The translations under genes and the position numbers were made by a program. A stretch of DNA of 51,238 nt, taken from positions 1-51,238 of the forward strand of contig JAGKSW010000112.1 of NCBI GenBank assembly GCA_018993265.1, in the 5' to 3' direction. The notes beneath the pieces are model-generated. The model ran no database searches, was not told the DNA's origin, and saw nothing but the letters and a program-made list of their open reading frames with translations. Source of the stretch: Nostoc sp. TH1S01 (GTDB lineage: Bacteria > Cyanobacteriota > Cyanobacteriia > Cyanobacteriales > Nostocaceae). Positions 1 to 51,238 of the stretch are shown here, piece after piece (the stretch's first letter is position 1; each line of letters opens with the position of its first letter).

Positions 1-1
1 A

Positions 2-184
2 TTTATGCCGAACTGTACTAGTAGTATTGATTGTCAAACTTTGAATCATTCTGCCTTCTGGATTCTCCAACTTTGGAGCGATCGCATCTTGAGGTTGATT
101 ACCATAAAGGCGATCGTTAATTATAATCGAAGTCAGATCAGCAAAAGTAGGCTCCTGCGATACTATTTTTATAATGTAAATCAC
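2..184 (-). CDS. Possible 5' part of an unrecognised gene cut by the left window edge
   Basis: The minus strand is open from about 184 to the left edge and reads like protein, for example the stretch INDRLYGNQPQDAIAPKLEN near residues 22-41. A GTG at 182-184 would give 61 residues before the edge, and the frame is also open further upstream into the divergent DUF6464 gene, so the start is uncertain. No family was recognised. The two HIP1-like sites inside could keep several frames open by chance. The plus strand here (5-193) is also open but its translation is not protein-like. Low confidence. Confidence 0.3.
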   Translation of the reverse strand, partial: MIYIIKIVSQEPTFADLTSIIINDRLYGNQPQDAIAPKLENPEGRMIQSLTINTTSTVRHK

Positions 185-197
185 ATCACATAAACTT

Positions 198-551
198 ATG
201 GAGCCAGACTCTCTACCAACCGAGGTGATCCTGACGCACCCCCGTCAGTCCCTCGGTAAAGTGCAACTTGACTGGACACCCCAACCAGGAAACTATCTTG
301 ATTTTCAAGGTAAAACCTACGCTGTTCTAGAGCGGCGGCATAGATATCAATTTAAATCTGGGCGTTATCGACTGTATAATATAGCTCTCTACGTCCAATC
401 TGCTCAAAGACCAGCAGAAAAAAGTTTGCTAGATGGGCGGTGGGTGGTTGGTGATGCTACTTGCATTTATAACGCTCATTCTGAAATTGTCCGCTGTGCT
501 GTCAACCCCCACGGCCCTTGCAAGGACTGTCGCTACTATGAAAAAGTATGA
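198..551 (+). CDS. DUF6464 family protein
   Basis: This 117-residue soluble protein is recognised as the cyanobacterial DUF6464 family from its overall pattern: an N-terminal beta-rich part (PGNYLDFQGKTYAVLERRHR) and a C-terminal segment rich in cysteine, ending in a CxxC motif (CKDC) shortly before the stop. Two further cysteines (in DATCIY and VRCAV) could join the CxxC in binding a metal; that is inference. The function is unknown. The start is the first ATG in frame. The stop codon lies at the edge of a short tandem repeat (GAAGTATGAAGTGTGAA), and fmt converges on it from the other strand about 34 bases downstream. Confidence 0.8.
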   Translation: MEPDSLPTEVILTHPRQSLGKVQLDWTPQPGNYLDFQGKTYAVLERRHRYQFKSGRYRLYNIALYVQSAQRPAEKSLLDGRWVVGDATCIYNAHSEIVRCAVNPHGPCKDCRYYEKV

Positions 552-602
552 AGTGTGAATGATGAAGTATGAAAAATTCCAGACTTCAGACTTCAGACTT
601 CA
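545..602. repeat. Heptanucleotide repeats between DUF6464 and fmt
   Basis: Imperfect GAAGTAT units (545-571) are followed by an inverted run of AGACTTC units (582-602). Both are forms of the GAAGTCT heptamer seen elsewhere in the window, for example 35631-35660 and 47411-47438. The run overlaps the last codons and stop of fmt. Confidence 0.75.
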
Positions 603-1590
603 GAATTTCCCCCACTGTTAAACGAGTACCATTGACAAAATCCCATCCCGACTGGGGACGTTTACCAGCTAACTGAACTTCCTGTAATAATAATAAACCT
701 GCTCCAGTTTGGGCGATCGCACCTATTCCCTTGGCAATGCTTACTATTTCTCCAGGACTACCAGATATATTGGATAAATCAGGCAATTTTTGACGTATTG
801 TTGCTAATTCTGGTGGTATTTCTTCAGCGTAAGCAGAACCAAGGGGAAGGGTAGCTGTAATTTTGAGAGTCTGGTTACGAAAGGTTGTAAAACAATTAGG
901 ATAGAAACCCCGAATTTGATTGTGTAATTGTATGGCACTCTTTGACCAATCTAACTGGTAATCTTGCTTTTGAATTAAAGGTGCGTAAGTAGCTTCTGCG
1001 TTGTTTTGCGGAATTGGTTGAATTTCTTGATGCTTCAGTTTTAACAAAGTTTCTATTAGTAAATCTCCACCAATTGCGGCTAATCTCTCGGCTAAATTGT
1101 CAGCATTATCTAACAATCTAATTGGTGTGGTTGCTTTGAGTAGCATATCTCCTGTATCCATACCAGCATCCATTAACATGGTAGTAATTCCTGTTTCTAG
1201 TTCCCCATTACATAGACACCACTGAATTGGAGCCGCACCACGATACTTCGGTAAAATTGAGCCATGTACGTTAACGCAACCTAATTTAGGCATACTTAAG
1301 ATTTTTTTTGACAAAATCTGCCCATAAGCTACCACAACAAATACATCAGCTTCTGTTTGTTGCAGCTTGGTTAAAGTTTCACTATCTTTTTTCACTCGCT
1401 CTGGTTGCCACACTGGCAAATTCTGCTGGAGAGCAAGTGTTTTTACAGGCGAAGGAGTAAGTTTATTTCCACGTTCTCGACGTTTATCCGGTTGAGTAAC
1501 TACTGCCAAAATTTCAAATTCTGGATGATTCAGTAATTTTTCGAGAGTAGGAATAGCGAATTCCGGAGTACCAAAAAATACAACTTTCAT
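586..1590 (-). CDS. fmt: Methionyl-tRNA formyltransferase
   Basis: Fmt transfers the formyl group of 10-formyl-THF to initiator Met-tRNA in the cytoplasm. The 334 residues match the family length (about 315-335). The N-terminal Rossmann-like catalytic domain starts [11 protein letters not shown]. The formyltransferase signature around 105-118 ([15 protein letters not shown]) and the MDTGD motif give the triad N107, H109 and D145, equivalent to N106/H108/D144 of the E. coli enzyme. The C-terminal OB-like tRNA-binding domain follows from about residue 210. The ATG start gives the expected N-terminus. The last residues (ILKSEV and stop) are encoded by a heptamer repeat, so the natural C-terminus was probably altered by a repeat. 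The gene appears intact. Confidence 0.95.
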
Positions 1591-2454
1591 TAATCAATAA
1601 TCAATGGTTAATAGTCTATAGGTAATATTTACTGAGTTATTTATTATTATCCTCCTTACTACTTATTTTCCACATGAAGTTGGCGAAATGAAGTTTTATT
1701 GATAAACTAAAAATAATTTAACTCAATATGTTGGTAAATTGATATCAACTTGATACTTTATTGGTGAGCTGATTCAGCCAGAGACAAAAACGAGCTTTGT
1801 GAGGTTTCCCAAAGCAAAGCTGTTCTACGGTTTTTGCCAAAATGCAGTTACTAGTTTAGCTGTAATTTTGCAATTGTTACAGTTAAATATGAATTTACTT
1901 CCAGGAGTGGATACTAACTCTGTTTTTCGAGTATCATATGTTGTGCGTCAGCTTTCCCAGCTTTTAAAGTAACGCCTCACTCACTTTCACCGTTACCGGG
2001 GTCTGCACTGTTGTAGCAGGTATAAATAGGGGAGCCTCCTGCGGCTTGGCAGTTGCTAAAGTCTATCCCAACAGTTCAGCTATTTGCTCTACCTGTAGGC
2101 TGCTAATATTTGTAGCCGACATCATACGCCTCATGCTTTTTAATCAAGCACCAGTTTCCTGGTGTGGATAATTGTGTATAAAGGCGTAGCAATTTAGTTT
2201 ATGCAGTAATTTTGTTGTTCATCTGCATTAATTTTGTGCTGGCAAAAAGGTCGCAAATAAATAGTATTTATTAAGCAAAAGGTGTAGGTAATGATAATAA
2301 ATTTTTGTGACACAGTGCAAGTTTAAAAAACTTATTTCTCACAATTCATTGAAACTGTGAGTTTGTTGTTATACCTGTAGTCATCATCTTTCTTCTTGCT
2401 ACATAGGCATCGATTGCTCCTCACACAGCACCCGCACTTCTAGAGAGTCTACAC
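1591..2454. other. 864-base intergenic region, no supported gene
   Basis: AT-rich DNA with no convincing coding frame. About 1960-2130 is more GC-rich and has short open stretches on both strands that could be decayed mobile-element coding sequence, but no motif is clear enough to name. A small hairpin (CACCAG, TTTC loop, CTGGTG) lies at 2149-2164. The stretch just before the next gene presumably carries its promoter; no clear -35/-10 pair was identified. Confidence 0.5.
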
Positions 2455-3795
2455 ATGCTCAAACCCCTCTTGCTGTCAGGATGGTTCCGTGTGCAACCAT
2501 TTCTCAATTCTGTTGTTCTAGTGATGCTGATTGCTCCTTTAATTGCAGCATCAGGTCACTCTACCTCTGCTAAACAATCCAAAGTAGTAGCTAAAATTAC
2601 TCCTGACGCTGGAGAATCGGAAACTGTACCTCAAGAGACAACTAATTTTGGTGAATCTGATTTAGCAGGAATGTTTCAAGATGCTCCTAACAACTCTAAC
2701 ACCGGAGGATCTATTTCAATTCCACAGAATCTGGTTATAGTTGGGGAAAAGCCAGTTGTACAAGCAAAAAAAATCGAGTCTTTAGTAGTAGCAGATTACG
2801 CAATTAAACATGGCTCTCACGCCAGCGGGGAGATAACTACTGCTGATCCCTTAGCAGCAGTAGAACTGGCTCCAATTCCCAATATCATCGTTCATAACCT
2901 CAAGTTGGCAAGAAAATTCTCAGCTGCTGAGATTGAATCATCAATGCCAGAAAATTATCTTGCATCAGCCAAAAATTCTCTTGTTGGCTCATCAAGATTA
3001 AATCGAATTCCAGGAATTGAGCCACTACCGCAAGAGCCAGAACAGGAATCGACAACTGATGCACCTGCAATGGAAGTACCAAGTGAGGAACAAGCAGAAC
3101 AAGTAGATCCTATCGGTAGTCCCCATCCAATTCCTTGGAAATGGATTGTGGCAACTCAAGAGGCGATTGGCTCTACAGGGAATTCGGGAGTGCGCTATTA
3201 CCGTAGTGTACCAGTGGTTTCTCCTGATGGTAAGTATGCTGTTTACAGCCGGGTGCAAATGGAAATTAAACCGGAAATGTATAACAGCCGTGTTAGTAGC
3301 ACAATGTTTATCGAAGATAGACAAACCAAGAAATTGCGGGTAATGGCTTCAACTTCTGAAATCAAAGATCCGCTATTGCATAATAATGTTGCCCCTCCAG
3401 AACAGATGCAAGAAAATGGGTCAATTGGGGTATTAGTTCCTGTTAGCTGGTCAGAAAAAAGCGATCGCTTTTTAGCACGTAAATTTGAGGGTGTATTCAA
3501 TACTGGTGACGCTACAGATCGTGCAGTTATTTGGGATCGACAAAAAAATCACACTAATACCGTTGCTCCTTCTCGCCAGGACGATGAACATGAAAAGATT
3601 GCAGTGTTGCTAGGTTGGAGTAAAAACCAACCAGATCATGTACTGTTCCGCGAAGGAGAAATGGGTGAAGAAGACTGGCCTTTAGTAAAAGTTGCTACTG
3701 ATGGCAAGACAGTAAATACCACAGATGCCGATCAGCCTGTAACTTTTGGTGATCAAACAGAAGTGTGGTCAGGCCCACAAGTTGCTACTCGATAA
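2455..3795 (+). CDS. Exported or membrane-anchored conserved hypothetical protein
   Basis: 446 residues of unknown function. A hydrophobic segment at about 17-32 (NSVVLVMLIAPLIAAS) after a short basic start suggests a signal peptide or N-terminal anchor. Residues 35-220 are low-complexity, rich in Ser, Glu, Pro and Ala, and probably disordered. From about 225 a compact domain begins with PIPWKWIVATQEA and YYRSVPVVSPDGKYAVYSR, resembling one WD/TolB-like beta-propeller blade, and contains VLVPVSWSEKSDRFLAR. It recalls exported cyanobacterial hypothetical proteins. A strong hairpin terminator lies 30 bases after the stop, so it is probably monocistronic. The ATG was chosen because it gives the signal-like N-terminus; no strong ribosome site is visible. 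Confidence 0.7.
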   Translation: MLKPLLLSGWFRVQPFLNSVVLVMLIAPLIAASGHSTSAKQSKVVAKITPDAGESETVPQETTNFGESDLAGMFQDAPNNSNTGGSISIPQNLVIVGEKPVVQAKKIESLVVADYAIKHGSHASGEITTADPLAAVELAPIPNIIVHNLKLARKFSAAEIESSMPENYLASAKNSLVGSSRLNRIPGIEPLPQEPEQESTTDAPAMEVPSEEQAEQVDPIGSPHPIPWKWIVATQEAIGSTGNSGVRYYRSVPVVSPDGKYAVYSRVQMEIKPEMYNSRVSSTMFIEDRQTKKLRVMASTSEIKDPLLHNNVAPPEQMQENGSIGVLVPVSWSEKSDRFLARKFEGVFNTGDATDRAVIWDRQKNHTNTVAPSRQDDEHEKIAVLLGWSKNQPDHVLFREGEMGEEDWPLVKVATDGKTVNTTDADQPVTFGDQTEVWSGPQVATR

Positions 3796-3824
3796 TTGCT
3801 AAATTTTATTAATAATTTTATTTA

Positions 3825-3860
3825 TTCCCGTTATTACAGCTAATAACGGGAAATTTTTTT
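3825..3860 (+). terminator. Rho-independent terminator
   Basis: A perfect 12-bp stem (TTCCCGTTATTA, loop CAGC, TAATAACGGGAA) runs into a T-rich tract, 30 bases after the stop of the exported hypothetical gene. It is the clearest intrinsic terminator in this part of the window. Confidence 0.85.
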
Positions 3861-3960
3861 GCAGAGCGAGTCATTTGTCTCTTGTCCCAATACGCTTGGG
3901 TTAAGGTGATGAGAGTTGATTTCTCAATTTCTGCTCTACCTATCAGACAATGAGCAAGAT

Positions 3961-4018
3961 TTGGGGGATTCTCCCCCAAACCCCCGATTGGGGGACGCAA
4001 CCGTCCCCCAAACCCCCT
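3961..4018. repeat. Multi-palindrome G/C-tract repeat
   Basis: Successive small palindromes built from GGGGG and CCCCC tracts: TGGGGGATTCTCCCCCA, then CCCCCGATTGGGGG, then GGGGGACGCAACCGTCCCCC. This is unlike the surrounding AT-rich DNA and looks like an interspersed cyanobacterial repeat able to fold into several hairpins or, on the minus strand, G-quadruplexes. Just downstream (4128-4155) is a short run of AATGAC(A/C) heptamers. Confidence 0.7.
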
Positions 4019-4198
4019 GCAAAATCATTTTTTCGTTTTTTGTTGAGTTATTATTTGTTGGTTTTTTTGTGATTTAGCTTTCTTATCTGAACCGTATTGT
4101 CCTTTATCCTGTGTTAATACAAATGACTAATGACCAATGACAAAGGACAACCTTCACTTCATTTAAATGTGTTTTAGCTGATCAACTTGATTAACTTT

Positions 4199-4495
4199 TC
4201 AAATTTTGAAACTCTGCATTCTTCTTCCACTATTCAGCAAACGTAATTGTTGGGAAAGTTGCAAAGATTTCACCCAAGGTTGTTCTGAAAGTTGCGAAAT
4301 AGCATTTGCGGATAATGTAGCGGTAAAAGTATCTTTGTCTGGAGTTACATCGCTCACGCCGACACTTTCTAAAACCGCGATCGCAGCATTTGTAATTGCT
4401 TCTGTATGGATAAATACAGTTAAACTTGGTGTTGTTGGGTCTTGAACATCATTAAGTGCCATCGCCAACGCTGCGCCTAGCTTCTGATAGTTCAT
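4199..4495 (-). CDS. Small protein resembling a free-standing subtilase prodomain
   Basis: 98 residues, downstream of the S8 protease gene on the same strand with a 120-base gap, so probably co-transcribed. Residues 24-90 (SLTVFIHTEA, TFTATLSANAISQLSEQP, SQQLRLL) follow the same pattern as residues 46-109 of the neighbouring protease (SLVFIYCDDD, RTAFLPIESLDALSEEP, SRKLKLR): a strand with VFI, a later TA.L strand, a (S/A)LSE.P helix end and a final basic/hydrophobic strand. That is the layout of an I9-type propeptide/inhibitor fold. AGGA 8 bases before the ATG supports the start. The role as protease inhibitor or folding helper is inferred from this resemblance and the position. Confidence 0.6.
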   Translation of the reverse strand: MNYQKLGAALAMALNDVQDPTTPSLTVFIHTEAITNAAIAVLESVGVSDVTPDKDTFTATLSANAISQLSEQPWVKSLQLSQQLRLLNSGRRMQSFKI

Positions 4496-4615
4496 AATTA
4501 TTTCCTGGGTAAAAGGGTAGGCAAGTTTAAAACTGTCCTAAGATTAACCTATCAAATTTTTAGTTTGTGATTACCTACCCTTATACAGACTTAATACACA
4601 AATCTATACGTCTTT

Positions 4616-6343
4616 TTACAGATTTTCAGTATTAATTAAACCATAGCCCCATTTGTTATCAAAGGTGCCAACCGATTTACCAGGAATATAACTGTTCTTA
4701 CGGAGTAACTCTTTGATGGCTTTGGGATCTAAATAGCGATCGCGCTGTAATAATAACGCTACCAAACCAGTAACAAAAGGTGTCGCCATACTAGTGCCAG
4801 CCATCGCCTGAAATTTAGAATTAACTGTCATCGAACGGTCTGAATTTGCATTAGAAGAAAGTGCGGAAACAATCATTGCTCCTGGTGCAGCGACATCGGG
4901 TTTTTGAGCATCATTGCGTAGCGGCCCTTCACTACTAAAATCAGAAATACTGTTGAGTTCTAAACCTACTTCGCGTACTTGGTTATCAATATCTGTGTAT
5001 TTAACTTTGGTTGTATAGGAAGCAACTGTCACAGCACTGTCAGCACATCCTGGCGCACCGATTTTCACAGAATCTTTGACACTAGTACCTGTAAAGAAAA
5101 CTGATGAACTATCATCTAAAGTCCATACATCCAGGCGAGTATCTTGAGCAGATGTATTACGGACTCTTAACTGCCAAATACCTCCCATCACTGGCGAGGG
5201 GCCATTACCCCGAATCTGCACAAAGAAATTATGGTCGCCGTTGGATTGATCTGGGCCTGGTGTGACAATTTGTACTCGTGCATCAGGCAGTTGATGATCT
5301 ACAGCTGGGTTGCCGTTAGGAATAATTCTTTGGAAGGGAGTAACAAAGCCGTTAGGACTGCGTAAGGAAACTTCTAATTCGCTATCTTTGGCATACCAAG
5401 CATTTAACCAGACAATGCCTACTTGATTTAACGGCACATTAAAGCGCATTCCTTTCATTCGGCCGCTGGCGATGGTGGCTTGACCATGAATATTGTCGTT
5501 ACCTTCGTTACCAGCTGCACAACAAACAATTCTGCCAGGGCCAGTTGCCGCGTCAATTACTTTGGAGAGAGAGTCAGTACCATCATGAGCATCAGCATGT
5601 CCACCCAAACTGAGATTGACAACTGCTGGCCGTCCTAATTCACCAGCTACCCGAAAAACATAACGGACAGCATCAGCAATGTGGGCATCTTGGAGGTCAG
5701 ATTTGATAATAATTAATTCTGCGTCTGGTGCGACACCACCGTAGGTAGCATCAGCACCAGACGCGATGCCTGCAACATGCGTACCATGACCGTCAGTATC
5801 TTGAGAAATAGATAGCAGGGCATCTGTTAGTTCCGCACCATAAGCGCCTTCTTTCACTCCTGGCCCTGGTATGGTTTGATCCCATAACCGTAAAATTCGC
5901 CCAGCAAAGGCAGGATGTTTTGCGTCAATACCGCTGTCAACTACACCGATAATTACACCTTTACCAGTTAGTCCAGTTTTATTTTTAAATTCTGGTAACT
6001 TCACAGCTTGGGGTGCAACATCCATCCGCAGTTTGAGTTTGCGTGATGGTTTAATTCGCTGGATGGCAGGTTCTTCAGATAAAGCATCTAAACTTTCAAT
6101 GGGCAGGAAAGCAGTACGCACATGGCCGGAATTCTGATTAACTTCTATGCCATATTGTGCCAAGTGGCTTAAATCTGCATCATCGTCACAGTAGATAAAA
6201 ACTAAACTTTTGGTAGGTTTGACAATACTTTTGGGTGCCATAATACCAAGCGATCGCTTGTGTGTCATCAAAGCTGGCAACCCTTCATTTTGATAATCTT
6301 CAACTGCCAACAGCAACCCAGGAGAAAGTTTTTCGTGTCTCAT
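4616..6343 (-). CDS. Subtilisin-like serine protease (peptidase S8)
   Basis: 575 residues with a full S8 catalytic set: Asp136 in GVVDSGIDAKHP, His186 in DGHGTHVAG, oxyanion Asn279 in AAGNEGN and Ser518 in AGTSMATP. No signal peptide is visible. Residues 46-110 form a probable I9-like prodomain. Between Asn279 and Ser518 there is an insert of about 130 residues (roughly 300-430: FNVPLNQVGIVWLNAWYAKD to SSSVFFTGTSV) that looks like an added beta-sandwich domain. It is an endopeptidase by family, probably intracellular given the missing signal; the substrate is unknown. It is followed by the 98-residue prodomain-like gene. The first ATG at 6343 fits the N-terminus. Confidence 0.9.
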   Translation of the reverse strand: MRHEKLSPGLLLAVEDYQNEGLPALMTHKRSLGIMAPKSIVKPTKSLVFIYCDDDADLSHLAQYGIEVNQNSGHVRTAFLPIESLDALSEEPAIQRIKPSRKLKLRMDVAPQAVKLPEFKNKTGLTGKGVIIGVVDSGIDAKHPAFAGRILRLWDQTIPGPGVKEGAYGAELTDALLSISQDTDGHGTHVAGIASGADATYGGVAPDAELIIIKSDLQDAHIADAVRYVFRVAGELGRPAVVNLSLGGHADAHDGTDSLSKVIDAATGPGRIVCCAAGNEGNDNIHGQATIASGRMKGMRFNVPLNQVGIVWLNAWYAKDSELEVSLRSPNGFVTPFQRIIPNGNPAVDHQLPDARVQIVTPGPDQSNGDHNFFVQIRGNGPSPVMGGIWQLRVRNTSAQDTRLDVWTLDDSSSVFFTGTSVKDSVKIGAPGCADSAVTVASYTTKVKYTDIDNQVREVGLELNSISDFSSEGPLRNDAQKPDVAAPGAMIVSALSSNANSDRSMTVNSKFQAMAGTSMATPFVTGLVALLLQRDRYLDPKAIKELLRKNSYIPGKSVGTFDNKWGYGLINTENL

Positions 6344-7303
6344 TGTAGCTTCAACCTCTATTCGATGGAAGACGAGTTATTTTAGTAATAGAAGTCACCC
6401 TAGATTAGTAATAGCTCGGTGATTTTTTGGCTTTACTGCTAGATAAATTAGGTTATCTATAGTCTTAATAGATAGCAGTAAATATGTTTATCAAAACAGA
6501 ATTCAGGAGTCAGGAGCCAGAATTCAGAATTAATTCTGTATTACTGACGAATGAATAAGTGGGGGTCTTCAATTAGTAATGAGTTTGAATCCTATACTAA
6601 TTGATTATGACTTCTGAATTCTTCTTCAAGAATGAGTCAATAACTCATAAATTTTAATGTTTAAATTTTCATAGCTCACTAATTTTCATGAATTATTTGT
6701 CTTCTCATTTAAGTTGTTGTAGCTGCTGAAATAGTCTGATGTCAATCAAGTTTGGAGAAATAATTATCTGAAGTCATCAGTAATCAGCAGCTAAATTAAC
6801 TATTTTTTCATAAATGCTTTTTAGTACTTCAGTGCCAACTCTCATGATTACGGAAAAAGTTTTAACTTTGCCGTTTTTCGTAAGTTTCCTCTTGTTGAGT
6901 CCGGCTAGTAGACGGTAGAGTTTCACCGATGTAATTAGTAAATTTTATAAATAAAAATTAATAAATATAAAGCAATCAAAACTCACATAGTTCGGTAACA
7001 ATTAATACAATAAAGTTCAGATAAGCCTTTTTCTTTTGCTGTTCCCCGTTCCCTGCGATGCACTGAGCTTGTCGAAGTGTTCCCTTGCCTCCACAGAGAA
7101 ACTTTCTTAACTGAACCGTATTGATAATTAATACAATTAAAAACTCCCAAGGCACATCCTGATTGTGGGCGAGGTCAATCTAAAATCCAAAATTGATTGA
7201 CCTATAGATAGTCATCTTCTTGTCATATTTATTGCTAATACTAAAAAGAAATCTAGCTAAAGATAAAAGCCTTGTATGTTCATCCAGATTTTTGGGAGGC
7301 AAA
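6344..7303. other. Intergenic region with dispersed repeats
   Basis: About 960 bases without a supported gene. Around 6503-6560 is a repeat rich in GAATTCAG motifs (AATTCAGGAGTCAGGAG, then CCAGAATTCAGAATT) with relatives at 13720-13775 and 23580-23640. Around 7053-7078 is the element GCACTGAGCTTGTCGAAGTG, whose reverse form occurs near 41096-41121. CTGAACCGTATTG at about 7112 also occurs at about 4086. The rest is AT-rich; the promoter of the downstream stress gene should lie in its last part. Confidence 0.6.
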
Positions 7304-7828
7304 ATGGCTTCAGGTAAACGCCAACACGCTATTGGCATATTTCGCGATCGCCAAATTGTACTACAAGCGATCAACGAATTAAGAAATACTGGCTTTTCGA
7401 TGAATCAGATTTCTGTAATTACTCACAAGCCGGAACTTGAGGGTAATAACACTAAAGAAAGTAATATTACTCAACCTGAAGGTGCAGCTATAGGTGCATT
7501 AGCAAGTGCCAGAACAGCAGGTTTACTGACCTTAGTCGCAGGTTTTGGCATTTTACTCATTCCTGGGTTTGGCCCAGCCTTAGCTGTAGAGTCTGCTTTA
7601 GCCACACTTTTAGGTAGTGGTGCTAGTGCAGCCGCAGGTGGAATGATTGGTGCGCTCCGAGGTTGGTTTGTTCCTGAAGAAGCAGCGCAACTGTATAATG
7701 ACCAAGTATTTCAAGGCAATTATTTGGTAACAATAGAAGGCACAGAAGCAGATATTATTCATGCTGAGCCAGTTCTTCAACGTTGGGGTATTCAGGAGTG
7801 GCGTGTTGTTGACGTGCCTGAGAATTGA
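7304..7828 (+). CDS. General stress protein, YflT-like domain
   Basis: 174 residues from the ATG at 7304, chosen because GGGAGG lies 8 bases upstream and the family's N-terminal pattern starts just after it. Residues 6-40 (QHAIGIFRDRQIVLQAINELRNTGFS) match the YflT / general stress protein 17M-type fold. A central Gly/Ala-rich hydrophobic stretch (LTLVAGFGILLIPGFGPALA and a later AGGMIGALRG) may insert in or lie on a membrane. The C-terminal part (NYLVTIEGTEADIIHAEPVL) repeats the ferredoxin-like pattern. Function unknown; the link to stress comes from the Bacillus relative. The in-frame upstream extension to 7220 is rejected because it lacks a ribosome site. Confidence 0.75.
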   Translation: MASGKRQHAIGIFRDRQIVLQAINELRNTGFSMNQISVITHKPELEGNNTKESNITQPEGAAIGALASARTAGLLTLVAGFGILLIPGFGPALAVESALATLLGSGASAAAGGMIGALRGWFVPEEAAQLYNDQVFQGNYLVTIEGTEADIIHAEPVLQRWGIQEWRVVDVPEN

Positions 7829-8009
7829 AAAAGTTGAGATGTCTGAATACCAAGACATAGCAAAGTGCTGAGTATAAAACCAGTATCCTCAAAGCTTTGA
7901 GCAATCCACATTGCCCTAAATTGTGATTACAGCTATTTTTCTCAAAATCGTCAAATTCAGTTTCTTGTTAACCTGTAAAGTAGAAATTTTTTGAGTATCA
8001 GGAGTAGCC

Positions 8010-8687
8010 ATGTACGTGCTGATTGGTGGAGCAGGTTTAGTAGGGCTTTCTTTGGCTCAAAAATTGGTAGAACTAGGGCATACTGTTGCCGTCATTGATA
8101 TTGATCCTAATGCTTGCCGCTATGCCCGTGAACAAGTGGGCGCAATGGCGTTTGAAGGCAGTGCTGTCAGTACAGAAGTTTTGTTAGAAGCAGGAATTCG
8201 CAAAGCAGATGCCTTAGTAGCAGTCCTCAGAAGTGATGCTTTGAACTTGGCGATGGTGACTTTAGCTAAACATTATGGTGTACCGCATATTTTGAGTCGG
8301 CTACGTCATGGTGATTTTGCAGAACCGCTACGTTTAGCAGGTGCAAACCATGTGATTAGCACCGTTGAACTATCAGTTTCCACAATGGTAAATGCCATTG
8401 AATATCCCCAGGTAGAATCAATGATGCACTTTGAGCAGGGACAGATTGAAGTGTTAAAACTGGCGATTCCCAATAATTGTTATGTAGTGAATCGCAGCTT
8501 AGCTGAAATTGCTCAAGATGCTCGATTTCCGACTGGCTCTCTCATTATTGGCTATCAACCTCATCCTCACGAAGATTTGATGATACCTAATGGTAGTACA
8601 GTCCTCGAACCAGGTTCGACTGTATTGATTGTCACCAAGCCAGGTTCTTTACATCAAGTCATTGATTTTATCGAAGGTTGTCAGTAG
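8010..8687 (+). CDS. trkA: TrkA family potassium uptake protein
   Basis: 225-residue peripheral regulatory subunit of a Trk/Ktr K+ transporter. The N-terminal RCK (TrkA_N) Rossmann domain begins MYVLIGGAGLVGLSLAQKL with a GxGxxG dinucleotide-binding loop, the acidic ribose-binding end of strand 2 (VIDIDP) and the motif ADALVAVLRSDALNLAMV. The TrkA_C domain occupies about 140-225 (VLKLAIPNNCYVVNRSLAEI to PGSTVLIVTKPGS). CAGGAG lies 5 bases before the ATG. The length fits single-RCK cyanobacterial proteins. No membrane subunit is adjacent, so the partner must be encoded elsewhere. The start of the following lipoprotein gene is only 5 bases past the stop, so the two are probably co-transcribed. 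Confidence 0.88.
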   Translation: MYVLIGGAGLVGLSLAQKLVELGHTVAVIDIDPNACRYAREQVGAMAFEGSAVSTEVLLEAGIRKADALVAVLRSDALNLAMVTLAKHYGVPHILSRLRHGDFAEPLRLAGANHVISTVELSVSTMVNAIEYPQVESMMHFEQGQIEVLKLAIPNNCYVVNRSLAEIAQDARFPTGSLIIGYQPHPHEDLMIPNGSTVLEPGSTVLIVTKPGSLHQVIDFIEGCQ

Positions 8688-8692
8688 TTTTC

Positions 8693-9232
8693 ATGAAGTT
8701 TTATTTACAGATTATTTTAGCGATCGCAGTTATTTTCCTATCTGCTTGTCAAGCCTCAGAAAATTCCCTAAATTCACAAACTCAGCCAACTCCAATTAGT
8801 CAGACATACAAAATAGTGAATTTAGATCCGAATTTTAAAATAGCAATGGGTCAGACTATTTATGTTCCCATCTATTCCGAAATTTATCATCACAATCGCC
8901 AAGAAATTTTTAATTTAGCAGCTACACTTAGTATTCGGAATACAGATGTAGCTAATCCTATAATTATTACTTCTGTGCGTTATTATGACTCTAACGGCAA
9001 ATTAATTGCACCATATTTAGACAAACCAATTCAACTAGATGCCCTGGCTTCTACAGAATTTTTTGTGAATCGCAATGATAGCCGAGGCGGTGTAGGGGCA
9101 AATTTTATTGTTGAGTGGGTATCATCAACAAAAATATCTGAGCCGATAGTTGAAGCTGTGATGATTGGTACTGACTTTCAGCAAGGAATTTCTTTTATTA
9201 GCCCTGGCAAAGTCATCAAAAATCAAAAGTGA
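8693..9232 (+). CDS. DUF3124 lipoprotein
   Basis: 179 residues from the ATG at 8693. The N-terminus is a lipoprotein signal: hydrophobic ILAIAVIFLSAC with the lipobox Cys in LSAC, followed by a polar Ser/Gln linker. The rest matches DUF3124: GQTIYVPIYSEIYHH, LAATLSIRNTD, ITSVRYYDSNGKLI and ANFIVEWVS. It should be anchored in the periplasm; function unknown. The frame extends upstream to a TTG that would overlap trkA, but that start would bury the signal peptide. A repeat cassette begins just after the stop. Confidence 0.85.
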   Translation: MKFYLQIILAIAVIFLSACQASENSLNSQTQPTPISQTYKIVNLDPNFKIAMGQTIYVPIYSEIYHHNRQEIFNLAATLSIRNTDVANPIIITSVRYYDSNGKLIAPYLDKPIQLDALASTEFFVNRNDSRGGVGANFIVEWVSSTKISEPIVEAVMIGTDFQQGISFISPGKVIKNQK

Positions 9233-9233
9233 T

Positions 9234-9348
9234 GAGTGCTGAGTTACCGAAGTTTGCTCAACGGGGGGAACCCTCCGAACTTTGCTCAACGCGGGGAACC
9301 CGCGCACGCAAGTTCTCTCCGCACGCAACTTCTCGCTGAGTGCTGAGT
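9234..9348. repeat. Intergenic copy of the repeat cassette also found inside mutL
   Basis: GAGTGCTGAGT heptamers flank a core containing CCGAAGTTTGCTCAACGGGG, partly duplicated here (two TTTGCTCAACG units), and CGCACGCAACTTCTCGCTGA. The same core and flanking heptamers occur at 42085-42186 within the mutL coding sequence. From 9355 to 9405 a C-rich tract of CCTGCC(T/C)C units follows, whose minus strand is G-rich enough for possible quadruplex structure. Confidence 0.9.
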
Positions 9349-9407
9349 AAAAATTCTTTCCCTCCCCTCCTGCCTCCCTGCCCCCTGCCTCCTGCCTTCT
9401 ACCCTAT

Positions 9408-10961
9408 TTAATCATCATCAAGTTGCAGCAATTGTTCATCAATAGATTGTATTCGCACTCGCACGATTTCTTCAGAAAGAATGCGCTTACGTAATGCTTC
9501 ATTCAGAACTCCCTTTTCTGCTAAAAATAAGCGACGACGAATAGCATCCAATTTGCTCAAATCATTATTTTTAGCCTCTGAATTATCAACACGGCGATTA
9601 TAAAAGTCTCTCAAAGCTTTTTCAGCGCCAGCCACTCTTACTTGATAAGCCGATCGCATTTCTTCGTACACTGATTTTGGTAATACTCCTGACTTCAACA
9701 AACTATCCAATTCATCTTGGGCGGCTTTGCCTGTCATGAGTTGCGCTTGTAATTCTTCAACTTGCTGCTGAGTTTCGGAGAATTTCGATAATTTTAAGCG
9801 TTTGACTAACCAAGGCAAGCTTAAACCCTGTCCGACTAACGATACCAGCACACTACCAAAAACTAAAGCAATCAAAACATCTCTACCAGGTAGACTAATA
9901 GGTAAACTCAAAGCCAAAGCCATTGAGAGTGAGCCTTTGATGTTGCCTAAAAAAAGTAAATGTTGCCAGCGCAGAGGAATCGGGCGATCAAACCAACGAA
10001 CAATCGCCAGCAGTGGATAAACTGTTAATATTCGCCCAGCTTGATAAGCTAAAACTGCCAGTAAAACAGCAGGTAAAGTTTTCCAGAAGGTGACTAAGTT
10101 GATTTCTAAACCAATCAATAAAAAAATAAACGTATTCACCGTAAAACTGGCATATTCCCAAAAACTCAATAAAGTGATGCGACTAGAAGCCGAAGTGTTG
10201 CGCGAAATTCCCAGATTCCCAAAAATTAAGCCAGCGACAACTACCGCCACTGCACCTGACACGCCGATAAATTGCCCGACTTGAAAAGTACCTAATGCAA
10301 TTGCAACCGTCAGTAACAGGCTACTTAGAGGATCATCTAAACGAGCGAATACGGGTATGCTTAAATAGCCTAATACTAAACCAACAACGCAACCACCTAA
10401 AGAGATAAATAGCAGTTGTTGGATTCCTTCTACTAACGTGAGTGAACCAGTGGAATATACTTGCAAAATCAGGTTGAATGAAACTAACGCCGCCGCATCG
10501 TTGAATAAAGTTTCGCCTTCAACAATTGTAGAAAGCCGAGAAGGAACTGGTATTTCCTTAAATACGGCAATCATCGAAACAGTGTCTGTGTTTGCCAGAA
10601 TTATACCGACAAATAAAGCTGGTATCCAAGTTAATCCCAGACCTAGCTTTAGTAATACAGCAATAATTCCGCTGGAAATAACAGCCCCAGGTAAAGCTAA
10701 CAGGGCAATGGGTTTAAATGTGCTGCGGAGACGACTAACATCTGTATTGATCCCAGCTTCAAAAATCAGAATTGGCAAAAACAGATTCAAAACCAAATAA
10801 GGGTCTAAACCAATGCGATGGGATAATAATTCAGTTATCGGCAAACCTGCCAGCACCAAACCAGTAACATAAGGAACTCGCAACCGACGGGATAGTAAAG
10901 CTACACCAGTGGCAACTAACAAGAGAATTGTGGAAATCTTGACTAATTCGGAAACATTCAC
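9408..10961 (-). CDS. CPA1-type Na+/H+ antiporter
   Basis: 517 residues. Residues 1-390 carry about 12 membrane segments typical of the NhaP/CPA1 family. Hallmarks are FEAGINTDVSRLR, GIILANTDTVSMIAVFKEI (the ND/DP-like ion-binding region), VEGETLFNDAAALVSF (family motif GE.L.ND) and an arginine-containing later helix. Residues 390-517 form a hydrophilic cytoplasmic tail with heptad-like QQQVEELQAQL and ending in VRVRIQSIDEQLLQLDDD, probably regulatory. It exchanges cytoplasmic Na+ for protons across the plasma (or thylakoid) membrane. The cyanobacterial paralogue number (NhaS1, NhaS2 and so on) cannot be assigned. The ATG start gives a proper first helix. Confidence 0.9.
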   Translation of the reverse strand: MNVSELVKISTILLLVATGVALLSRRLRVPYVTGLVLAGLPITELLSHRIGLDPYLVLNLFLPILIFEAGINTDVSRLRSTFKPIALLALPGAVISSGIIAVLLKLGLGLTWIPALFVGIILANTDTVSMIAVFKEIPVPSRLSTIVEGETLFNDAAALVSFNLILQVYSTGSLTLVEGIQQLLFISLGGCVVGLVLGYLSIPVFARLDDPLSSLLLTVAIALGTFQVGQFIGVSGAVAVVVAGLIFGNLGISRNTSASSRITLLSFWEYASFTVNTFIFLLIGLEINLVTFWKTLPAVLLAVLAYQAGRILTVYPLLAIVRWFDRPIPLRWQHLLFLGNIKGSLSMALALSLPISLPGRDVLIALVFGSVLVSLVGQGLSLPWLVKRLKLSKFSETQQQVEELQAQLMTGKAAQDELDSLLKSGVLPKSVYEEMRSAYQVRVAGAEKALRDFYNRRVDNSEAKNNDLSKLDAIRRRLFLAEKGVLNEALRKRILSEEIVRVRIQSIDEQLLQLDDD

Positions 10962-11190
10962 TGTGAATACGAAAAATTTATTTAAATCTCATTGATAAAA
11001 GTTGCAAATATATAAGACAACTGTCAACTAACTTTAGATATTGAATTGAATCATTTTATATATAGCAATCTAGAAAAATTGCAAATCTAAAATTAACAAT
11101 TAAAATCTTGGAGATTTTTCCATCATAGGTAAGAGTCATAACTGGAGAAATATTTGCAACAATCTCTCCTAAAAGTAGAAATAATTACCT

Positions 11191-12648
11191 ATGCAGATTC
11201 AAACACCAGACTGGGTTAAGCACGCTGTCTTCTACCAAATCTTTCCAGACCGCTTTGCCAGAAGCAAACAGCCGCGTAAACGATTGTTACACGAAGCCCG
11301 TTGGGAAGATTGGGAAGCAATGCCCACACTCCAAGGTTATAAGGGCGGTGATTTGTGGGGTGTTCTTGAGGAATTAGACTACATCCAAGGTTTAGGAATT
11401 AACGCGATTTATTTCACGCCTATTTTTCAATCGGCTAGTAATCACCGTTACCACACCCATGATTATTACCAAGTTGATCCCTTGTTGGGAGGAAATGAAG
11501 CCTTTAAAGAATTGCTAGAGGCTGCCCATCAACGGAATATTAAAGTTGTTTTGGATGGAGTGTTTAATCATTCGAGTCGCGGGTTTTTCTTTTTCCATGA
11601 TGTTTTAGAAAATGGCCCTTATTCGCCTTGGGTGAATTGGTTTAAAGTTCACGGCTGGCCACTGTCTCCTTATAATGGTGAGTTTCCCGCTAATTATGAG
11701 GGTTGGGCAGATAATCGGGCTTTGCCAGTGTTTAACCATAACAACCCAGAAGTGAAAGAATACATTATGGAAATTGCCGAATATTGGATTAAATTTGGCA
11801 TTGATGGCTGGCGTTTGGATGTGCCATTTGAAATTAAAACTCCTGGTTTTTGGCAAGAATTTCGAGAGCGAGTCAAAGCTATTAACCCTGAAGCTTATAT
11901 TGTGGGTGAAGTGTGGGGAGACTCCAGTCAGTGGTTAGATGGTACACAATTTGATGGTGTAATGAATTATTTATTTGCTGGGCCGACAATTGCCTTTACC
12001 GCAGGCGATCGCGTAGTCTTAGAACAAGTCCAAAGCCGTGATTATCAACCTTATCCACCTTTATTTGCGGCGGAATACGCCACTAAAATCCAAGAACTAT
12101 TGCAACTATATCCTTGGGAAATTCAGCTAACGCAACTTAATTTACTTGCTAGTCACGATACCGCACGTTTAATGAGCATTGCTGGTGGCGATAAAGCCAG
12201 TATAGAGTTATCAACTTTACTGTTACTCACCTTTCCTGGTGCGCCCAGTATCTATTATGGTGATGAAGTGGGTTTACCCGGTGCAATAGATCCCGACTCT
12301 CGACGTGGCTTTCCTTTAGAGGCGAATTGGGATCAGGAAATTCTCCAAACTCACCGCCAATTAATTGAAATTCGCCACGCTTACTCAGCTTTGCGAACAG
12401 GAGACTATCTAGTTCTTTACGCTCAAGGAACACTATACGTTTTTGCCCGCACTTTAGGCACAGAAGAATTAATAATTGCTGTGAATACTGGTACAGCATC
12501 AGTCAAAGCCAACATAGATATTGCTAGTTTGCAAACTCAACCAAGTAAGCTTTTATTGGGCTATGCAGAATACGAGTGGAATAAAGCCAGAGAAACTAAA
12601 CAACTTTCTCTCACAGTTCCTCCGCGCACTGGCTGCATTTTGGCTTAA
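11191..12648 (+). CDS. GH13 alpha-glycosidase (cyclomaltodextrinase/neopullulanase-like)
   Basis: 485 residues covering a GH13 (beta/alpha)8 barrel. Conserved regions: DGVFNHSS (122-129), GWRLDVPFE with nucleophile Asp210, YIVGEVW with acid/base Glu240 and LLASHDTARL with Asp323. The start WVKHAVFYQIFPDRFA is typical of cyclomaltodextrinase/neopullulanase-type enzymes, but the N-terminal CBM34-like domain of that group is absent. The C-terminal beta domain is short (about 385-485). It probably hydrolyses alpha-1,4 (perhaps alpha-1,6) glucans or maltodextrins in the cytoplasm; no signal peptide is seen. The exact specificity cannot be read. It is monocistronic, and a long hairpin follows about 100 bases downstream. 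Confidence 0.9.
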   Translation: MQIQTPDWVKHAVFYQIFPDRFARSKQPRKRLLHEARWEDWEAMPTLQGYKGGDLWGVLEELDYIQGLGINAIYFTPIFQSASNHRYHTHDYYQVDPLLGGNEAFKELLEAAHQRNIKVVLDGVFNHSSRGFFFFHDVLENGPYSPWVNWFKVHGWPLSPYNGEFPANYEGWADNRALPVFNHNNPEVKEYIMEIAEYWIKFGIDGWRLDVPFEIKTPGFWQEFRERVKAINPEAYIVGEVWGDSSQWLDGTQFDGVMNYLFAGPTIAFTAGDRVVLEQVQSRDYQPYPPLFAAEYATKIQELLQLYPWEIQLTQLNLLASHDTARLMSIAGGDKASIELSTLLLLTFPGAPSIYYGDEVGLPGAIDPDSRRGFPLEANWDQEILQTHRQLIEIRHAYSALRTGDYLVLYAQGTLYVFARTLGTEELIIAVNTGTASVKANIDIASLQTQPSKLLLGYAEYEWNKARETKQLSLTVPPRTGCILA

Positions 12649-12682
12649 ATACAGGAATCAAATTTGATTTTTGAACAAGAGT

Positions 12683-12824
12683 GATATTATGTCCGGCTAA
12701 ACAGTTGTAATTAAGTAGGCGTAAGCCTTTCCGTAGGGTAAGCAAGAAATAAGAAGATACAAGTACTAGAGTATCTTCTTATTTCCTGCACTACTTTGTT
12801 TAGGGGGTATAATATCATGTCCGG
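12683..12824. repeat. Two ATATYATGTCCGG repeats flanking a long perfect hairpin
   Basis: GATATTATGTCCGG (12683-12696) and AATATCATGTCCGG (12811-12824) are direct copies of a motif also present at 13777, 25441 and, inverted, 25495. Between them, 12746-12760 and 12771-12785 form a perfect 15-bp inverted repeat (GAAATAAGAAGATAC and its complement) around a 10-base loop. The hairpin may terminate the glycosidase transcript although it lacks a long T-run. Confidence 0.75.
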
Positions 12825-12945
12825 GTAATTAGGATGATTCGGTAAATCTGTGCAGCAACGTCAAAACCTCCCCTCTGCTTCCTCTGCGTTTTTATAATTG
12901 ACATAGGATGGCTGTAGCTTGTATTCAAAAATTATTAGCAAAGGA

Positions 12946-13200
12946 ATGAAACTACCAAATCTTGAACTCCAAACAATTGATCGGATTATTGAAATGGCCT
13001 GGGAAGATAGAACCCCATTTGAGGCGATTGAGGCGCAGTTTGGACTGCAAGAAAAACAGGTAATTGCCTTAATGCGTCAGCAAATGAAACCATCAAGTTT
13101 TCGGATGTGGCGAGAACGAGTTACCAAACGCAAGACTAAACATTTAGATAAACGAGAGTTTGTTGCAGGGAGATTTAAATCTCAAAATCAAAAATCATGA
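12946..13200 (+). CDS. TIGR03643 family protein
   Basis: 84-residue basic protein from the ATG at 12946. Residues about 8-65 (TIDRIIEMAWEDRTPFEAIE, QFGLQEKQVIALMR and SSFRMWRERV) match the small conserved family TIGR03643. The region looks like a helix-turn-helix (GLQEKQVIALMRQQM) followed by the basic segment TKRKTKH, so nucleic-acid binding is plausible but unproven. The frame is open upstream to a TTG at 12919, giving 93 residues; the ATG start has an AAGGA too close for ideal spacing, so the start is uncertain by about nine residues. Confidence 0.75.
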   Translation: MKLPNLELQTIDRIIEMAWEDRTPFEAIEAQFGLQEKQVIALMRQQMKPSSFRMWRERVTKRKTKHLDKREFVAGRFKSQNQKS

Positions 13201-13319
13201 ATCTAACAGTCTTATAGAACTCCTATTTGATTCGTGAAAAAAACTCACTACAACTTCTTTTCCCTGTTCCTTGTTCCCTCTTTTGACGAATAAGTTTGTA
13301 AATTAAATAAAATTGCTAT

Positions 13320-13427
13320 ATGAATAACGACGTTGTAATTTTTTTGCTCAGTGCTGGGTTGCTAATTATATACTTGATTTTCTCGGCTTTGACCGAGATG
13401 GGGACAAAGTTACCTTGGAAGAAGTGA
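13320..13427 (+). CDS. Candidate 35-residue membrane microprotein
   Basis: A short frame from ATG (13320) to TGA (13427) encodes one strong transmembrane helix (VVIFLLSAGLLIIYLIF) after the polar start MNNDV, and a basic end (KLPWKK). Single-helix proteins of this size are common in cyanobacterial photosystem, cytochrome and NDH complexes, but it matches none of those recalled (PsbX, PsbT, PetM, PetN, PsaM). There is no clear ribosome site and the stop abuts a HIP1 octamer, so chance is possible. Confidence 0.35.
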   Translation: MNNDVVIFLLSAGLLIIYLIFSALTEMGTKLPWKK

Positions 13428-13467
13428 GCGATCGCTCATCTTATCCTATAAACTGTAAACAACGCTC

Positions 13468-13659
13468 CTACTGAATTACATCTTCAACTTTAAAAACTTT
13501 TCCTGCTACAGTTACTTGGTCGCTGGAAACTAATTTCCGTCCGCGACGGGTTTCTACTATCCCATTAACTTTCACATCACCATTAATAATCATCAGTTTG
13601 GCTTGTCCGCCAGTTGGGGCGATACCCAAGAACTTTAAAAACTGGTCGAGTTTAATCAT
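13468..13659 (-). CDS. S4-domain RNA-binding protein (YaaA/YbcJ-like)
   Basis: 63 residues that are almost entirely an S4 domain: IKLDQFLKFLGIAPTGGQAK, then LMIINGDVKVNG and RRGRKLVSSDQVTV. The basic RRGRKL loop is the expected RNA-contact site. Single-S4 proteins of this length (YaaA, YbcJ) are thought to bind structured RNA, possibly in ribosome assembly or quality control. The ATG at 13659 gives the full domain. It stands alone between unrelated genes. Confidence 0.85.
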   Translation of the reverse strand: MIKLDQFLKFLGIAPTGGQAKLMIINGDVKVNGIVETRRGRKLVSSDQVTVAGKVFKVEDVIQ

Positions 13660-13776
13660 CTGGCTACTTGTTGAATGTAGTTAACACTGTACATCAACTT
13701 TATTTTATCTAAATAGAATTCATGAGCCAGAATTCAGTATAAATTTCTTGTGACTGGCGGATGAAGAAGCGGGTTT

Positions 13777-13790
13777 AATATCGTGTCCGG
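13777..13790 (+). repeat. Single AATATCGTGTCCGG repeat copy
   Basis: Same motif as at 12683, 12811 and 25441, followed by TAAAAGACTTATTATTAAGAC, which resembles the sequence after the 25441 copy (CGAAAGACTGCTCATCAAAG). It lies just upstream of the DOPA-dioxygenase-like gene. The preceding 13720-13775 belongs to the GAATTCAG repeat family. Confidence 0.6.
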
Positions 13791-13853
13791 TAAAAGACTT
13801 ATTATTAAGACAGCAGAGGGAGCATAACCCACTTGTCGGCTGTGTAATTTAAG

Positions 13854-14228
13854 ATGATAAAAAATAATTCAGATAAAACCATCAAAGAAAGCAGCAGCAT
13901 CATCGGTTTTCATGCTCATATTTACTATGATCCCGAAACTCGTGATGTTGCCGCTAAGATACGCGAAGAATTAGGTGTAAGGTTTGAAGTTATCTTGGGA
14001 CGTTGGCGTGATCAGCCAGTTGGGCCACATCCCAAATCTATGTATCAAGTAGCCTTTGCGCCAGAGCAATTTTCGCAAGTTGTACCTTGGTTAATGTTGA
14101 ACCGTGGGGATTTAGATATTCTCGTTCATCCAGAGACTGGTGATGATGTCACAGATCATACAGCCCATGCTTTATGGTTGGGAAATAAGCTGGAACTGAA
14201 TATCCAAGTCCTGCAACAACTCCTATAA
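13854..14228 (+). CDS. DOPA 4,5-dioxygenase family protein
   Basis: 124 residues matching the small DOPA 4,5-dioxygenase family known from betalain-making fungi and widely found in bacteria as an uncharacterised protein. Visible marks: GFHAHIYYDP with the likely metal-ligand histidines, GPHPKSMYQVAF, and a C-terminal HPETGDDVTDHTAHALWLG with more histidines. By family it is an extradiol-type ring-cleaving dioxygenase; the natural substrate in cyanobacteria is unknown. The ATG start gives a 20-residue polar leader before the domain. Monocistronic; a repeat occupies the upstream region. Confidence 0.85.
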   Translation: MIKNNSDKTIKESSSIIGFHAHIYYDPETRDVAAKIREELGVRFEVILGRWRDQPVGPHPKSMYQVAFAPEQFSQVVPWLMLNRGDLDILVHPETGDDVTDHTAHALWLGNKLELNIQVLQQLL

Positions 14229-14402
14229 TTAATTACGCTTGCGTGCTAAAGTTAGCCCATCTGCGATCGCAATCAAACTCAAATCGATGCGATTATCTTC
14301 AGCTAGCTTGCTATTAAACTCACGAATAGCTGTGGTAGATGAGTCTTGTAGTTCTGATTGCAGCACTCTAATCAATGAGAAGGTGTCTATATATAGATCA
14401 GT
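14229..14402 (-). pseudogene. C-terminal remnant of a class I SAM-dependent O-methyltransferase
   Basis: The minus strand encodes, up to a TAA at 14229-14231, a tail with VLQSELQDSSTTAIREFN and then RIDLSLIAIADGLTLARKR. This is the characteristic C-terminus of caffeoyl-CoA-type O-methyltransferases common in cyanobacteria (pattern AIR.FN..L..D.RI.LSL.PI.DGLTLA.K). Recognisable similarity ends near 14372 and a stop occurs at 14403-14405. The SAM-binding part is missing, so this is a degraded fragment; no intact copy is in the window. Confidence 0.6.
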
Positions 14403-14434
14403 CTATTAGATAGCGATCGCATCCCACTTCTGAT

Positions 14435-15451
14435 CTATGCTTGAGATGGGTTGATGCACTTGAGGCGATCGCAACCAAAATTTTCAGTCATCATGGCAGA
14501 TAATTGCTGGGAAGCTTGACTATCAAGGTGCAATTCGCGCTGAATTTGCTCGTAAGCCTCACCATCTGCGATGCGGCTTGCCATTTTCTGAAACTCTACC
14601 CAGGTTAAATCACTATTCACAAAAGCTCTAGCCAGGGTAATCACCAGTTCTTCATAATCATTATCTTCCAGCTTGGTCATCATACGATGTTCAATGTGTA
14701 GCGAATCATCAAAACAGTAGTACCAAGATTTTGGCTGGTGCTTGAGGATCATTTTAAACAATTCTCGTTGTTGAGTGCGATTAACAGCGCGATCGCCTTC
14801 ACTACACACCATTAACACAGGCGCAGCAACTTCGCTTTCAGCCTGTTCTACAATCTTTTCTGCTAATTCCAGAAATATTCTTAAGGCTGGAATGCGAAAA
14901 CCTTTATAGCCAAAATTACCAGGTGCATCTTTGTTGAACCATTCAAAGTAAATAGGCAAAGTCTTAATCAGCTGATCAAATAATGAATTACTACTTCCCA
15001 AAAAAGGCGTGAACAATAAAGCACGCTCAATTTGCTGGGGATATTCTAAAGCCAACCAAGCCGCTAAGGTTCCGCCTGTTGATAAACCGCCGACTACGAC
15101 TTGTTCACCTAATGTTTGAGCAATCTGCAACCACTCCAGCACAAATTTTTGATAAGTCTGAATGTCTGTTGGGAGTGGTGGCGGCGTTTGGCGGTTCCAC
15201 TCACCTGCAAGACCATGACCGGGTTGCAGAGGAACTAAAACGTTGTATCCTTTGTTGAACAAAGCTTTGCCCAACGGTTCAAATTGGTAGGGTGCTGCTG
15301 TGAAACCATGCAAGAAAAGACAAACTTTCGACGTGGAGTAGGGATGAACCAAAAATCTGGAACGACAAGCTTCATTCCTCAGCCCAAGTCTGGATTCTGA
15401 TTGATGAAGATGTTCAAGAAATTCTGCTGTCTTTTGAATACTCACTGTCAT
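14435..15451 (-). CDS. Alpha/beta hydrolase, carboxylesterase/S33-like
   Basis: 338 residues. The alpha/beta hydrolase core contains the oxyanion region VCLFLHGFTAAPYQF (43-57), the nucleophile elbow GGLSTGGT with Ser124, an acid in CSEGDRAVN and His in SLHIEHRM. The roughly 70 residues after the core (FQKMASRIADGEAYEQIQRE) form an extra helical tail that is unusual for the fold. It is a serine esterase or lipase by family; the substrate is unknown. The gene directly upstream on the same strand is another alpha/beta hydrolase about 150 bases away, but the two are not close paralogues. Confidence 0.85.
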   Translation of the reverse strand: MTVSIQKTAEFLEHLHQSESRLGLRNEACRSRFLVHPYSTSKVCLFLHGFTAAPYQFEPLGKALFNKGYNVLVPLQPGHGLAGEWNRQTPPPLPTDIQTYQKFVLEWLQIAQTLGEQVVVGGLSTGGTLAAWLALEYPQQIERALLFTPFLGSSNSLFDQLIKTLPIYFEWFNKDAPGNFGYKGFRIPALRIFLELAEKIVEQAESEVAAPVLMVCSEGDRAVNRTQQRELFKMILKHQPKSWYYCFDDSLHIEHRMMTKLEDNDYEELVITLARAFVNSDLTWVEFQKMASRIADGEAYEQIQRELHLDSQASQQLSAMMTENFGCDRLKCINPSQA

Positions 15452-15603
15452 TTAGTTGCTTGTCTTTATTTCTGCATTGATGCGTATATTATCTGAAATT
15501 GTTCAGCCTGCCGGATCTAGCAGATGATATATTCTGGCATTTTGCATTTTCAATCAGAAGCGGTATTCACGGTTTAAATTCGCTGCTGTTTTAAAACAAC
15601 CAC

Positions 15604-16539
15604 TTAAACAAAATTTGTTTCCTGTAAAAATTTGAGAATCTCTGCATTAATAACTTTTGCTGAACCTGTAGAAGCATCATGATAACAATCAGTTAAAATT
15701 TCAAACTTAGAATTGGCAATACATTGATGCAGTTTTTCACCATGACTAGCAGGAAACCAACTATCTTTATCACCCCATAAAATAAGTGTGGGACATTCAA
15801 TATTAGATAGCTTGCTTTGAATTCTAGTCAGCATATTAGGTTTATTGCTTTGCAAGTTTTCAATTTCTCGCGCAGCTAGTTGTAAATCTTCAGCGACTTT
15901 TACCAACGTGCCAGGAATTTCAGTAAAAGGATAAGTGATCCAATACACATCTTCCTGAGACAAAATTGATGGATCAAATAGGACTCTACGCCGCTCGATC
16001 GCCATAATTTCTCTGACTAAGGGTGCAGCGAAATAAGCTAAACGTAAAGAGTCTATTGCTTGCAAAACTTCTATTGGTGTATGAGCCAAAATCGACATTG
16101 CCCAATGAGGTAAGCGGTCAGCAAATATTGGCACATTAACTACTATTAACCTGGCAATTAATTCTGGTTTTTCTTGCGCTAGAGCTAAAGCAACTAACCC
16201 ACCTAAAGACTCTGCCACAACAACGGCAGGTTCATCACATAATTCTTGAATAATTCGCTCTAATTCAATTACTTGATGCCCGTCATGTTCTCGGCGCAGG
16301 CAAGGTTTTTCGGAAAATCCAAAGCCTTTGGCATCAAAACAAATCACCCGAAAATATTTTGATAATGGTTCAATACTATAACGCCAGTTATAGCTCCAGC
16401 TACCCATACCGTGCATTAAAATTAAAGGTTTACCTGTACCTTTTTCACCATAAGTAATTTGTACAGGGTAGCCTTGAGCGTCAGTAATAACTATGCTTTG
16501 TCTCCCTTTGGGAAAAGTTTCTTGCCACCAATCTTTCAT
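15604..16539 (-). CDS. Alpha/beta fold hydrolase
   Basis: 311 residues. Motifs: LILMHGMGSWSYNWR (39-53, oxyanion hole), VICFDAKGFGFSEKP, nucleophile elbow VVAESLGGLVAL with Ser111, acid Asp in LILWGDKDSWFP and His in DCYHDAST. A cap region lies around 130-220. This resembles the haloalkane dehalogenase/epoxide hydrolase-like group of small-molecule hydrolases; the reaction cannot be specified. It lies 19 bases downstream of the DUF4112 gene on the same strand, so the two are probably co-transcribed. Confidence 0.87.
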   Translation of the reverse strand: MKDWWQETFPKGRQSIVITDAQGYPVQITYGEKGTGKPLILMHGMGSWSYNWRYSIEPLSKYFRVICFDAKGFGFSEKPCLRREHDGHQVIELERIIQELCDEPAVVVAESLGGLVALALAQEKPELIARLIVVNVPIFADRLPHWAMSILAHTPIEVLQAIDSLRLAYFAAPLVREIMAIERRRVLFDPSILSQEDVYWITYPFTEIPGTLVKVAEDLQLAAREIENLQSNKPNMLTRIQSKLSNIECPTLILWGDKDSWFPASHGEKLHQCIANSKFEILTDCYHDASTGSAKVINAEILKFLQETNFV

Positions 16540-16558
16540 TCTTTTGCTAATTTAATAT

Positions 16559-17065
16559 CTAACCACCAGTGAATATTCGCCACAGCGTGCTAATTAATAA
16601 TACTGGGATTGTGATTAAAACAATTCCTAGCAATAATAATCCAATTAAAACAACTAACACAAACCCAGTATCTGCTTTTTGTGTACTGCCAGGAATTTTG
16701 ATGTGTTCTTCTAACAACTTGAGATTATATTCGTTCGATTTCCAAGCAAAATCAAACAAGTCTCCGGCTACAGGTAAACTGCCTACCAAGCTATCAATGA
16801 TGATATTCAAAATCATTCGGCCCAAGGTAGCTTTAGATGCACCTAATCTTGCAGCTTCTAAGATAATGTAGCTCGAAAATACCAATCCTAAAACATCACC
16901 GCCAACAGGTAGCAGCCCTAATAATGGATCTAAACCTACACTAATGTCTGTGCCTGGAATAGTAATGGCTTTATCCATTACGCGACTCAGCTGGCGCAGT
17001 CGCCTCAAGGAAGGTGCTTTAGCGTCAGGATCAATATTAGAAAACCGTGGGGAAGAATCAGGCAT
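16559..17065 (-). CDS. DUF4112 membrane protein
   Basis: 168 residues matching DUF4112: LRQLSRVMDKAITIPGTDIS, VGLDPLLGLLPVGGDVLGLV, and the second, similar DSLVGSLPVAGDLFDFAWK, forming an internal pseudo-repeat around two LP(V)GGD/LPVAGD turns. Two or three hydrophobic segments, the last at about 137-160 (VLVVLIGLLLLGIVLITIPV), suggest an inner-membrane protein. Function unknown. It is the first gene of a likely two-gene unit with the downstream hydrolase. Confidence 0.85.
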   Translation of the reverse strand: MPDSSPRFSNIDPDAKAPSLRRLRQLSRVMDKAITIPGTDISVGLDPLLGLLPVGGDVLGLVFSSYIILEAARLGASKATLGRMILNIIIDSLVGSLPVAGDLFDFAWKSNEYNLKLLEEHIKIPGSTQKADTGFVLVVLIGLLLLGIVLITIPVLLISTLWRIFTGG

Positions 17066-17156
17066 TCAAGCGATCGCTTCTTTGAAATTGAACCGTTCAA
17101 TATTCTACTGCTGCTGGGTAATTTGACAAGCGTTTGTCCTAATACTTAATTTACAA

Positions 17157-17310
17157 GTGCTGAGTTTTGAGTGCTGAGTGCTGAGTGTTGAGTCAGCGGT
17201 CATAGATTCTTTATTTACTCCCCTGCTCCTCTGCTCCCCTGCTCCCCTGCTCCCTTGCTCCCCTGCTCCTCTGCTCCCCTGCTTTGCTGCTCCTCTGCTT
17301 CCTTGCTTTC
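17157..17310. repeat. Heptamer repeats and a CTCCCCTGCTCC tandem array
   Basis: GAGTGCTGAGTGCTGAGTG heptamers at about 17158-17196 are followed at 17218-17310 by roughly ten degenerate 8-9-base units of the type CCCCTGCTC. The second array overlaps the 3' end of the YihY-family gene and encodes its C-terminal tail. Confidence 0.85.
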
Positions 17311-18201
17311 CTGAACCATGCTCCCCACTTTTTGATAGCGCATATCTTCGCCGACAATCACATTGAGTTGGTTCCCTATCAGTAAAACCGCCGCACTCAT
17401 CCACAGCCACAGCATTAAAACAATAAAAGTTCCGACTGCCCCATAAACTTTATTGTAGTTACCAAAATTGCTGACATAAAGCCGAAACAATGCTGAGAGT
17501 ATTGCCCAAAAAATTGCTGCTAAACTTGCTCCTGGGATAATTGGTGTACCAGAATTCCAGAGACTAGGGCCATAACGATAAATAAAACTAAAGGCAGTAG
17601 CAACAATTCCTAAGCTGACAGGCCAACGTAATAACAGCCAAAGGTGTTGTAAGAACAGTAAAGAACGATGCTCATGCACCACTATTGTTAATACTAAGTC
17701 ACTAACAAATACTAAAAACGAAGCTAACATTAACAGTACAATTGTACCAAATGTTAAGCCCAACGAAATCAGTTTAGCTTTCCAGAAAGGGCGAATCTTG
17801 TGTGACGGAGTTTGATAGATTTGATCAAATGCTGTCATTGCTGTACTGATTGCACCAGAAGCAGTCCAAATAGCGATCGCAAAGCTGAGAGAAAACAAAC
17901 TACTGTTTTTAGAGTGGGCAATTTCTCGGCTGGCAAAGTCACGAATTAAAATCATTGCTTCTTCTGGCGCAACTTGACTCAATAGACTTGCCATCTGTTT
18001 AAAGGTATCTTGTAAAGATTCTGCTAACAAACCAATAGCGGTAAGTACAGCCAAAATCGCCGGAAATAAAGACAACATGGCATTGAAGGCAATCTCAGCA
18101 GCCAGTCCCAATAGTCGTCGTTCGATTGTCCGAGCAAAGGTTTTTTTGAGCGTGCGCCAATTTAGATGGCGAAAAAAACGGACAAAACGCAGCTTTGGCA
18201 T
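17215..18201 (-). CDS. YihY/BrkB family membrane protein with repeat-encoded tail
   Basis: 328 residues. Residues 1-290 fit the YihY/virulence-factor-BrkB family (once called RNase BN): about six membrane segments, AAEIAFNAMLSLFPAILAVLTAIGLL near the start, WTASGAISTAMTAFDQIYQ, and the late YGAVGTFIVLMLWLWMSAAVLLIGNQLN. Function uncertain. Residues 299-328 are a hydrophilic tail of GAGEQGSRG-like units translated straight from the tandem repeat array, so the native C-terminus was probably near residue 297. The gene starts at an ATG next to a divergent AT-rich spacer. Confidence 0.88.
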   Translation of the reverse strand: MPKLRFVRFFRHLNWRTLKKTFARTIERRLLGLAAEIAFNAMLSLFPAILAVLTAIGLLAESLQDTFKQMASLLSQVAPEEAMILIRDFASREIAHSKNSSLFSLSFAIAIWTASGAISTAMTAFDQIYQTPSHKIRPFWKAKLISLGLTFGTIVLLMLASFLVFVSDLVLTIVVHEHRSLLFLQHLWLLLRWPVSLGIVATAFSFIYRYGPSLWNSGTPIIPGASLAAIFWAILSALFRLYVSNFGNYNKVYGAVGTFIVLMLWLWMSAAVLLIGNQLNVIVGEDMRYQKVGSMVQESKEAEEQQSRGAEEQGSKGAGEQGSRGAGE

Positions 18202-18297
18202 AACTAGTGAGTCTTCACAAGCACAATGTCACAATAACTTATCTAGGGTAATCGGTAAATCAGATATGGGTTTACTTGTTTATATACAAATATAGAA

Positions 18298-18326
18298 ACG
18301 CGGGAAAACTCAACATTTCCCCGCGT
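18298..18326 (-). terminator. Probable terminator of the GST-like gene
   Basis: A stem of ACGCGGG plus AAA pairs with TTT plus CCCGCGT (one bulged base) around an 8-base loop. Read on the minus strand it is followed by a T-rich stretch, 35-60 bases after the stop of the GST-like gene. Confidence 0.6.
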
Positions 18327-18361
18327 CTGTATTGTCTGATGATTTCTAGTTGAGAAGATAA

Positions 18362-18865
18362 CTATACAGCAACAGGCGTAGCAAATTTAGCATAACGCTC
18401 TATGTAAAATTCCTTTGGATTAGCGATCGCTTTTACCGAATCTCGTTCTTTGAGAGCATGTTTCCACTGTTTTATACGGGTGAATTCGGCTGGTAGCGGA
18501 AAATCACGATATTTCTTCAGTGCCGCCCAACGCTCAAACCAAGGGAAAAAGGTGAAATCTACCAAACTAATAGATTCACCAAACCAATAGGGGCCATCTT
18601 TCGACAACTTCCCAAATGCTTCGTTTTCGATGAATTCTAGATGTTTGTAGAGTTCTTTTTTCGCTTCTTCTTGTTTTTGAATATCTGGACTCCGCAAGAG
18701 GCTAGAAAAAGCCGGAACGAATCTAGTGTTAGCAAAATCAATCCAGATGCGAGCTTGGGCTTTACCTATAGCATTGTTGGGTAACAATGGGGGATTGGGA
18801 AATACTTCATCCAGATATTCGTTGATGACAGCAGATTCCCAAACGCGGCGATCGCCATGTACCAA
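18362..18865 (-). CDS. Glutathione S-transferase lacking its N-terminal domain
   Basis: 167 residues from a TTG at 18865. The sequence starts in the cis-Pro region of the GST fold (VPALVHGDRRVWESAVINEYL) and carries the whole alpha-helical C-terminal domain (ARIWIDFANTRFVPAF, GESISLVDFTFFPWFERW). About 55 residues of the N-terminal thioredoxin-like domain, which binds glutathione, are absent. The frame is closed by TAA immediately before VPAL, and that TAA is the region of the stop of the upstream arylsulfotransferase-like gene, so a deletion appears to have joined the two genes. It is probably non-functional as a transferase. Confidence 0.65.
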   Translation of the reverse strand: MVHGDRRVWESAVINEYLDEVFPNPPLLPNNAIGKAQARIWIDFANTRFVPAFSSLLRSPDIQKQEEAKKELYKHLEFIENEAFGKLSKDGPYWFGESISLVDFTFFPWFERWAALKKYRDFPLPAEFTRIKQWKHALKERDSVKAIANPKEFYIERYAKFATPVAV

Positions 18866-18880
18866 AGCTGGTACCCTTCT

Positions 18881-20005
18881 TTACAGCCAAGGCACTTCTT
18901 CGGGTGCGTAACGGAAGGCGCGGAAGACCGAATTCTGTTCCCCACGAGCTACCAAGGACTTCTCACCAGGGACATTACGAACTGCGAAATGGGGGTTGAC
19001 GTATTCCCAAACTAGCTCCCCTTCTCCAGTCACCTCAAATATGCGGCCGTAAGCACCTTCGGTAATCAAAGTATTACCATTCGCAAGGCGTTGCGCTCCT
19101 GATATGTATGAACTGAAGAAGTTGTGAGGAGGGTTATCGGTATACTCCCAAACGATCTCTTGAGTTTGACGTTTCACTTCAATCACACGAGAGAAATTCA
19201 GTGCTGTATGACGACGATGTGCGCCATTATCAAAAATCAAGATGTTGCCGTTAGGTAGTTCGTTAGGAAAATGCTGCTGTGTTAGTACGTCATCCCCCAG
19301 TGTCCAGATGATGTTTCCGGTTTGGCGATCGATAATAGCGACTGTAGAAATATTACGAAAGCTCACGATAATATTGCCATCAGCCAGTTCTCCGACAGTA
19401 TTACCGTGAGTCCATTCATGTCGTTGGTCTTGGGGAGTAATGACAAATTTCTCTGGATCGAGGTGTTCGTAGGCGTGCCAAGTCCAGACAATTTCGCCTG
19501 TGGGTGTTACTTCGTAAAGTACATCCGCATAGATATCACCATCGGCTTCGGTTCCGGCGACACCGCCTTTGATGCGAGGAACTAGAGACTGGGGAATCTT
19601 TTCGATGGCTAGTAAAATTACATTTCCGTTACGGAGTTTGCGACCATCGTGATGATGATCTGGATGCTGATATTCCCAGATGATATTGCCTTTAGGGTCT
19701 ACTTCTAAGACCACGCCACCTTTAAAAGCCGACCACAAAGGAAAGCGTGGGGGAATTTCTGGTGTCTTACCGTTATAGAACAAATTGCCATTTGGTAAGA
19801 GATAGCCATATAACCCTGGAGGATAAGGTAGATTCCATTGATGTACTACTTCCCCTTGCAAGTTTAAAAGATAGACTTCTCCATCACCTGTAAGCGGCGT
19901 AAAAAGTGTGTATCCCTTGTAAGCTTTTTCAGGATTATAAGCTTTTAAGCCAGTACCCCGACGACGGATTGTATTTTGTTCAACAAATGTTATGGCGATA
20001 GTCAT
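18881..20005 (-). CDS. Arylsulfotransferase (ASST)-like beta-propeller protein
   Basis: 374 residues built of repeated propeller blades with the pattern (G)EI(V/I)W(E/T)(Y/W): GNIIWEYQHPDHHHDG, GEIVWTWHAYEHLDPE, GNIIWTLGDDV, QEIVWEYTDNPPH and GELVWEYVNPHF, plus LPNGN/LANGN turns. This matches the arylsulfotransferase (PF05935-type) family, whose studied members move sulfate between phenols using an active-site His. Candidate histidines are in HEWTHGNT and GAHRRHTALNFSR. No signal peptide is visible, unlike periplasmic ASST. It lies 53 bases downstream of the aldo/keto reductase on the same strand. Its stop abuts the truncated GST. Confidence 0.8.
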   Translation of the reverse strand: MTIAITFVEQNTIRRRGTGLKAYNPEKAYKGYTLFTPLTGDGEVYLLNLQGEVVHQWNLPYPPGLYGYLLPNGNLFYNGKTPEIPPRFPLWSAFKGGVVLEVDPKGNIIWEYQHPDHHHDGRKLRNGNVILLAIEKIPQSLVPRIKGGVAGTEADGDIYADVLYEVTPTGEIVWTWHAYEHLDPEKFVITPQDQRHEWTHGNTVGELADGNIIVSFRNISTVAIIDRQTGNIIWTLGDDVLTQQHFPNELPNGNILIFDNGAHRRHTALNFSRVIEVKRQTQEIVWEYTDNPPHNFFSSYISGAQRLANGNTLITEGAYGRIFEVTGEGELVWEYVNPHFAVRNVPGEKSLVARGEQNSVFRAFRYAPEEVPWL

Positions 20006-20058
20006 GTTCTACCTAGGAAATCACTAGTTTTTGAGAGCAAATAGGAGAATTACTACTT

Positions 20059-21096
20059 TTAAGGTGCTGGGTTGGGATGTTGAGTATTTATTTCATCCAA
20101 CTCTGCCAAAATTTCTTTGCTGAGAACTAAATTCACACTTTCTAGATTTTCTTGGAGTTGTTCTAGGGTTGTAGCACCAATAATTGTGCTAGTTACAAAC
20201 CAGCGACTCCGCACGAATGCTAAAGCTAGTTGTGCAGGACTAAGTTGATGACGTTTGGCTAGTTCTACGTAAGCTGCGACTACTTCGGTAACTTTTGGTT
20301 TCAGATATCTTTGACCAAAATTTTCAAATAGCGTAATTCTTGTATTTTCTGGTTTGCCGTTGAGATATTTACCAGTTAAAAAACCAAAGGCTAAAGGACT
20401 GTAAGCTAATAAACCAATGTTTTCGTAATAAACTGCTTCAGCTAGAGCTCCATCAAATACTCGGTTGAGTAAATTGTAAGCATTTTGAATCGAGATAACT
20501 TTGGGTAATCCTAATTGTTTGGCTGCATTACTAAATTGGACAACTCCCCAAGGAGTTTCATTACTTAACCCAAGATAACGAATTTTGCCTGATTGAATGA
20601 TATCAGCAAAAGCTTCTAGTTGTTCTACTATCGGCACCGATGGTTTTACGTGGGTGGGGTCGAAAATTGTCTGCCCAAAACGTGGTACGTAGCGGTCTGG
20701 CCAATGAATTTGATAAAGGTCAATATAGTCGGTTTGCAATCTTTTCAGACTATCATCTACAGCTTGTTTAATATTATCGCGCTCAATTGCATCTGCTCCT
20801 TCACGTAACCATTTAAAGCCGCGTCCAGGGCCAGCAATTTTAGTAGCTACGATAACTTTATCTCGCTGCTGATGTTTCAACCATTCGCCAATGTATGTTT
20901 CTGTTAAACCGTAAGTTTCTTCTCGTGGCGGCACTGGATACATTTCCGCAGCATCAATGAAATTGACTCCGTTAGCAATTGCATAGTCTAGCTGTTGATG
21001 GGCTTCTTCAATACTATTTTGCCGCCCATAAGTCATTGTACCAAGGCAAATTTCTGAAACTTTTAGGTCACTTTCACCTAATTGGTTATAACGCAT
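20059..21096 (-). CDS. Aldo/keto reductase, Tas-like
   Basis: 345-residue NADPH-dependent oxidoreductase. The AKR tetrad is visible: Asp48 and Tyr53 (FIDAAEMYP), Lys86 (VATKIAG) and His131 (YQIHWPDR). The insert with EETYGLTETYIGEWLKHQ and the length resemble E. coli Tas. The C-terminal SSTIIGA-type cofactor region appears as VTSTIIGATTLEQLQENL. The substrate is unknown. It is first in a same-strand row with the ASST-like and GST genes. ATG start, followed by the expected MRYNQLGESDLKVS. Confidence 0.92.
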   Translation of the reverse strand: MRYNQLGESDLKVSEICLGTMTYGRQNSIEEAHQQLDYAIANGVNFIDAAEMYPVPPREETYGLTETYIGEWLKHQQRDKVIVATKIAGPGRGFKWLREGADAIERDNIKQAVDDSLKRLQTDYIDLYQIHWPDRYVPRFGQTIFDPTHVKPSVPIVEQLEAFADIIQSGKIRYLGLSNETPWGVVQFSNAAKQLGLPKVISIQNAYNLLNRVFDGALAEAVYYENIGLLAYSPLAFGFLTGKYLNGKPENTRITLFENFGQRYLKPKVTEVVAAYVELAKRHQLSPAQLALAFVRSRWFVTSTIIGATTLEQLQENLESVNLVLSKEILAELDEINTQHPNPAP

Positions 21097-21476
21097 ATTT
21101 TTTTGTAATTGATGAATTGTTACTGCGAACTAAATAATTCACGTTTCTCAGATTAGGGATTTTATAATTTAATGATTATTAGATAAATAATGTCAACTAT
21201 TTATAGTTTTATATTTATCTGAAAAATAAAATTACAAATAAGCATATTATTTTTGTAAAAATTTAACGATACAGTTCATTAATTTTGTGTTAGGAATATC
21301 AGTCTCAATTTTCATTATTGCTACCTAAAATAACGACTTTTATTGGATTCTTTGTTAAAACCTAAATTTAAAATACTGTAAACCAACCGATTTGCAGCAG
21401 ATTGTAGCAGAAAGTTATCAAGATTTTTCAGTTACAAAAGTTTATATAATTCACTCCTGAGTGTGGGTTAGGCAAT
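21097..21476. other. AT-rich intergenic spacer, nothing recognised
   Basis: About 380 bases of very AT-rich DNA upstream of the aldo/keto reductase. No gene or named repeat was recognised. It separates that gene from the iscB relic region. Confidence 0.5.
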
Positions 21477-21556
21477 ATGCACTTGATTTGGATGTTCCCG
21501 AATCCCAGTAGTGAATCAGCTTGCTTTTTTAATTTGTCTGTGCTAAGTTTTGCTTG

Positions 21557-21690
21557 TACTTATACAGCGGCAAGTCGCTCGACAAACCGTAGTTTAAGGC
21601 ACGATATCACAGCTAAATGGGCGGTAATTATAAGAGAGTGCTGGAGTTCACCTCTAGGCTCTCATCTTTCTTATTCAAAGTAAGTAGTAT
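21557..21690 (+). ncRNA. Candidate HEARO/omega RNA upstream of the iscB relic
   Basis: IscB genes are normally preceded by a structured omega (HEARO) RNA. The region just upstream of the truncated iscB has a bulged hairpin at 21634-21663 (GAGAG, TG bulge, CTGGAG, TTCAC loop, CTCTAG, G, CTCTC) enclosed by possible long-range pairing of TACTTA (21557-21562) with TAAGTA (21681-21686). Its position and compact structure fit a HEARO element. The identification is inferred from context and has not been tested against the family model. The boundaries are guesses. Confidence 0.4.
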
Positions 21691-21795
21691 GTGAGATCAC
21701 ACAGATAGATGCGATCGCCATTTGGTTAGTAAGAACTGAAACAAGCAACGGCGATCGCTCACTGAGTAACTTGAACTGACAATATTTTTTAACTC

Positions 21796-22032
21796 ATGAC
21801 TAAAGTTTTAATTCTTGATGCCGATCAACAACCGCTATCTCCGGTACGTATCAGTCATGCTAGAGCATTATTATCTCAAGGTAAAGCGGCTGTCTTTCAA
21901 CGATATCCCTTCACAATTATTTTGAAAGAGTCTTTTTCGCAAATCCAGCCAGAACAACTCGGCTTTAAACTTCAACTCGTTGCTACCAAAGCAGTAGAAG
22001 CTAGGAGACAGCAGGCAGGAAGTAGGAGGTAA
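21796..22032 (+). pseudogene. N-terminal fragment of an IscB (RRXRR/PLMP domain) nuclease
   Basis: 78 residues. Residues 1-46 are the typical IscB N-terminal PLMP domain: KVLILDADQQPLSPVRISHA, RALLSQGKAAVFQRYPFTII. Intact IscB proteins (about 400-500 residues) continue into a split RuvC domain (the first motif is normally a DPGSKTTG-like stretch after LRLKI) and an HNH domain. Here similarity stops near PEQLGFKLQL, and the frame ends in a low-complexity RRQQAGSRR encoded by a CAGGCAGGAAG repeat. All catalytic parts are missing, so it is a relic. IscB is the ancestor group of Cas9 and is encoded by IS200/IS605-like elements. Confidence 0.7.
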
Positions 22033-22119
22033 CAACGTAAGAATACATCCGTCAGAATCCAGAAGCCAGAAGGGTTAAAGAATGAGGAGAAATATTTGAT
22101 GACTCAATTTACTAATCTT

Positions 22120-22229
22120 AGGACTTACGCAAAATATCTCTCAAACTCTTATTTCTCCGTAACCTCTGCGGTACCCTGCGGGAAGCTGCTTGCGCGTCTA
22201 CGTTATTCCGTAACTCGTGAGTAAGTCCT
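22120..22229. repeat. Small inverted-repeat element (AGGACTTAC ends)
   Basis: AGGACTTACGCAAAATATC at the left and a right end reading AGGACTTACTCAC in reverse give 9 exact terminal bases plus partial further matching. Inside is CTCTGCGGTACCCTGCGGGA, a repeat core whose reverse form lies at the start of the URC4 gene (35755-35800). The surrounding 22033-22449 holds GAATTC/CTTCTGACTTCTGACT repeats and no gene. Confidence 0.6.
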
Positions 22230-22449
22230 GAATCTGCTAGATACCTCTAAATTCTGACTTCTGACTTCTGACTCCTGGGTGCTGAATTCTTACTCTGAAG
22301 CGAAATTCTTCTTTAATGATTTTGGCAAGGGAAAACAGGGGAGGTTTGAAAGTGATCACTCCTGAGATTTTGTCAACTTCCCCTGAATTAACAGTATACA
22401 ACCATAAACCTATAGGTTTATAGTATTTAACGAGGTTTAGAGTCATATT

Positions 22450-23574
22450 ATGATGAATAGCTTAATATTCCGTCACTTAATTGCTAAGTGGCGATCGCTA
22501 ATTCAATTTCTCAGTCTTTCATTACAAAAATCATCTCAGTTCCGCTTTCATTCTGCACCTTTACCCATAGCAGGAGCTTTCATTACCGGACTTTGTTTGA
22601 GTTTGTTGTTTGCAGCTTGCTCCTCACCATCTAATGTTAGTACTCCTAATGCTAGTGCCAATCCAGTGAGTGATTCTGCAACTCAAGAAGCTAAGGTAAT
22701 CAGATTTGGTTATCAAAAATCACTAATTTTGCTGAAGGCTAAAGGAGTATTAGAAAAGCGATTTGCACCAGAAGGAAAATCTGTAGAATGGATTGAATTT
22801 CCCGCAGGGCCACAACTACTAGAAGCAATGAATGTAGGTAGCATTGATTTTGGCCACGTAGGAGAATCACCACCAATATTTGCCCAAGCCGCAGGTGCTG
22901 CATTGACTTACGTTGCTGGTATTGCCCCTAGCCCAGCGGGTTCAGCAATTCTTGTCCCAGCAAACTCTCCGATTCAGCAATTGAGTGATCTGAAAGGTAA
23001 AAAAATTGCTTTTCAAAAAGGTTCTAGCGCCCATTTATTACTAGTTCAAGCTCTGCAAAAAGGGGGAGTAAAATATAGTGAAATCGAGCCAAAATATTTA
23101 CCACCAGCAGATGCACGGGCAGCCTTTGTTAAAGGTAGTGTCGATGCTTGGGTAATTTGGGATCCGTTTTATGCAGCAGCCCAAAAAGCCACGAATGCTC
23201 GTGTGCTTGTTGATGGTACAGGCATTAATAAACAAGGGGGATATTATTTAGGAACTCGTAAATTTGTCACTGAAAATCCCAAAACTGTGAAGGCAATTTT
23301 AGAAGAAATTCAAAAACTAGAGGAATGGTCAGAGCAGCATCGAGATGAAGTCGCACAAACTCTTGCACCTGTATTAGGTATTGATTTAGAAACAATGAAA
23401 ACTGCCACTAGTAGACGTAGCTTTGGCGTAGTGCCAATTGATGAAAATCTGATTAATTTACAACAACAAGTTGCCGATACATATTATCAACTGAAGTTGA
23501 TTCCTAAACAGGTTAACGTCAAAGATGCACTATTAACAAAAGAACAATACGCTGCATTTTCTCCAAAGATTTAA
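22450..23574 (+). CDS. SsuA-type ABC transporter substrate-binding lipoprotein
   Basis: 374 residues. A hydrophobic segment at about 40-56 leads to the lipobox LLFAAC with Cys57. The leader before it (40 residues) is unusually long, so the true start may be internal. The mature part fits the aliphatic-sulfonate binding family: IRFGYQKSLILLKAKGVLEK, VEWIEFPAGPQLLEAMNVGS, IDFGHVGESPPIFAQAAG, LKGKKIAFQKGSSAH and VDAWVIWDPFYAAAQ. It should capture alkanesulfonates or taurine-like compounds in the periplasm. No permease or ATPase gene is adjacent. GAGG lies about 16 bases upstream of the ATGATG start. Confidence 0.88.
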   Translation: MMNSLIFRHLIAKWRSLIQFLSLSLQKSSQFRFHSAPLPIAGAFITGLCLSLLFAACSSPSNVSTPNASANPVSDSATQEAKVIRFGYQKSLILLKAKGVLEKRFAPEGKSVEWIEFPAGPQLLEAMNVGSIDFGHVGESPPIFAQAAGAALTYVAGIAPSPAGSAILVPANSPIQQLSDLKGKKIAFQKGSSAHLLLVQALQKGGVKYSEIEPKYLPPADARAAFVKGSVDAWVIWDPFYAAAQKATNARVLVDGTGINKQGGYYLGTRKFVTENPKTVKAILEEIQKLEEWSEQHRDEVAQTLAPVLGIDLETMKTATSRRSFGVVPIDENLINLQQQVADTYYQLKLIPKQVNVKDALLTKEQYAAFSPKI

Positions 23575-23713
23575 CACCAAGAATTCAGAATTAAATTCTG
23601 TGCGACTATGATAAGAAGAAACATATCTTCAATTCTGGATTGAGAAGTGTTCAGCAATGAGAAATTGCAACTATACAAACAACAACGGGTGACTTCATAC
23701 TCTATCATTACCT

Positions 23714-24535
23714 ATGAGCAATCCTAAAGAACTATTGCGATCGCGCTACGGTGAACTTCCTTTTGATTCTCAAATTGACTGGAATGAATCACTCACAACA
23801 TTACTGTCTCACCGTTCCATTCGTTCTTATCTCAGTGATCCCCTACCTCCAGGAACGCTGGAAATATTGGTAACAGCGGCGCAGTCTGCATCTACATCTT
23901 CTAATCTGCAAACCTGGAGTTTAGTAGCAGTTGAAGATTCCCAGCGTAAAGAAGAACTATCAAAACTCGCGGGTAATCAAGCGCATATTCGACAAGCACC
24001 ACTATTTTTAGTTTGGTTAGCAGACTTGGCGCGACTGAGTTACGTTGCCGATAGTCGCGGTATTGCCCATGAAGCTTTAGACTATTTAGAAATGTTTGTC
24101 ATGGCAACCGTTGATGCTGCCTTAGCAGCCCAAAACGCCACGATCGCAGCAGAATCTCTAGGCTTAGGAACAGTATACATCGGTGGGATTCGCAACCGCC
24201 CAGAAGAAGTAGCACACCTTTTGAACTTACCATCCTCTGTATATGCAGTGTTTGGGTTGTGTGTAGGTTATCCCAACCCCGAAGTGAATGCGGCAATTAA
24301 ACCGCGTTTACCACAGTCAGCAGTGCTGCATCGAGAAACTTATAAATTAGCCGAACAAGATGAAGCGATCGCCCACTACAACGACATCATCAAACAGTTC
24401 TATACTGAACAACAGATGAACATTGCTGGCGATTGGTCACAACATTCATCTGAGCGCATTGCTACTGTAGAATCTTTAAGAGGACGCGATCGCTTACGTG
24501 AAGCCTTAAATAATCTTGGTTTTCAGTTACGATAA
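23714..24535 (+). CDS. NADPH-dependent nitroreductase/FMN oxidoreductase
   Basis: 273 residues of the NfsA/Frp-type nitroreductase family. Marks: LLSHRSIRSYLSDPLPPG with the FMN-phosphate-binding basic residues near the start, AAQSASTSSNLQTWSLVAV, IGGIRNRPEEVAHLLNLP and FGLCVGYPNPE. It reduces quinones, nitro compounds or free flavin with NAD(P)H. Next to an SsuA-type protein it could supply reduced flavin to a monooxygenase, but none is encoded here, so that is speculation. ATG start with a normal N-terminus. Confidence 0.88.
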   Translation: MSNPKELLRSRYGELPFDSQIDWNESLTTLLSHRSIRSYLSDPLPPGTLEILVTAAQSASTSSNLQTWSLVAVEDSQRKEELSKLAGNQAHIRQAPLFLVWLADLARLSYVADSRGIAHEALDYLEMFVMATVDAALAAQNATIAAESLGLGTVYIGGIRNRPEEVAHLLNLPSSVYAVFGLCVGYPNPEVNAAIKPRLPQSAVLHRETYKLAEQDEAIAHYNDIIKQFYTEQQMNIAGDWSQHSSERIATVESLRGRDRLREALNNLGFQLR

Positions 24536-24540
24536 TCAAA

Positions 24541-24625
24541 AATTCAGGAGTCAAAATAAATTTAGATGCACCAATGGCAGTTTGTACAACATTCATTCTG
24601 AATTCTGGCTCTTGACTCCTGAATT
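24541..24625. repeat. 85-base element with 14-bp perfect terminal inverted repeats
   Basis: AATTCAGGAGTCAA at 24541-24554 is the exact reverse complement of TTGACTCCTGAATT at 24612-24625. The interior has no coding capacity. It sits between the nitroreductase stop and the SDR start. It looks like a MITE or a two-ended copy of the AATTCAGGAGTCA motif seen singly at about 6503. Confidence 0.7.
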
Positions 24626-24653
24626 CTGTTTAGATAATCACACAAAAAAGCTT

Positions 24654-25442
24654 ATGGATTTGCATCTGAGCGGCAAAGTAGTCTTGGTGACAGCAGCTAG
24701 TAAAGGTCTAGGTAAAGCTACAGCACGGCAATTTGCCCGTGAAGGTGCAAAAGTCGTCATCTGTGCGCGAAGTGAAATCATAGAAAAAGCTGCCGCTGAA
24801 ATTGAAACCGAAACAGGTACACCAGTTTTAGCTTTACGTGTTGATGTCACCCAACCAGCAGATATAGAACGGGTGATTAATGCCACAGTAGAGAAATTCG
24901 GCGGCTTAGATATTCTCGTCACTAATGCAGGCGGGCCACCACCCGGTACATTTGATGATACTGATTTGACTGCTTGGGAAAACGCCGTTAACTTAAATCT
25001 GCTGAGTGCAGTGCAATTGGTGAAGTCTGCTTTACCTTACTTACGCCAATCGATTGCACCAGCAATTCTGACTATTACTTCATCTTCTACAAAACAACCA
25101 GTCAAAAATCTTGTGTTGTCTAATTCGATTCGCTTGGCAGTAATTGGTTTAACCAAAACTTTGAGCCAGGAATTAGGTAGTGATCAAATTCGTGTCAACA
25201 GCATCTTACCTGGTTGGACATACACAGAACGAGTAGATGAATTACTCAACGCTCGCACCGCTAAAAGTGGTAAAACAAAAGCCGAAGAAATTACCAGTAT
25301 TAATGCAGGTGTGCCTTTAGGAAGAATGGGGACACCAGAAGAATTTGCTAATGTTGCTGTCTTTCTTTGTTCACCCGCCGCTTCTTATGTGAATGGCGTA
25401 ATGTTACAAGTTGATGGGGGAATGAATGCAGGGACATTTTGA
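24654..25442 (+). CDS. SDR family oxidoreductase with substituted active site
   Basis: 262 residues from the ATG at 24654 (MDLHLSGKVVLVTAAS). The nucleotide-binding TAASKGLGKA (13-22), the DVT and NAG motifs (LVTNAGGPPPG) and the C-terminal FLCSPAASYVNGVMLQVDGG are typical of classical short-chain dehydrogenases. At the usual YxxxK site the sequence is LSNSIR: Tyr is replaced by Ser156 and Lys by Arg160. The catalytic Ser region (TITSSST, 140-146) remains. It belongs to a FabG-like subfamily with this substitution. The upstream in-frame extension to 24516 is repeat-derived and rejected. The TGA stop overlaps the start of a small inverted-repeat element. Confidence 0.88.
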   Translation: MDLHLSGKVVLVTAASKGLGKATARQFAREGAKVVICARSEIIEKAAAEIETETGTPVLALRVDVTQPADIERVINATVEKFGGLDILVTNAGGPPPGTFDDTDLTAWENAVNLNLLSAVQLVKSALPYLRQSIAPAILTITSSSTKQPVKNLVLSNSIRLAVIGLTKTLSQELGSDQIRVNSILPGWTYTERVDELLNARTAKSGKTKAEEITSINAGVPLGRMGTPEEFANVAVFLCSPAASYVNGVMLQVDGGMNAGTF

Positions 25443-25508
25443 TATCGTGTCCGGCGAAAGACTGCTCATCAAAGCCGCTTTCTGCATAAATGCACCGGAC
25501 ATGATATT
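25441..25508. repeat. 68-base ATATCGTGTCCGG inverted-repeat element
   Basis: GATATCGTGTCCGG (25441-25454) and CCGGACATGATATT (25495-25508) are inverted copies with two mismatches. The interior includes AAAGACTGCTCATCAAAG, related to the sequence after the 13777 copy. The left end overlaps the SDR stop codon. It could fold as a long hairpin and separate SDR from the convergent glcF. Confidence 0.75.
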
Positions 25509-25519
25509 AGACTCGAAAA

Positions 25520-26875
25520 TTACAACGGCAATTTCACACCTTGAATTGCATAATCTAATAATTCCATTGGGTGCATAACAGAAATATTTTTGCCTTGCAA
25601 TTCTAAATGCTTGGTAATTTGTAAACTACAACCAGGATTAGGAGAAGCAATTAAATTAGCACCAGTATTTAATAAATTCTCTACCTTTTGCTTACCTAAT
25701 TCTTCTGCAACTTCTGGTTGCAAGAGGTTATAAACCCCAGCACTACCACAACACAAAGCTGCGTCTAAAGGTTCTCGTAAAGTCACGCCAGGAATTTGGC
25801 GTAATAATTGACGTGGTTGCAAACTAATTTTTTGTCCATGCAATAAATGACAAGCATCTTGATAAACCACAGTTAAAGGTTGATCTGTAAGTGGTGATAG
25901 TTTAGCTGTTAAGCCAACAGTAGCTAAAAATTCTTGTGCGTCTTTGACTTTAGCTGCAAAATCCTCAGCCTTTTCTCGATACTCTGGATCATCAGCTAAA
26001 ATGTGTCCGTATTCTTTTAAAGTATGTCCACAACCGGCAGCGTTGATAATCACGAAATCGACATCAGTATCAGCGAAACTGTCAATCATTTGCCTTGCTA
26101 AAGCTTTGGCTTGTTCTGTTTGTCCTTGGTGTTCAGGAAGTGCAGCACAGCAACCTTGAGATTTGGGAATTACAACTTCACAACCGTTAGCTGTTAATAC
26201 TCGCACAGTCGCTTCATTCACAGGTGAGAAAAATAACCGTTGCACACATCCCAAAATCATTCCGACTCGATAGCGTTTTGTGCCTTTGGCGGAAATAATA
26301 TCTGGTAAATTATCTTGAAAAGATTTGACAGTAATTTGTGGCAGAATTGATTCCATTGCTGCCAACCGTGGCGATATTTTCTGGAGAATGCCAGTTGACT
26401 GTAATAGTTTAGAAAATCCCAACTTTTGATAAACAAATAATGGCACAAGTAAAATGCGTAAAATGTCTGGGTTGGGAAATAATGCAAATATCAATTGACG
26501 TATAAGCTTATCTGGTAAACTGCGAGAATAATTACGTTCAACTTGATGGCGTGTAGCGGAAATTAATTTGTCGTATTGTACGCCTGAAGGACAAGTTGAA
26601 ACACAAGCAAGACACCCTAAACAACTATCAAAATGTTCGACTGTAGCGGTATTAAGAGCAATATCACCTTCATTAATTGCATCCATGAGATAGATACGTC
26701 CTCTAGGGGAGTCCATCTCTTTACCAATGACTCGATAGCTAGGACAAGTTGAAAGACAAAATCCACAATGTACACAAGTATCAATTAATTTGGGGTCAGG
26801 TGGATGATTACTATCAAAGCCTGGTAAATTTTTTATACTAGCTGTATTGTTAACAGAATTTTCTGAAACTTGCAT
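25520..26875 (-). CDS. glcF: Glycolate dehydrogenase iron-sulfur subunit
   Basis: 451 residues. Two 4Fe-4S motifs lie at the N-terminus: CVHCGFCLSTCP (Cys34, 37, 40, 44) and CLGCLACVSTCP (Cys85, 88, 91, 95). Two cysteine-rich CCG-type domains follow, including GCVQRLFFSPVNEATVRVL with QGCCAALPEHQGQ, and DACHLLHGQK with AALCCGSAGVYN. GlcF passes electrons from glycolate oxidation into the membrane quinone pool and is part of cyanobacterial photorespiratory 2-phosphoglycolate salvage. It follows glcE and the GlcD-like gene on the same strand, separated by heptamer-repeat spacers. The length matches GlcF. Confidence 0.93.
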   Translation of the reverse strand: MQVSENSVNNTASIKNLPGFDSNHPPDPKLIDTCVHCGFCLSTCPSYRVIGKEMDSPRGRIYLMDAINEGDIALNTATVEHFDSCLGCLACVSTCPSGVQYDKLISATRHQVERNYSRSLPDKLIRQLIFALFPNPDILRILLVPLFVYQKLGFSKLLQSTGILQKISPRLAAMESILPQITVKSFQDNLPDIISAKGTKRYRVGMILGCVQRLFFSPVNEATVRVLTANGCEVVIPKSQGCCAALPEHQGQTEQAKALARQMIDSFADTDVDFVIINAAGCGHTLKEYGHILADDPEYREKAEDFAAKVKDAQEFLATVGLTAKLSPLTDQPLTVVYQDACHLLHGQKISLQPRQLLRQIPGVTLREPLDAALCCGSAGVYNLLQPEVAEELGKQKVENLLNTGANLIASPNPGCSLQITKHLELQGKNISVMHPMELLDYAIQGVKLPL

Positions 26876-26890
26876 ATTTCCTCTCTGAGT

Positions 26891-26985
26891 TGAAAGTGCT
26901 GAGTGCTGAGTGCTGAGTAAAAATCCTATTACTTAGTCAAGAGTGAAGAGTCCCTTTCTCATATAAATTGCTGAGTGCTGAGTCA
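26891..26985. repeat. GTGCTGA heptamer repeats between glcF and glcE
   Basis: Two runs of the GTGCTGA unit (about 26894-26919 and 26968-26984) separated by about 45 bases fill most of the 179-base gap between the two genes. Confidence 0.8.
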
Positions 26986-27054
26986 AAATACTAGTCACTC
27001 TTTTATGCTGGGCTATGAAATAAGTTTTATCGGGACTTTCTTGGTAGTAGTTAG

Positions 27055-28335
27055 CTAAATTCCACCTACAAATCGACCCGGACTTAAAATATTTTGGCTA
27101 TCAAACTGTGCTTTAATGCAGCGCATTAAGGGTAAAGCGTTACCTGTGTATCCCCAAACATCAATATTTTGCTTGACTGTTGCAGGTGCAGTTAAAATAG
27201 TTAAGAAACCTTGATGATTTTGAGTGCGATCGCGGATTTTTAAAACTTGATTTTGCTCCTCTAATTGTAGCCAACCCAAACCGCTACTAATATGAATTAA
27301 ACCAATTTTCACTTGATTTAAAATCTCCACAGCCGCACTTGGTAACACTCCTATTTTGCAAGTAATTGCCGACTCTGTGTGAGGAGATTTGATTTGGTTT
27401 TGCAATCTCTGCCATAGATTAGTATCATCGCTATCGGCATATATTGCCCCATTTAAACCCAACTTTGTGCCGACTTCCAAAAGGCGGTTTGATTGTTCTT
27501 TGACACTCTCACTAATACTTTGGAAACGGGCAATTAATCCTAATCCTTGTCCCAAACCTAAGTTAGATACAAGTTGTGCAGATAGTAAGTCAGCTTGGGT
27601 TGGTGTTAACGCCGAACCTCGCAAAGTAGAAGCAGCTTGAGATATGGCCTCTGCTGTACCAGTTAACACCACAGTACCCGCTACTTCTTGCATCGGATAC
27701 ACGCGAAAAGTGACTTGACTAATAATTCCTAATGTGCCGTAAGAACCAGTAAACAACTTCATCAAGTCGTAGCCAGCAACGTTTTTAACCACTCGTCCAC
27801 CAGCTTTGGCAATTTGTCCATCTGCACGTACAAAGGTAATACCAAGTAACTGGTCGCGGACACTTCCATAACGTTGTCGTAGAGAACCTGTATCACCAGT
27901 AGCTACAATACCACCAATAGTTGCCGCATCGGGTGCAGTCGAGTCAAGGGCGAGAAATTGGCGTGATTTTGCCAAAGTTGCTTGTAGATGGGCGAATTTC
28001 ATCCCAGCTTCGACTGTGACAGTTAAATCACCAACCGCATGTTCGATGAGTTGGTTAATTCGTTCTGTACTGACGACAATATCAATACCTTTGGCTAAAC
28101 CACCCCAATTAAGTTTACTACCACTCCCACAAGGCAGGACTCGCCATTGATTTTGATAGGCGGTGGCCATGACTTGAGATAATTGTGTTTGAGTGCGAGG
28201 ATAGACAATACAAGGAGAATTTACAGAAGTTGTCGCCTGTTGAATAGATTTTTGTTGACTGGCTGCGATATTTTCCCAAAGCACAATATTTTCTTCGCCA
28301 ACAATAGATGCAATATCGGTTGCAATACCTTTCAT
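27055..28335 (-). CDS. glcE: Glycolate dehydrogenase FAD-binding subunit GlcE
   Basis: 426 residues with an FAD-binding-4 fold: VYPRTQTQLSQVMATAYQNQ, LPCGSGSKLNWGG (FAD pyrophosphate loop), LDSTAPDAATIGGIVATGDTGS, and GRVVKNVAGYDLMKLFTGSYGTLGIISQ, which is the GlcE signature. The C-terminus SPGRFVGGI is the typical family ending. GlcE associates with GlcD and GlcF in glycolate oxidation. It lies between glcF and the GlcD-like gene in one transcription direction. ATG start. Confidence 0.9.
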   Translation of the reverse strand: MKGIATDIASIVGEENIVLWENIAASQQKSIQQATTSVNSPCIVYPRTQTQLSQVMATAYQNQWRVLPCGSGSKLNWGGLAKGIDIVVSTERINQLIEHAVGDLTVTVEAGMKFAHLQATLAKSRQFLALDSTAPDAATIGGIVATGDTGSLRQRYGSVRDQLLGITFVRADGQIAKAGGRVVKNVAGYDLMKLFTGSYGTLGIISQVTFRVYPMQEVAGTVVLTGTAEAISQAASTLRGSALTPTQADLLSAQLVSNLGLGQGLGLIARFQSISESVKEQSNRLLEVGTKLGLNGAIYADSDDTNLWQRLQNQIKSPHTESAITCKIGVLPSAAVEILNQVKIGLIHISSGLGWLQLEEQNQVLKIRDRTQNHQGFLTILTAPATVKQNIDVWGYTGNALPLMRCIKAQFDSQNILSPGRFVGGI

Positions 28336-28363
28336 TAGTTTATTTTCTCATCATAGATTTCAA

Positions 28364-28435
28364 CTCAGCACTCAGCACTCAGCACTCAGCACTTAGCACT
28401 CAGCACTTAGCACTCAGCACTCAGCACTCAGCACT
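28364..28435. repeat. Ten-unit CTCAGCA heptamer array overlapping a stop codon
   Basis: About ten 7-base units (CTCAGCA, with two CTTAGCA variants) run from the glcE upstream region into the last 22 bases of the GlcD-like gene, whose C-terminal residues VLSAEC and stop are read from it. Confidence 0.9.
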
Positions 28436-29757
28436 TTACTCTTACCAGGATTCATTAACCCATAAGGGTCAACCATTTCTTTAAATTTCAACTGTTCAGG
28501 GTCAATTACTTTTCTGCCACCGTCTTCAATAATATAGGTATGAGGATTGGCAATAAACACACCTTTAGCTTCGTGGTAGTGAATAATTTCATTCAGGCGT
28601 GCTTCGGTGGTGTAACGCACCAGTTGTAAAGCCGCAGGTATAACTCGGCCGTTGACGCGAATAAATTCTAAGTGCATCATCACTTCATCACCGAAATAAT
28701 GATAAAGCTCTTCTACTAGTTCTAAACCTTTGTCGGCGGGGAAGAGACTTTGCAAGTAAGTAATGGAAGTATCAACACTGCGGGCGTGTAAGGTGGTATG
28801 GTTCCAGGTAAATTCAGCTAAATTGAGGCCTTTACCTGCTTCTTGGGCTGGCTTTTGATAGGTAATTTGACCATTATATTGCTGTACCAAACCCGGTAAT
28901 AGTTCTAAACTGGGTTCTGCAACCATTAATAAGGCTGCATGAGTACCATCAGGAATATATTGATGTAAGGCGCTAAAGTATTCTGGTATGGGTGAGGCAA
29001 AGACAGAGATTAATTTTTTGATCATCCCATCGGCGTTACCTAATGACTGGCCAAACTTAGCGGCTGTCATGAAGTCGTTAAAAGTGACAATAACTTCTGC
29101 CCAAGGATAAGCAGTCCCTAAAGGAATTTCGACTTCGGTGATGATGCCGTTAATTCCCCAAGCATGGTTGACTTTCTGCACATCGTCACCACGCAGTTCG
29201 ATGACACGAGGTTCCTCTTCTAAAGTTACCACGCGCAAGGCCAAAAGATTGCCGCGATCGCCCAGTAACCCATACTGTATCGAACCAATACCACCACTCC
29301 CACCACCAACAAACCCCGCAATAGTGGCTGTGCGGTAGGTTGAAGGGGCCATCCGCATTTCCCAGCCACTTCCCTTTGCTTTTTTATCTAAGGCTGCCAA
29401 TTTCACCCCAGCTTGTACCCGCGCTACCCCTGGGTTTATCCAGAGAATTTCCTGCATCTTGGTCATGTCTAAAATTACGCCACCGTGCATCGGTACACAT
29501 TGCCCATAATTGCCGGTTCCCGCACCGCGCACAGTTACAGGTACGCGTAATTTGGCACAAGTAGCTGCTACTTTGATCACTTCTTCTTCATTGGCAGGAC
29601 GTACTACAATATCCCCGACTTTGCCTGCTAATTTGGGTACAAGCACAGGGCTAAAGGTGTGGTAATCCTGGGATAGTTTAGCTACTTGGTTGGGGTCGGT
29701 GATGGTTTCGATATCTGTAAAAGCAGCAGTGAGTGTTTCTAAATTGGTAGTTGCCAT
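28414..29757 (-). CDS. FAD-binding oxidase, GlcD-like
   Basis: 447 residues: FAD-binding-4 domain with VVRPANEEEVIKVAATCAKL, VTVRGAGTGNYGQCVPMHGG (FAD loop), TATIAGFVGGGSGGIGSIQYG and WGINGIITEVEIPLG, then a C-terminal oxidase domain ending in VDPYGLMNPGKS. It opens a likely operon with glcE and glcF, so it may be the catalytic glycolate-oxidising subunit. Its core differs from classical GlcD (about 490 residues, with a GLxYAPDPSSQ-type motif) and may be a distinct cyanobacterial form, so no symbol is given. The final residues come from the heptamer array and replace the native end. Confidence 0.82.
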   Translation of the reverse strand: MATTNLETLTAAFTDIETITDPNQVAKLSQDYHTFSPVLVPKLAGKVGDIVVRPANEEEVIKVAATCAKLRVPVTVRGAGTGNYGQCVPMHGGVILDMTKMQEILWINPGVARVQAGVKLAALDKKAKGSGWEMRMAPSTYRTATIAGFVGGGSGGIGSIQYGLLGDRGNLLALRVVTLEEEPRVIELRGDDVQKVNHAWGINGIITEVEIPLGTAYPWAEVIVTFNDFMTAAKFGQSLGNADGMIKKLISVFASPIPEYFSALHQYIPDGTHAALLMVAEPSLELLPGLVQQYNGQITYQKPAQEAGKGLNLAEFTWNHTTLHARSVDTSITYLQSLFPADKGLELVEELYHYFGDEVMMHLEFIRVNGRVIPAALQLVRYTTEARLNEIIHYHEAKGVFIANPHTYIIEDGGRKVIDPEQLKFKEMVDPYGLMNPGKSKVLSAEC

Positions 29758-29943
29758 AGTCTTTTATTAACGCAGAGTGGCGCGAAGGTTAACGCGGAGG
29801 TACGCTGAGAATTGATCTCTCCACTCCCCTAGTCGCTGCAATAATTTAGTTTCAATGTCATTTATTTAAAATAATTTTCCAAGGATATTCGCGTAAAATT
29901 TTCGGCATATTATGCGATTGTTTATATCCTTTGAAGGTTAATA

Positions 29944-30234
29944 CTAACGAGGTCGATTTTCTCGCCCGTGATAGACACGTAAAATAACAATATCATCCTC
30001 AAGAATAACGTAGTGAATTATAAAACCGTATTTACCAAAAGAAACTAAAAATTTTCGTAGTCCAGCTATTTCATCTACAATTGCACCTCGACGGGGATTC
30101 TGTTGTAAACTCTCGCTTGAAGAGACAATTGCTTGTACTGCGCGGGAAGCTGCATCAGGATTATTAAGTTTGATAAAATCATAATGACGATTTAAGTCAT
30201 CAATTGCACTTTCTGTCCAAACTATCTCGGACAT
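29944..30234 (-). CDS. RelE/ParE family toxin
   Basis: 96 residues. The ParE/RelE pattern is clear: IVWTESAIDDLNRHYDFIKL, PDAASRAVQAIVSSSESLQQ, NPRRGAIV and the C-terminal VILRVYHGRENR. The RVYHGRE ending is typical of ParE-like toxins. RelE members cleave mRNA at the ribosome and ParE members poison gyrase; which applies cannot be told. The ATG lies inside the 3' end of the upstream partner gene with a 13-base overlap, which indicates translational coupling. Confidence 0.88.
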   Translation of the reverse strand: MSEIVWTESAIDDLNRHYDFIKLNNPDAASRAVQAIVSSSESLQQNPRRGAIVDEIAGLRKFLVSFGKYGFIIHYVILEDDIVILRVYHGRENRPR

Positions 30235-30569
30235 TGACGTTCTTCCTCAGTTCCTAAACTGTCTGCCCACTCGCGCACACGGCTATGCGCCACTCCTGAA
30301 CCTGTGCGGCGGTAAGTTTCGAGGGCAGATAGACTCTTTTGAAGCATTTGGGCTTCAGTAACAGGTTGAAAATTTAATGCTGTGTCTATTTCACCTACCT
30401 CAAATGATTCTTGTGGCATTTGAGTAGCTTGATTTACCAGTAACTGCTCAAAATCTGCTAAATCTCCAGATGAACTAGTCAGCCAGGTTAATAGGAGAGT
30501 CTTTACCTGTTCTCCTGGTAATGTTTCAAGATGTTCTAAAATTTGCTGTCTAAGGTTGCTTGCTGTCAT
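30222..30569 (-). CDS. Probable antitoxin partner of the RelE/ParE toxin
   Basis: 115 residues with no DNA-binding motif that can be named. N-terminal residues 1-32 (LRQQILEHLETLPGEQVKTL) look helical. The C-terminus (YRRTGSGVAHSRVREWADSLGTEEE) has the GVxHxxVxxWxxSxGTE pattern seen at the end of several cyanobacterial antitoxin-like proteins and would wrap the toxin. The 13-base overlap with the toxin gene and its upstream order support the pairing. It is longer than a usual RelB/ParD protein (70-90 residues). Confidence 0.65.
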   Translation of the reverse strand: MTASNLRQQILEHLETLPGEQVKTLLLTWLTSSSGDLADFEQLLVNQATQMPQESFEVGEIDTALNFQPVTEAQMLQKSLSALETYRRTGSGVAHSRVREWADSLGTEEERQCPR

Positions 30570-30844
30570 AAGCTTTTAAGTTTTGTAATAGCTCTACTAT
30601 TAAATACGATATTTCTGATTTAACTCTGATCTAATGTTAGCTAAAATAAGAGAATCAGTGAGGTACAAGTAAGAGTAATTAGCCGCCGATAGACGCGGAT
30701 GTAGACGCTTAAGCGGCTTGCCGCAGGCTACGCAGATGAGTTTGTACATTAGCAGACTAGGAGAAGCGATCGCAATTCTCAAGGCTTATAAATATCTCTC
30801 TCCCTTGTCTTTGTTTCATATTTAAATTCAGACTACTGTATATA

Positions 30845-31660
30845 CTAATTTTCATATTTCACGGCGCTTTCATGCCATTTACTTAATATAAAATCTGATA
30901 GATAACTGAGGCTGACAAATATTAATACACCCAAGCCAGTGGTGAGGAATAAGGCGGCAAACATACGCGGAATTTGCAGGTTATAGCTAGAAATCAGAAT
31001 ACGGTAGGCGATGCCGGATTTTGCCCCACCAGTCCCGGCGACAAATTCTGCAACGACAGCACCTATTAAGGCTAAACCACCGCTAATTTTTAACCCGCCT
31101 AGAAAATAAGGCATGGCACTAGGTAAACGCAGATACCAAAGGGTTTGCCAGCGTGAAGCTTTGTAGAGTTGAAAGAGGTTGAGTAAGTTGCGGTCAACGC
31201 TGTTGAGTCCGAGGGTGGTGTTAGAGACGATGGGGAAAAAGGCGACTATCCAGGCACAGACTACAAGGGCGGCGAAGGTGTTGTTTTTGAACCAGAGGAT
31301 GATCAGGGGTGCGATCGCTACAATCGGCGTTGTCTGTAAAATAACTGCATAGGGAAATAAACTTTTTTCTATCCACTTACTTTGCGTAAACAAAATCGCA
31401 ATTAATAAGCCAGAAACGACAGCAGCAATAAAAGCCACGACCGTAATTTGTAACGTAATTAATAACGAAGAAAATAACTCGTTCCAGTCGTTAATTAAAG
31501 TTTTAAATACTACTAAAGGCCCAGGCAAAATATAAGGTGGTAAGTTAGTGAACCGCACCAAAATATCCCATAGCAGTAACACGACCAAACCAACGACAAC
31601 AGGTGCTAAAGCCTCAGCAGAAATCAATTTAGTTTGAGTCTTTCTATCAAAAATCTTCAT
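30845..31660 (-). CDS. ABC transporter permease (SsuC/ThiX-like)
   Basis: 271 residues with about six membrane helices (for example VVVGLVVLLLWDILV) and the binding-protein-dependent permease loop, here AFFPIVSNTTLGLNSVDRNLLNLFQLYKAS followed by LPSAMPYFLGGLKIS, which contacts the ATPase. It belongs to the nitrate/taurine/THI5 importer group. It is the last gene of the TPR, binding protein, ATPase and permease row, with a 102-base gap after the ATPase that contains AATGACA repeats. The substrate is inferred from neighbours to be a pyrimidine or related compound. Confidence 0.9.
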   Translation of the reverse strand: MKIFDRKTQTKLISAEALAPVVVGLVVLLLWDILVRFTNLPPYILPGPLVVFKTLINDWNELFSSLLITLQITVVAFIAAVVSGLLIAILFTQSKWIEKSLFPYAVILQTTPIVAIAPLIILWFKNNTFAALVVCAWIVAFFPIVSNTTLGLNSVDRNLLNLFQLYKASRWQTLWYLRLPSAMPYFLGGLKISGGLALIGAVVAEFVAGTGGAKSGIAYRILISSYNLQIPRMFAALFLTTGLGVLIFVSLSYLSDFILSKWHESAVKYEN

Positions 31661-31762
31661 CGGTAATTATGTAAGTCAAGGGAATAAGCAAAACTAGGTT
31701 ATGAAACATAAACATGTCTAAAAACCTTACCAATGACAAATGACACAGGACAAATGACTACC

Positions 31763-32515
31763 TTAATTTATAGTTTCCGCTAAACAACGGGCAACCTTGC
31801 GGCAATATTCGTTATATATTGGCGATGTCCGAAACTCCTCATCACGGGGATAAGGCACATCAATTTCGATATCTGCTACAACCCGCCCAGGATTTATCCC
31901 CATAACTAAGACTCGATTAGATAAATACACTGCTTCGTAAATATTATGAGTTACAAATACCACAGTCCAGTGATATTGTTGCCACAAATCTAATAAATCG
32001 CTGTTCAGCCGACTACGCGTAATTTCATCTAATGCCCCAAAAGGTTCATCCATTAATAAAATGTTGGGTTGAGTAACTAACGCCCTGGCAATGGAGACGC
32101 GCATTTTCATCCCCCCAGATAATTGCCGGGGATAACTATCTGCAAAATTTGTGAGTCCGACTAATGCTAAGGCTTGCTGGACTAAATTTTGGGCATCTTG
32201 CTTAGGTACTCCCGCCAATTTTAGCGGTAGACGGACATTCTCTCTCACCGTTGCCCAGGGCATCAGGGCGGCATCTTGAAAGACAAACGCTAATTTTCGG
32301 GCTGTTTGAGGTATGCCCCAATTGATGTTACCGGAACTGACTTTACCTAATCCGGCTATTAATCGCAATACTGTACTTTTACCGCATCCCGAAGCACCTA
32401 CTAAGCTGATAAATTGCGCTTCGGGAATCTCTAAGTTTAGGTCTTGCAGGGCAATAGTGCCGTTAGTATAGACCTTGCTAATTTGATTGAGTATAATCGC
32501 CGGATTGTTAATCAT
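31763..32515 (-). CDS. ABC transporter ATP-binding protein (SsuB/ThiZ-like)
   Basis: 250 residues with all ABC ATPase motifs: Walker A GASGCGKST (40-48), Q-loop in LAFVFQDAALMPW, signature LSGGMKMRVSIARAL, Walker B ILLMDEPFGALDE and the switch His in VFVTHNIYEA. The type is that of nitrate/sulfonate/taurine/THI5 importers. Its start codon overlaps the end of the binding-protein gene by 4 bases, so the two are co-translated. It drives import through the adjacent permease. Confidence 0.93.
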   Translation of the reverse strand: MINNPAIILNQISKVYTNGTIALQDLNLEIPEAQFISLVGASGCGKSTVLRLIAGLGKVSSGNINWGIPQTARKLAFVFQDAALMPWATVRENVRLPLKLAGVPKQDAQNLVQQALALVGLTNFADSYPRQLSGGMKMRVSIARALVTQPNILLMDEPFGALDEITRSRLNSDLLDLWQQYHWTVVFVTHNIYEAVYLSNRVLVMGINPGRVVADIEIDVPYPRDEEFRTSPIYNEYCRKVARCLAETIN

Positions 32516-33579
32516 GCAGACTTGTAATAGTCTATGCCTTTATTGACGAATTGCAAGGTAAAGGCATCTTTGTAGTTAACATTGGATTTGTAAACCCCAG
32601 CTGTTACCATGCTATCGTAGAGTGCCTTCCAGCGTTCCTCACTCATTGACCCAATACCTTGTTTTTCGGCATTACCAGAAGTAATAATCCCATATTCTTT
32701 GAGTTTTTGAATGCCGTAAGCTAGTTGGTCATCGGTCATTTCGGGGTTATCTTTTTTGATGAGTTGATTTGCTGGTTGGGGATTTTCCAGGTAGCTATAC
32801 CAACCTTTAATAGAAGCGTCAACAAATCGCTGGACTAAATCGGGATTTTTTTCTACTAGTTCTTTTTTGGTTTCAATAGTTGTGGCGTAGGTAGAGTAAC
32901 CGTAATCTGCTAGTAAAAAGACTGTTGGTTTAAACCCGCCTTGTTTTTCAATGGCGTAAGGTTCTGAGGTGATGTAACCTTGCTGTGCTGAGGTTTTATC
33001 TACCAGGAAGGGGGCGGGGTTAAAGTTATAGGGGCGTTTTTGGTTGTCGGTAAAACCATACTTAACTTTGAGAACTGGCCAATATGTGACGTTTGCTGCT
33101 GCTGAGATATAAATTGGTTTGCCTTTGAGGTCGGCAAGGGTTTGAATTGCTGGGTTGGGATGGGCTATCAGACATTGCGGGTCTTTTTGGAAGATGGCCG
33201 CGACGGTAATTTTGGGGATTCCTTGGGCAATGGCGTTAATGGCATCAATGCCATACCCCATAAAAAAGTCAACTGTACCCCCTAGTAACAACTGAGTGCC
33301 GCTTGGTACTTGTGGGCCACCCATTCTAATGGTGACATCTAGACCGTGCTTTTGATAAATACCAGTGGCGATCGCTTGGTAAAATCCGCCATGTTCTGCT
33401 TGTGCGTACCAGTTTGTCCCAAAGCTGACTTTATCTAACTGTGAACTTGAATTTGCTGGTTGGTTACTGTTGGTACAAGCAGCAAGCAAGCTGCTACCCA
33501 TACAGATGGAACCATACTGAATAAACTGGCGGCGACTAAAGCGATGAATCACTGTTGTTGCGGGTGGTAACGGATTCAT
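32512..33579 (-). CDS. NMT1/THI5-like ABC substrate-binding lipoprotein
   Basis: 355 residues. The N-terminus has a twin-arginine motif (SRRQFI, Arg16-Arg17) followed by a lipobox LLAAC (Cys35), suggesting Tat export and lipid anchoring. The mature domain fits NMT1/THI5: VSFGTNWYAQAEHGGFYQAI, GIYQKHGLDVTIRMGGPQVP, LLGGTVDFFMGYGIDAIN and LADLKGKPIYIS. Such proteins bind pyrimidine precursors, riboflavin-type or related ligands. Next to URC1/URC4/upp, a uracil- or pyrimidine-type ligand is plausible, but this is inferred from position only. It follows the TPR gene by 30 bases. Confidence 0.9.
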   Translation of the reverse strand: MNPLPPATTVIHRFSRRQFIQYGSICMGSSLLAACTNSNQPANSSSQLDKVSFGTNWYAQAEHGGFYQAIATGIYQKHGLDVTIRMGGPQVPSGTQLLLGGTVDFFMGYGIDAINAIAQGIPKITVAAIFQKDPQCLIAHPNPAIQTLADLKGKPIYISAAANVTYWPVLKVKYGFTDNQKRPYNFNPAPFLVDKTSAQQGYITSEPYAIEKQGGFKPTVFLLADYGYSTYATTIETKKELVEKNPDLVQRFVDASIKGWYSYLENPQPANQLIKKDNPEMTDDQLAYGIQKLKEYGIITSGNAEKQGIGSMSEERWKALYDSMVTAGVYKSNVNYKDAFTLQFVNKGIDYYKSA

Positions 33580-33609
33580 AAAACCAAAGAATGTAATCAG
33601 ACCGATTTT

Positions 33610-34080
33610 TTAACTGAGTCTGAGTGTACATTCTAAAATCAGTTTTTGATTTACTAAAGAATAAGGTTGAATTGCTAAAGCACGTTTAAAGGCTTTTATT
33701 GCATCAACATACTGACCAATGGCGGCATAACATAAGCCCATACCATGTAGTGCGCCAAAATGCACCGGATTAATTTGAATCACCATCTGACAGTCTGCCA
33801 GAGATTCTTTATATTTACCGGCACTGTAGTACAAAAAAGCGCGACGATTCCAGGCTTCGGCAAAATCAGGCTGTTCTTGAATCAGTTTAGTTAACAGTGA
33901 TTCTGCTTCCGTAGTTTTACCTGCATCTAGCAGTTTTTGACTTTGGTCGATTTTTTCCAGACCATGAATTCCCTTTTGCTGAAACCAGATCCGCCACAGT
34001 TTCTTAGTCGCTTTTTCCCGGACAGAAGCGTTAGGGTTCTTCAAATCTTCAAGTAAGGAATTAATAGATAAAGAATCCAT
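33610..34080 (-). CDS. TPR-repeat protein
   Basis: 156 residues. Residues 1-50 are helical (SINSLLEDLKNPNASVREKATKKL, HEAT-like). From about 45 there are three tetratricopeptide repeats: QKLLDAGKTTEAESLLTKLI, AEAWNRRAFLYYSAGKYKES and ALHGMGLCYAAIGQYVDAIK, with the usual W, G/Y, A and P positions. It should be a cytoplasmic scaffold with no catalytic motif. It begins the ABC importer row and is transcribed away from URC1, so it may share control with that system. ATG start. Confidence 0.85.
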   Translation of the reverse strand: MDSLSINSLLEDLKNPNASVREKATKKLWRIWFQQKGIHGLEKIDQSQKLLDAGKTTEAESLLTKLIQEQPDFAEAWNRRAFLYYSAGKYKESLADCQMVIQINPVHFGALHGMGLCYAAIGQYVDAIKAFKRALAIQPYSLVNQKLILECTLRLS

Positions 34081-34319
34081 GAATTTGAGAGATTTCGAGA
34101 TTAGTGTTTTTACCTTATTAATAACTTTCGCACAAAATTATCCTCTCAGTGACATTTAATGCCATCTTTAAATTTCTTCCCTATTACTATGAATAAATAG
34201 CGAATTTTGTGTTAGTAATTGTATTAACCAATACTGACAAATACGAAACTCTACATAATAGAGTTGTAAACAATTAGTCATTAAGAAATCGCATATTAAA
34301 AACAGAAAACTTACTACAG

Positions 34320-34334
34320 GTAGTTGACAACTAC
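34320..34334 (+). promoter_or_regulatory. Candidate operator upstream of URC1
   Basis: GTAGTTGACAACTAC is a perfect 15-base palindrome 38 bases before the URC1 start, in the 292-base divergent spacer shared with the TPR-ABC row. It overlaps a TTGACA hexamer that resembles a -35 box, so bound protein could block transcription. A looser relative (GAGTTGTAAACAATT) lies at about 34261. No regulator gene is adjacent. Confidence 0.35.
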
Positions 34335-34372
34335 TTAGTGACTAATAATTCATAAAAACATTACATAAACTC

Positions 34373-35638
34373 ATGACTATGCCCAAGCCAAATAGTGTGT
34401 CCCGGCATATTGTTTTAACATCACATCCAAGTCGTTTTGGCCCCAAGCCAATACCTATTAACTGGGGCGGAAGTGAACCGATGAAACGCGGCCCTGTGAT
34501 TGCGACGTTGACTAATCAAGCACATCGTAATGTGATAGGGACTCATTCAGGTGGTTATGCAATTTATCGCGCTTTAGCGGTGGCAAGTGGCGCTTTACAA
34601 ACAGACCACCGCGCTGATTTAACTAATACTTCCCCGATTGAGCAGATAGGCCCCCATCCAAGTTGGGCTGACCCTGATAAAATTGTCTCACTCGATCCCT
34701 TGGGAGCGATCGCACCAGAAGTTTTTTCTGCGTATTTACAACAGGGTTACGATATCCGCCCGACAATTGCTATCACCAAGGCGCATATTAATATGCCAGA
34801 ACTGCAAGACGCTGTAGCAAAAGGACGTTTGCAGGTGGATGGACAAATTATGAAAACTGGCGGTGATTTGGTTGTTACCAAAGCAGCCATAGAACCTGTG
34901 TGGTATTTACCAGGCGTTGCTAAACGTTTTGGTATTACTGAAGGAGATTTGCGCCGCGCCTTGTTTGAACAAACTGGCGGAATGTTCCCAGAACTGGTAA
35001 CACGTTCTGACTTGGAAGTATTTTTACCGCCCATTGGAGGTTTAACTGTATATATTGTGGGTGATATCTCCGCAATTACCGACCCGAATAAACCTGTGGC
35101 TGTGCGGGTACATGATGAGTGTAATGGTTCTGATGTCTTTGGTTCAGATATTTGTACCTGTCGTCCTTATTTAGTCCACGGCATTGAGGTATGTGTCCAA
35201 ACTGCCCAGGAAGGTGGAGTGGGGATTATTGTCTACTGTCGCAAAGAAGGCCGGGCTTTGGGCGAGGTGACGAAGTTCTTAGTATACAACGCCCGGAAGC
35301 GTCAGGAAGGAGGCGATCGCGCGGATGCCTATTTTGCCCGTACAGAATGCGTCGCAGGTGTTCAAGATATGCGCTTTCAAGAACTCATGCCCGATGTGTT
35401 ACATTGGCTGGGGATTACGCGCATTGACCGGATGGTGTCGATGAGTAATATGAAATTCAACGCCATTACTCAGTCAGGTATTGAAATTGTTGAACGCATC
35501 CCCATTCCTGAAGATTTGATTCCTCAAGATGCGCGGGTGGAAATTGAAGCGAAGAAGGCTGCGGGTTATTACACTACGGGGGATGTGTTAAATACAGATG
35601 GTTTGGCGGAGGTGAAGGGACGTTCTTTGGAAGTGTGA
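34373..35638 (+). CDS. URC1, GTP cyclohydrolase II-like protein of uracil catabolism
   Basis: 421 residues, a distinct paralogue of RibA. The C-terminal half carries the GTP-cyclohydrolase II core: RVHDECNGSDVFGSDICTCRP with likely Zn ligands Cys250, Cys261 and Cys263, IIVYCRKEGRALGEVTKF (versus REGRGIGL in RibA) and ITQSGIEIVERIPI. The N-terminal 220 residues (PINWGGSEPMKRGPVIATLT, HPSWADPDKIVSLDP) are characteristic of the URC1 group and absent from RibA; no ribB-type synthase domain is seen. In the yeast URC pathway Urc1p is required to degrade uracil after its conversion to UMP. Clustering with DUF1688 and upp supports this reading over riboflavin synthesis. Terminal residues LEV and the stop lie in a heptamer repeat. 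Confidence 0.85.
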   Translation: MTMPKPNSVSRHIVLTSHPSRFGPKPIPINWGGSEPMKRGPVIATLTNQAHRNVIGTHSGGYAIYRALAVASGALQTDHRADLTNTSPIEQIGPHPSWADPDKIVSLDPLGAIAPEVFSAYLQQGYDIRPTIAITKAHINMPELQDAVAKGRLQVDGQIMKTGGDLVVTKAAIEPVWYLPGVAKRFGITEGDLRRALFEQTGGMFPELVTRSDLEVFLPPIGGLTVYIVGDISAITDPNKPVAVRVHDECNGSDVFGSDICTCRPYLVHGIEVCVQTAQEGGVGIIVYCRKEGRALGEVTKFLVYNARKRQEGGDRADAYFARTECVAGVQDMRFQELMPDVLHWLGITRIDRMVSMSNMKFNAITQSGIEIVERIPIPEDLIPQDARVEIEAKKAAGYYTTGDVLNTDGLAEVKGRSLEV

Positions 35639-35717
35639 AGTATGAAGTCTGAAGTCTGAAGGATTATTGAAACCCGCGCAGGCGGGTTTTGTCTGTGTAG
35701 CTGCGACTTCAGTCGCC
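35631..35717. repeat. Repeat-filled spacer between URC1 and URC4
   Basis: GAAGT(A/C)T heptamers overlap the URC1 stop. Next comes a two-hairpin element: AACCCGC, GCAG loop, GCGGGTT (35671-35688), then GCGACT, TC, AGTCGC (35703-35716). The first hairpin followed by TTTTG could terminate URC1 transcripts, although its form suggests an interspersed repeat rather than a dedicated terminator. Confidence 0.7.
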
Positions 35718-35749
35718 TGCTACGTTATGTGTGTGAGGTGAGGTGAAGA

Positions 35750-37012
35750 GTGGAAATACGTAGACGCGCCAGCGGCTTCCCGGAGGGTACCGCAGAGGCG
35801 CAGAGTTCACAGAGAGAAATTGAGTATCTTCGTTCACCCAGGGCGATAAGAGAAAGGTGTGGGCAAATTTTTGCGTTGGTGAATGAGGGAAAGTCGCGTT
35901 ACTTTACTTATGATTTGTCGCGGTTGGAAAGAGTGGCAGATTATGTTATTGAGGTGATGCGGGGTGAGTATCCAGATTTAAATATTCCCTTTCATAGTCG
36001 TTGGCGACATTTTGAAGCGCAGGGTATACCGCGTTTGGCAAAGTTAGATAATTTGTTAGCGGGACTAACGCCTTTACAACAAGCCATTGCAAAGTGTGAT
36101 TTGGCAATTGTGAGTGTGTTGTTAGATGCAGGGGCGGGGGAGAGTTGGCGTTATCATGAACAGTCAACGGGCTTGAGTTTAGGACGTTCTGAAGGGTTGG
36201 CTATTGCCAGCTTGGAGATGTTTTGTGAAGGGGCGTTTTCAGTGTCAGGTTTGCCCCAAGTGGATGCTTTAAAATTACTCAGGTTAACTGAGGCAGAATT
36301 AGCAAGTGGGTTTCAGGTCAGTGTAGAAAATCCATTGGTGGGAATTAGTGGGCGATCGCAATTATTGCAGAGATTGGGGCGAGTGGTAATTGCTTTCCCT
36401 CATTTGTTTGGTGACGAAAACCCGCGTCCAGGAAATTTAGTTAATTATCTTGTGAGTAAATCGCAAAATGGACAGTTAGCCGCGACAACGGTATTAAGTG
36501 CTGTACTTGAAGGGTTGAGTGATATTTGGCCGGGAAGATTAACCATTGCTGGCGTTAATCTTGGTGATGTCTGGCAACATTCTGCTATTAGTGATGATGG
36601 TTTAGTACCGTTTCACAAACTTTCCCAATGGTTGACATATTCTTTATTAGAACCATTACAAGCACTAGGTTTAATTATTACTGATTTAGATGCCCTGACA
36701 GGATTACCTGAATATCGTAATGGTGGTTTATGTCTCGATTTAGGATTAATTAATCTGAAAGACCCAAATATTTTGCATTCATCTCATTCGGTAGCATCAG
36801 AATTAATCATTGAATGGCGGGCTTTAACTGTAATATTGTTAGATGAAATCGCTGCAACCATCCGCGAAAAGTTAGGCATAAGTGTTATAGAACTACCTTT
36901 AGTGAAAATTCTCCAAGGCGGAACCTGGACAGCCGGACGCAAAATTGCCGCCCAACTCAGGAAAGGTGGTCAACCCCCTATCCAAATTGACAGTGATGGG
37001 ACAGTATTTTAA
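35750..37012 (+). CDS. URC4, DUF1688 family uracil-catabolism protein
   Basis: 420 residues from GTG at 35750. From about residue 26 the sequence matches DUF1688: LRSPRAIRERCGQIFALVNE, SRWRHFEAQGIPRLAKL, LDAGAGESWRYHEQSTGLSL, RSEGLAIASLEMFCEGAFSV and the C-terminal LVKILQGGTWTAGRKIAAQLRKGG. The founding member is URC4 of yeast, which is needed for uracil degradation but has no assigned reaction. Residues 4-20 (RRRASGFPEGTAEAQSS) come from an interspersed repeat. No ATG precedes the conserved part, so the GTG, with GAGGTGAAG upstream, is the only good start. It lies between URC1 and upp in one direction. Confidence 0.85.
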   Translation: MEIRRRASGFPEGTAEAQSSQREIEYLRSPRAIRERCGQIFALVNEGKSRYFTYDLSRLERVADYVIEVMRGEYPDLNIPFHSRWRHFEAQGIPRLAKLDNLLAGLTPLQQAIAKCDLAIVSVLLDAGAGESWRYHEQSTGLSLGRSEGLAIASLEMFCEGAFSVSGLPQVDALKLLRLTEAELASGFQVSVENPLVGISGRSQLLQRLGRVVIAFPHLFGDENPRPGNLVNYLVSKSQNGQLAATTVLSAVLEGLSDIWPGRLTIAGVNLGDVWQHSAISDDGLVPFHKLSQWLTYSLLEPLQALGLIITDLDALTGLPEYRNGGLCLDLGLINLKDPNILHSSHSVASELIIEWRALTVILLDEIAATIREKLGISVIELPLVKILQGGTWTAGRKIAAQLRKGGQPPIQIDSDGTVF

Positions 37013-37090
37013 TTTTAATTGTCCTTTGTCCTTTGTGGAAATAACCAATGACCAATGACAAATACAGCAGTTTCGATATTCGTGAAGTAC

Positions 37091-37120
37091 TGTAGAGACG
37101 TTACATGTAACGTCTCTACA
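37091..37120. repeat. Perfect 30-base palindrome
   Basis: TGTAGAGACGTTACA (37091-37105) is followed directly by its exact reverse complement to 37120, with no spacer. It lies in the URC4-upp spacer between two runs of AATGAC(C/A) heptamers. It resembles the GTAGAGACGTT-type palindromes known as interspersed repeats in Nostoc genomes. Confidence 0.85.
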
Positions 37121-37216
37121 TGGTTTTAGGTTTTACGCTTGTACCTTATGTACCCAAAATATGCTGTAACTAATAACTAATGACCAATGACCAATGACTA
37201 ATAACTAATAACAAAA

Positions 37217-37852
37217 ATGCAAAATCAAGTTACCGTTATTGACCATCCCTTAATTCAACATAAACTTACTTTGATGCGGAAAGCTGAAACTAGCACGACG
37301 AAATTTCGCAATCTCCTCAAAGAAATTAGTCTGTTGTTAGGCTATGAAGTAACGCGCAATTTAACTCTAAAATATGAAGAGATTAAAACACCCCTCGCCC
37401 CAATGAATGCACCAGTGCTTGCACCAGATAAAAAGTTGGTGTTGGTTTCTATCATGCGGGCTGGACAAGGAATTTTAGATGGAATGTTAGAGTTAATTCC
37501 TTCTGCACGCGTTGGACATATTGGTTTATACCGCGACCCGAAAACATTAATTCCCGTCGAATATTATTTCAAAGTTCCCCATGATGTTGAACAGCGGGAC
37601 ATGATTATTGTTGACCCAATGTTAGCCACGGGAAATTCTGCTGTTGCGGCTGTAGAAAGGTTGAAATCTACTAACCCTTTATCAATCAGGTTTGTTTGCT
37701 TACTAGCAGCACCAGAAGGGTTACAACATTTCTGTGCAGTTCATCCTGACGTACAAATTTACACTGCTGCTATTGATGAGTATTTGGATGAACATGGTTA
37801 TATCATACCTGGCTTGGGAGATGCAGGCGATCGCTTATTTGGTACAAAATAA
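37217..37852 (+). CDS. upp: Uracil phosphoribosyltransferase
   Basis: 211 residues, normal for bacterial UPRT. It makes UMP from uracil and PRPP. The PRPP-binding loop is [14 protein letters not shown] (129-142), the GKYL-like region is [14 protein letters not shown] and the uracil-binding end is [13 protein letters not shown]. Salvage is the usual role. Here it follows URC1 and URC4, and in the URC pathway UPRT supplies the UMP from which degradation starts, so it may serve both purposes. The 204-base gap from URC4 contains repeats and the perfect palindrome. Confidence 0.95.
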
Positions 37853-38781
37853 GTAAATACCTGCATAAAACTACATTTTTTAGGGAAGTAAAAAGCTGAA
37901 AAAATCTAATTTTTGCTTCCTTTCTAGCTTTCTACTTATATTTTTTAGCTTCTCTAAATCTGTCTTTAGGCAGAGAACAGGTAATAAGTTTATTTACTAT
38001 TGTTTTGTCTAAAGGCTAAATTGCATATTGACTTGGAACAGCATCTATCTATTCTCCTATTCGCTAAGTCATGTGTAGAAATGTTATGAAGAGAAATAAC
38101 AAAATATTAGATTGTTTACAAGTAGATTACAGAGAAACTCAGTAACGTAATTCAGCATCATAACTTCACAGCATTTTGATAATTTAAGGGTATTTTTTGA
38201 TATTTGCTTGATTTGAAGGTAAATTGGCATTTTTCCAGAGTGTGAGTATTCCTCCTTTGTAAAGACGTTTTTTAAATAGCAACGTTATCAAATCCTTTAC
38301 GAGCTGCTATGACTGAGGCGAGTTGGCTAATTTTGCAGACATTATTGCTATAAGTAACAAGTTTTGTCAATACTTTTTGAATTATAGACATTTTCAAAAA
38401 AAAAATCAAAATAAGCTGCTTTAGTTTATCAAATACCGTGGATTTTGTGAATAAAAAACTAAAACAAGAAAACTTTTTTTTGATTCTCTTCACTGTCGGC
38501 TCTAAAAACTCAGTATTACGCTTGGCATGACTTGTTTTTCAGTGATAATGGCTAAGATAATTGTGTATCTATAAGTTTTTTGTTATTTAAAATGGTCAAC
38601 TTCTTTTGGTAAAATCAAACCAAAAAAAATATAATTTAATCCGGCTTGATTGTTGAGAGATAATGATATATAAAATATGGATAGATATTATGTAAAATAA
38701 ACCAATAAATTCTATTCTTTTCAAAAAGAATACTGCACAAATTAGACTGCTAGAGAATACATATACATATTGCCTGAAATA
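37853..38781. other. AT-rich intergenic region, no supported gene
   Basis: About 930 bases, strongly AT-rich in the second half, with runs such as AAAAAAAAAATC near 38397 and TTTTTTTTGATTC near 38476. A 73-residue minus-strand frame (38272-38493) is Lys/Phe/Leu-rich and looks like composition bias. Partly complementary stretches near 37880-37960 may form a weak terminator for upp. No known element was recognised. Confidence 0.5.
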
Positions 38782-39186
38782 ATGTCATACCCAACTATTG
38801 GACAACTTGAACGAGAAATTGCACAGCGGATCAGTGCTTTATATTATGAAAAACTAGGGCAGCGTCCTAGCCAAGTTGTTTGTCATTTTTTTGATACAGA
38901 ATTAGTCATTTCTTTAGAAAAATCTGCTACCCAAGTTGAGTTAACACTGATATCTGGGGGGTATGAAAATTTAGCAGAGCAAGTCCGCTTATTTTTAGAC
39001 AAAATTATTAGGATTAAACTTCAAGATTTGATTGAAGAAATCATTGGCAAGCCCATACTCGACCTGATGAGCAATACAAATTTAGCAACAGGTCGGACTG
39101 GAATAATTGTAGTTTTACAACAGTTACCAGAAGTGCGAAATCCTGAATCTATCCCGAAAGCAAACTTGAAGAATTTAACGGAGTGA
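38782..39186 (+). CDS. DUF2294 family protein
   Basis: 134 residues from the ATG at 38782 (MSYPTIGQLEREIAQRISAL). The motifs YYEKLGQRPSQVVCHFFDTE, RLFLDKIIRIKLQDLIEEIIG and GIIVVLQQLPEVRN are those of DUF2294 (YbcI-like) proteins. It is a small soluble alpha/beta protein of unknown function. In cyanobacteria the family is often found in several copies. The last 38 bases overlap the 3' end of the convergent response-regulator gene. An upstream TTG at 38770 would add four residues. Confidence 0.82.
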   Translation: MSYPTIGQLEREIAQRISALYYEKLGQRPSQVVCHFFDTELVISLEKSATQVELTLISGGYENLAEQVRLFLDKIIRIKLQDLIEEIIGKPILDLMSNTNLATGRTGIIVVLQQLPEVRNPESIPKANLKNLTE

Positions 39187-39559
39187 AATGACGAGACACA
39201 AGTAAGCCTAATTTACTCAAATCATAGGGTTTGGTAAGATAGCCTTCAGTACTTGTTAAAAATAGGCGTTCGGAGTTTTTTTCTAGATACCAAGGGATAA
39301 CTGCAATAATAGGAATTCTAGCAGTTTTTTTCTCTCGCTTCAGGTAATCAATAGCTTGACCAGCACTAATATCAGAAATCATCATATCTAAGATGATTAA
39401 ATCAGGTTTATGCGTTTGTGCTAATATCAAAGCTTTGATTCCTTGTTTGGCACAAATACAAGAATAATTTAATGATTTGAGATGATAATTTAGCAGTTCT
39501 AAATTATATAAATTTTCTTCGACAACTAATATTAGTGGCTGTCCATTCATAAACAACAT
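39149..39559 (-). CDS. Single-domain response regulator receiver protein, partly degenerate
   Basis: 136 residues that form one REC domain with no output domain. The phosphoacceptor is probably Asp58 in LIILDMMISD, and the conserved Lys110 is in YLTKPYD. The N-terminal acidic pair is EE (14-15) rather than DD. The switch Thr/Ser after strand 4 is missing: the sequence is IIAVIPW where ALTA is usual. It may signal weakly or act by protein binding. Its histidine kinase is not nearby. AAAGG precedes the first ATG. It overlaps the convergent DUF2294 gene by 38 bases. Confidence 0.85.
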   Translation of the reverse strand: MLFMNGQPLILVVEENLYNLELLNYHLKSLNYSCICAKQGIKALILAQTHKPDLIILDMMISDISAGQAIDYLKREKKTARIPIIAVIPWYLEKNSERLFLTSTEGYLTKPYDLSKLGLLVSRHFTPLNSSSLLSG

Positions 39560-39609
39560 GTCACCTTTAAATTGAAGACTACCTACCCAAATGCTGAATT
39601 TTCATTCCA

Positions 39610-39773
39610 AGAATGACCTCGCTTTTAGCGGGGTCACGTTCTCTGGAAAATATTTGATGTTTACGAGGTTATCTTCACGCGGCTATGTGCGGCTTGAAAT
39701 GGACTAGCTCGTGCATGACTCACTAGGTTGATTGTCTATGCTGAAGTTAAGGGTAGACAATGACAAGCTAGTG
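39610..39773. other. Intergenic segment with two strong inverted repeats
   Basis: First, TGACCTCGCT, TTT, AGCGGGGTCA (39614-39636) forms a 10-bp stem with one G-T pair, extended by AGAA/TTCT. Second, CACTAGGTTGATTGTCTA (39721-39738) pairs with 39754-39773 (TAGACAATGACAAGCTAGTG), 17 of 18 bases apart from a two-base bulge, around a 15-base loop. The segment lies between the permease and response-regulator genes. It could be a structured RNA, a terminator with leader, or hairpin ends of a lost mobile element. Confidence 0.45.
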
Positions 39774-39871
39774 GCACTATCAAGCAAAAATCATGATTAA
39801 GAGTGTACCCTGCGTCCAGGGTTCTATGCAACTATAGTAAGTATCAATTTTTCTAAAGATTATTATAGAAT

Positions 39872-40981
39872 TTATTCTATCCCACGATTTTCTGGATAAT
39901 AAGTAACACCCAAAACCTTTGGAGGTGAAGCTTTACCAGCTAATCCTAACAATGCAAACAAAGCGATCGCATAAGGTAACATAACTAAAAACTGGTAAGG
40001 AATATTCGCACCCAAAGCTTGAATACGTAACTGTAAAGCTTCTGTCGCGCCAAACAGTAAACAAGCCAAAGCACTACCTATAGGATGCCATCTCCCAAAA
40101 ATTAAAGCAGCGATCGCAATGGCATCAAAGCCATAACCAGGAGAAACTTGTTCAAATAAACGATATTTCAACCCCATCACTTCAGTTGCACCCGCTAACC
40201 CAGCTAAACCACCAGCTAACGCCATAACTAACATAATGGTACGTTCAACCGACATACGGGCATAGCGAGCAGCAATCGGGTTTAATCCTACGGCGGTAAT
40301 TTGGTATCCTAATGGCGATCGCCCTAACAAAATCCATAATATAAATGCTGCCATTAACGCCAAAATAATTCCAGCATGGGCGAGACTCCCCGATAAAATA
40401 ATTGGTAACTGAGCAGACTTGGCAATTAATGGTGAATAAGGGCTAGGTGCGGCTGGTGCTTTTAAAGGATTCTGCACAAGGTAGCTAACTAAATTCATGG
40501 CAATATAATTCAGTAGCAAGGTTGTGATAACTTCATTCACTCCCCGCACAGCTTTCAAATAACCAGGTATCCATCCCCAAACAGCACCAAAAACAAATCC
40601 TGCTAACAAAGCCAAAGGAATATGAATGATAGCTGGTAATTCTTGCACATATAGCCCAATTAAAGCACTTCCCAATGCACCAAGATAAATTTGTCCTTCG
40701 CCACCGATATTAAATTGACCAGCCTTTAATGCTACTAAGACACCTAAACTGATGAATAATAGCGGTGTCATTTTGGTGAGGGTGTTACCAAAGCCAAAGT
40801 AAGTTGAAAGAGATTCTTGAAATAATGCCGTGTATGCGGTGATAGGGTTTGCGCCAGCAAAAATAATGAGGATAGCACCAACAACGAGGGCCGAGACAAT
40901 GGCTGCGACGGGCGGTGCTACAGCTATTAGCAGTGATAGGATTGGTAAAAATCTAGGATGAATCCAATTAATTGATTTCAT
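39872..40981 (-). CDS. ABC permease of the nucleoside/simple-sugar type
   Basis: 369 residues with about nine to ten membrane segments, of the branched-type permease family (BPD_transp_2) seen in nucleoside importers such as NupP/YufP. Marks: ALKAGQFNIGGEGQIYLGALG, VRGVNEVITTLLLNYIAMNL, GLNPIAARYARM and GYGFDAIAIAALIFGRWHPIGS. It would form one half of an inner-membrane channel with a second permease, an ATPase and a BMP-type binding protein, none of which is next to it on this side. An adenosine-deaminase-like gene lies 2 kb away, so a purine nucleoside substrate is plausible. ATG start. Confidence 0.88.
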   Translation of the reverse strand: MKSINWIHPRFLPILSLLIAVAPPVAAIVSALVVGAILIIFAGANPITAYTALFQESLSTYFGFGNTLTKMTPLLFISLGVLVALKAGQFNIGGEGQIYLGALGSALIGLYVQELPAIIHIPLALLAGFVFGAVWGWIPGYLKAVRGVNEVITTLLLNYIAMNLVSYLVQNPLKAPAAPSPYSPLIAKSAQLPIILSGSLAHAGIILALMAAFILWILLGRSPLGYQITAVGLNPIAARYARMSVERTIMLVMALAGGLAGLAGATEVMGLKYRLFEQVSPGYGFDAIAIAALIFGRWHPIGSALACLLFGATEALQLRIQALGANIPYQFLVMLPYAIALFALLGLAGKASPPKVLGVTYYPENRGIE

Positions 40982-41148
40982 TTATCTGGTAGTGCATTAG
41001 TAGGCGCTTCAAATATTTTTTCGTGACCTGACCCTTAACTGTTGTCTAAATATTTATTTAGTGGTAGGTTTGAATTCCCTACTAATTAATTCTGACCCTT
41101 CGACAAGCTCAGGGCATCGCTCCTGAATTCTGAGTTCTGAATTCTTCT

Positions 41149-42885
41149 TCAAATTCCGTGGCTTTTGCCAATTACCCAATGCCTGCGGAAAAATCGGGCT
41201 AAGGCTGATTCTTCTAGCGATAAATAAATAGGTCTGCCGTGGGGACAGGTACGGGGGTTACGAGTGCGTTGCCATTGGTCTAACAGTGTTTGCATTTCTT
41301 GTAAATTCAGTGGTGTGCCGTTACGAATAGCACTGCGGCAAGCAACAGCAACTTGAGCAGTTTGTAAGTCTCCACCCCAACTAAGTTCTAAAATTGCATC
41401 TGCACAGTCTTCTCGCTGTTGTAAAAGCGCGGGTATATTACGGACTGCCCAAAGTTGTTCGCCAAAGGTTTCTATCTCTAAACCAATGCGTTGCAGTTGC
41501 GAAACTTGTGCTGGTGATAATTGATAAAGAATAATTGACGGTTCCACAGGGACAAGTTGCCAATTATCACAGATTTGTTCGTACAAAACTCGCTCGTGGG
41601 CAATGTGCTGTTCTACTAGCCACATCCCACCAGAATGTTCGGCAACAATATAAGTGTTGCTAACTTGAGCAACTGCTTTTAAAGAGTGCTGAGTGTTTTC
41701 CGTTTTGGGTTGAAAGTGATAACCACCTTTTTCTTCTGCGGCTTTGAGTAATTTACTCACTCTGGTGGTGTGAACAGCTTCTTTAAAATTAGCAGCATCA
41801 ATACGAAGTGCTTGGTCAATGGCTTGAGTAATTTGCTCTTGCCAATAGTTGATTTCATTCAGATATATTTCAGTTTTTGCGGGATTACGATTCCAGTTGA
41901 TTTGGTCGGGAGAAATTTCTAGATGTAATAAACAAATAGGATAGCGATCGCGTGGTAAAGTCCGATGAAATGCTGATAAAATTGTCTGCTCAAGTTCTGG
42001 TGATTTCACCATTCTGCCATTAACAGCGATTCTCACCCAGTCTGGGCGATGGCGATGACAACGGTCTGGTAAGCCAACTACTAGGGAGAGTGCTGAGTGC
42101 TGAGTGCTGAGTGCTGAGTGCTGAGTCACCGAAGTTTGCTCAACGGGGGGAACCCCCGCACGCAACTTCTCGCTGAGTGCTGAGTTTTGGGGGTGGGGGA
42201 TGTTGAGTTTTAGTTCTTGTAAATCACCTTGGCGGACTTGCGGTAAAATCTGCGGCAGTAATTTTCCGGTGGTAGCGGCGGGAGAAATGGTGAACCATAC
42301 TCGGTCATTTTGCCAAAGTTGCCATGTTACTTGCGGATGACACAGGGCGATGTGATGAATAGTGCTTTGTACAGCTTTCATTTGCTGCGTTGCACTGGGT
42401 AAGCCTTGGCGGCGAGATGGGCAATTACCAAAAAGATTAGAGACTGTAACTACTGTACCAGGTGCGATCGCAGTTGCTTCTACTGCTTGTGCCTTGCCAT
42501 CATCACCATAAACAACCCGCCACCCCAAATTACCATCAGCAGGACGGCTCAAAATTTCTAACTCTGCTAAAGTCGTCAAGCTGTGCAAAGCTTCACCCCG
42601 AAATCCCAAGCTGTTAATTTTCCATAAATCATCACTAGAGCGAATTTTACTTGTGCTATGGGCTGTGGCCGCTTGTTGCAAGTCTTCGAGGTTCATCCCA
42701 CATCCATTGTCAGCAACACGGATGCGCCACTGTTGCGGCCATAAATAAACCACAATTCTAGTTGCACCTGCATCTAGAGAATTTTCCACCAATTCCCTCA
42801 CTACAGATGCCAAGGAGTCAATTACCTCGCCAGCTGTAATTAGATATACGACTTCTGTTGGTAAAGCTTGAATAGTAGATGCCAT
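41149..42885 (-). CDS. mutL: DNA mismatch repair protein MutL with an in-frame repeat insert
   Basis: 578 residues. The N-terminal GHKL ATPase has ELVENSLDAGATRI (31-44), VADNGCGM (57-64) and GFRGEALHSL (94-103), all intact. The C-terminal dimerisation part has LVEQHIAHERVLYE and TCPHGRPIYLSLEE. The endonuclease motif normally begins DQHA; here it is EQHI. Residues 234-267 (NSALSEKLRAGVPPVEQTSV then TQHSALSTQHSALS) are translated from a repeat cassette and break the linker between LKLNIPHPQ and LVVGLPDRCHRHRPDW, within the second ATPase-domain lobe. The reading frame is kept. MutL couples mismatch recognition by MutS to repair. Confidence 0.93.
   Translation of the reverse strand: MASTIQALPTEVVYLITAGEVIDSLASVVRELVENSLDAGATRIVVYLWPQQWRIRVADNGCGMNLEDLQQAATAHSTSKIRSSDDLWKINSLGFRGEALHSLTTLAELEILSRPADGNLGWRVVYGDDGKAQAVEATAIAPGTVVTVSNLFGNCPSRRQGLPSATQQMKAVQSTIHHIALCHPQVTWQLWQNDRVWFTISPAATTGKLLPQILPQVRQGDLQELKLNIPHPQNSALSEKLRAGVPPVEQTSVTQHSALSTQHSALSLVVGLPDRCHRHRPDWVRIAVNGRMVKSPELEQTILSAFHRTLPRDRYPICLLHLEISPDQINWNRNPAKTEIYLNEINYWQEQITQAIDQALRIDAANFKEAVHTTRVSKLLKAAEEKGGYHFQPKTENTQHSLKAVAQVSNTYIVAEHSGGMWLVEQHIAHERVLYEQICDNWQLVPVEPSIILYQLSPAQVSQLQRIGLEIETFGEQLWAVRNIPALLQQREDCADAILELSWGGDLQTAQVAVACRSAIRNGTPLNLQEMQTLLDQWQRTRNPRTCPHGRPIYLSLEESALARFFRRHWVIGKSHGI
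42085..42186. repeat. Repeat cassette inserted in mutL
   Basis: 102 bases, 34 codons. Five or so GTGCTGA heptamers are followed by CCGAAGTTTGCTCAACGGGG, CGCACGCAACTTCTCGCTGA and a final heptamer. It matches the intergenic copy at 9234-9348 base for base over the CGAAGTTTGCTCAACGGGGG and CGCACGCAACTTCTCGCTGA stretches. Length divisible by three explains how the gene stays open. Confidence 0.9.
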
Positions 42886-43061
42886 AAATTACAGTTTAGG
42901 CTAGCAAGCAACTCTTGAGTAGCAAAAACCAGCATTTAACCTGAGTTTTAGGAATAGCGATCGCGTCACCACAAAAATGGATAAAGTCGAGATTAGGCAC
43001 TAGAGAATAAGTACTAAAATACTAAATTTGAAACTAATCTCTAGCCCCTAACCCCTTCTCA

Positions 43062-44105
43062 CTAATCTTTCATCGCCATCACTTTTGGAGTTTCTGGCTG
43101 TAGTAACCCGTTTAACAAAGATGCTGGGCGATGGCTATAAGGCCAAGCAAAGGCATGGCGAAAAGCAGCATCTTGGCAGGCTTGTAACTGGGCAAAGTTA
43201 ATAATGTCATAAGTCAAGAGATTTTCGTATTCAAATGGCAAACGGACATTATGTAACCCAGCATTATCTGTACAAATTGCAATATCTACCCCAGCATCAA
43301 AACAACGGTCAAAAACTAATTTGAGTTGGCGGATATCTTGTAAAGTACCTGTTTTGATGTAAGTTGTTGGACAAACTTCCAAACACTGCCCGCGTCTAGC
43401 AATTTCTGGAAGTAATTCTGGATACAACAAAGGAATTTGGATACCGTGACCAATCCGCATCAGATAAGGTAAAAGTTCTGGGTAACAACCAGCGGTAGTT
43501 TCGTACAGGTGTCCGGTGGTGTTGATACCTTGCGATCGCGCATAATCATACAAACTAATCCATTCTTGCAGGCGATCGGCATAGTAGCTATCACCCCCCG
43601 CGACATCTATCCCGCAGACATATTGTTTGTTCTGTACTGCCAAATCAATAATTGCCTTATTTACCTCATAAGGAAGGCGCGAATGCATACACAGAATTTG
43701 GCTAGTCACAATAGGACATTCTTGGATATGGCTAGCTTTGCCAACTACATCCACAATTTCTGCCATTTTGTCAATTCTCTGCGATTGACTAAGATGTTCT
43801 GGTGTCCGTAGATAAGGCGTATAGCGCAGTTCCAGATAAGCCAAATTTTCAAATATATAAGCACCGCGTACCAAGCGATAAATAAAGTAAGGCAAAGTTT
43901 CTACAGTTTGCACACTTTCAACTAAGGTATGCAATTCCAAATATTCATCTAAGGTGTTGCGGGGTCTGGTATAGAAGTCCTCAAACTCTCCGTAGTTAGG
44001 AAAGCGAGAAATTAATTCCCCAGAATGTCGCTCAAAATATCGCCATAAAACGCGCGGTACAACGGAACCGCCCAAATGCCTATGTAATTCAGCGTGTAAA
44101 GCCAT
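43062..44105 (-). CDS. Adenosine deaminase-like metallohydrolase
   Basis: 347 residues of the adenosine/AMP deaminase superfamily. Metal ligands are seen as His8 and His10 (ELHRHLGGS), His199 and Asp280. The catalytic motif is HLYE (199-202) instead of the usual HAGE, the HxxxE spacing being kept, and the SxDDP motif is CTDNAG, with Asn281 where Asp normally contacts the purine. RIGHG (217-221) is conserved. It is therefore an ADA-like enzyme, perhaps with a different purine or other substrate. Length and start (MALHAELHRHLGG) match the family. It stands alone, not in an operon with mutL. Confidence 0.8.
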   Translation of the reverse strand: MALHAELHRHLGGSVVPRVLWRYFERHSGELISRFPNYGEFEDFYTRPRNTLDEYLELHTLVESVQTVETLPYFIYRLVRGAYIFENLAYLELRYTPYLRTPEHLSQSQRIDKMAEIVDVVGKASHIQECPIVTSQILCMHSRLPYEVNKAIIDLAVQNKQYVCGIDVAGGDSYYADRLQEWISLYDYARSQGINTTGHLYETTAGCYPELLPYLMRIGHGIQIPLLYPELLPEIARRGQCLEVCPTTYIKTGTLQDIRQLKLVFDRCFDAGVDIAICTDNAGLHNVRLPFEYENLLTYDIINFAQLQACQDAAFRHAFAWPYSHRPASLLNGLLQPETPKVMAMKD

Positions 44106-44634
44106 AGTACTTTATTTAGAAAATTTCAATAATATTAACAAAAACATCAAAAATAGAAATCTATACTGAGAGTAAGATTCTGTAAAGCTACGGTTAATTA
44201 AAAAAAATCATCATACTAATACATAATAAATAGTTTGGCTCTGCGTTTATAACTTTTAAATTCTTTTGGATGAAGTTTTTCAGAAATTACTTGTCTAAAT
44301 TTAATATTTTTGTCATGAAAATGCATAAAAATATTATTTTTCTTGGCTTTTCTCGCCAACATTGTTAAAAATTTTGTTTACATACATAATTTTAAAATTT
44401 TTATAAATTCAGGTGATAAGTGGCGTAAAACTTTTCTTGTTGTGCAAGATTAACTTTGAAATTTCCGAAAAAACACTTATATTCTTTCTAGCACAGCAAA
44501 TATGCAAGCGATACAAGACGGAATTCATCTTTATCGCTGTTTTTAGCAGTGCCCAAGTAAGTGAGCATTCGGCAGTTTTGTGTGTTTTGACTCAGTGCTA
44601 GCAAATATTACCTATTTTGAGAGGAATTAGTTGA
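44106..44634. other. AT-rich spacer upstream of the PEP-CTERM gene
   Basis: About 530 very AT-rich bases between the divergent ADA-like and PEP-CTERM genes; it should hold both promoters. GAGGAATTAGTTGA directly precedes the PEP-CTERM ATG as its ribosome site. A 62-codon frame at 44413-44601 has no protein features. No repeat or RNA element was recognised. Confidence 0.5.
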
Positions 44635-45318
44635 ATGAGCATTTTCTTAGCTGTGAAAAAAGAGTTGCTGAAAGTTTGTTGCATCACAGCAGTAACTACT
44701 TTAGCAGCAGGAACAATTAGTACAGCACAGGCGCAGGGGCTTGTTCTGACGTTTGATGATTTGGAACCAACTAATTCTGTGTTTGAGGGACTTCTAATTC
44801 CCAATGGTTACGGCGGATTGAATTGGGATAACTTTGAATATTTGGATACTGTATTATTCAATGCTAACCCATCGGGTTATATTAATGGGACAATTTCATC
44901 ACCCAATGTAGCTTTCAATAGATTTAGTAACCCAGCCACGGTAAGCCGTAGGCGTGGTTTGTTTGACTTTAATAGTGCTTATCTTTCAGGAGCTTGGAAT
45001 GATGGCTTAAATATTTTGGTAGAGGGTTTTTATGGTGGAATAGCGAAGTATTCAACCACAGTAACTGTCAATTCTACATCCCCCACTCTGTTTAACTTTG
45101 ACTTCCTTGGCATTGATAGTTTAAAATTTAGTTCTTTTGGTGGAATTAATGCAGGTTATAGTGGGGTTGGTTTCAACATTGTGTTAGATAATTTCACTTA
45201 TACCCCTCAGCCTGTTCCGGAACCTACAGCTATATTGGGTTTAATTACAAGCGCTAGTTTTGGATTAGCTTCGCGCAGCAAAAAAAAGCCAGAACAAAAA
45301 GGTACAAGCAAAATTTAA
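44635..45318 (+). CDS. PEP-CTERM sorting-domain exported protein
   Basis: 227 residues. The signal peptide spans about 1-34 (CCITAVTTLAAGTISTAQAQ, cleavage after AQA). The C-terminus has the PEP-CTERM sequence: VPEPTAILGLITSASFGLAS followed by a basic RSKKK end, the target of an exosortase. The mature body is beta-rich with many Gly, Asn and Ser (YGGLNWDNFEYLDTVLFNAN, FNFDFLGIDSLKFSSFGGIN) and shows no enzyme motif. It is probably exported to the outer surface or exopolysaccharide layer. GAGG lies 11 bases before the ATG. A 12-bp-stem hairpin follows the stop. Confidence 0.9.
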   Translation: MSIFLAVKKELLKVCCITAVTTLAAGTISTAQAQGLVLTFDDLEPTNSVFEGLLIPNGYGGLNWDNFEYLDTVLFNANPSGYINGTISSPNVAFNRFSNPATVSRRRGLFDFNSAYLSGAWNDGLNILVEGFYGGIAKYSTTVTVNSTSPTLFNFDFLGIDSLKFSSFGGINAGYSGVGFNIVLDNFTYTPQPVPEPTAILGLITSASFGLASRSKKKPEQKGTSKI

Positions 45319-45366
45319 GCTGGCAAATTTAACCAATTATATAGTTGCATTCAAGTAAAAACCTGT

Positions 45367-45400
45367 CAAAGAAAGTGCGATCGCTAATGCACTTTCTTTG
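45367..45400 (+). terminator. Perfect hairpin after the PEP-CTERM gene
   Basis: CAAAGAAAGTGC pairs exactly with GCACTTTCTTTG over 12 bp with a 10-base loop that contains part of a HIP1 site. It lies 48 bases after the stop. There is no long T-run, so termination is likely but not certain. Confidence 0.6.
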
Positions 45401-45509
45401 AGCAATCCTAAGATTTAGAAAGCAGTAAAAATTAATACAATAAAATTATTTTTTGACTAGAGCTAAGTATAAATCAGCCGAAGCATAGGATACTTCTTTA
45501 TTCAAAAAC

Positions 45510-45539
45510 TTGACATATTTGGCTGTATATGTATAGAAT
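45510..45539 (+). promoter_or_regulatory. Probable sigma70-type promoter of purA
   Basis: TTGACA at 45510-45515 is followed after 18 bases by TAGAAT (45534-45539), or after 16 by TATAGA. Both hexamers lie 38-67 bases before the TTG start of purA. This is the best promoter-like pair seen in the window. Confidence 0.55.
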
Positions 45540-45567
45540 AGCGATTTGTGGAAACTTTACCTCTTAA

Positions 45568-46920
<1,353 letters not shown>

Positions 46921-46924
46921 TATT

Positions 46925-47007
46925 AGTCATTTGTCATTGGTCATTCGTCATTAGTAAATGACAAAGGACACAGGACAAATGACAAAGAACAAATGACAAA
47001 GGACAAA
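46925..47007. repeat. AATGACA-type heptamer repeats before rplY
   Basis: First an inverted run (GTCATTTGTCATTGGTCATT), then a direct run of ACAAATGACAAAGGACA units leading directly into the rplY start. The same family occurs at 4128-4155, 31725-31757, 37021-37065 and 37178-37215. Confidence 0.85.
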
Positions 47008-47011
47008 TGAC

Positions 47012-47311
47012 ATGACTGTAACAGTTGAATCTCAAAAGCGCCCAGAAGGTAGTAAACCAAATGCTTTACGTCGTTCTGGTTTAATCCCCGCTAACTTGTA
47101 CGGACATAATGGTACTGAATCTATTTCTTTGGTAGTTGATGCCAAAGTTGTTGAGCGCCTGCTCAAAAAAGCGGCTGTGAACAAAACAGAAATTGAACTC
47201 AACATTCCTGATTTGCAATGGACTGGCAAAACAGTTTTAAAAGAAGTCCAAGTTCACCCAGCTAAGGGTACACCTTACCACTTGAGTTTTTATGCTGGCG
47301 CGAAACGCTAG
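47012..47311 (+). CDS. rplY: 50S ribosomal protein L25
   Basis: 99 residues. It binds 5S rRNA in the large subunit. The L25/Ctc-like pattern is clear: [38 protein letters not shown] and [17 protein letters not shown]. It is the short L25 form without the long Ctc C-terminal domain. The ATG lies 4 bases after a repeat copy of ACAAATGAC; AAAGGA in that repeat array, about 9 bases upstream, looks like the ribosome-binding site. A strong terminator follows the stop. Confidence 0.92.
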
Positions 47312-47369
47312 AACAGACGTATAGTCTGTCTTGAAAAACACTCCGAATTTGTGATAATTGCTGATAATG

Positions 47370-47393
47370 CCAGGGGTAAAACCCTGGTTTTTT
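47370..47393 (+). terminator. Rho-independent terminator of rplY
   Basis: CCAGGG, a six-base loop, then CCCTGG followed by six Ts. It begins 58 bases after the rplY stop and is a textbook intrinsic terminator. Confidence 0.88.
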
Positions 47394-47718
47394 GTTAAGC
47401 CAGCACAAAAAGTCTGAAGTGTGAAGTATGAAGTATGAAATTAAGAAAGCTATCTACTCTGTTTGAAAGCGATTTGTAATTGTTGCTTGATTTCGTCCGT
47501 AGCATACTAGTATTTTTATTCAGCATGGAAAAACTCATAAACATAAAAATCTTTTTTTCCTAGTACAGCACGGCGGAAATAAAGCACCCATGATAAATTG
47601 CTGAAAAGCTCACTATAAAGGTTTTTTCATTTCAGCCTACCCTGCGGGAACGCCAAGGGCGAACAGACTTCAGACTTCAGCCTTTTTATACTAGTCTCTA
47701 GCCTCTAACAACGAAAAT
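47394..47718. other. Intergenic spacer with repeats
   Basis: About 325 bases. GAAGT(A/G)T heptamers at 47411-47438, a copy of the ACCCTGCGGGAACGCCAAGG element at about 47639-47658, and AGACTTCAGACTTCAG at about 47667. No gene is seen. The upstream signals of the kinase-fusion gene are not obvious. Confidence 0.6.
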
Positions 47719-49269
47719 ATGACAGAAGTAACTCTTCCACCTTTAATTCAGCAGATGTTACAGCCTGGATTTTATCCCCACCCTGTAACAGAACCAATTC
47801 GACTCAGCCAAACCCACATTTCTTATGTGCTGCTTACGGGAGATTACGCCTATAAGTTGAAAAAGCCAGTCAACTTCGGATTTTTGAATTTTTCGACTTT
47901 GGAGAAACGGCAGCATTTTTGTCAGGAAGAGTTACGACTAAATCAGCGCGGAGCGGCTGAACTGTATTTAGAAGTGTTACCCATCACCCAAGAAGGAGAA
48001 AAATATCATTTAGGTGGCACAGGAGAACCTGTAGAGTATGTAGTCAAAATGCGTGAGTTTCCTCAAGAAACACTATTGAGCAACTTATTTGCACAAGGCA
48101 AGTTAAATGAGACTCACTTAGAAGAATTGGGTCGGGTTGTGGCGCAGTATCATGCTAAAACCGAGACAAATGATTACATTCAGAGTTTTGGTGAGGTCTC
48201 GCAAGTACGCGCTGCATTTGATGAAAATTACGAGCAAACTGAAAAATATATCGGTGGCCCCCAGACACAGCAGCAGTTTGATGACAGCAAAGCATATACA
48301 GATAAGTTTTTTGCTGAAAGGCCAGAATTATTTCAAAAAAGAATTCAAAATCAAAGGATTCGGGAATGTCACGGTGATTTGCACCTACGGAATATTTGCC
48401 TGTGGGAAGATAAGATTCTTTTGTTTGATTGCATAGAGTTTAACGAACCGTTCCGCTTTGTCGATGTGATGTTCGATATTGCTTATGCGGTAATGGATTT
48501 AGAAGCACAAGCACGTCCAGACTTGAGTAATGCTTATTTAAATACCTATCTAGAGCAGACTGGCGACTGGGAAGGCTTAGAGGTATTGCCGATATATTTA
48601 AATCGACAGTCTTATGTGCGGGCAAAAGTCACGTCATTTTTATTAGATGATCCTGGCGTATCGGCAGAAGTTAAACAAGAGGCGACAAAAACCGCAGCCA
48701 AATATTACAAGCTGGCTTGGGAATATACTCAACCCAAACAAGGAAAGCTGATTTTAATGTCGGGTTTGTCAGGTTCCGGGAAAAGTACAACCGCAAAATA
48801 TTTAGCGCGACAATTTAATGCCATTCATATTCGCTCAGATGCAGTGCGGAAGCATTTGGGCGGCATTCCTTTATCGGAACGGGGTGGAGATGATTTGTAT
48901 ACACCGGAAATGACGCAAAAAACTTATGCCCGGTTGTTAAACTTGGGAACTATACTAGCTAATCAAGGTTTCACAGTGATTTTAGATGCTAAGTATGACC
49001 GACAACAACAGCGACAAGAAGCAATTTCCCAAGCTCAAAACTACCAACTGCCGCTGCAAATTATTCACTGCACAGCGCCCGTAGAAATAATTCAAGAACG
49101 GCTGATCAACCGTACTGGTGATATTGCTGACGCTACGGTAGATTTATTAGCATCACAACTCAAACAAGCTGAACCTTTTAGCGAAGCAGAAACACCCTAC
49201 GTTTATACTTGGGATACTACTCAACCAAACGAAACACAATTAAAACTTCTGCACGAGAACAGGGTTTAA
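47719..49269 (+). CDS. Fused aminoglycoside-phosphotransferase-like / P-loop kinase protein
   Basis: 516 residues with two kinase-like parts. Residues about 20-330 fit the APH/choline-kinase fold: YVLLTGDYAYKLKKPVNFGF (nucleotide-binding Lys), CHGDLHLRNICLW with catalytic Asp220 and Asn225, and LFDCIEFNEPFRFVDVMFDI (metal-binding Asp). Residues 342-516 are a small P-loop kinase: LILMSGLSGSGKSTTAKYLA (Walker A 349-357) and IHIRSDAVRKHL, similar to gluconate-kinase/zeta-toxin-like ATPases. This fusion is a known conserved bacterial architecture of unknown substrate. Both active sites look intact. ATG start after a repeat-rich spacer. Confidence 0.88.
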   Translation: MTEVTLPPLIQQMLQPGFYPHPVTEPIRLSQTHISYVLLTGDYAYKLKKPVNFGFLNFSTLEKRQHFCQEELRLNQRGAAELYLEVLPITQEGEKYHLGGTGEPVEYVVKMREFPQETLLSNLFAQGKLNETHLEELGRVVAQYHAKTETNDYIQSFGEVSQVRAAFDENYEQTEKYIGGPQTQQQFDDSKAYTDKFFAERPELFQKRIQNQRIRECHGDLHLRNICLWEDKILLFDCIEFNEPFRFVDVMFDIAYAVMDLEAQARPDLSNAYLNTYLEQTGDWEGLEVLPIYLNRQSYVRAKVTSFLLDDPGVSAEVKQEATKTAAKYYKLAWEYTQPKQGKLILMSGLSGSGKSTTAKYLARQFNAIHIRSDAVRKHLGGIPLSERGGDDLYTPEMTQKTYARLLNLGTILANQGFTVILDAKYDRQQQRQEAISQAQNYQLPLQIIHCTAPVEIIQERLINRTGDIADATVDLLASQLKQAEPFSEAETPYVYTWDTTQPNETQLKLLHENRV

Positions 49270-49359
49270 AGGGTAAGGGGGGTAAGGTATTAATTAAAAT
49301 TTTCTTTCTCCCTACCCCTACACCCCTATACCTCTATCCCCTTACCCCTTCGTGAACTT

Positions 49360-49854
49360 ATGGCTAAAAATAACAACTTATTTAATTTCACCCCTGAATT
49401 TATTTCTCAATTAATATTTGGGTCATTTTTAACGTTCATCTTGATATTGACGGGTTCGCCTGCATCCCTGAGTATTTTTTTGGGCATTCTGGGTGGTTTC
49501 ACCTTGGGTTGGATTACCAATGCTAGTAAAACTAGCCCCCAAGCCCCAACTGTAGCCTCCTCTGATGGCATTGATGCGGGATTAAAATACTGGTTATTGT
49601 TCTTACTAGGTTTTGTCTGGTTGGGTTACTCAGCACCGATGAGTATCTTACTAGGTGGAATAGGTGCTATTGGTGGGGGTTGGATTATTGCTTGGTGGGG
49701 TAGCAAAGAAGAAACTAAAACTCAGCTACCAGTTGAAACTTTAATAGAGGGCGACGAAAGACCAAGCCAAAGATCCACTAAACAGCAAAAACGAAGACCG
49801 ACTCGCCGCTTCCGTCGTACTAGTGGCATTAATTTTAGATTTTGGCAAAGGTAA
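49360..49854 (+). CDS. Small hypothetical membrane protein
   Basis: 164 residues with four hydrophobic segments: FGSFLTFILILTGSPASLSI, LGILGGFTLGWITN, WLLFLLGFVWLGYSAPMSIL and LLGGIGAIGGGWIIAWWG. The C-terminal 45 residues are polar and very basic (KQQKRRPTRRFRRTSG), so they probably lie in the cytoplasm. The family is not recognised; the two halves of the membrane part resemble each other. Upstream is a short C-rich spacer with TTACCCC units that can pair with GGGGTAAGG after the previous gene. Function unknown. Confidence 0.75.
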   Translation: MAKNNNLFNFTPEFISQLIFGSFLTFILILTGSPASLSIFLGILGGFTLGWITNASKTSPQAPTVASSDGIDAGLKYWLLFLLGFVWLGYSAPMSILLGGIGAIGGGWIIAWWGSKEETKTQLPVETLIEGDERPSQRSTKQQKRRPTRRFRRTSGINFRFWQR

Positions 49855-49910
49855 GAGAAAATTCAAAAGTCAAAAGTTTTTTTACTTTTAACTTCCAGTA
49901 CTAGCTAATT

Positions 49911-50702
49911 ATGTTTTTATATCTCTCTAAGCTGCTACCACTGTTCTTTTATCCTTTGGGATTAGCCAGTGTGAGTTTAGTAGTAGCTTTGATCACAGTG
50001 CGGAAAAAACCGCGCACAGCGACAGCAGCGATCGCTTTTTCGTTAATTTTATTATTAGTTTGCAGCAATGCTTGGGTAGCTAAGGCACTGGTGCGATCGC
50101 TAGAATGGCAAAATCTGCCATTGCAGCAAATGCCAAACGCCGAAGCAATTGTGGTTTTGGGTGGTGCGACTAAATCAGCTTTTTTTCCCAGACCAGATGT
50201 TGATTTAAGTGAACAAGGCGATCGCATAATTTATGCAGCAAAGTTATATCTGCAAAAAAAAGCACCTTTGATTATTCTCAGTGGTGGTCGCATTGATTGG
50301 CGCAATGGTGGTACGGCAGAATCGGCAGACATGGCTAGTATTTTGGCAGAAATTGGCATACCATCACAGGCAATTATTCAAGAGCCTGATTCTCTCAATA
50401 CTTATCAAAATGCAGTGAATGTCAATAAAATTTTGCAATCTCGTGGTATTAAAAAAGTATTATTGGTGACTTCGGCTATGCACATGCCGCGATCGCTGAA
50501 AATTTTCCAACGTCAAGGTATTGATGCTATCCCTGCACCGACTGATTTTCTTGTTACTCAAGGCGAACTACAAGAACTTGGGAGTACACCTAAAGCTGCC
50601 TTGCTGAATTTATTACCTGATACAGATAACTTACATCAATTTACTAGTGCGTTGAAAGAATATCTTGGTAGTTTTATCTATCGCTTACGTGGTTGGCTTT
50701 AG
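49911..50702 (+). CDS. YdcF/ElyC family protein (DUF218)
   Basis: 263 residues. Two membrane segments at about 8-28 (LFFYPLGLASVSLVVALITV) and 37-55 anchor a DUF218 domain: EAIVVLGGATKSAFF (78-92), LIILSGGRIDWRNGGTAESA, PDSLNTYQNAVNVNKILQSR and LLVTSAMHMPRSLKIFQRQG. E. coli relatives (ElyC, SanA, YdcF) act in envelope and peptidoglycan integrity. The stop at 50700-50702 is followed without a break by the nuclease-like pseudogene in the same frame. Confidence 0.88.
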   Translation: MFLYLSKLLPLFFYPLGLASVSLVVALITVRKKPRTATAAIAFSLILLLVCSNAWVAKALVRSLEWQNLPLQQMPNAEAIVVLGGATKSAFFPRPDVDLSEQGDRIIYAAKLYLQKKAPLIILSGGRIDWRNGGTAESADMASILAEIGIPSQAIIQEPDSLNTYQNAVNVNKILQSRGIKKVLLVTSAMHMPRSLKIFQRQGIDAIPAPTDFLVTQGELQELGSTPKAALLNLLPDTDNLHQFTSALKEYLGSFIYRLRGWL

Positions 50703-51238
50703 GCTGCTACACGCCGAGAAATTCTGATTGCACCAGTTGTCATCGAATTAATTTACTATTCGCACGCTCAATTAAAAATTTAGTACAATATTAAAGTTGA
50801 TAATCAACTTCAGGGTAATTTAGATTATTATCTGCGAACCGACTTTAACTTAATAGTAATTGAAGCCAAGCAAGCAGATATTAACAAAGTATTTACACAA
50901 CTAGCGACTGAAATGATTGCCCTTGACAGGTGGCTAGATTCTCATCAACAAGAAATATTAGGAGCAGTAAAAACAGGTAATATTTGGCAATTTGGCATTT
51001 TATAGCAATCCTGTCTGAGTTGTGAAAAAATATTGTTTTTAACGAACCGCAAAGGACGCAAAGGACACAAAGAAGGAAAACAAAGATAAGAAAGAGAATT
51101 TCATAAATGATTTAGGATTGCTATATATCGACAGACACAAACTATAGAACAAGCAATTAATCTTTACCGAGTAACTGAAGAATTAGAAATAATTATTAGG
51201 ATTATGCTTGCTGCACTTACCCCTCTTCTGTCAGTTTC
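50703..51238 (+). pseudogene. Broken PD-(D/E)XK-nuclease-like gene, split by a small element
   Basis: In one frame from 50703 the DNA encodes AATRREILIAPVVIELIYYS, then LQGNLDYYLRTDFNLIVIEA ending in the IEAK nuclease-fold motif, then TQLATEMIALDRWLDSHQQ and GNIWQFGIL. After a 121-base element it resumes as YRQTQTIEQAINLYRVTEEL to the window edge. This is a cyanobacterial family of endonuclease-fold proteins of unknown role. The gene is broken three ways: no start codon or N-terminus (it follows the ydcF stop directly), a TAG at 50781-50783 where a residue is expected, and the element insertion. The 3' end is outside the window. Confidence 0.75.
51003..51123. mobile_element. 121-base MITE with TA target duplication
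   Basis: TAGCAATCCT at the left end and AGGATTGCTA at the right end are perfect inverted repeats, with looser matching further in (TGTGAAA versus TATGAAA). The element is flanked by TA at 51001-51002 and 51124-51125. No coding capacity. The TA duplication points to mobilisation by an IS630/Tc1-mariner-type transposase. Confidence 0.8.

Follow-up and report, generated by a model that had tools for sequence, protein, structure and literature searches.

In Nostoc sp. TH1S01, a URC-type operon for uracil catabolism stands back to back with an NMT1-type ABC importer, and the spacer between them carries a conserved NtcA-type site. On balance, this arrangement probably serves nitrogen-controlled scavenging of pyrimidines by the URC operon, with the importer as an optional partner. 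The enzymes are of a known kind; the nitrogen switch, in the form of the conserved site, and the loose partnership with the importer are the new part. The window analyzed here covers positions 1 to 51,238 of contig JAGKSW010000112.1, and the relevant features are as follows, by position, strand and description.

28414..29757, minus strand: FAD_binding_4 oxidoreductase, which recurs near the importer
30845..31660, minus strand: ABC importer permease (Pfam match)
31763..32515, minus strand: ABC importer ATPase (Pfam match), overlapping the binding-protein gene by 4 bp
32512..33579, minus strand: substrate-binding protein (SBP) of the ABC importer, NMT1/THI5-type (NMT1 Pfam match)
33610..34080, minus strand: TPR protein (Pfam family match)
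34081..34372: divergent spacer common to the TPR gene and URC1, 292 bp
34221..34234: predicted NtcA-type site GTA-N8-TAC, shared by 28 of the 30 homologous spacers compared
34373..35638, plus strand: URC1, 421 aa, GTP-cyclohydrolase-II-like with a GTP_CH_N half (NF005536/PRK07198 match)
35750..37012, plus strand: URC4 (DUF1688 profile match), domain start at about 35825
37217..37852, plus strand: URC-linked uracil phosphoribosyltransferase (UPRT), over the TIGR01091 cut-off
39872..40981, minus strand: BMP-type importer remnant, a single permease ORF that begins as one permease and ends as its neighbor

All seven genes that a preliminary description had placed at 30845-37852 were found there, with URC1, URC4 and UPRT in one row (34373-37852) and the TPR gene and importer transcribed in the opposite direction from the common spacer. 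The gene content of that stretch stood, but the preliminary description did not reach as far as the FAD oxidoreductase (28414-29757) or the importer remnant (39872-40981). Nostoc linckia and N. carneum (L100 and L101) carry the locus as well.

The spacer provides the link to nitrogen control. GTAN8TAC, the NtcA consensus in Anabaena as given in PMC3898017 (whose main text lacks the words uracil and cyclohydrolase), is present in 28 of the 30 homologous spacers (in 27 of the 29 that are distinct), against 2.1 in shuffles and 13 positives among 157 control gaps taken from other intergenic gaps. Counted as independent, spacers and control gaps differ with p 4e-21; the 30 spacers are homologous to one another, so the count does not represent 30 independent events. 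Of the 14 columns best conserved among the spacers, whose median identity is 56%, 9 belong to the site. The window by itself contains GTAN8TAC 14 times over its 51 kb. The site is clade-specific: of the regions upstream of URC1 in other cyanobacterial loci, 1 of 56 has it. In NtcA-controlled promoters the site is centered near -41.5 of a start point with a -10 box; in the spacers, the sequence at the place expected for such a box displayed no strong conservation when inspected by eye. One or both directions of transcription would answer to NtcA through this site; since it is kept before the TPR gene in 4 genomes devoid of any URC1, it may serve the TPR gene and importer alone.

The SBP of the importer matches NMT1 (PF09084) with 101.6 bits against a cut-off of 20.5, and the label "SsuA-type" given to it earlier was loose, the score on the SsuA model TIGR01728 (47.4 bits) falling far under its cut-off of 163.5. 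The nearest solved relatives are the ThiY/THI5 proteins 3ix1 and 4h6d, which bind pyrimidine precursors, together with 4nmy, all distant (profile E 1e-14 to 4e-6). The ligand of the SBP is probably pyrimidine-like (uracil, cytosine or a relative), and the earlier proposal of uracil or a pyrimidine as importer substrate is plausible. For the SBP and the FAD oxidoreductase, AlphaFold gave models with a mean pLDDT of 35 and 46; confidence in them was low and they were left out of the evidence.

We then asked how closely the importer follows URC. Both URC and SBP occur in 13 of 386 genomes, mostly unlinked, where 1.9 would be expected (p 5.6e-10, a value that ignores shared ancestry and genome size); this signal weakens should the truly comparable genomes number no more than about 60-80, and within the family of the window it is weak (3/43 genomes, 1.1 expected, p 0.07). 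An SBP sequence lies within 7 kb of URC1 in 14 of 66 cyanobacterial loci (8 intact), and SBP, ATPase and permease are all near URC1 in 5/66. Some intact URC loci have a broken SBP (L098, L099, L104), and in the window's family, five genomes whose SBP is broken or partial had no URC1 or URC4 match. An intact SBP is present in 24 genomes, 11 of them without URC and 4 of these 11 in the same family. Overall, co-occurrence above chance supports an association, but the description of the locus as having its own importer is too strong, because the importer occurs without URC in nearly half of its genomes, next to partners that include nitrogen-heterocycle enzymes and others. The importer is an optional partner of URC, not an essential part. 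Its occurrence apart from URC, which would speak against the pairing if it went with unrelated pathways, counts in part, several of its recognizable partners being nitrogen-heterocycle enzymes.

The nature of these partners bears on an alternative that we regard as possible though rather unlikely, in which the URC operon and the importer are functionally separate neighbors that merely share a nitrogen-controlled spacer in Nostocales. The importer would then belong, with a deaminase and the FAD oxidoreductase, to a nitrogen-heterocycle module whose substrate is not uracil but, for example, a thiamine-type pyrimidine or a creatinine-like compound. A member of the cytosine-deaminase family does lie beside the importer in four loci (L060, L062, L063 and L065), two of which (L060 and L062) have the order importer, deaminase, FAD oxidoreductase without URC beside it, and the same order recurs with creatininase and RidA genes in three Rhizobium plasmids, the ones examined out of 358 matching plasmid records. 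The SBP genomes lacking URC also favor separation, as do the thiamine-type pyrimidine proteins among the nearest solved binders, and the L062 deaminase has Leu where the aligned E. coli cytosine deaminase has Gln, a residue that we take to contact cytosine. Against separation, co-occurrence of importer and URC is strong and mostly unlinked, and URC too associates with such an enzyme: seven Microcoleus-type loci have a deaminase of the same family divergent to URC1, which is broken in one of them (L096). NCBIfam names this family cytosine deaminase, over cut-off. Moreover, no Rfam family, and hence no TPP riboswitch of the kind that might accompany thiamine import, reached gathering score in 25000-45000 of the window. 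The SBP of the deaminase-linked importer in L060 falls in a 15-row clade of URC-linked SBPs; those of Okeania belong to another clade, yet are also divergent to URC1.

The TPR gene, which had been tied to the importer, is syntenic but is still found in loci that lack URC and have a broken or partial SBP (L038, L041, L042, L043), and was rejected as a part of the system. Similarly, a ureidoglycolate-lyase-like gene neighbors URC at several loci (L070, L076, L077, L078) but occurs in 42 of the 43 genomes from the family of the window regardless of URC; it is therefore not specific and was rejected as a partner. In Leptolyngbya-type loci, a gene of cluster c48 upstream of URC1 resembled glycogen synthase by eye and was set aside as unrelated. 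Further importer neighbors are found in L033, L034 and L036, those in L033 being an aldehyde dehydrogenase and flavodoxin/flavin-reductase proteins.

In the preferred reading of nitrogen-controlled scavenging, the importer would bring in a pyrimidine-like nitrogen heterocycle such as uracil, cytosine or a relative, and the cyanobacterium would draw nitrogen from it through the bacterial URC operon. By analogy with yeast, for which the roles of URC1, URC4 and URC6 and a ribosylurea intermediate are described in PMC7530994, UPRT would turn uracil into UMP, URC1, with its GTP-cyclohydrolase-II fold, would act on the uracil ribonucleotide by opening its pyrimidine ring, and URC4 would cleave the ribosylurea-type product, releasing urea. 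Ammonia would be obtained from urea by urease, and a gene for the urease alpha subunit is encoded elsewhere in the genome. Directly upstream of URC1, 11 of 14 non-cyanobacterial loci carry a gene of the malonate/methylmalonate-semialdehyde dehydrogenase family (a label resting on one scanned member), matching a C3 product of URC; the Nostoc genome has no orthologue of the MMSDH-type dehydrogenase of L175, the best match being 31%.

The same enzymes might instead mainly detoxify or recycle internal pyrimidine nucleotides from RNA turnover while the importer serves something else. In keeping with this, sequence of an NMT1-type binding protein is absent within 7 kb at 52 of the 66 cyanobacterial URC1 loci examined, and the BMP-type importer is only a remnant in this genome. 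We consider such a role unlikely, as two importer types recur beside URC: in addition to the NMT1-type importer, correctly noted in the preliminary description, a BMP-type importer that it missed lies beside URC in Nostocales, where relatives carry it beyond UPRT, and in Azospirillum, where URC1, URC4 and upp are followed on one strand by this importer and a deaminase.

The assignment of the operon as a URC-type core for uracil catabolism is well supported by the family matches of its three genes. URC1 matches NF005536/PRK07198 over its full length (768 bits, cut-off 403) as well as GTP_CH_N and GTP_cyclohydro2 in Pfam, contains cysteines 250, 261 and 263, as the preliminary description had it, and has a close homologue of solved structure (7eev/7ej3); a literature search found no papers naming 7eev/7ej3 or 6v42/6v43. 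That this protein is instead a riboflavin GTP cyclohydrolase II in a chance neighborhood is hardly credible and was rejected, for although it shares the GTP_cyclohydro2 domain and aligned cysteines with RibA, it reaches 48-67 bits on RibA/RibBA models, for which the cut-offs are at least 148 (61 vs 206 in one comparison), the genome has its own RibA over cut-off at G000:C245, and the order URC1-URC4-UPRT recurs in cyanobacteria, Myxococcus, Azospirillum and Gordonia. URC4 belongs to DUF1688 (509.6 bits) as proposed, but its start is uncertain, the ORF being GTG-initiated and the domain beginning only at residue 26 (35825). A second UPRT is encoded at G000:C57 and, together with the separate RibA, suggests that the copies in the locus are dedicated. 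As a gene set, the core is already known from bacteria (NCBI product name "URC4/urg3 family protein"), and in some genomes (G011, G177) URC1 and URC4 are far apart.

More tentatively, and with somewhat less than even confidence, we propose that heterocyst-forming cyanobacteria possess a nitrogen-starvation regulon for pyrimidine scavenging in which NtcA, acting at one divergent promoter, switches on the ring-opening URC pathway together with an NMT1-type importer for free pyrimidine bases; the importer family, which rhizobia also have, would be an unnamed class of uracil/cytosine ABC importers. If so, global nitrogen control would, in photosynthetic bacteria, extend to the poorly understood URC pathway, a tractable host would be at hand for working out URC1 and URC4 chemistry, and an uncharacterised importer family of cyanobacteria and rhizobia would gain a candidate substrate class. 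Among the matches listed by a literature search thin on subscription journals, no title had URC in cyanobacteria as its topic.

Several known systems resemble parts of this locus. The closest for the enzymes are URC of Lachancea kluyveri (URC1, URC4, URC6) and urg1-3 of Schizosaccharomyces pombe, which share the GCHII-like, DUF1688 and UPRT families according to PMC7530994 and PMC2174524; the latter describes the three fission yeast homologues as clustered, as in Nostoc, and strongly induced by uracil. In contrast to yeast, where urea is processed by the URC3/URC5 urea amidolyase, Nostoc has a bacterial gene row, a genomic urease, a divergent NMT1-type importer with a TPR gene, and an NtcA-type site. 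That site has the same consensus as the NtcA regulon of Anabaena (PMC3898017), with binding predicted in our case. In Azospirillum brasilense, p4 joins the same URC core to an importer and a cytosine-deaminase-type amidohydrolase, but the importer is BMP-type and on the strand of URC, whereas the Nostoc window has an NMT1-type importer and a BMP-type remnant, and its amidohydrolase belongs to a different subfamily than the L062 deaminase (29% identity). For the importer, the Rhizobium plasmid operon of NMT1 importer, cytosine deaminase and FAD oxidoreductase is similar to the window in SBP (52-55% identity), ATPase and permease (51-53%) and FAD oxidoreductase (44%); unlike the window it has creatininase and RidA beside it instead of URC genes, with urea carboxylase genes in two of the three plasmids examined. 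Finally, the ThiY/THI5 pyrimidine-binding proteins (3ix1, 4h6d) share the NMT1 fold family with the Nostoc SBP, though at a distance.

All seven genes that the preliminary description had claimed for this uracil-degradation (URC) locus are present, and they are listed here with a putative regulatory site in the divergent spacer.

30845-31660, minus strand: importer permease (Pfam score far over cut-off)
31763-32515, minus strand: importer ATPase (Pfam score far over cut-off)
32512-33579, minus strand: NMT1-type substrate-binding protein, SBP (Pfam score far over cut-off)
33610-34080, minus strand: TPR protein
34221-34234: putative NtcA-type site, GTATTAACCAATAC, fitting the consensus GTAN8TAC
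34373-35638, plus strand: URC1 (Pfam, N-terminal half, and NCBIfam scores far over cut-offs)
35750-37012, plus strand: URC4, DUF1688 domain from about 35825 (Pfam score far over cut-off)
37217-37852, plus strand: UPRT (Pfam and NCBIfam scores far over cut-offs)

URC1 is distinct from RibA, as had been proposed: RibA/RibBA models score 48–67 bits against cut-offs of at least 148 while PRK07198 scores 768 bits, which rules out a RibA identity. One separate RibA over cut-off is encoded elsewhere in the 7.65-Mb genome, together with a single DUF1688 gene, a second UPRT and a urease gene. The three cysteines singled out in URC1 are indeed at positions 250, 261 and 263, and in an alignment to E. coli RibA each is paired with a cysteine; in that alignment the RibA DERD stretch, which we take to be the site of catalytic residues, lies opposite QDMR, beside a gap. 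The closest named URC1 relative among the matches listed is from Nostoc sp. LEGE 06077 (96%). The structure of a full-length homologue is available (7eev, 7ej3) under the name 'GTP cyclohydrolase II' only, and our literature search found no publication on it; DUF1688 has no convincing match among solved structures (best E 0.024). The predicted URC4 start falls in a stretch (35750-35825) that resembles a dispersed repeat by eye, and the next in-frame start, TTG at 35876, is already inside the domain.

The URC reading of the locus proved right, with the core order recurring in other bacteria. A URC1 scan returned at least 581 relatives, and we retained the 80 best loci (66 cyanobacterial and 14 non-cyanobacterial); the order URC1-URC4-UPRT was recurrent among cyanobacteria, in Myxococcus and in further bacteria. 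Of these 66 cyanobacterial loci, some of which are cut by contig ends, 49 have URC4 and 39 have UPRT no more than 7 kb from URC1; URC1 and URC4 are widely separated in two genomes (G011, G177). Among 386 cyanobacterial genomes surveyed, DUF1688 occurs in 33 and URC1 in 31 (30 over the URC1 cut-off). Sixteen plasmid records carry URC1, and five were opened: URC1, a 'URC4/urg3 family protein' and upp lie in a row on plasmids of Azospirillum, Gordonia and Pseudoroseomonas, the URC1 match region of a Cupriavidus record is without annotation, and a Rhizobium leguminosarum URC1 (53% identity) has no URC4 annotated alongside. In 11 of the 14 loci from outside cyanobacteria (L151, L153, L160, L162, L164, L165, L167, L171, L172, L175, L176), the gene immediately 5' of URC1 and in the same orientation encodes a CoA-acylating (methyl)malonate-semialdehyde dehydrogenase family protein (TIGR01722 over cut-off in L175, the only member scanned), which would fit a three-carbon product being turned into acetyl-CoA.

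Other neighbors were also observed. In Microcoleus/Tychonema-type loci (L080, L081, L089, L093, L096, L141, L144, L146, L148, L149, L166, L170; L093 and L170 are one contig, and URC1 is broken in L096) a guanylate-cyclase-domain gene (PF00211, member scanned from L044) follows URC1, before URC4 where the contig holds both. A ureidoglycolate-lyase-like gene, also frequent without URC, adjoins URC1 or UPRT in varied arrangements in L070, L076 (PF04115, 43 bits), L077, L078 and L130.

The claimed tie between importer and URC held at the level of genome content, but the importer is a loose, optional partner. Intact SBP orthologues (at least 57% identity) occur in 24 of 386 genomes, 13 of which also carry URC1 and URC4 against 1.9 expected (Fisher p 5.6e-10, ignoring ancestry and genome size), and 11 lack URC. 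Outside the family of our strain, SBP and URC share 10 genomes versus 1.2 expected (p 0.005 if only 80 genomes are comparable, 0.06 if 60), none with the two adjacent, by contig or distance; inside it, the excess is not significant (3/43 versus 1.1, p 0.07). Counted within 7 kb of URC1, the TPR gene is present at 23 of the same 66 loci and SBP sequence at 14, where 8 show an open frame of at least 330 aa; the FAD oxidoreductase (28414-29757, minus strand) is present at 12, the permease at 6, the ATPase at 5 and the complete importer trio at 5. Broken SBPs adjoin intact URC in L098, L099 and L104. Five genomes (G278, G352, G167, G376, G125) have a broken or partial SBP and no URC1/URC4 match at the thresholds used, as if both were undergoing joint loss; a URC1 fragment remains in G278 (L031). 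Okeania SBPs (L133, L134) belong to another clade of the SBP tree and are likewise divergent to URC1. Among solved structures, the SBP is closest to 4nmy, to 3ix1, which binds formylaminopyrimidine, and to THI5/THI13.

Between FAD oxidoreductase and permease lie a ParE-type toxin gene (PF05016) and a Pfam-less upstream partner ORF (29944-30569). Next after the FAD oxidoreductase in the window (25520-29757), L097 and L038 come a further FAD_binding_4 gene and an Fe-S/CCG gene, which we call GlcE-like and GlcF-like from their domains; the other mapped loci do not show this pair adjoining it.

Beyond UPRT, some Nostocales loci have an importer of BMP/PnrA type, made up of two permeases, an ATPase and a binding protein (Pfam Bmp for that of L038) and oriented towards URC; a bmp permease is present within 10 kb in 14 of the 66 loci. 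Azospirillum has a single-strand run URC1-URC4-upp-BMP-ATPase-permease-permease-amidohydrolase. In the window a single permease ORF remains (39872-40981), a fusion left by an internal deletion; its residues 1 to about 280 correspond to one L097 permease and the remainder to the adjoining one. Since a search with the L038 protein found no binding-protein orthologue in this genome either, the NMT1 importer may be the sole one of the locus still whole. Near the remnant is an adenosine-deaminase family gene (PF00962, 43062-44105), whose cluster (c35) has members a few kb off URC1 in L138, L152, L156, L157 and L158.

A different deaminase is linked to both modules; it belongs to NF005759, which is named 'cytosine deaminase', and the two members scanned score 671 and 690 bits versus 403. 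Its gene comes after the importer in L060, L062, L063 and L065, as it does on each of the three Rhizobium plasmids opened among 358 plasmid SBP-match records, and seven Microcoleus-type loci have it divergent to URC1 (URC1 broken in one, L096). Orthologues (at least 50% identity, fragments counted) occur in 52/386 genomes, including 20/31 with URC and 12/24 with SBP; none was found in our strain at E 1e-30. Its substrate is not certain, as PLDI in L062 stands where the E. coli cytosine deaminase has PQEG, but the double linkage still points to pyrimidines.

GTAN8TAC is given as the NtcA consensus in PMC3898017. With 14 such words in the 51-kb window, a single occurrence means little. Conservation is more telling: the word is present in 28 of 30 TPR/URC1 spacers (27/29 distinct loci) against 2.1 expected from shuffles, 3 and 6 spacers at control spacings 9 and 10, and 13 of 157 comparably long gaps elsewhere in these loci (p 4e-21 if all were independent, which homologous spacers are not). 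Among 29 aligned spacers (median identity 56%), 14 columns are at least 90% conserved, nine being the site's TGTA and AATAC. This speaks against a general rule, however: among 56 further URC1 upstream regions from cyanobacteria, just 1 has the word. Of 15 TPR upstream regions lacking an adjoining intact URC1, 4 keep the same-form site (L038, L041, L054 and L056, whose genomes all lack URC1), 3 contain different GTAN8TAC words and 8 contain none; the putative site may thus serve TPR and the importer, URC, or both directions.

In the mechanism we propose, the NMT1 system would import a pyrimidine-like base, a role we slightly favor, and UPRT would convert uracil to UMP, a reaction established for its family. 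By analogy with yeast, URC1 would open the UMP ring and URC4 would then yield urea, from which urease could release ammonia, possibly under NtcA control. PMC7530994 gives the yeast products as 3-hydroxypropionate and ribosylurea, the latter being the URC4 substrate. URC in bacteria is already recognised in kind; what adds something testable is the conservation of the NtcA-type site, together with the link to the deaminase.
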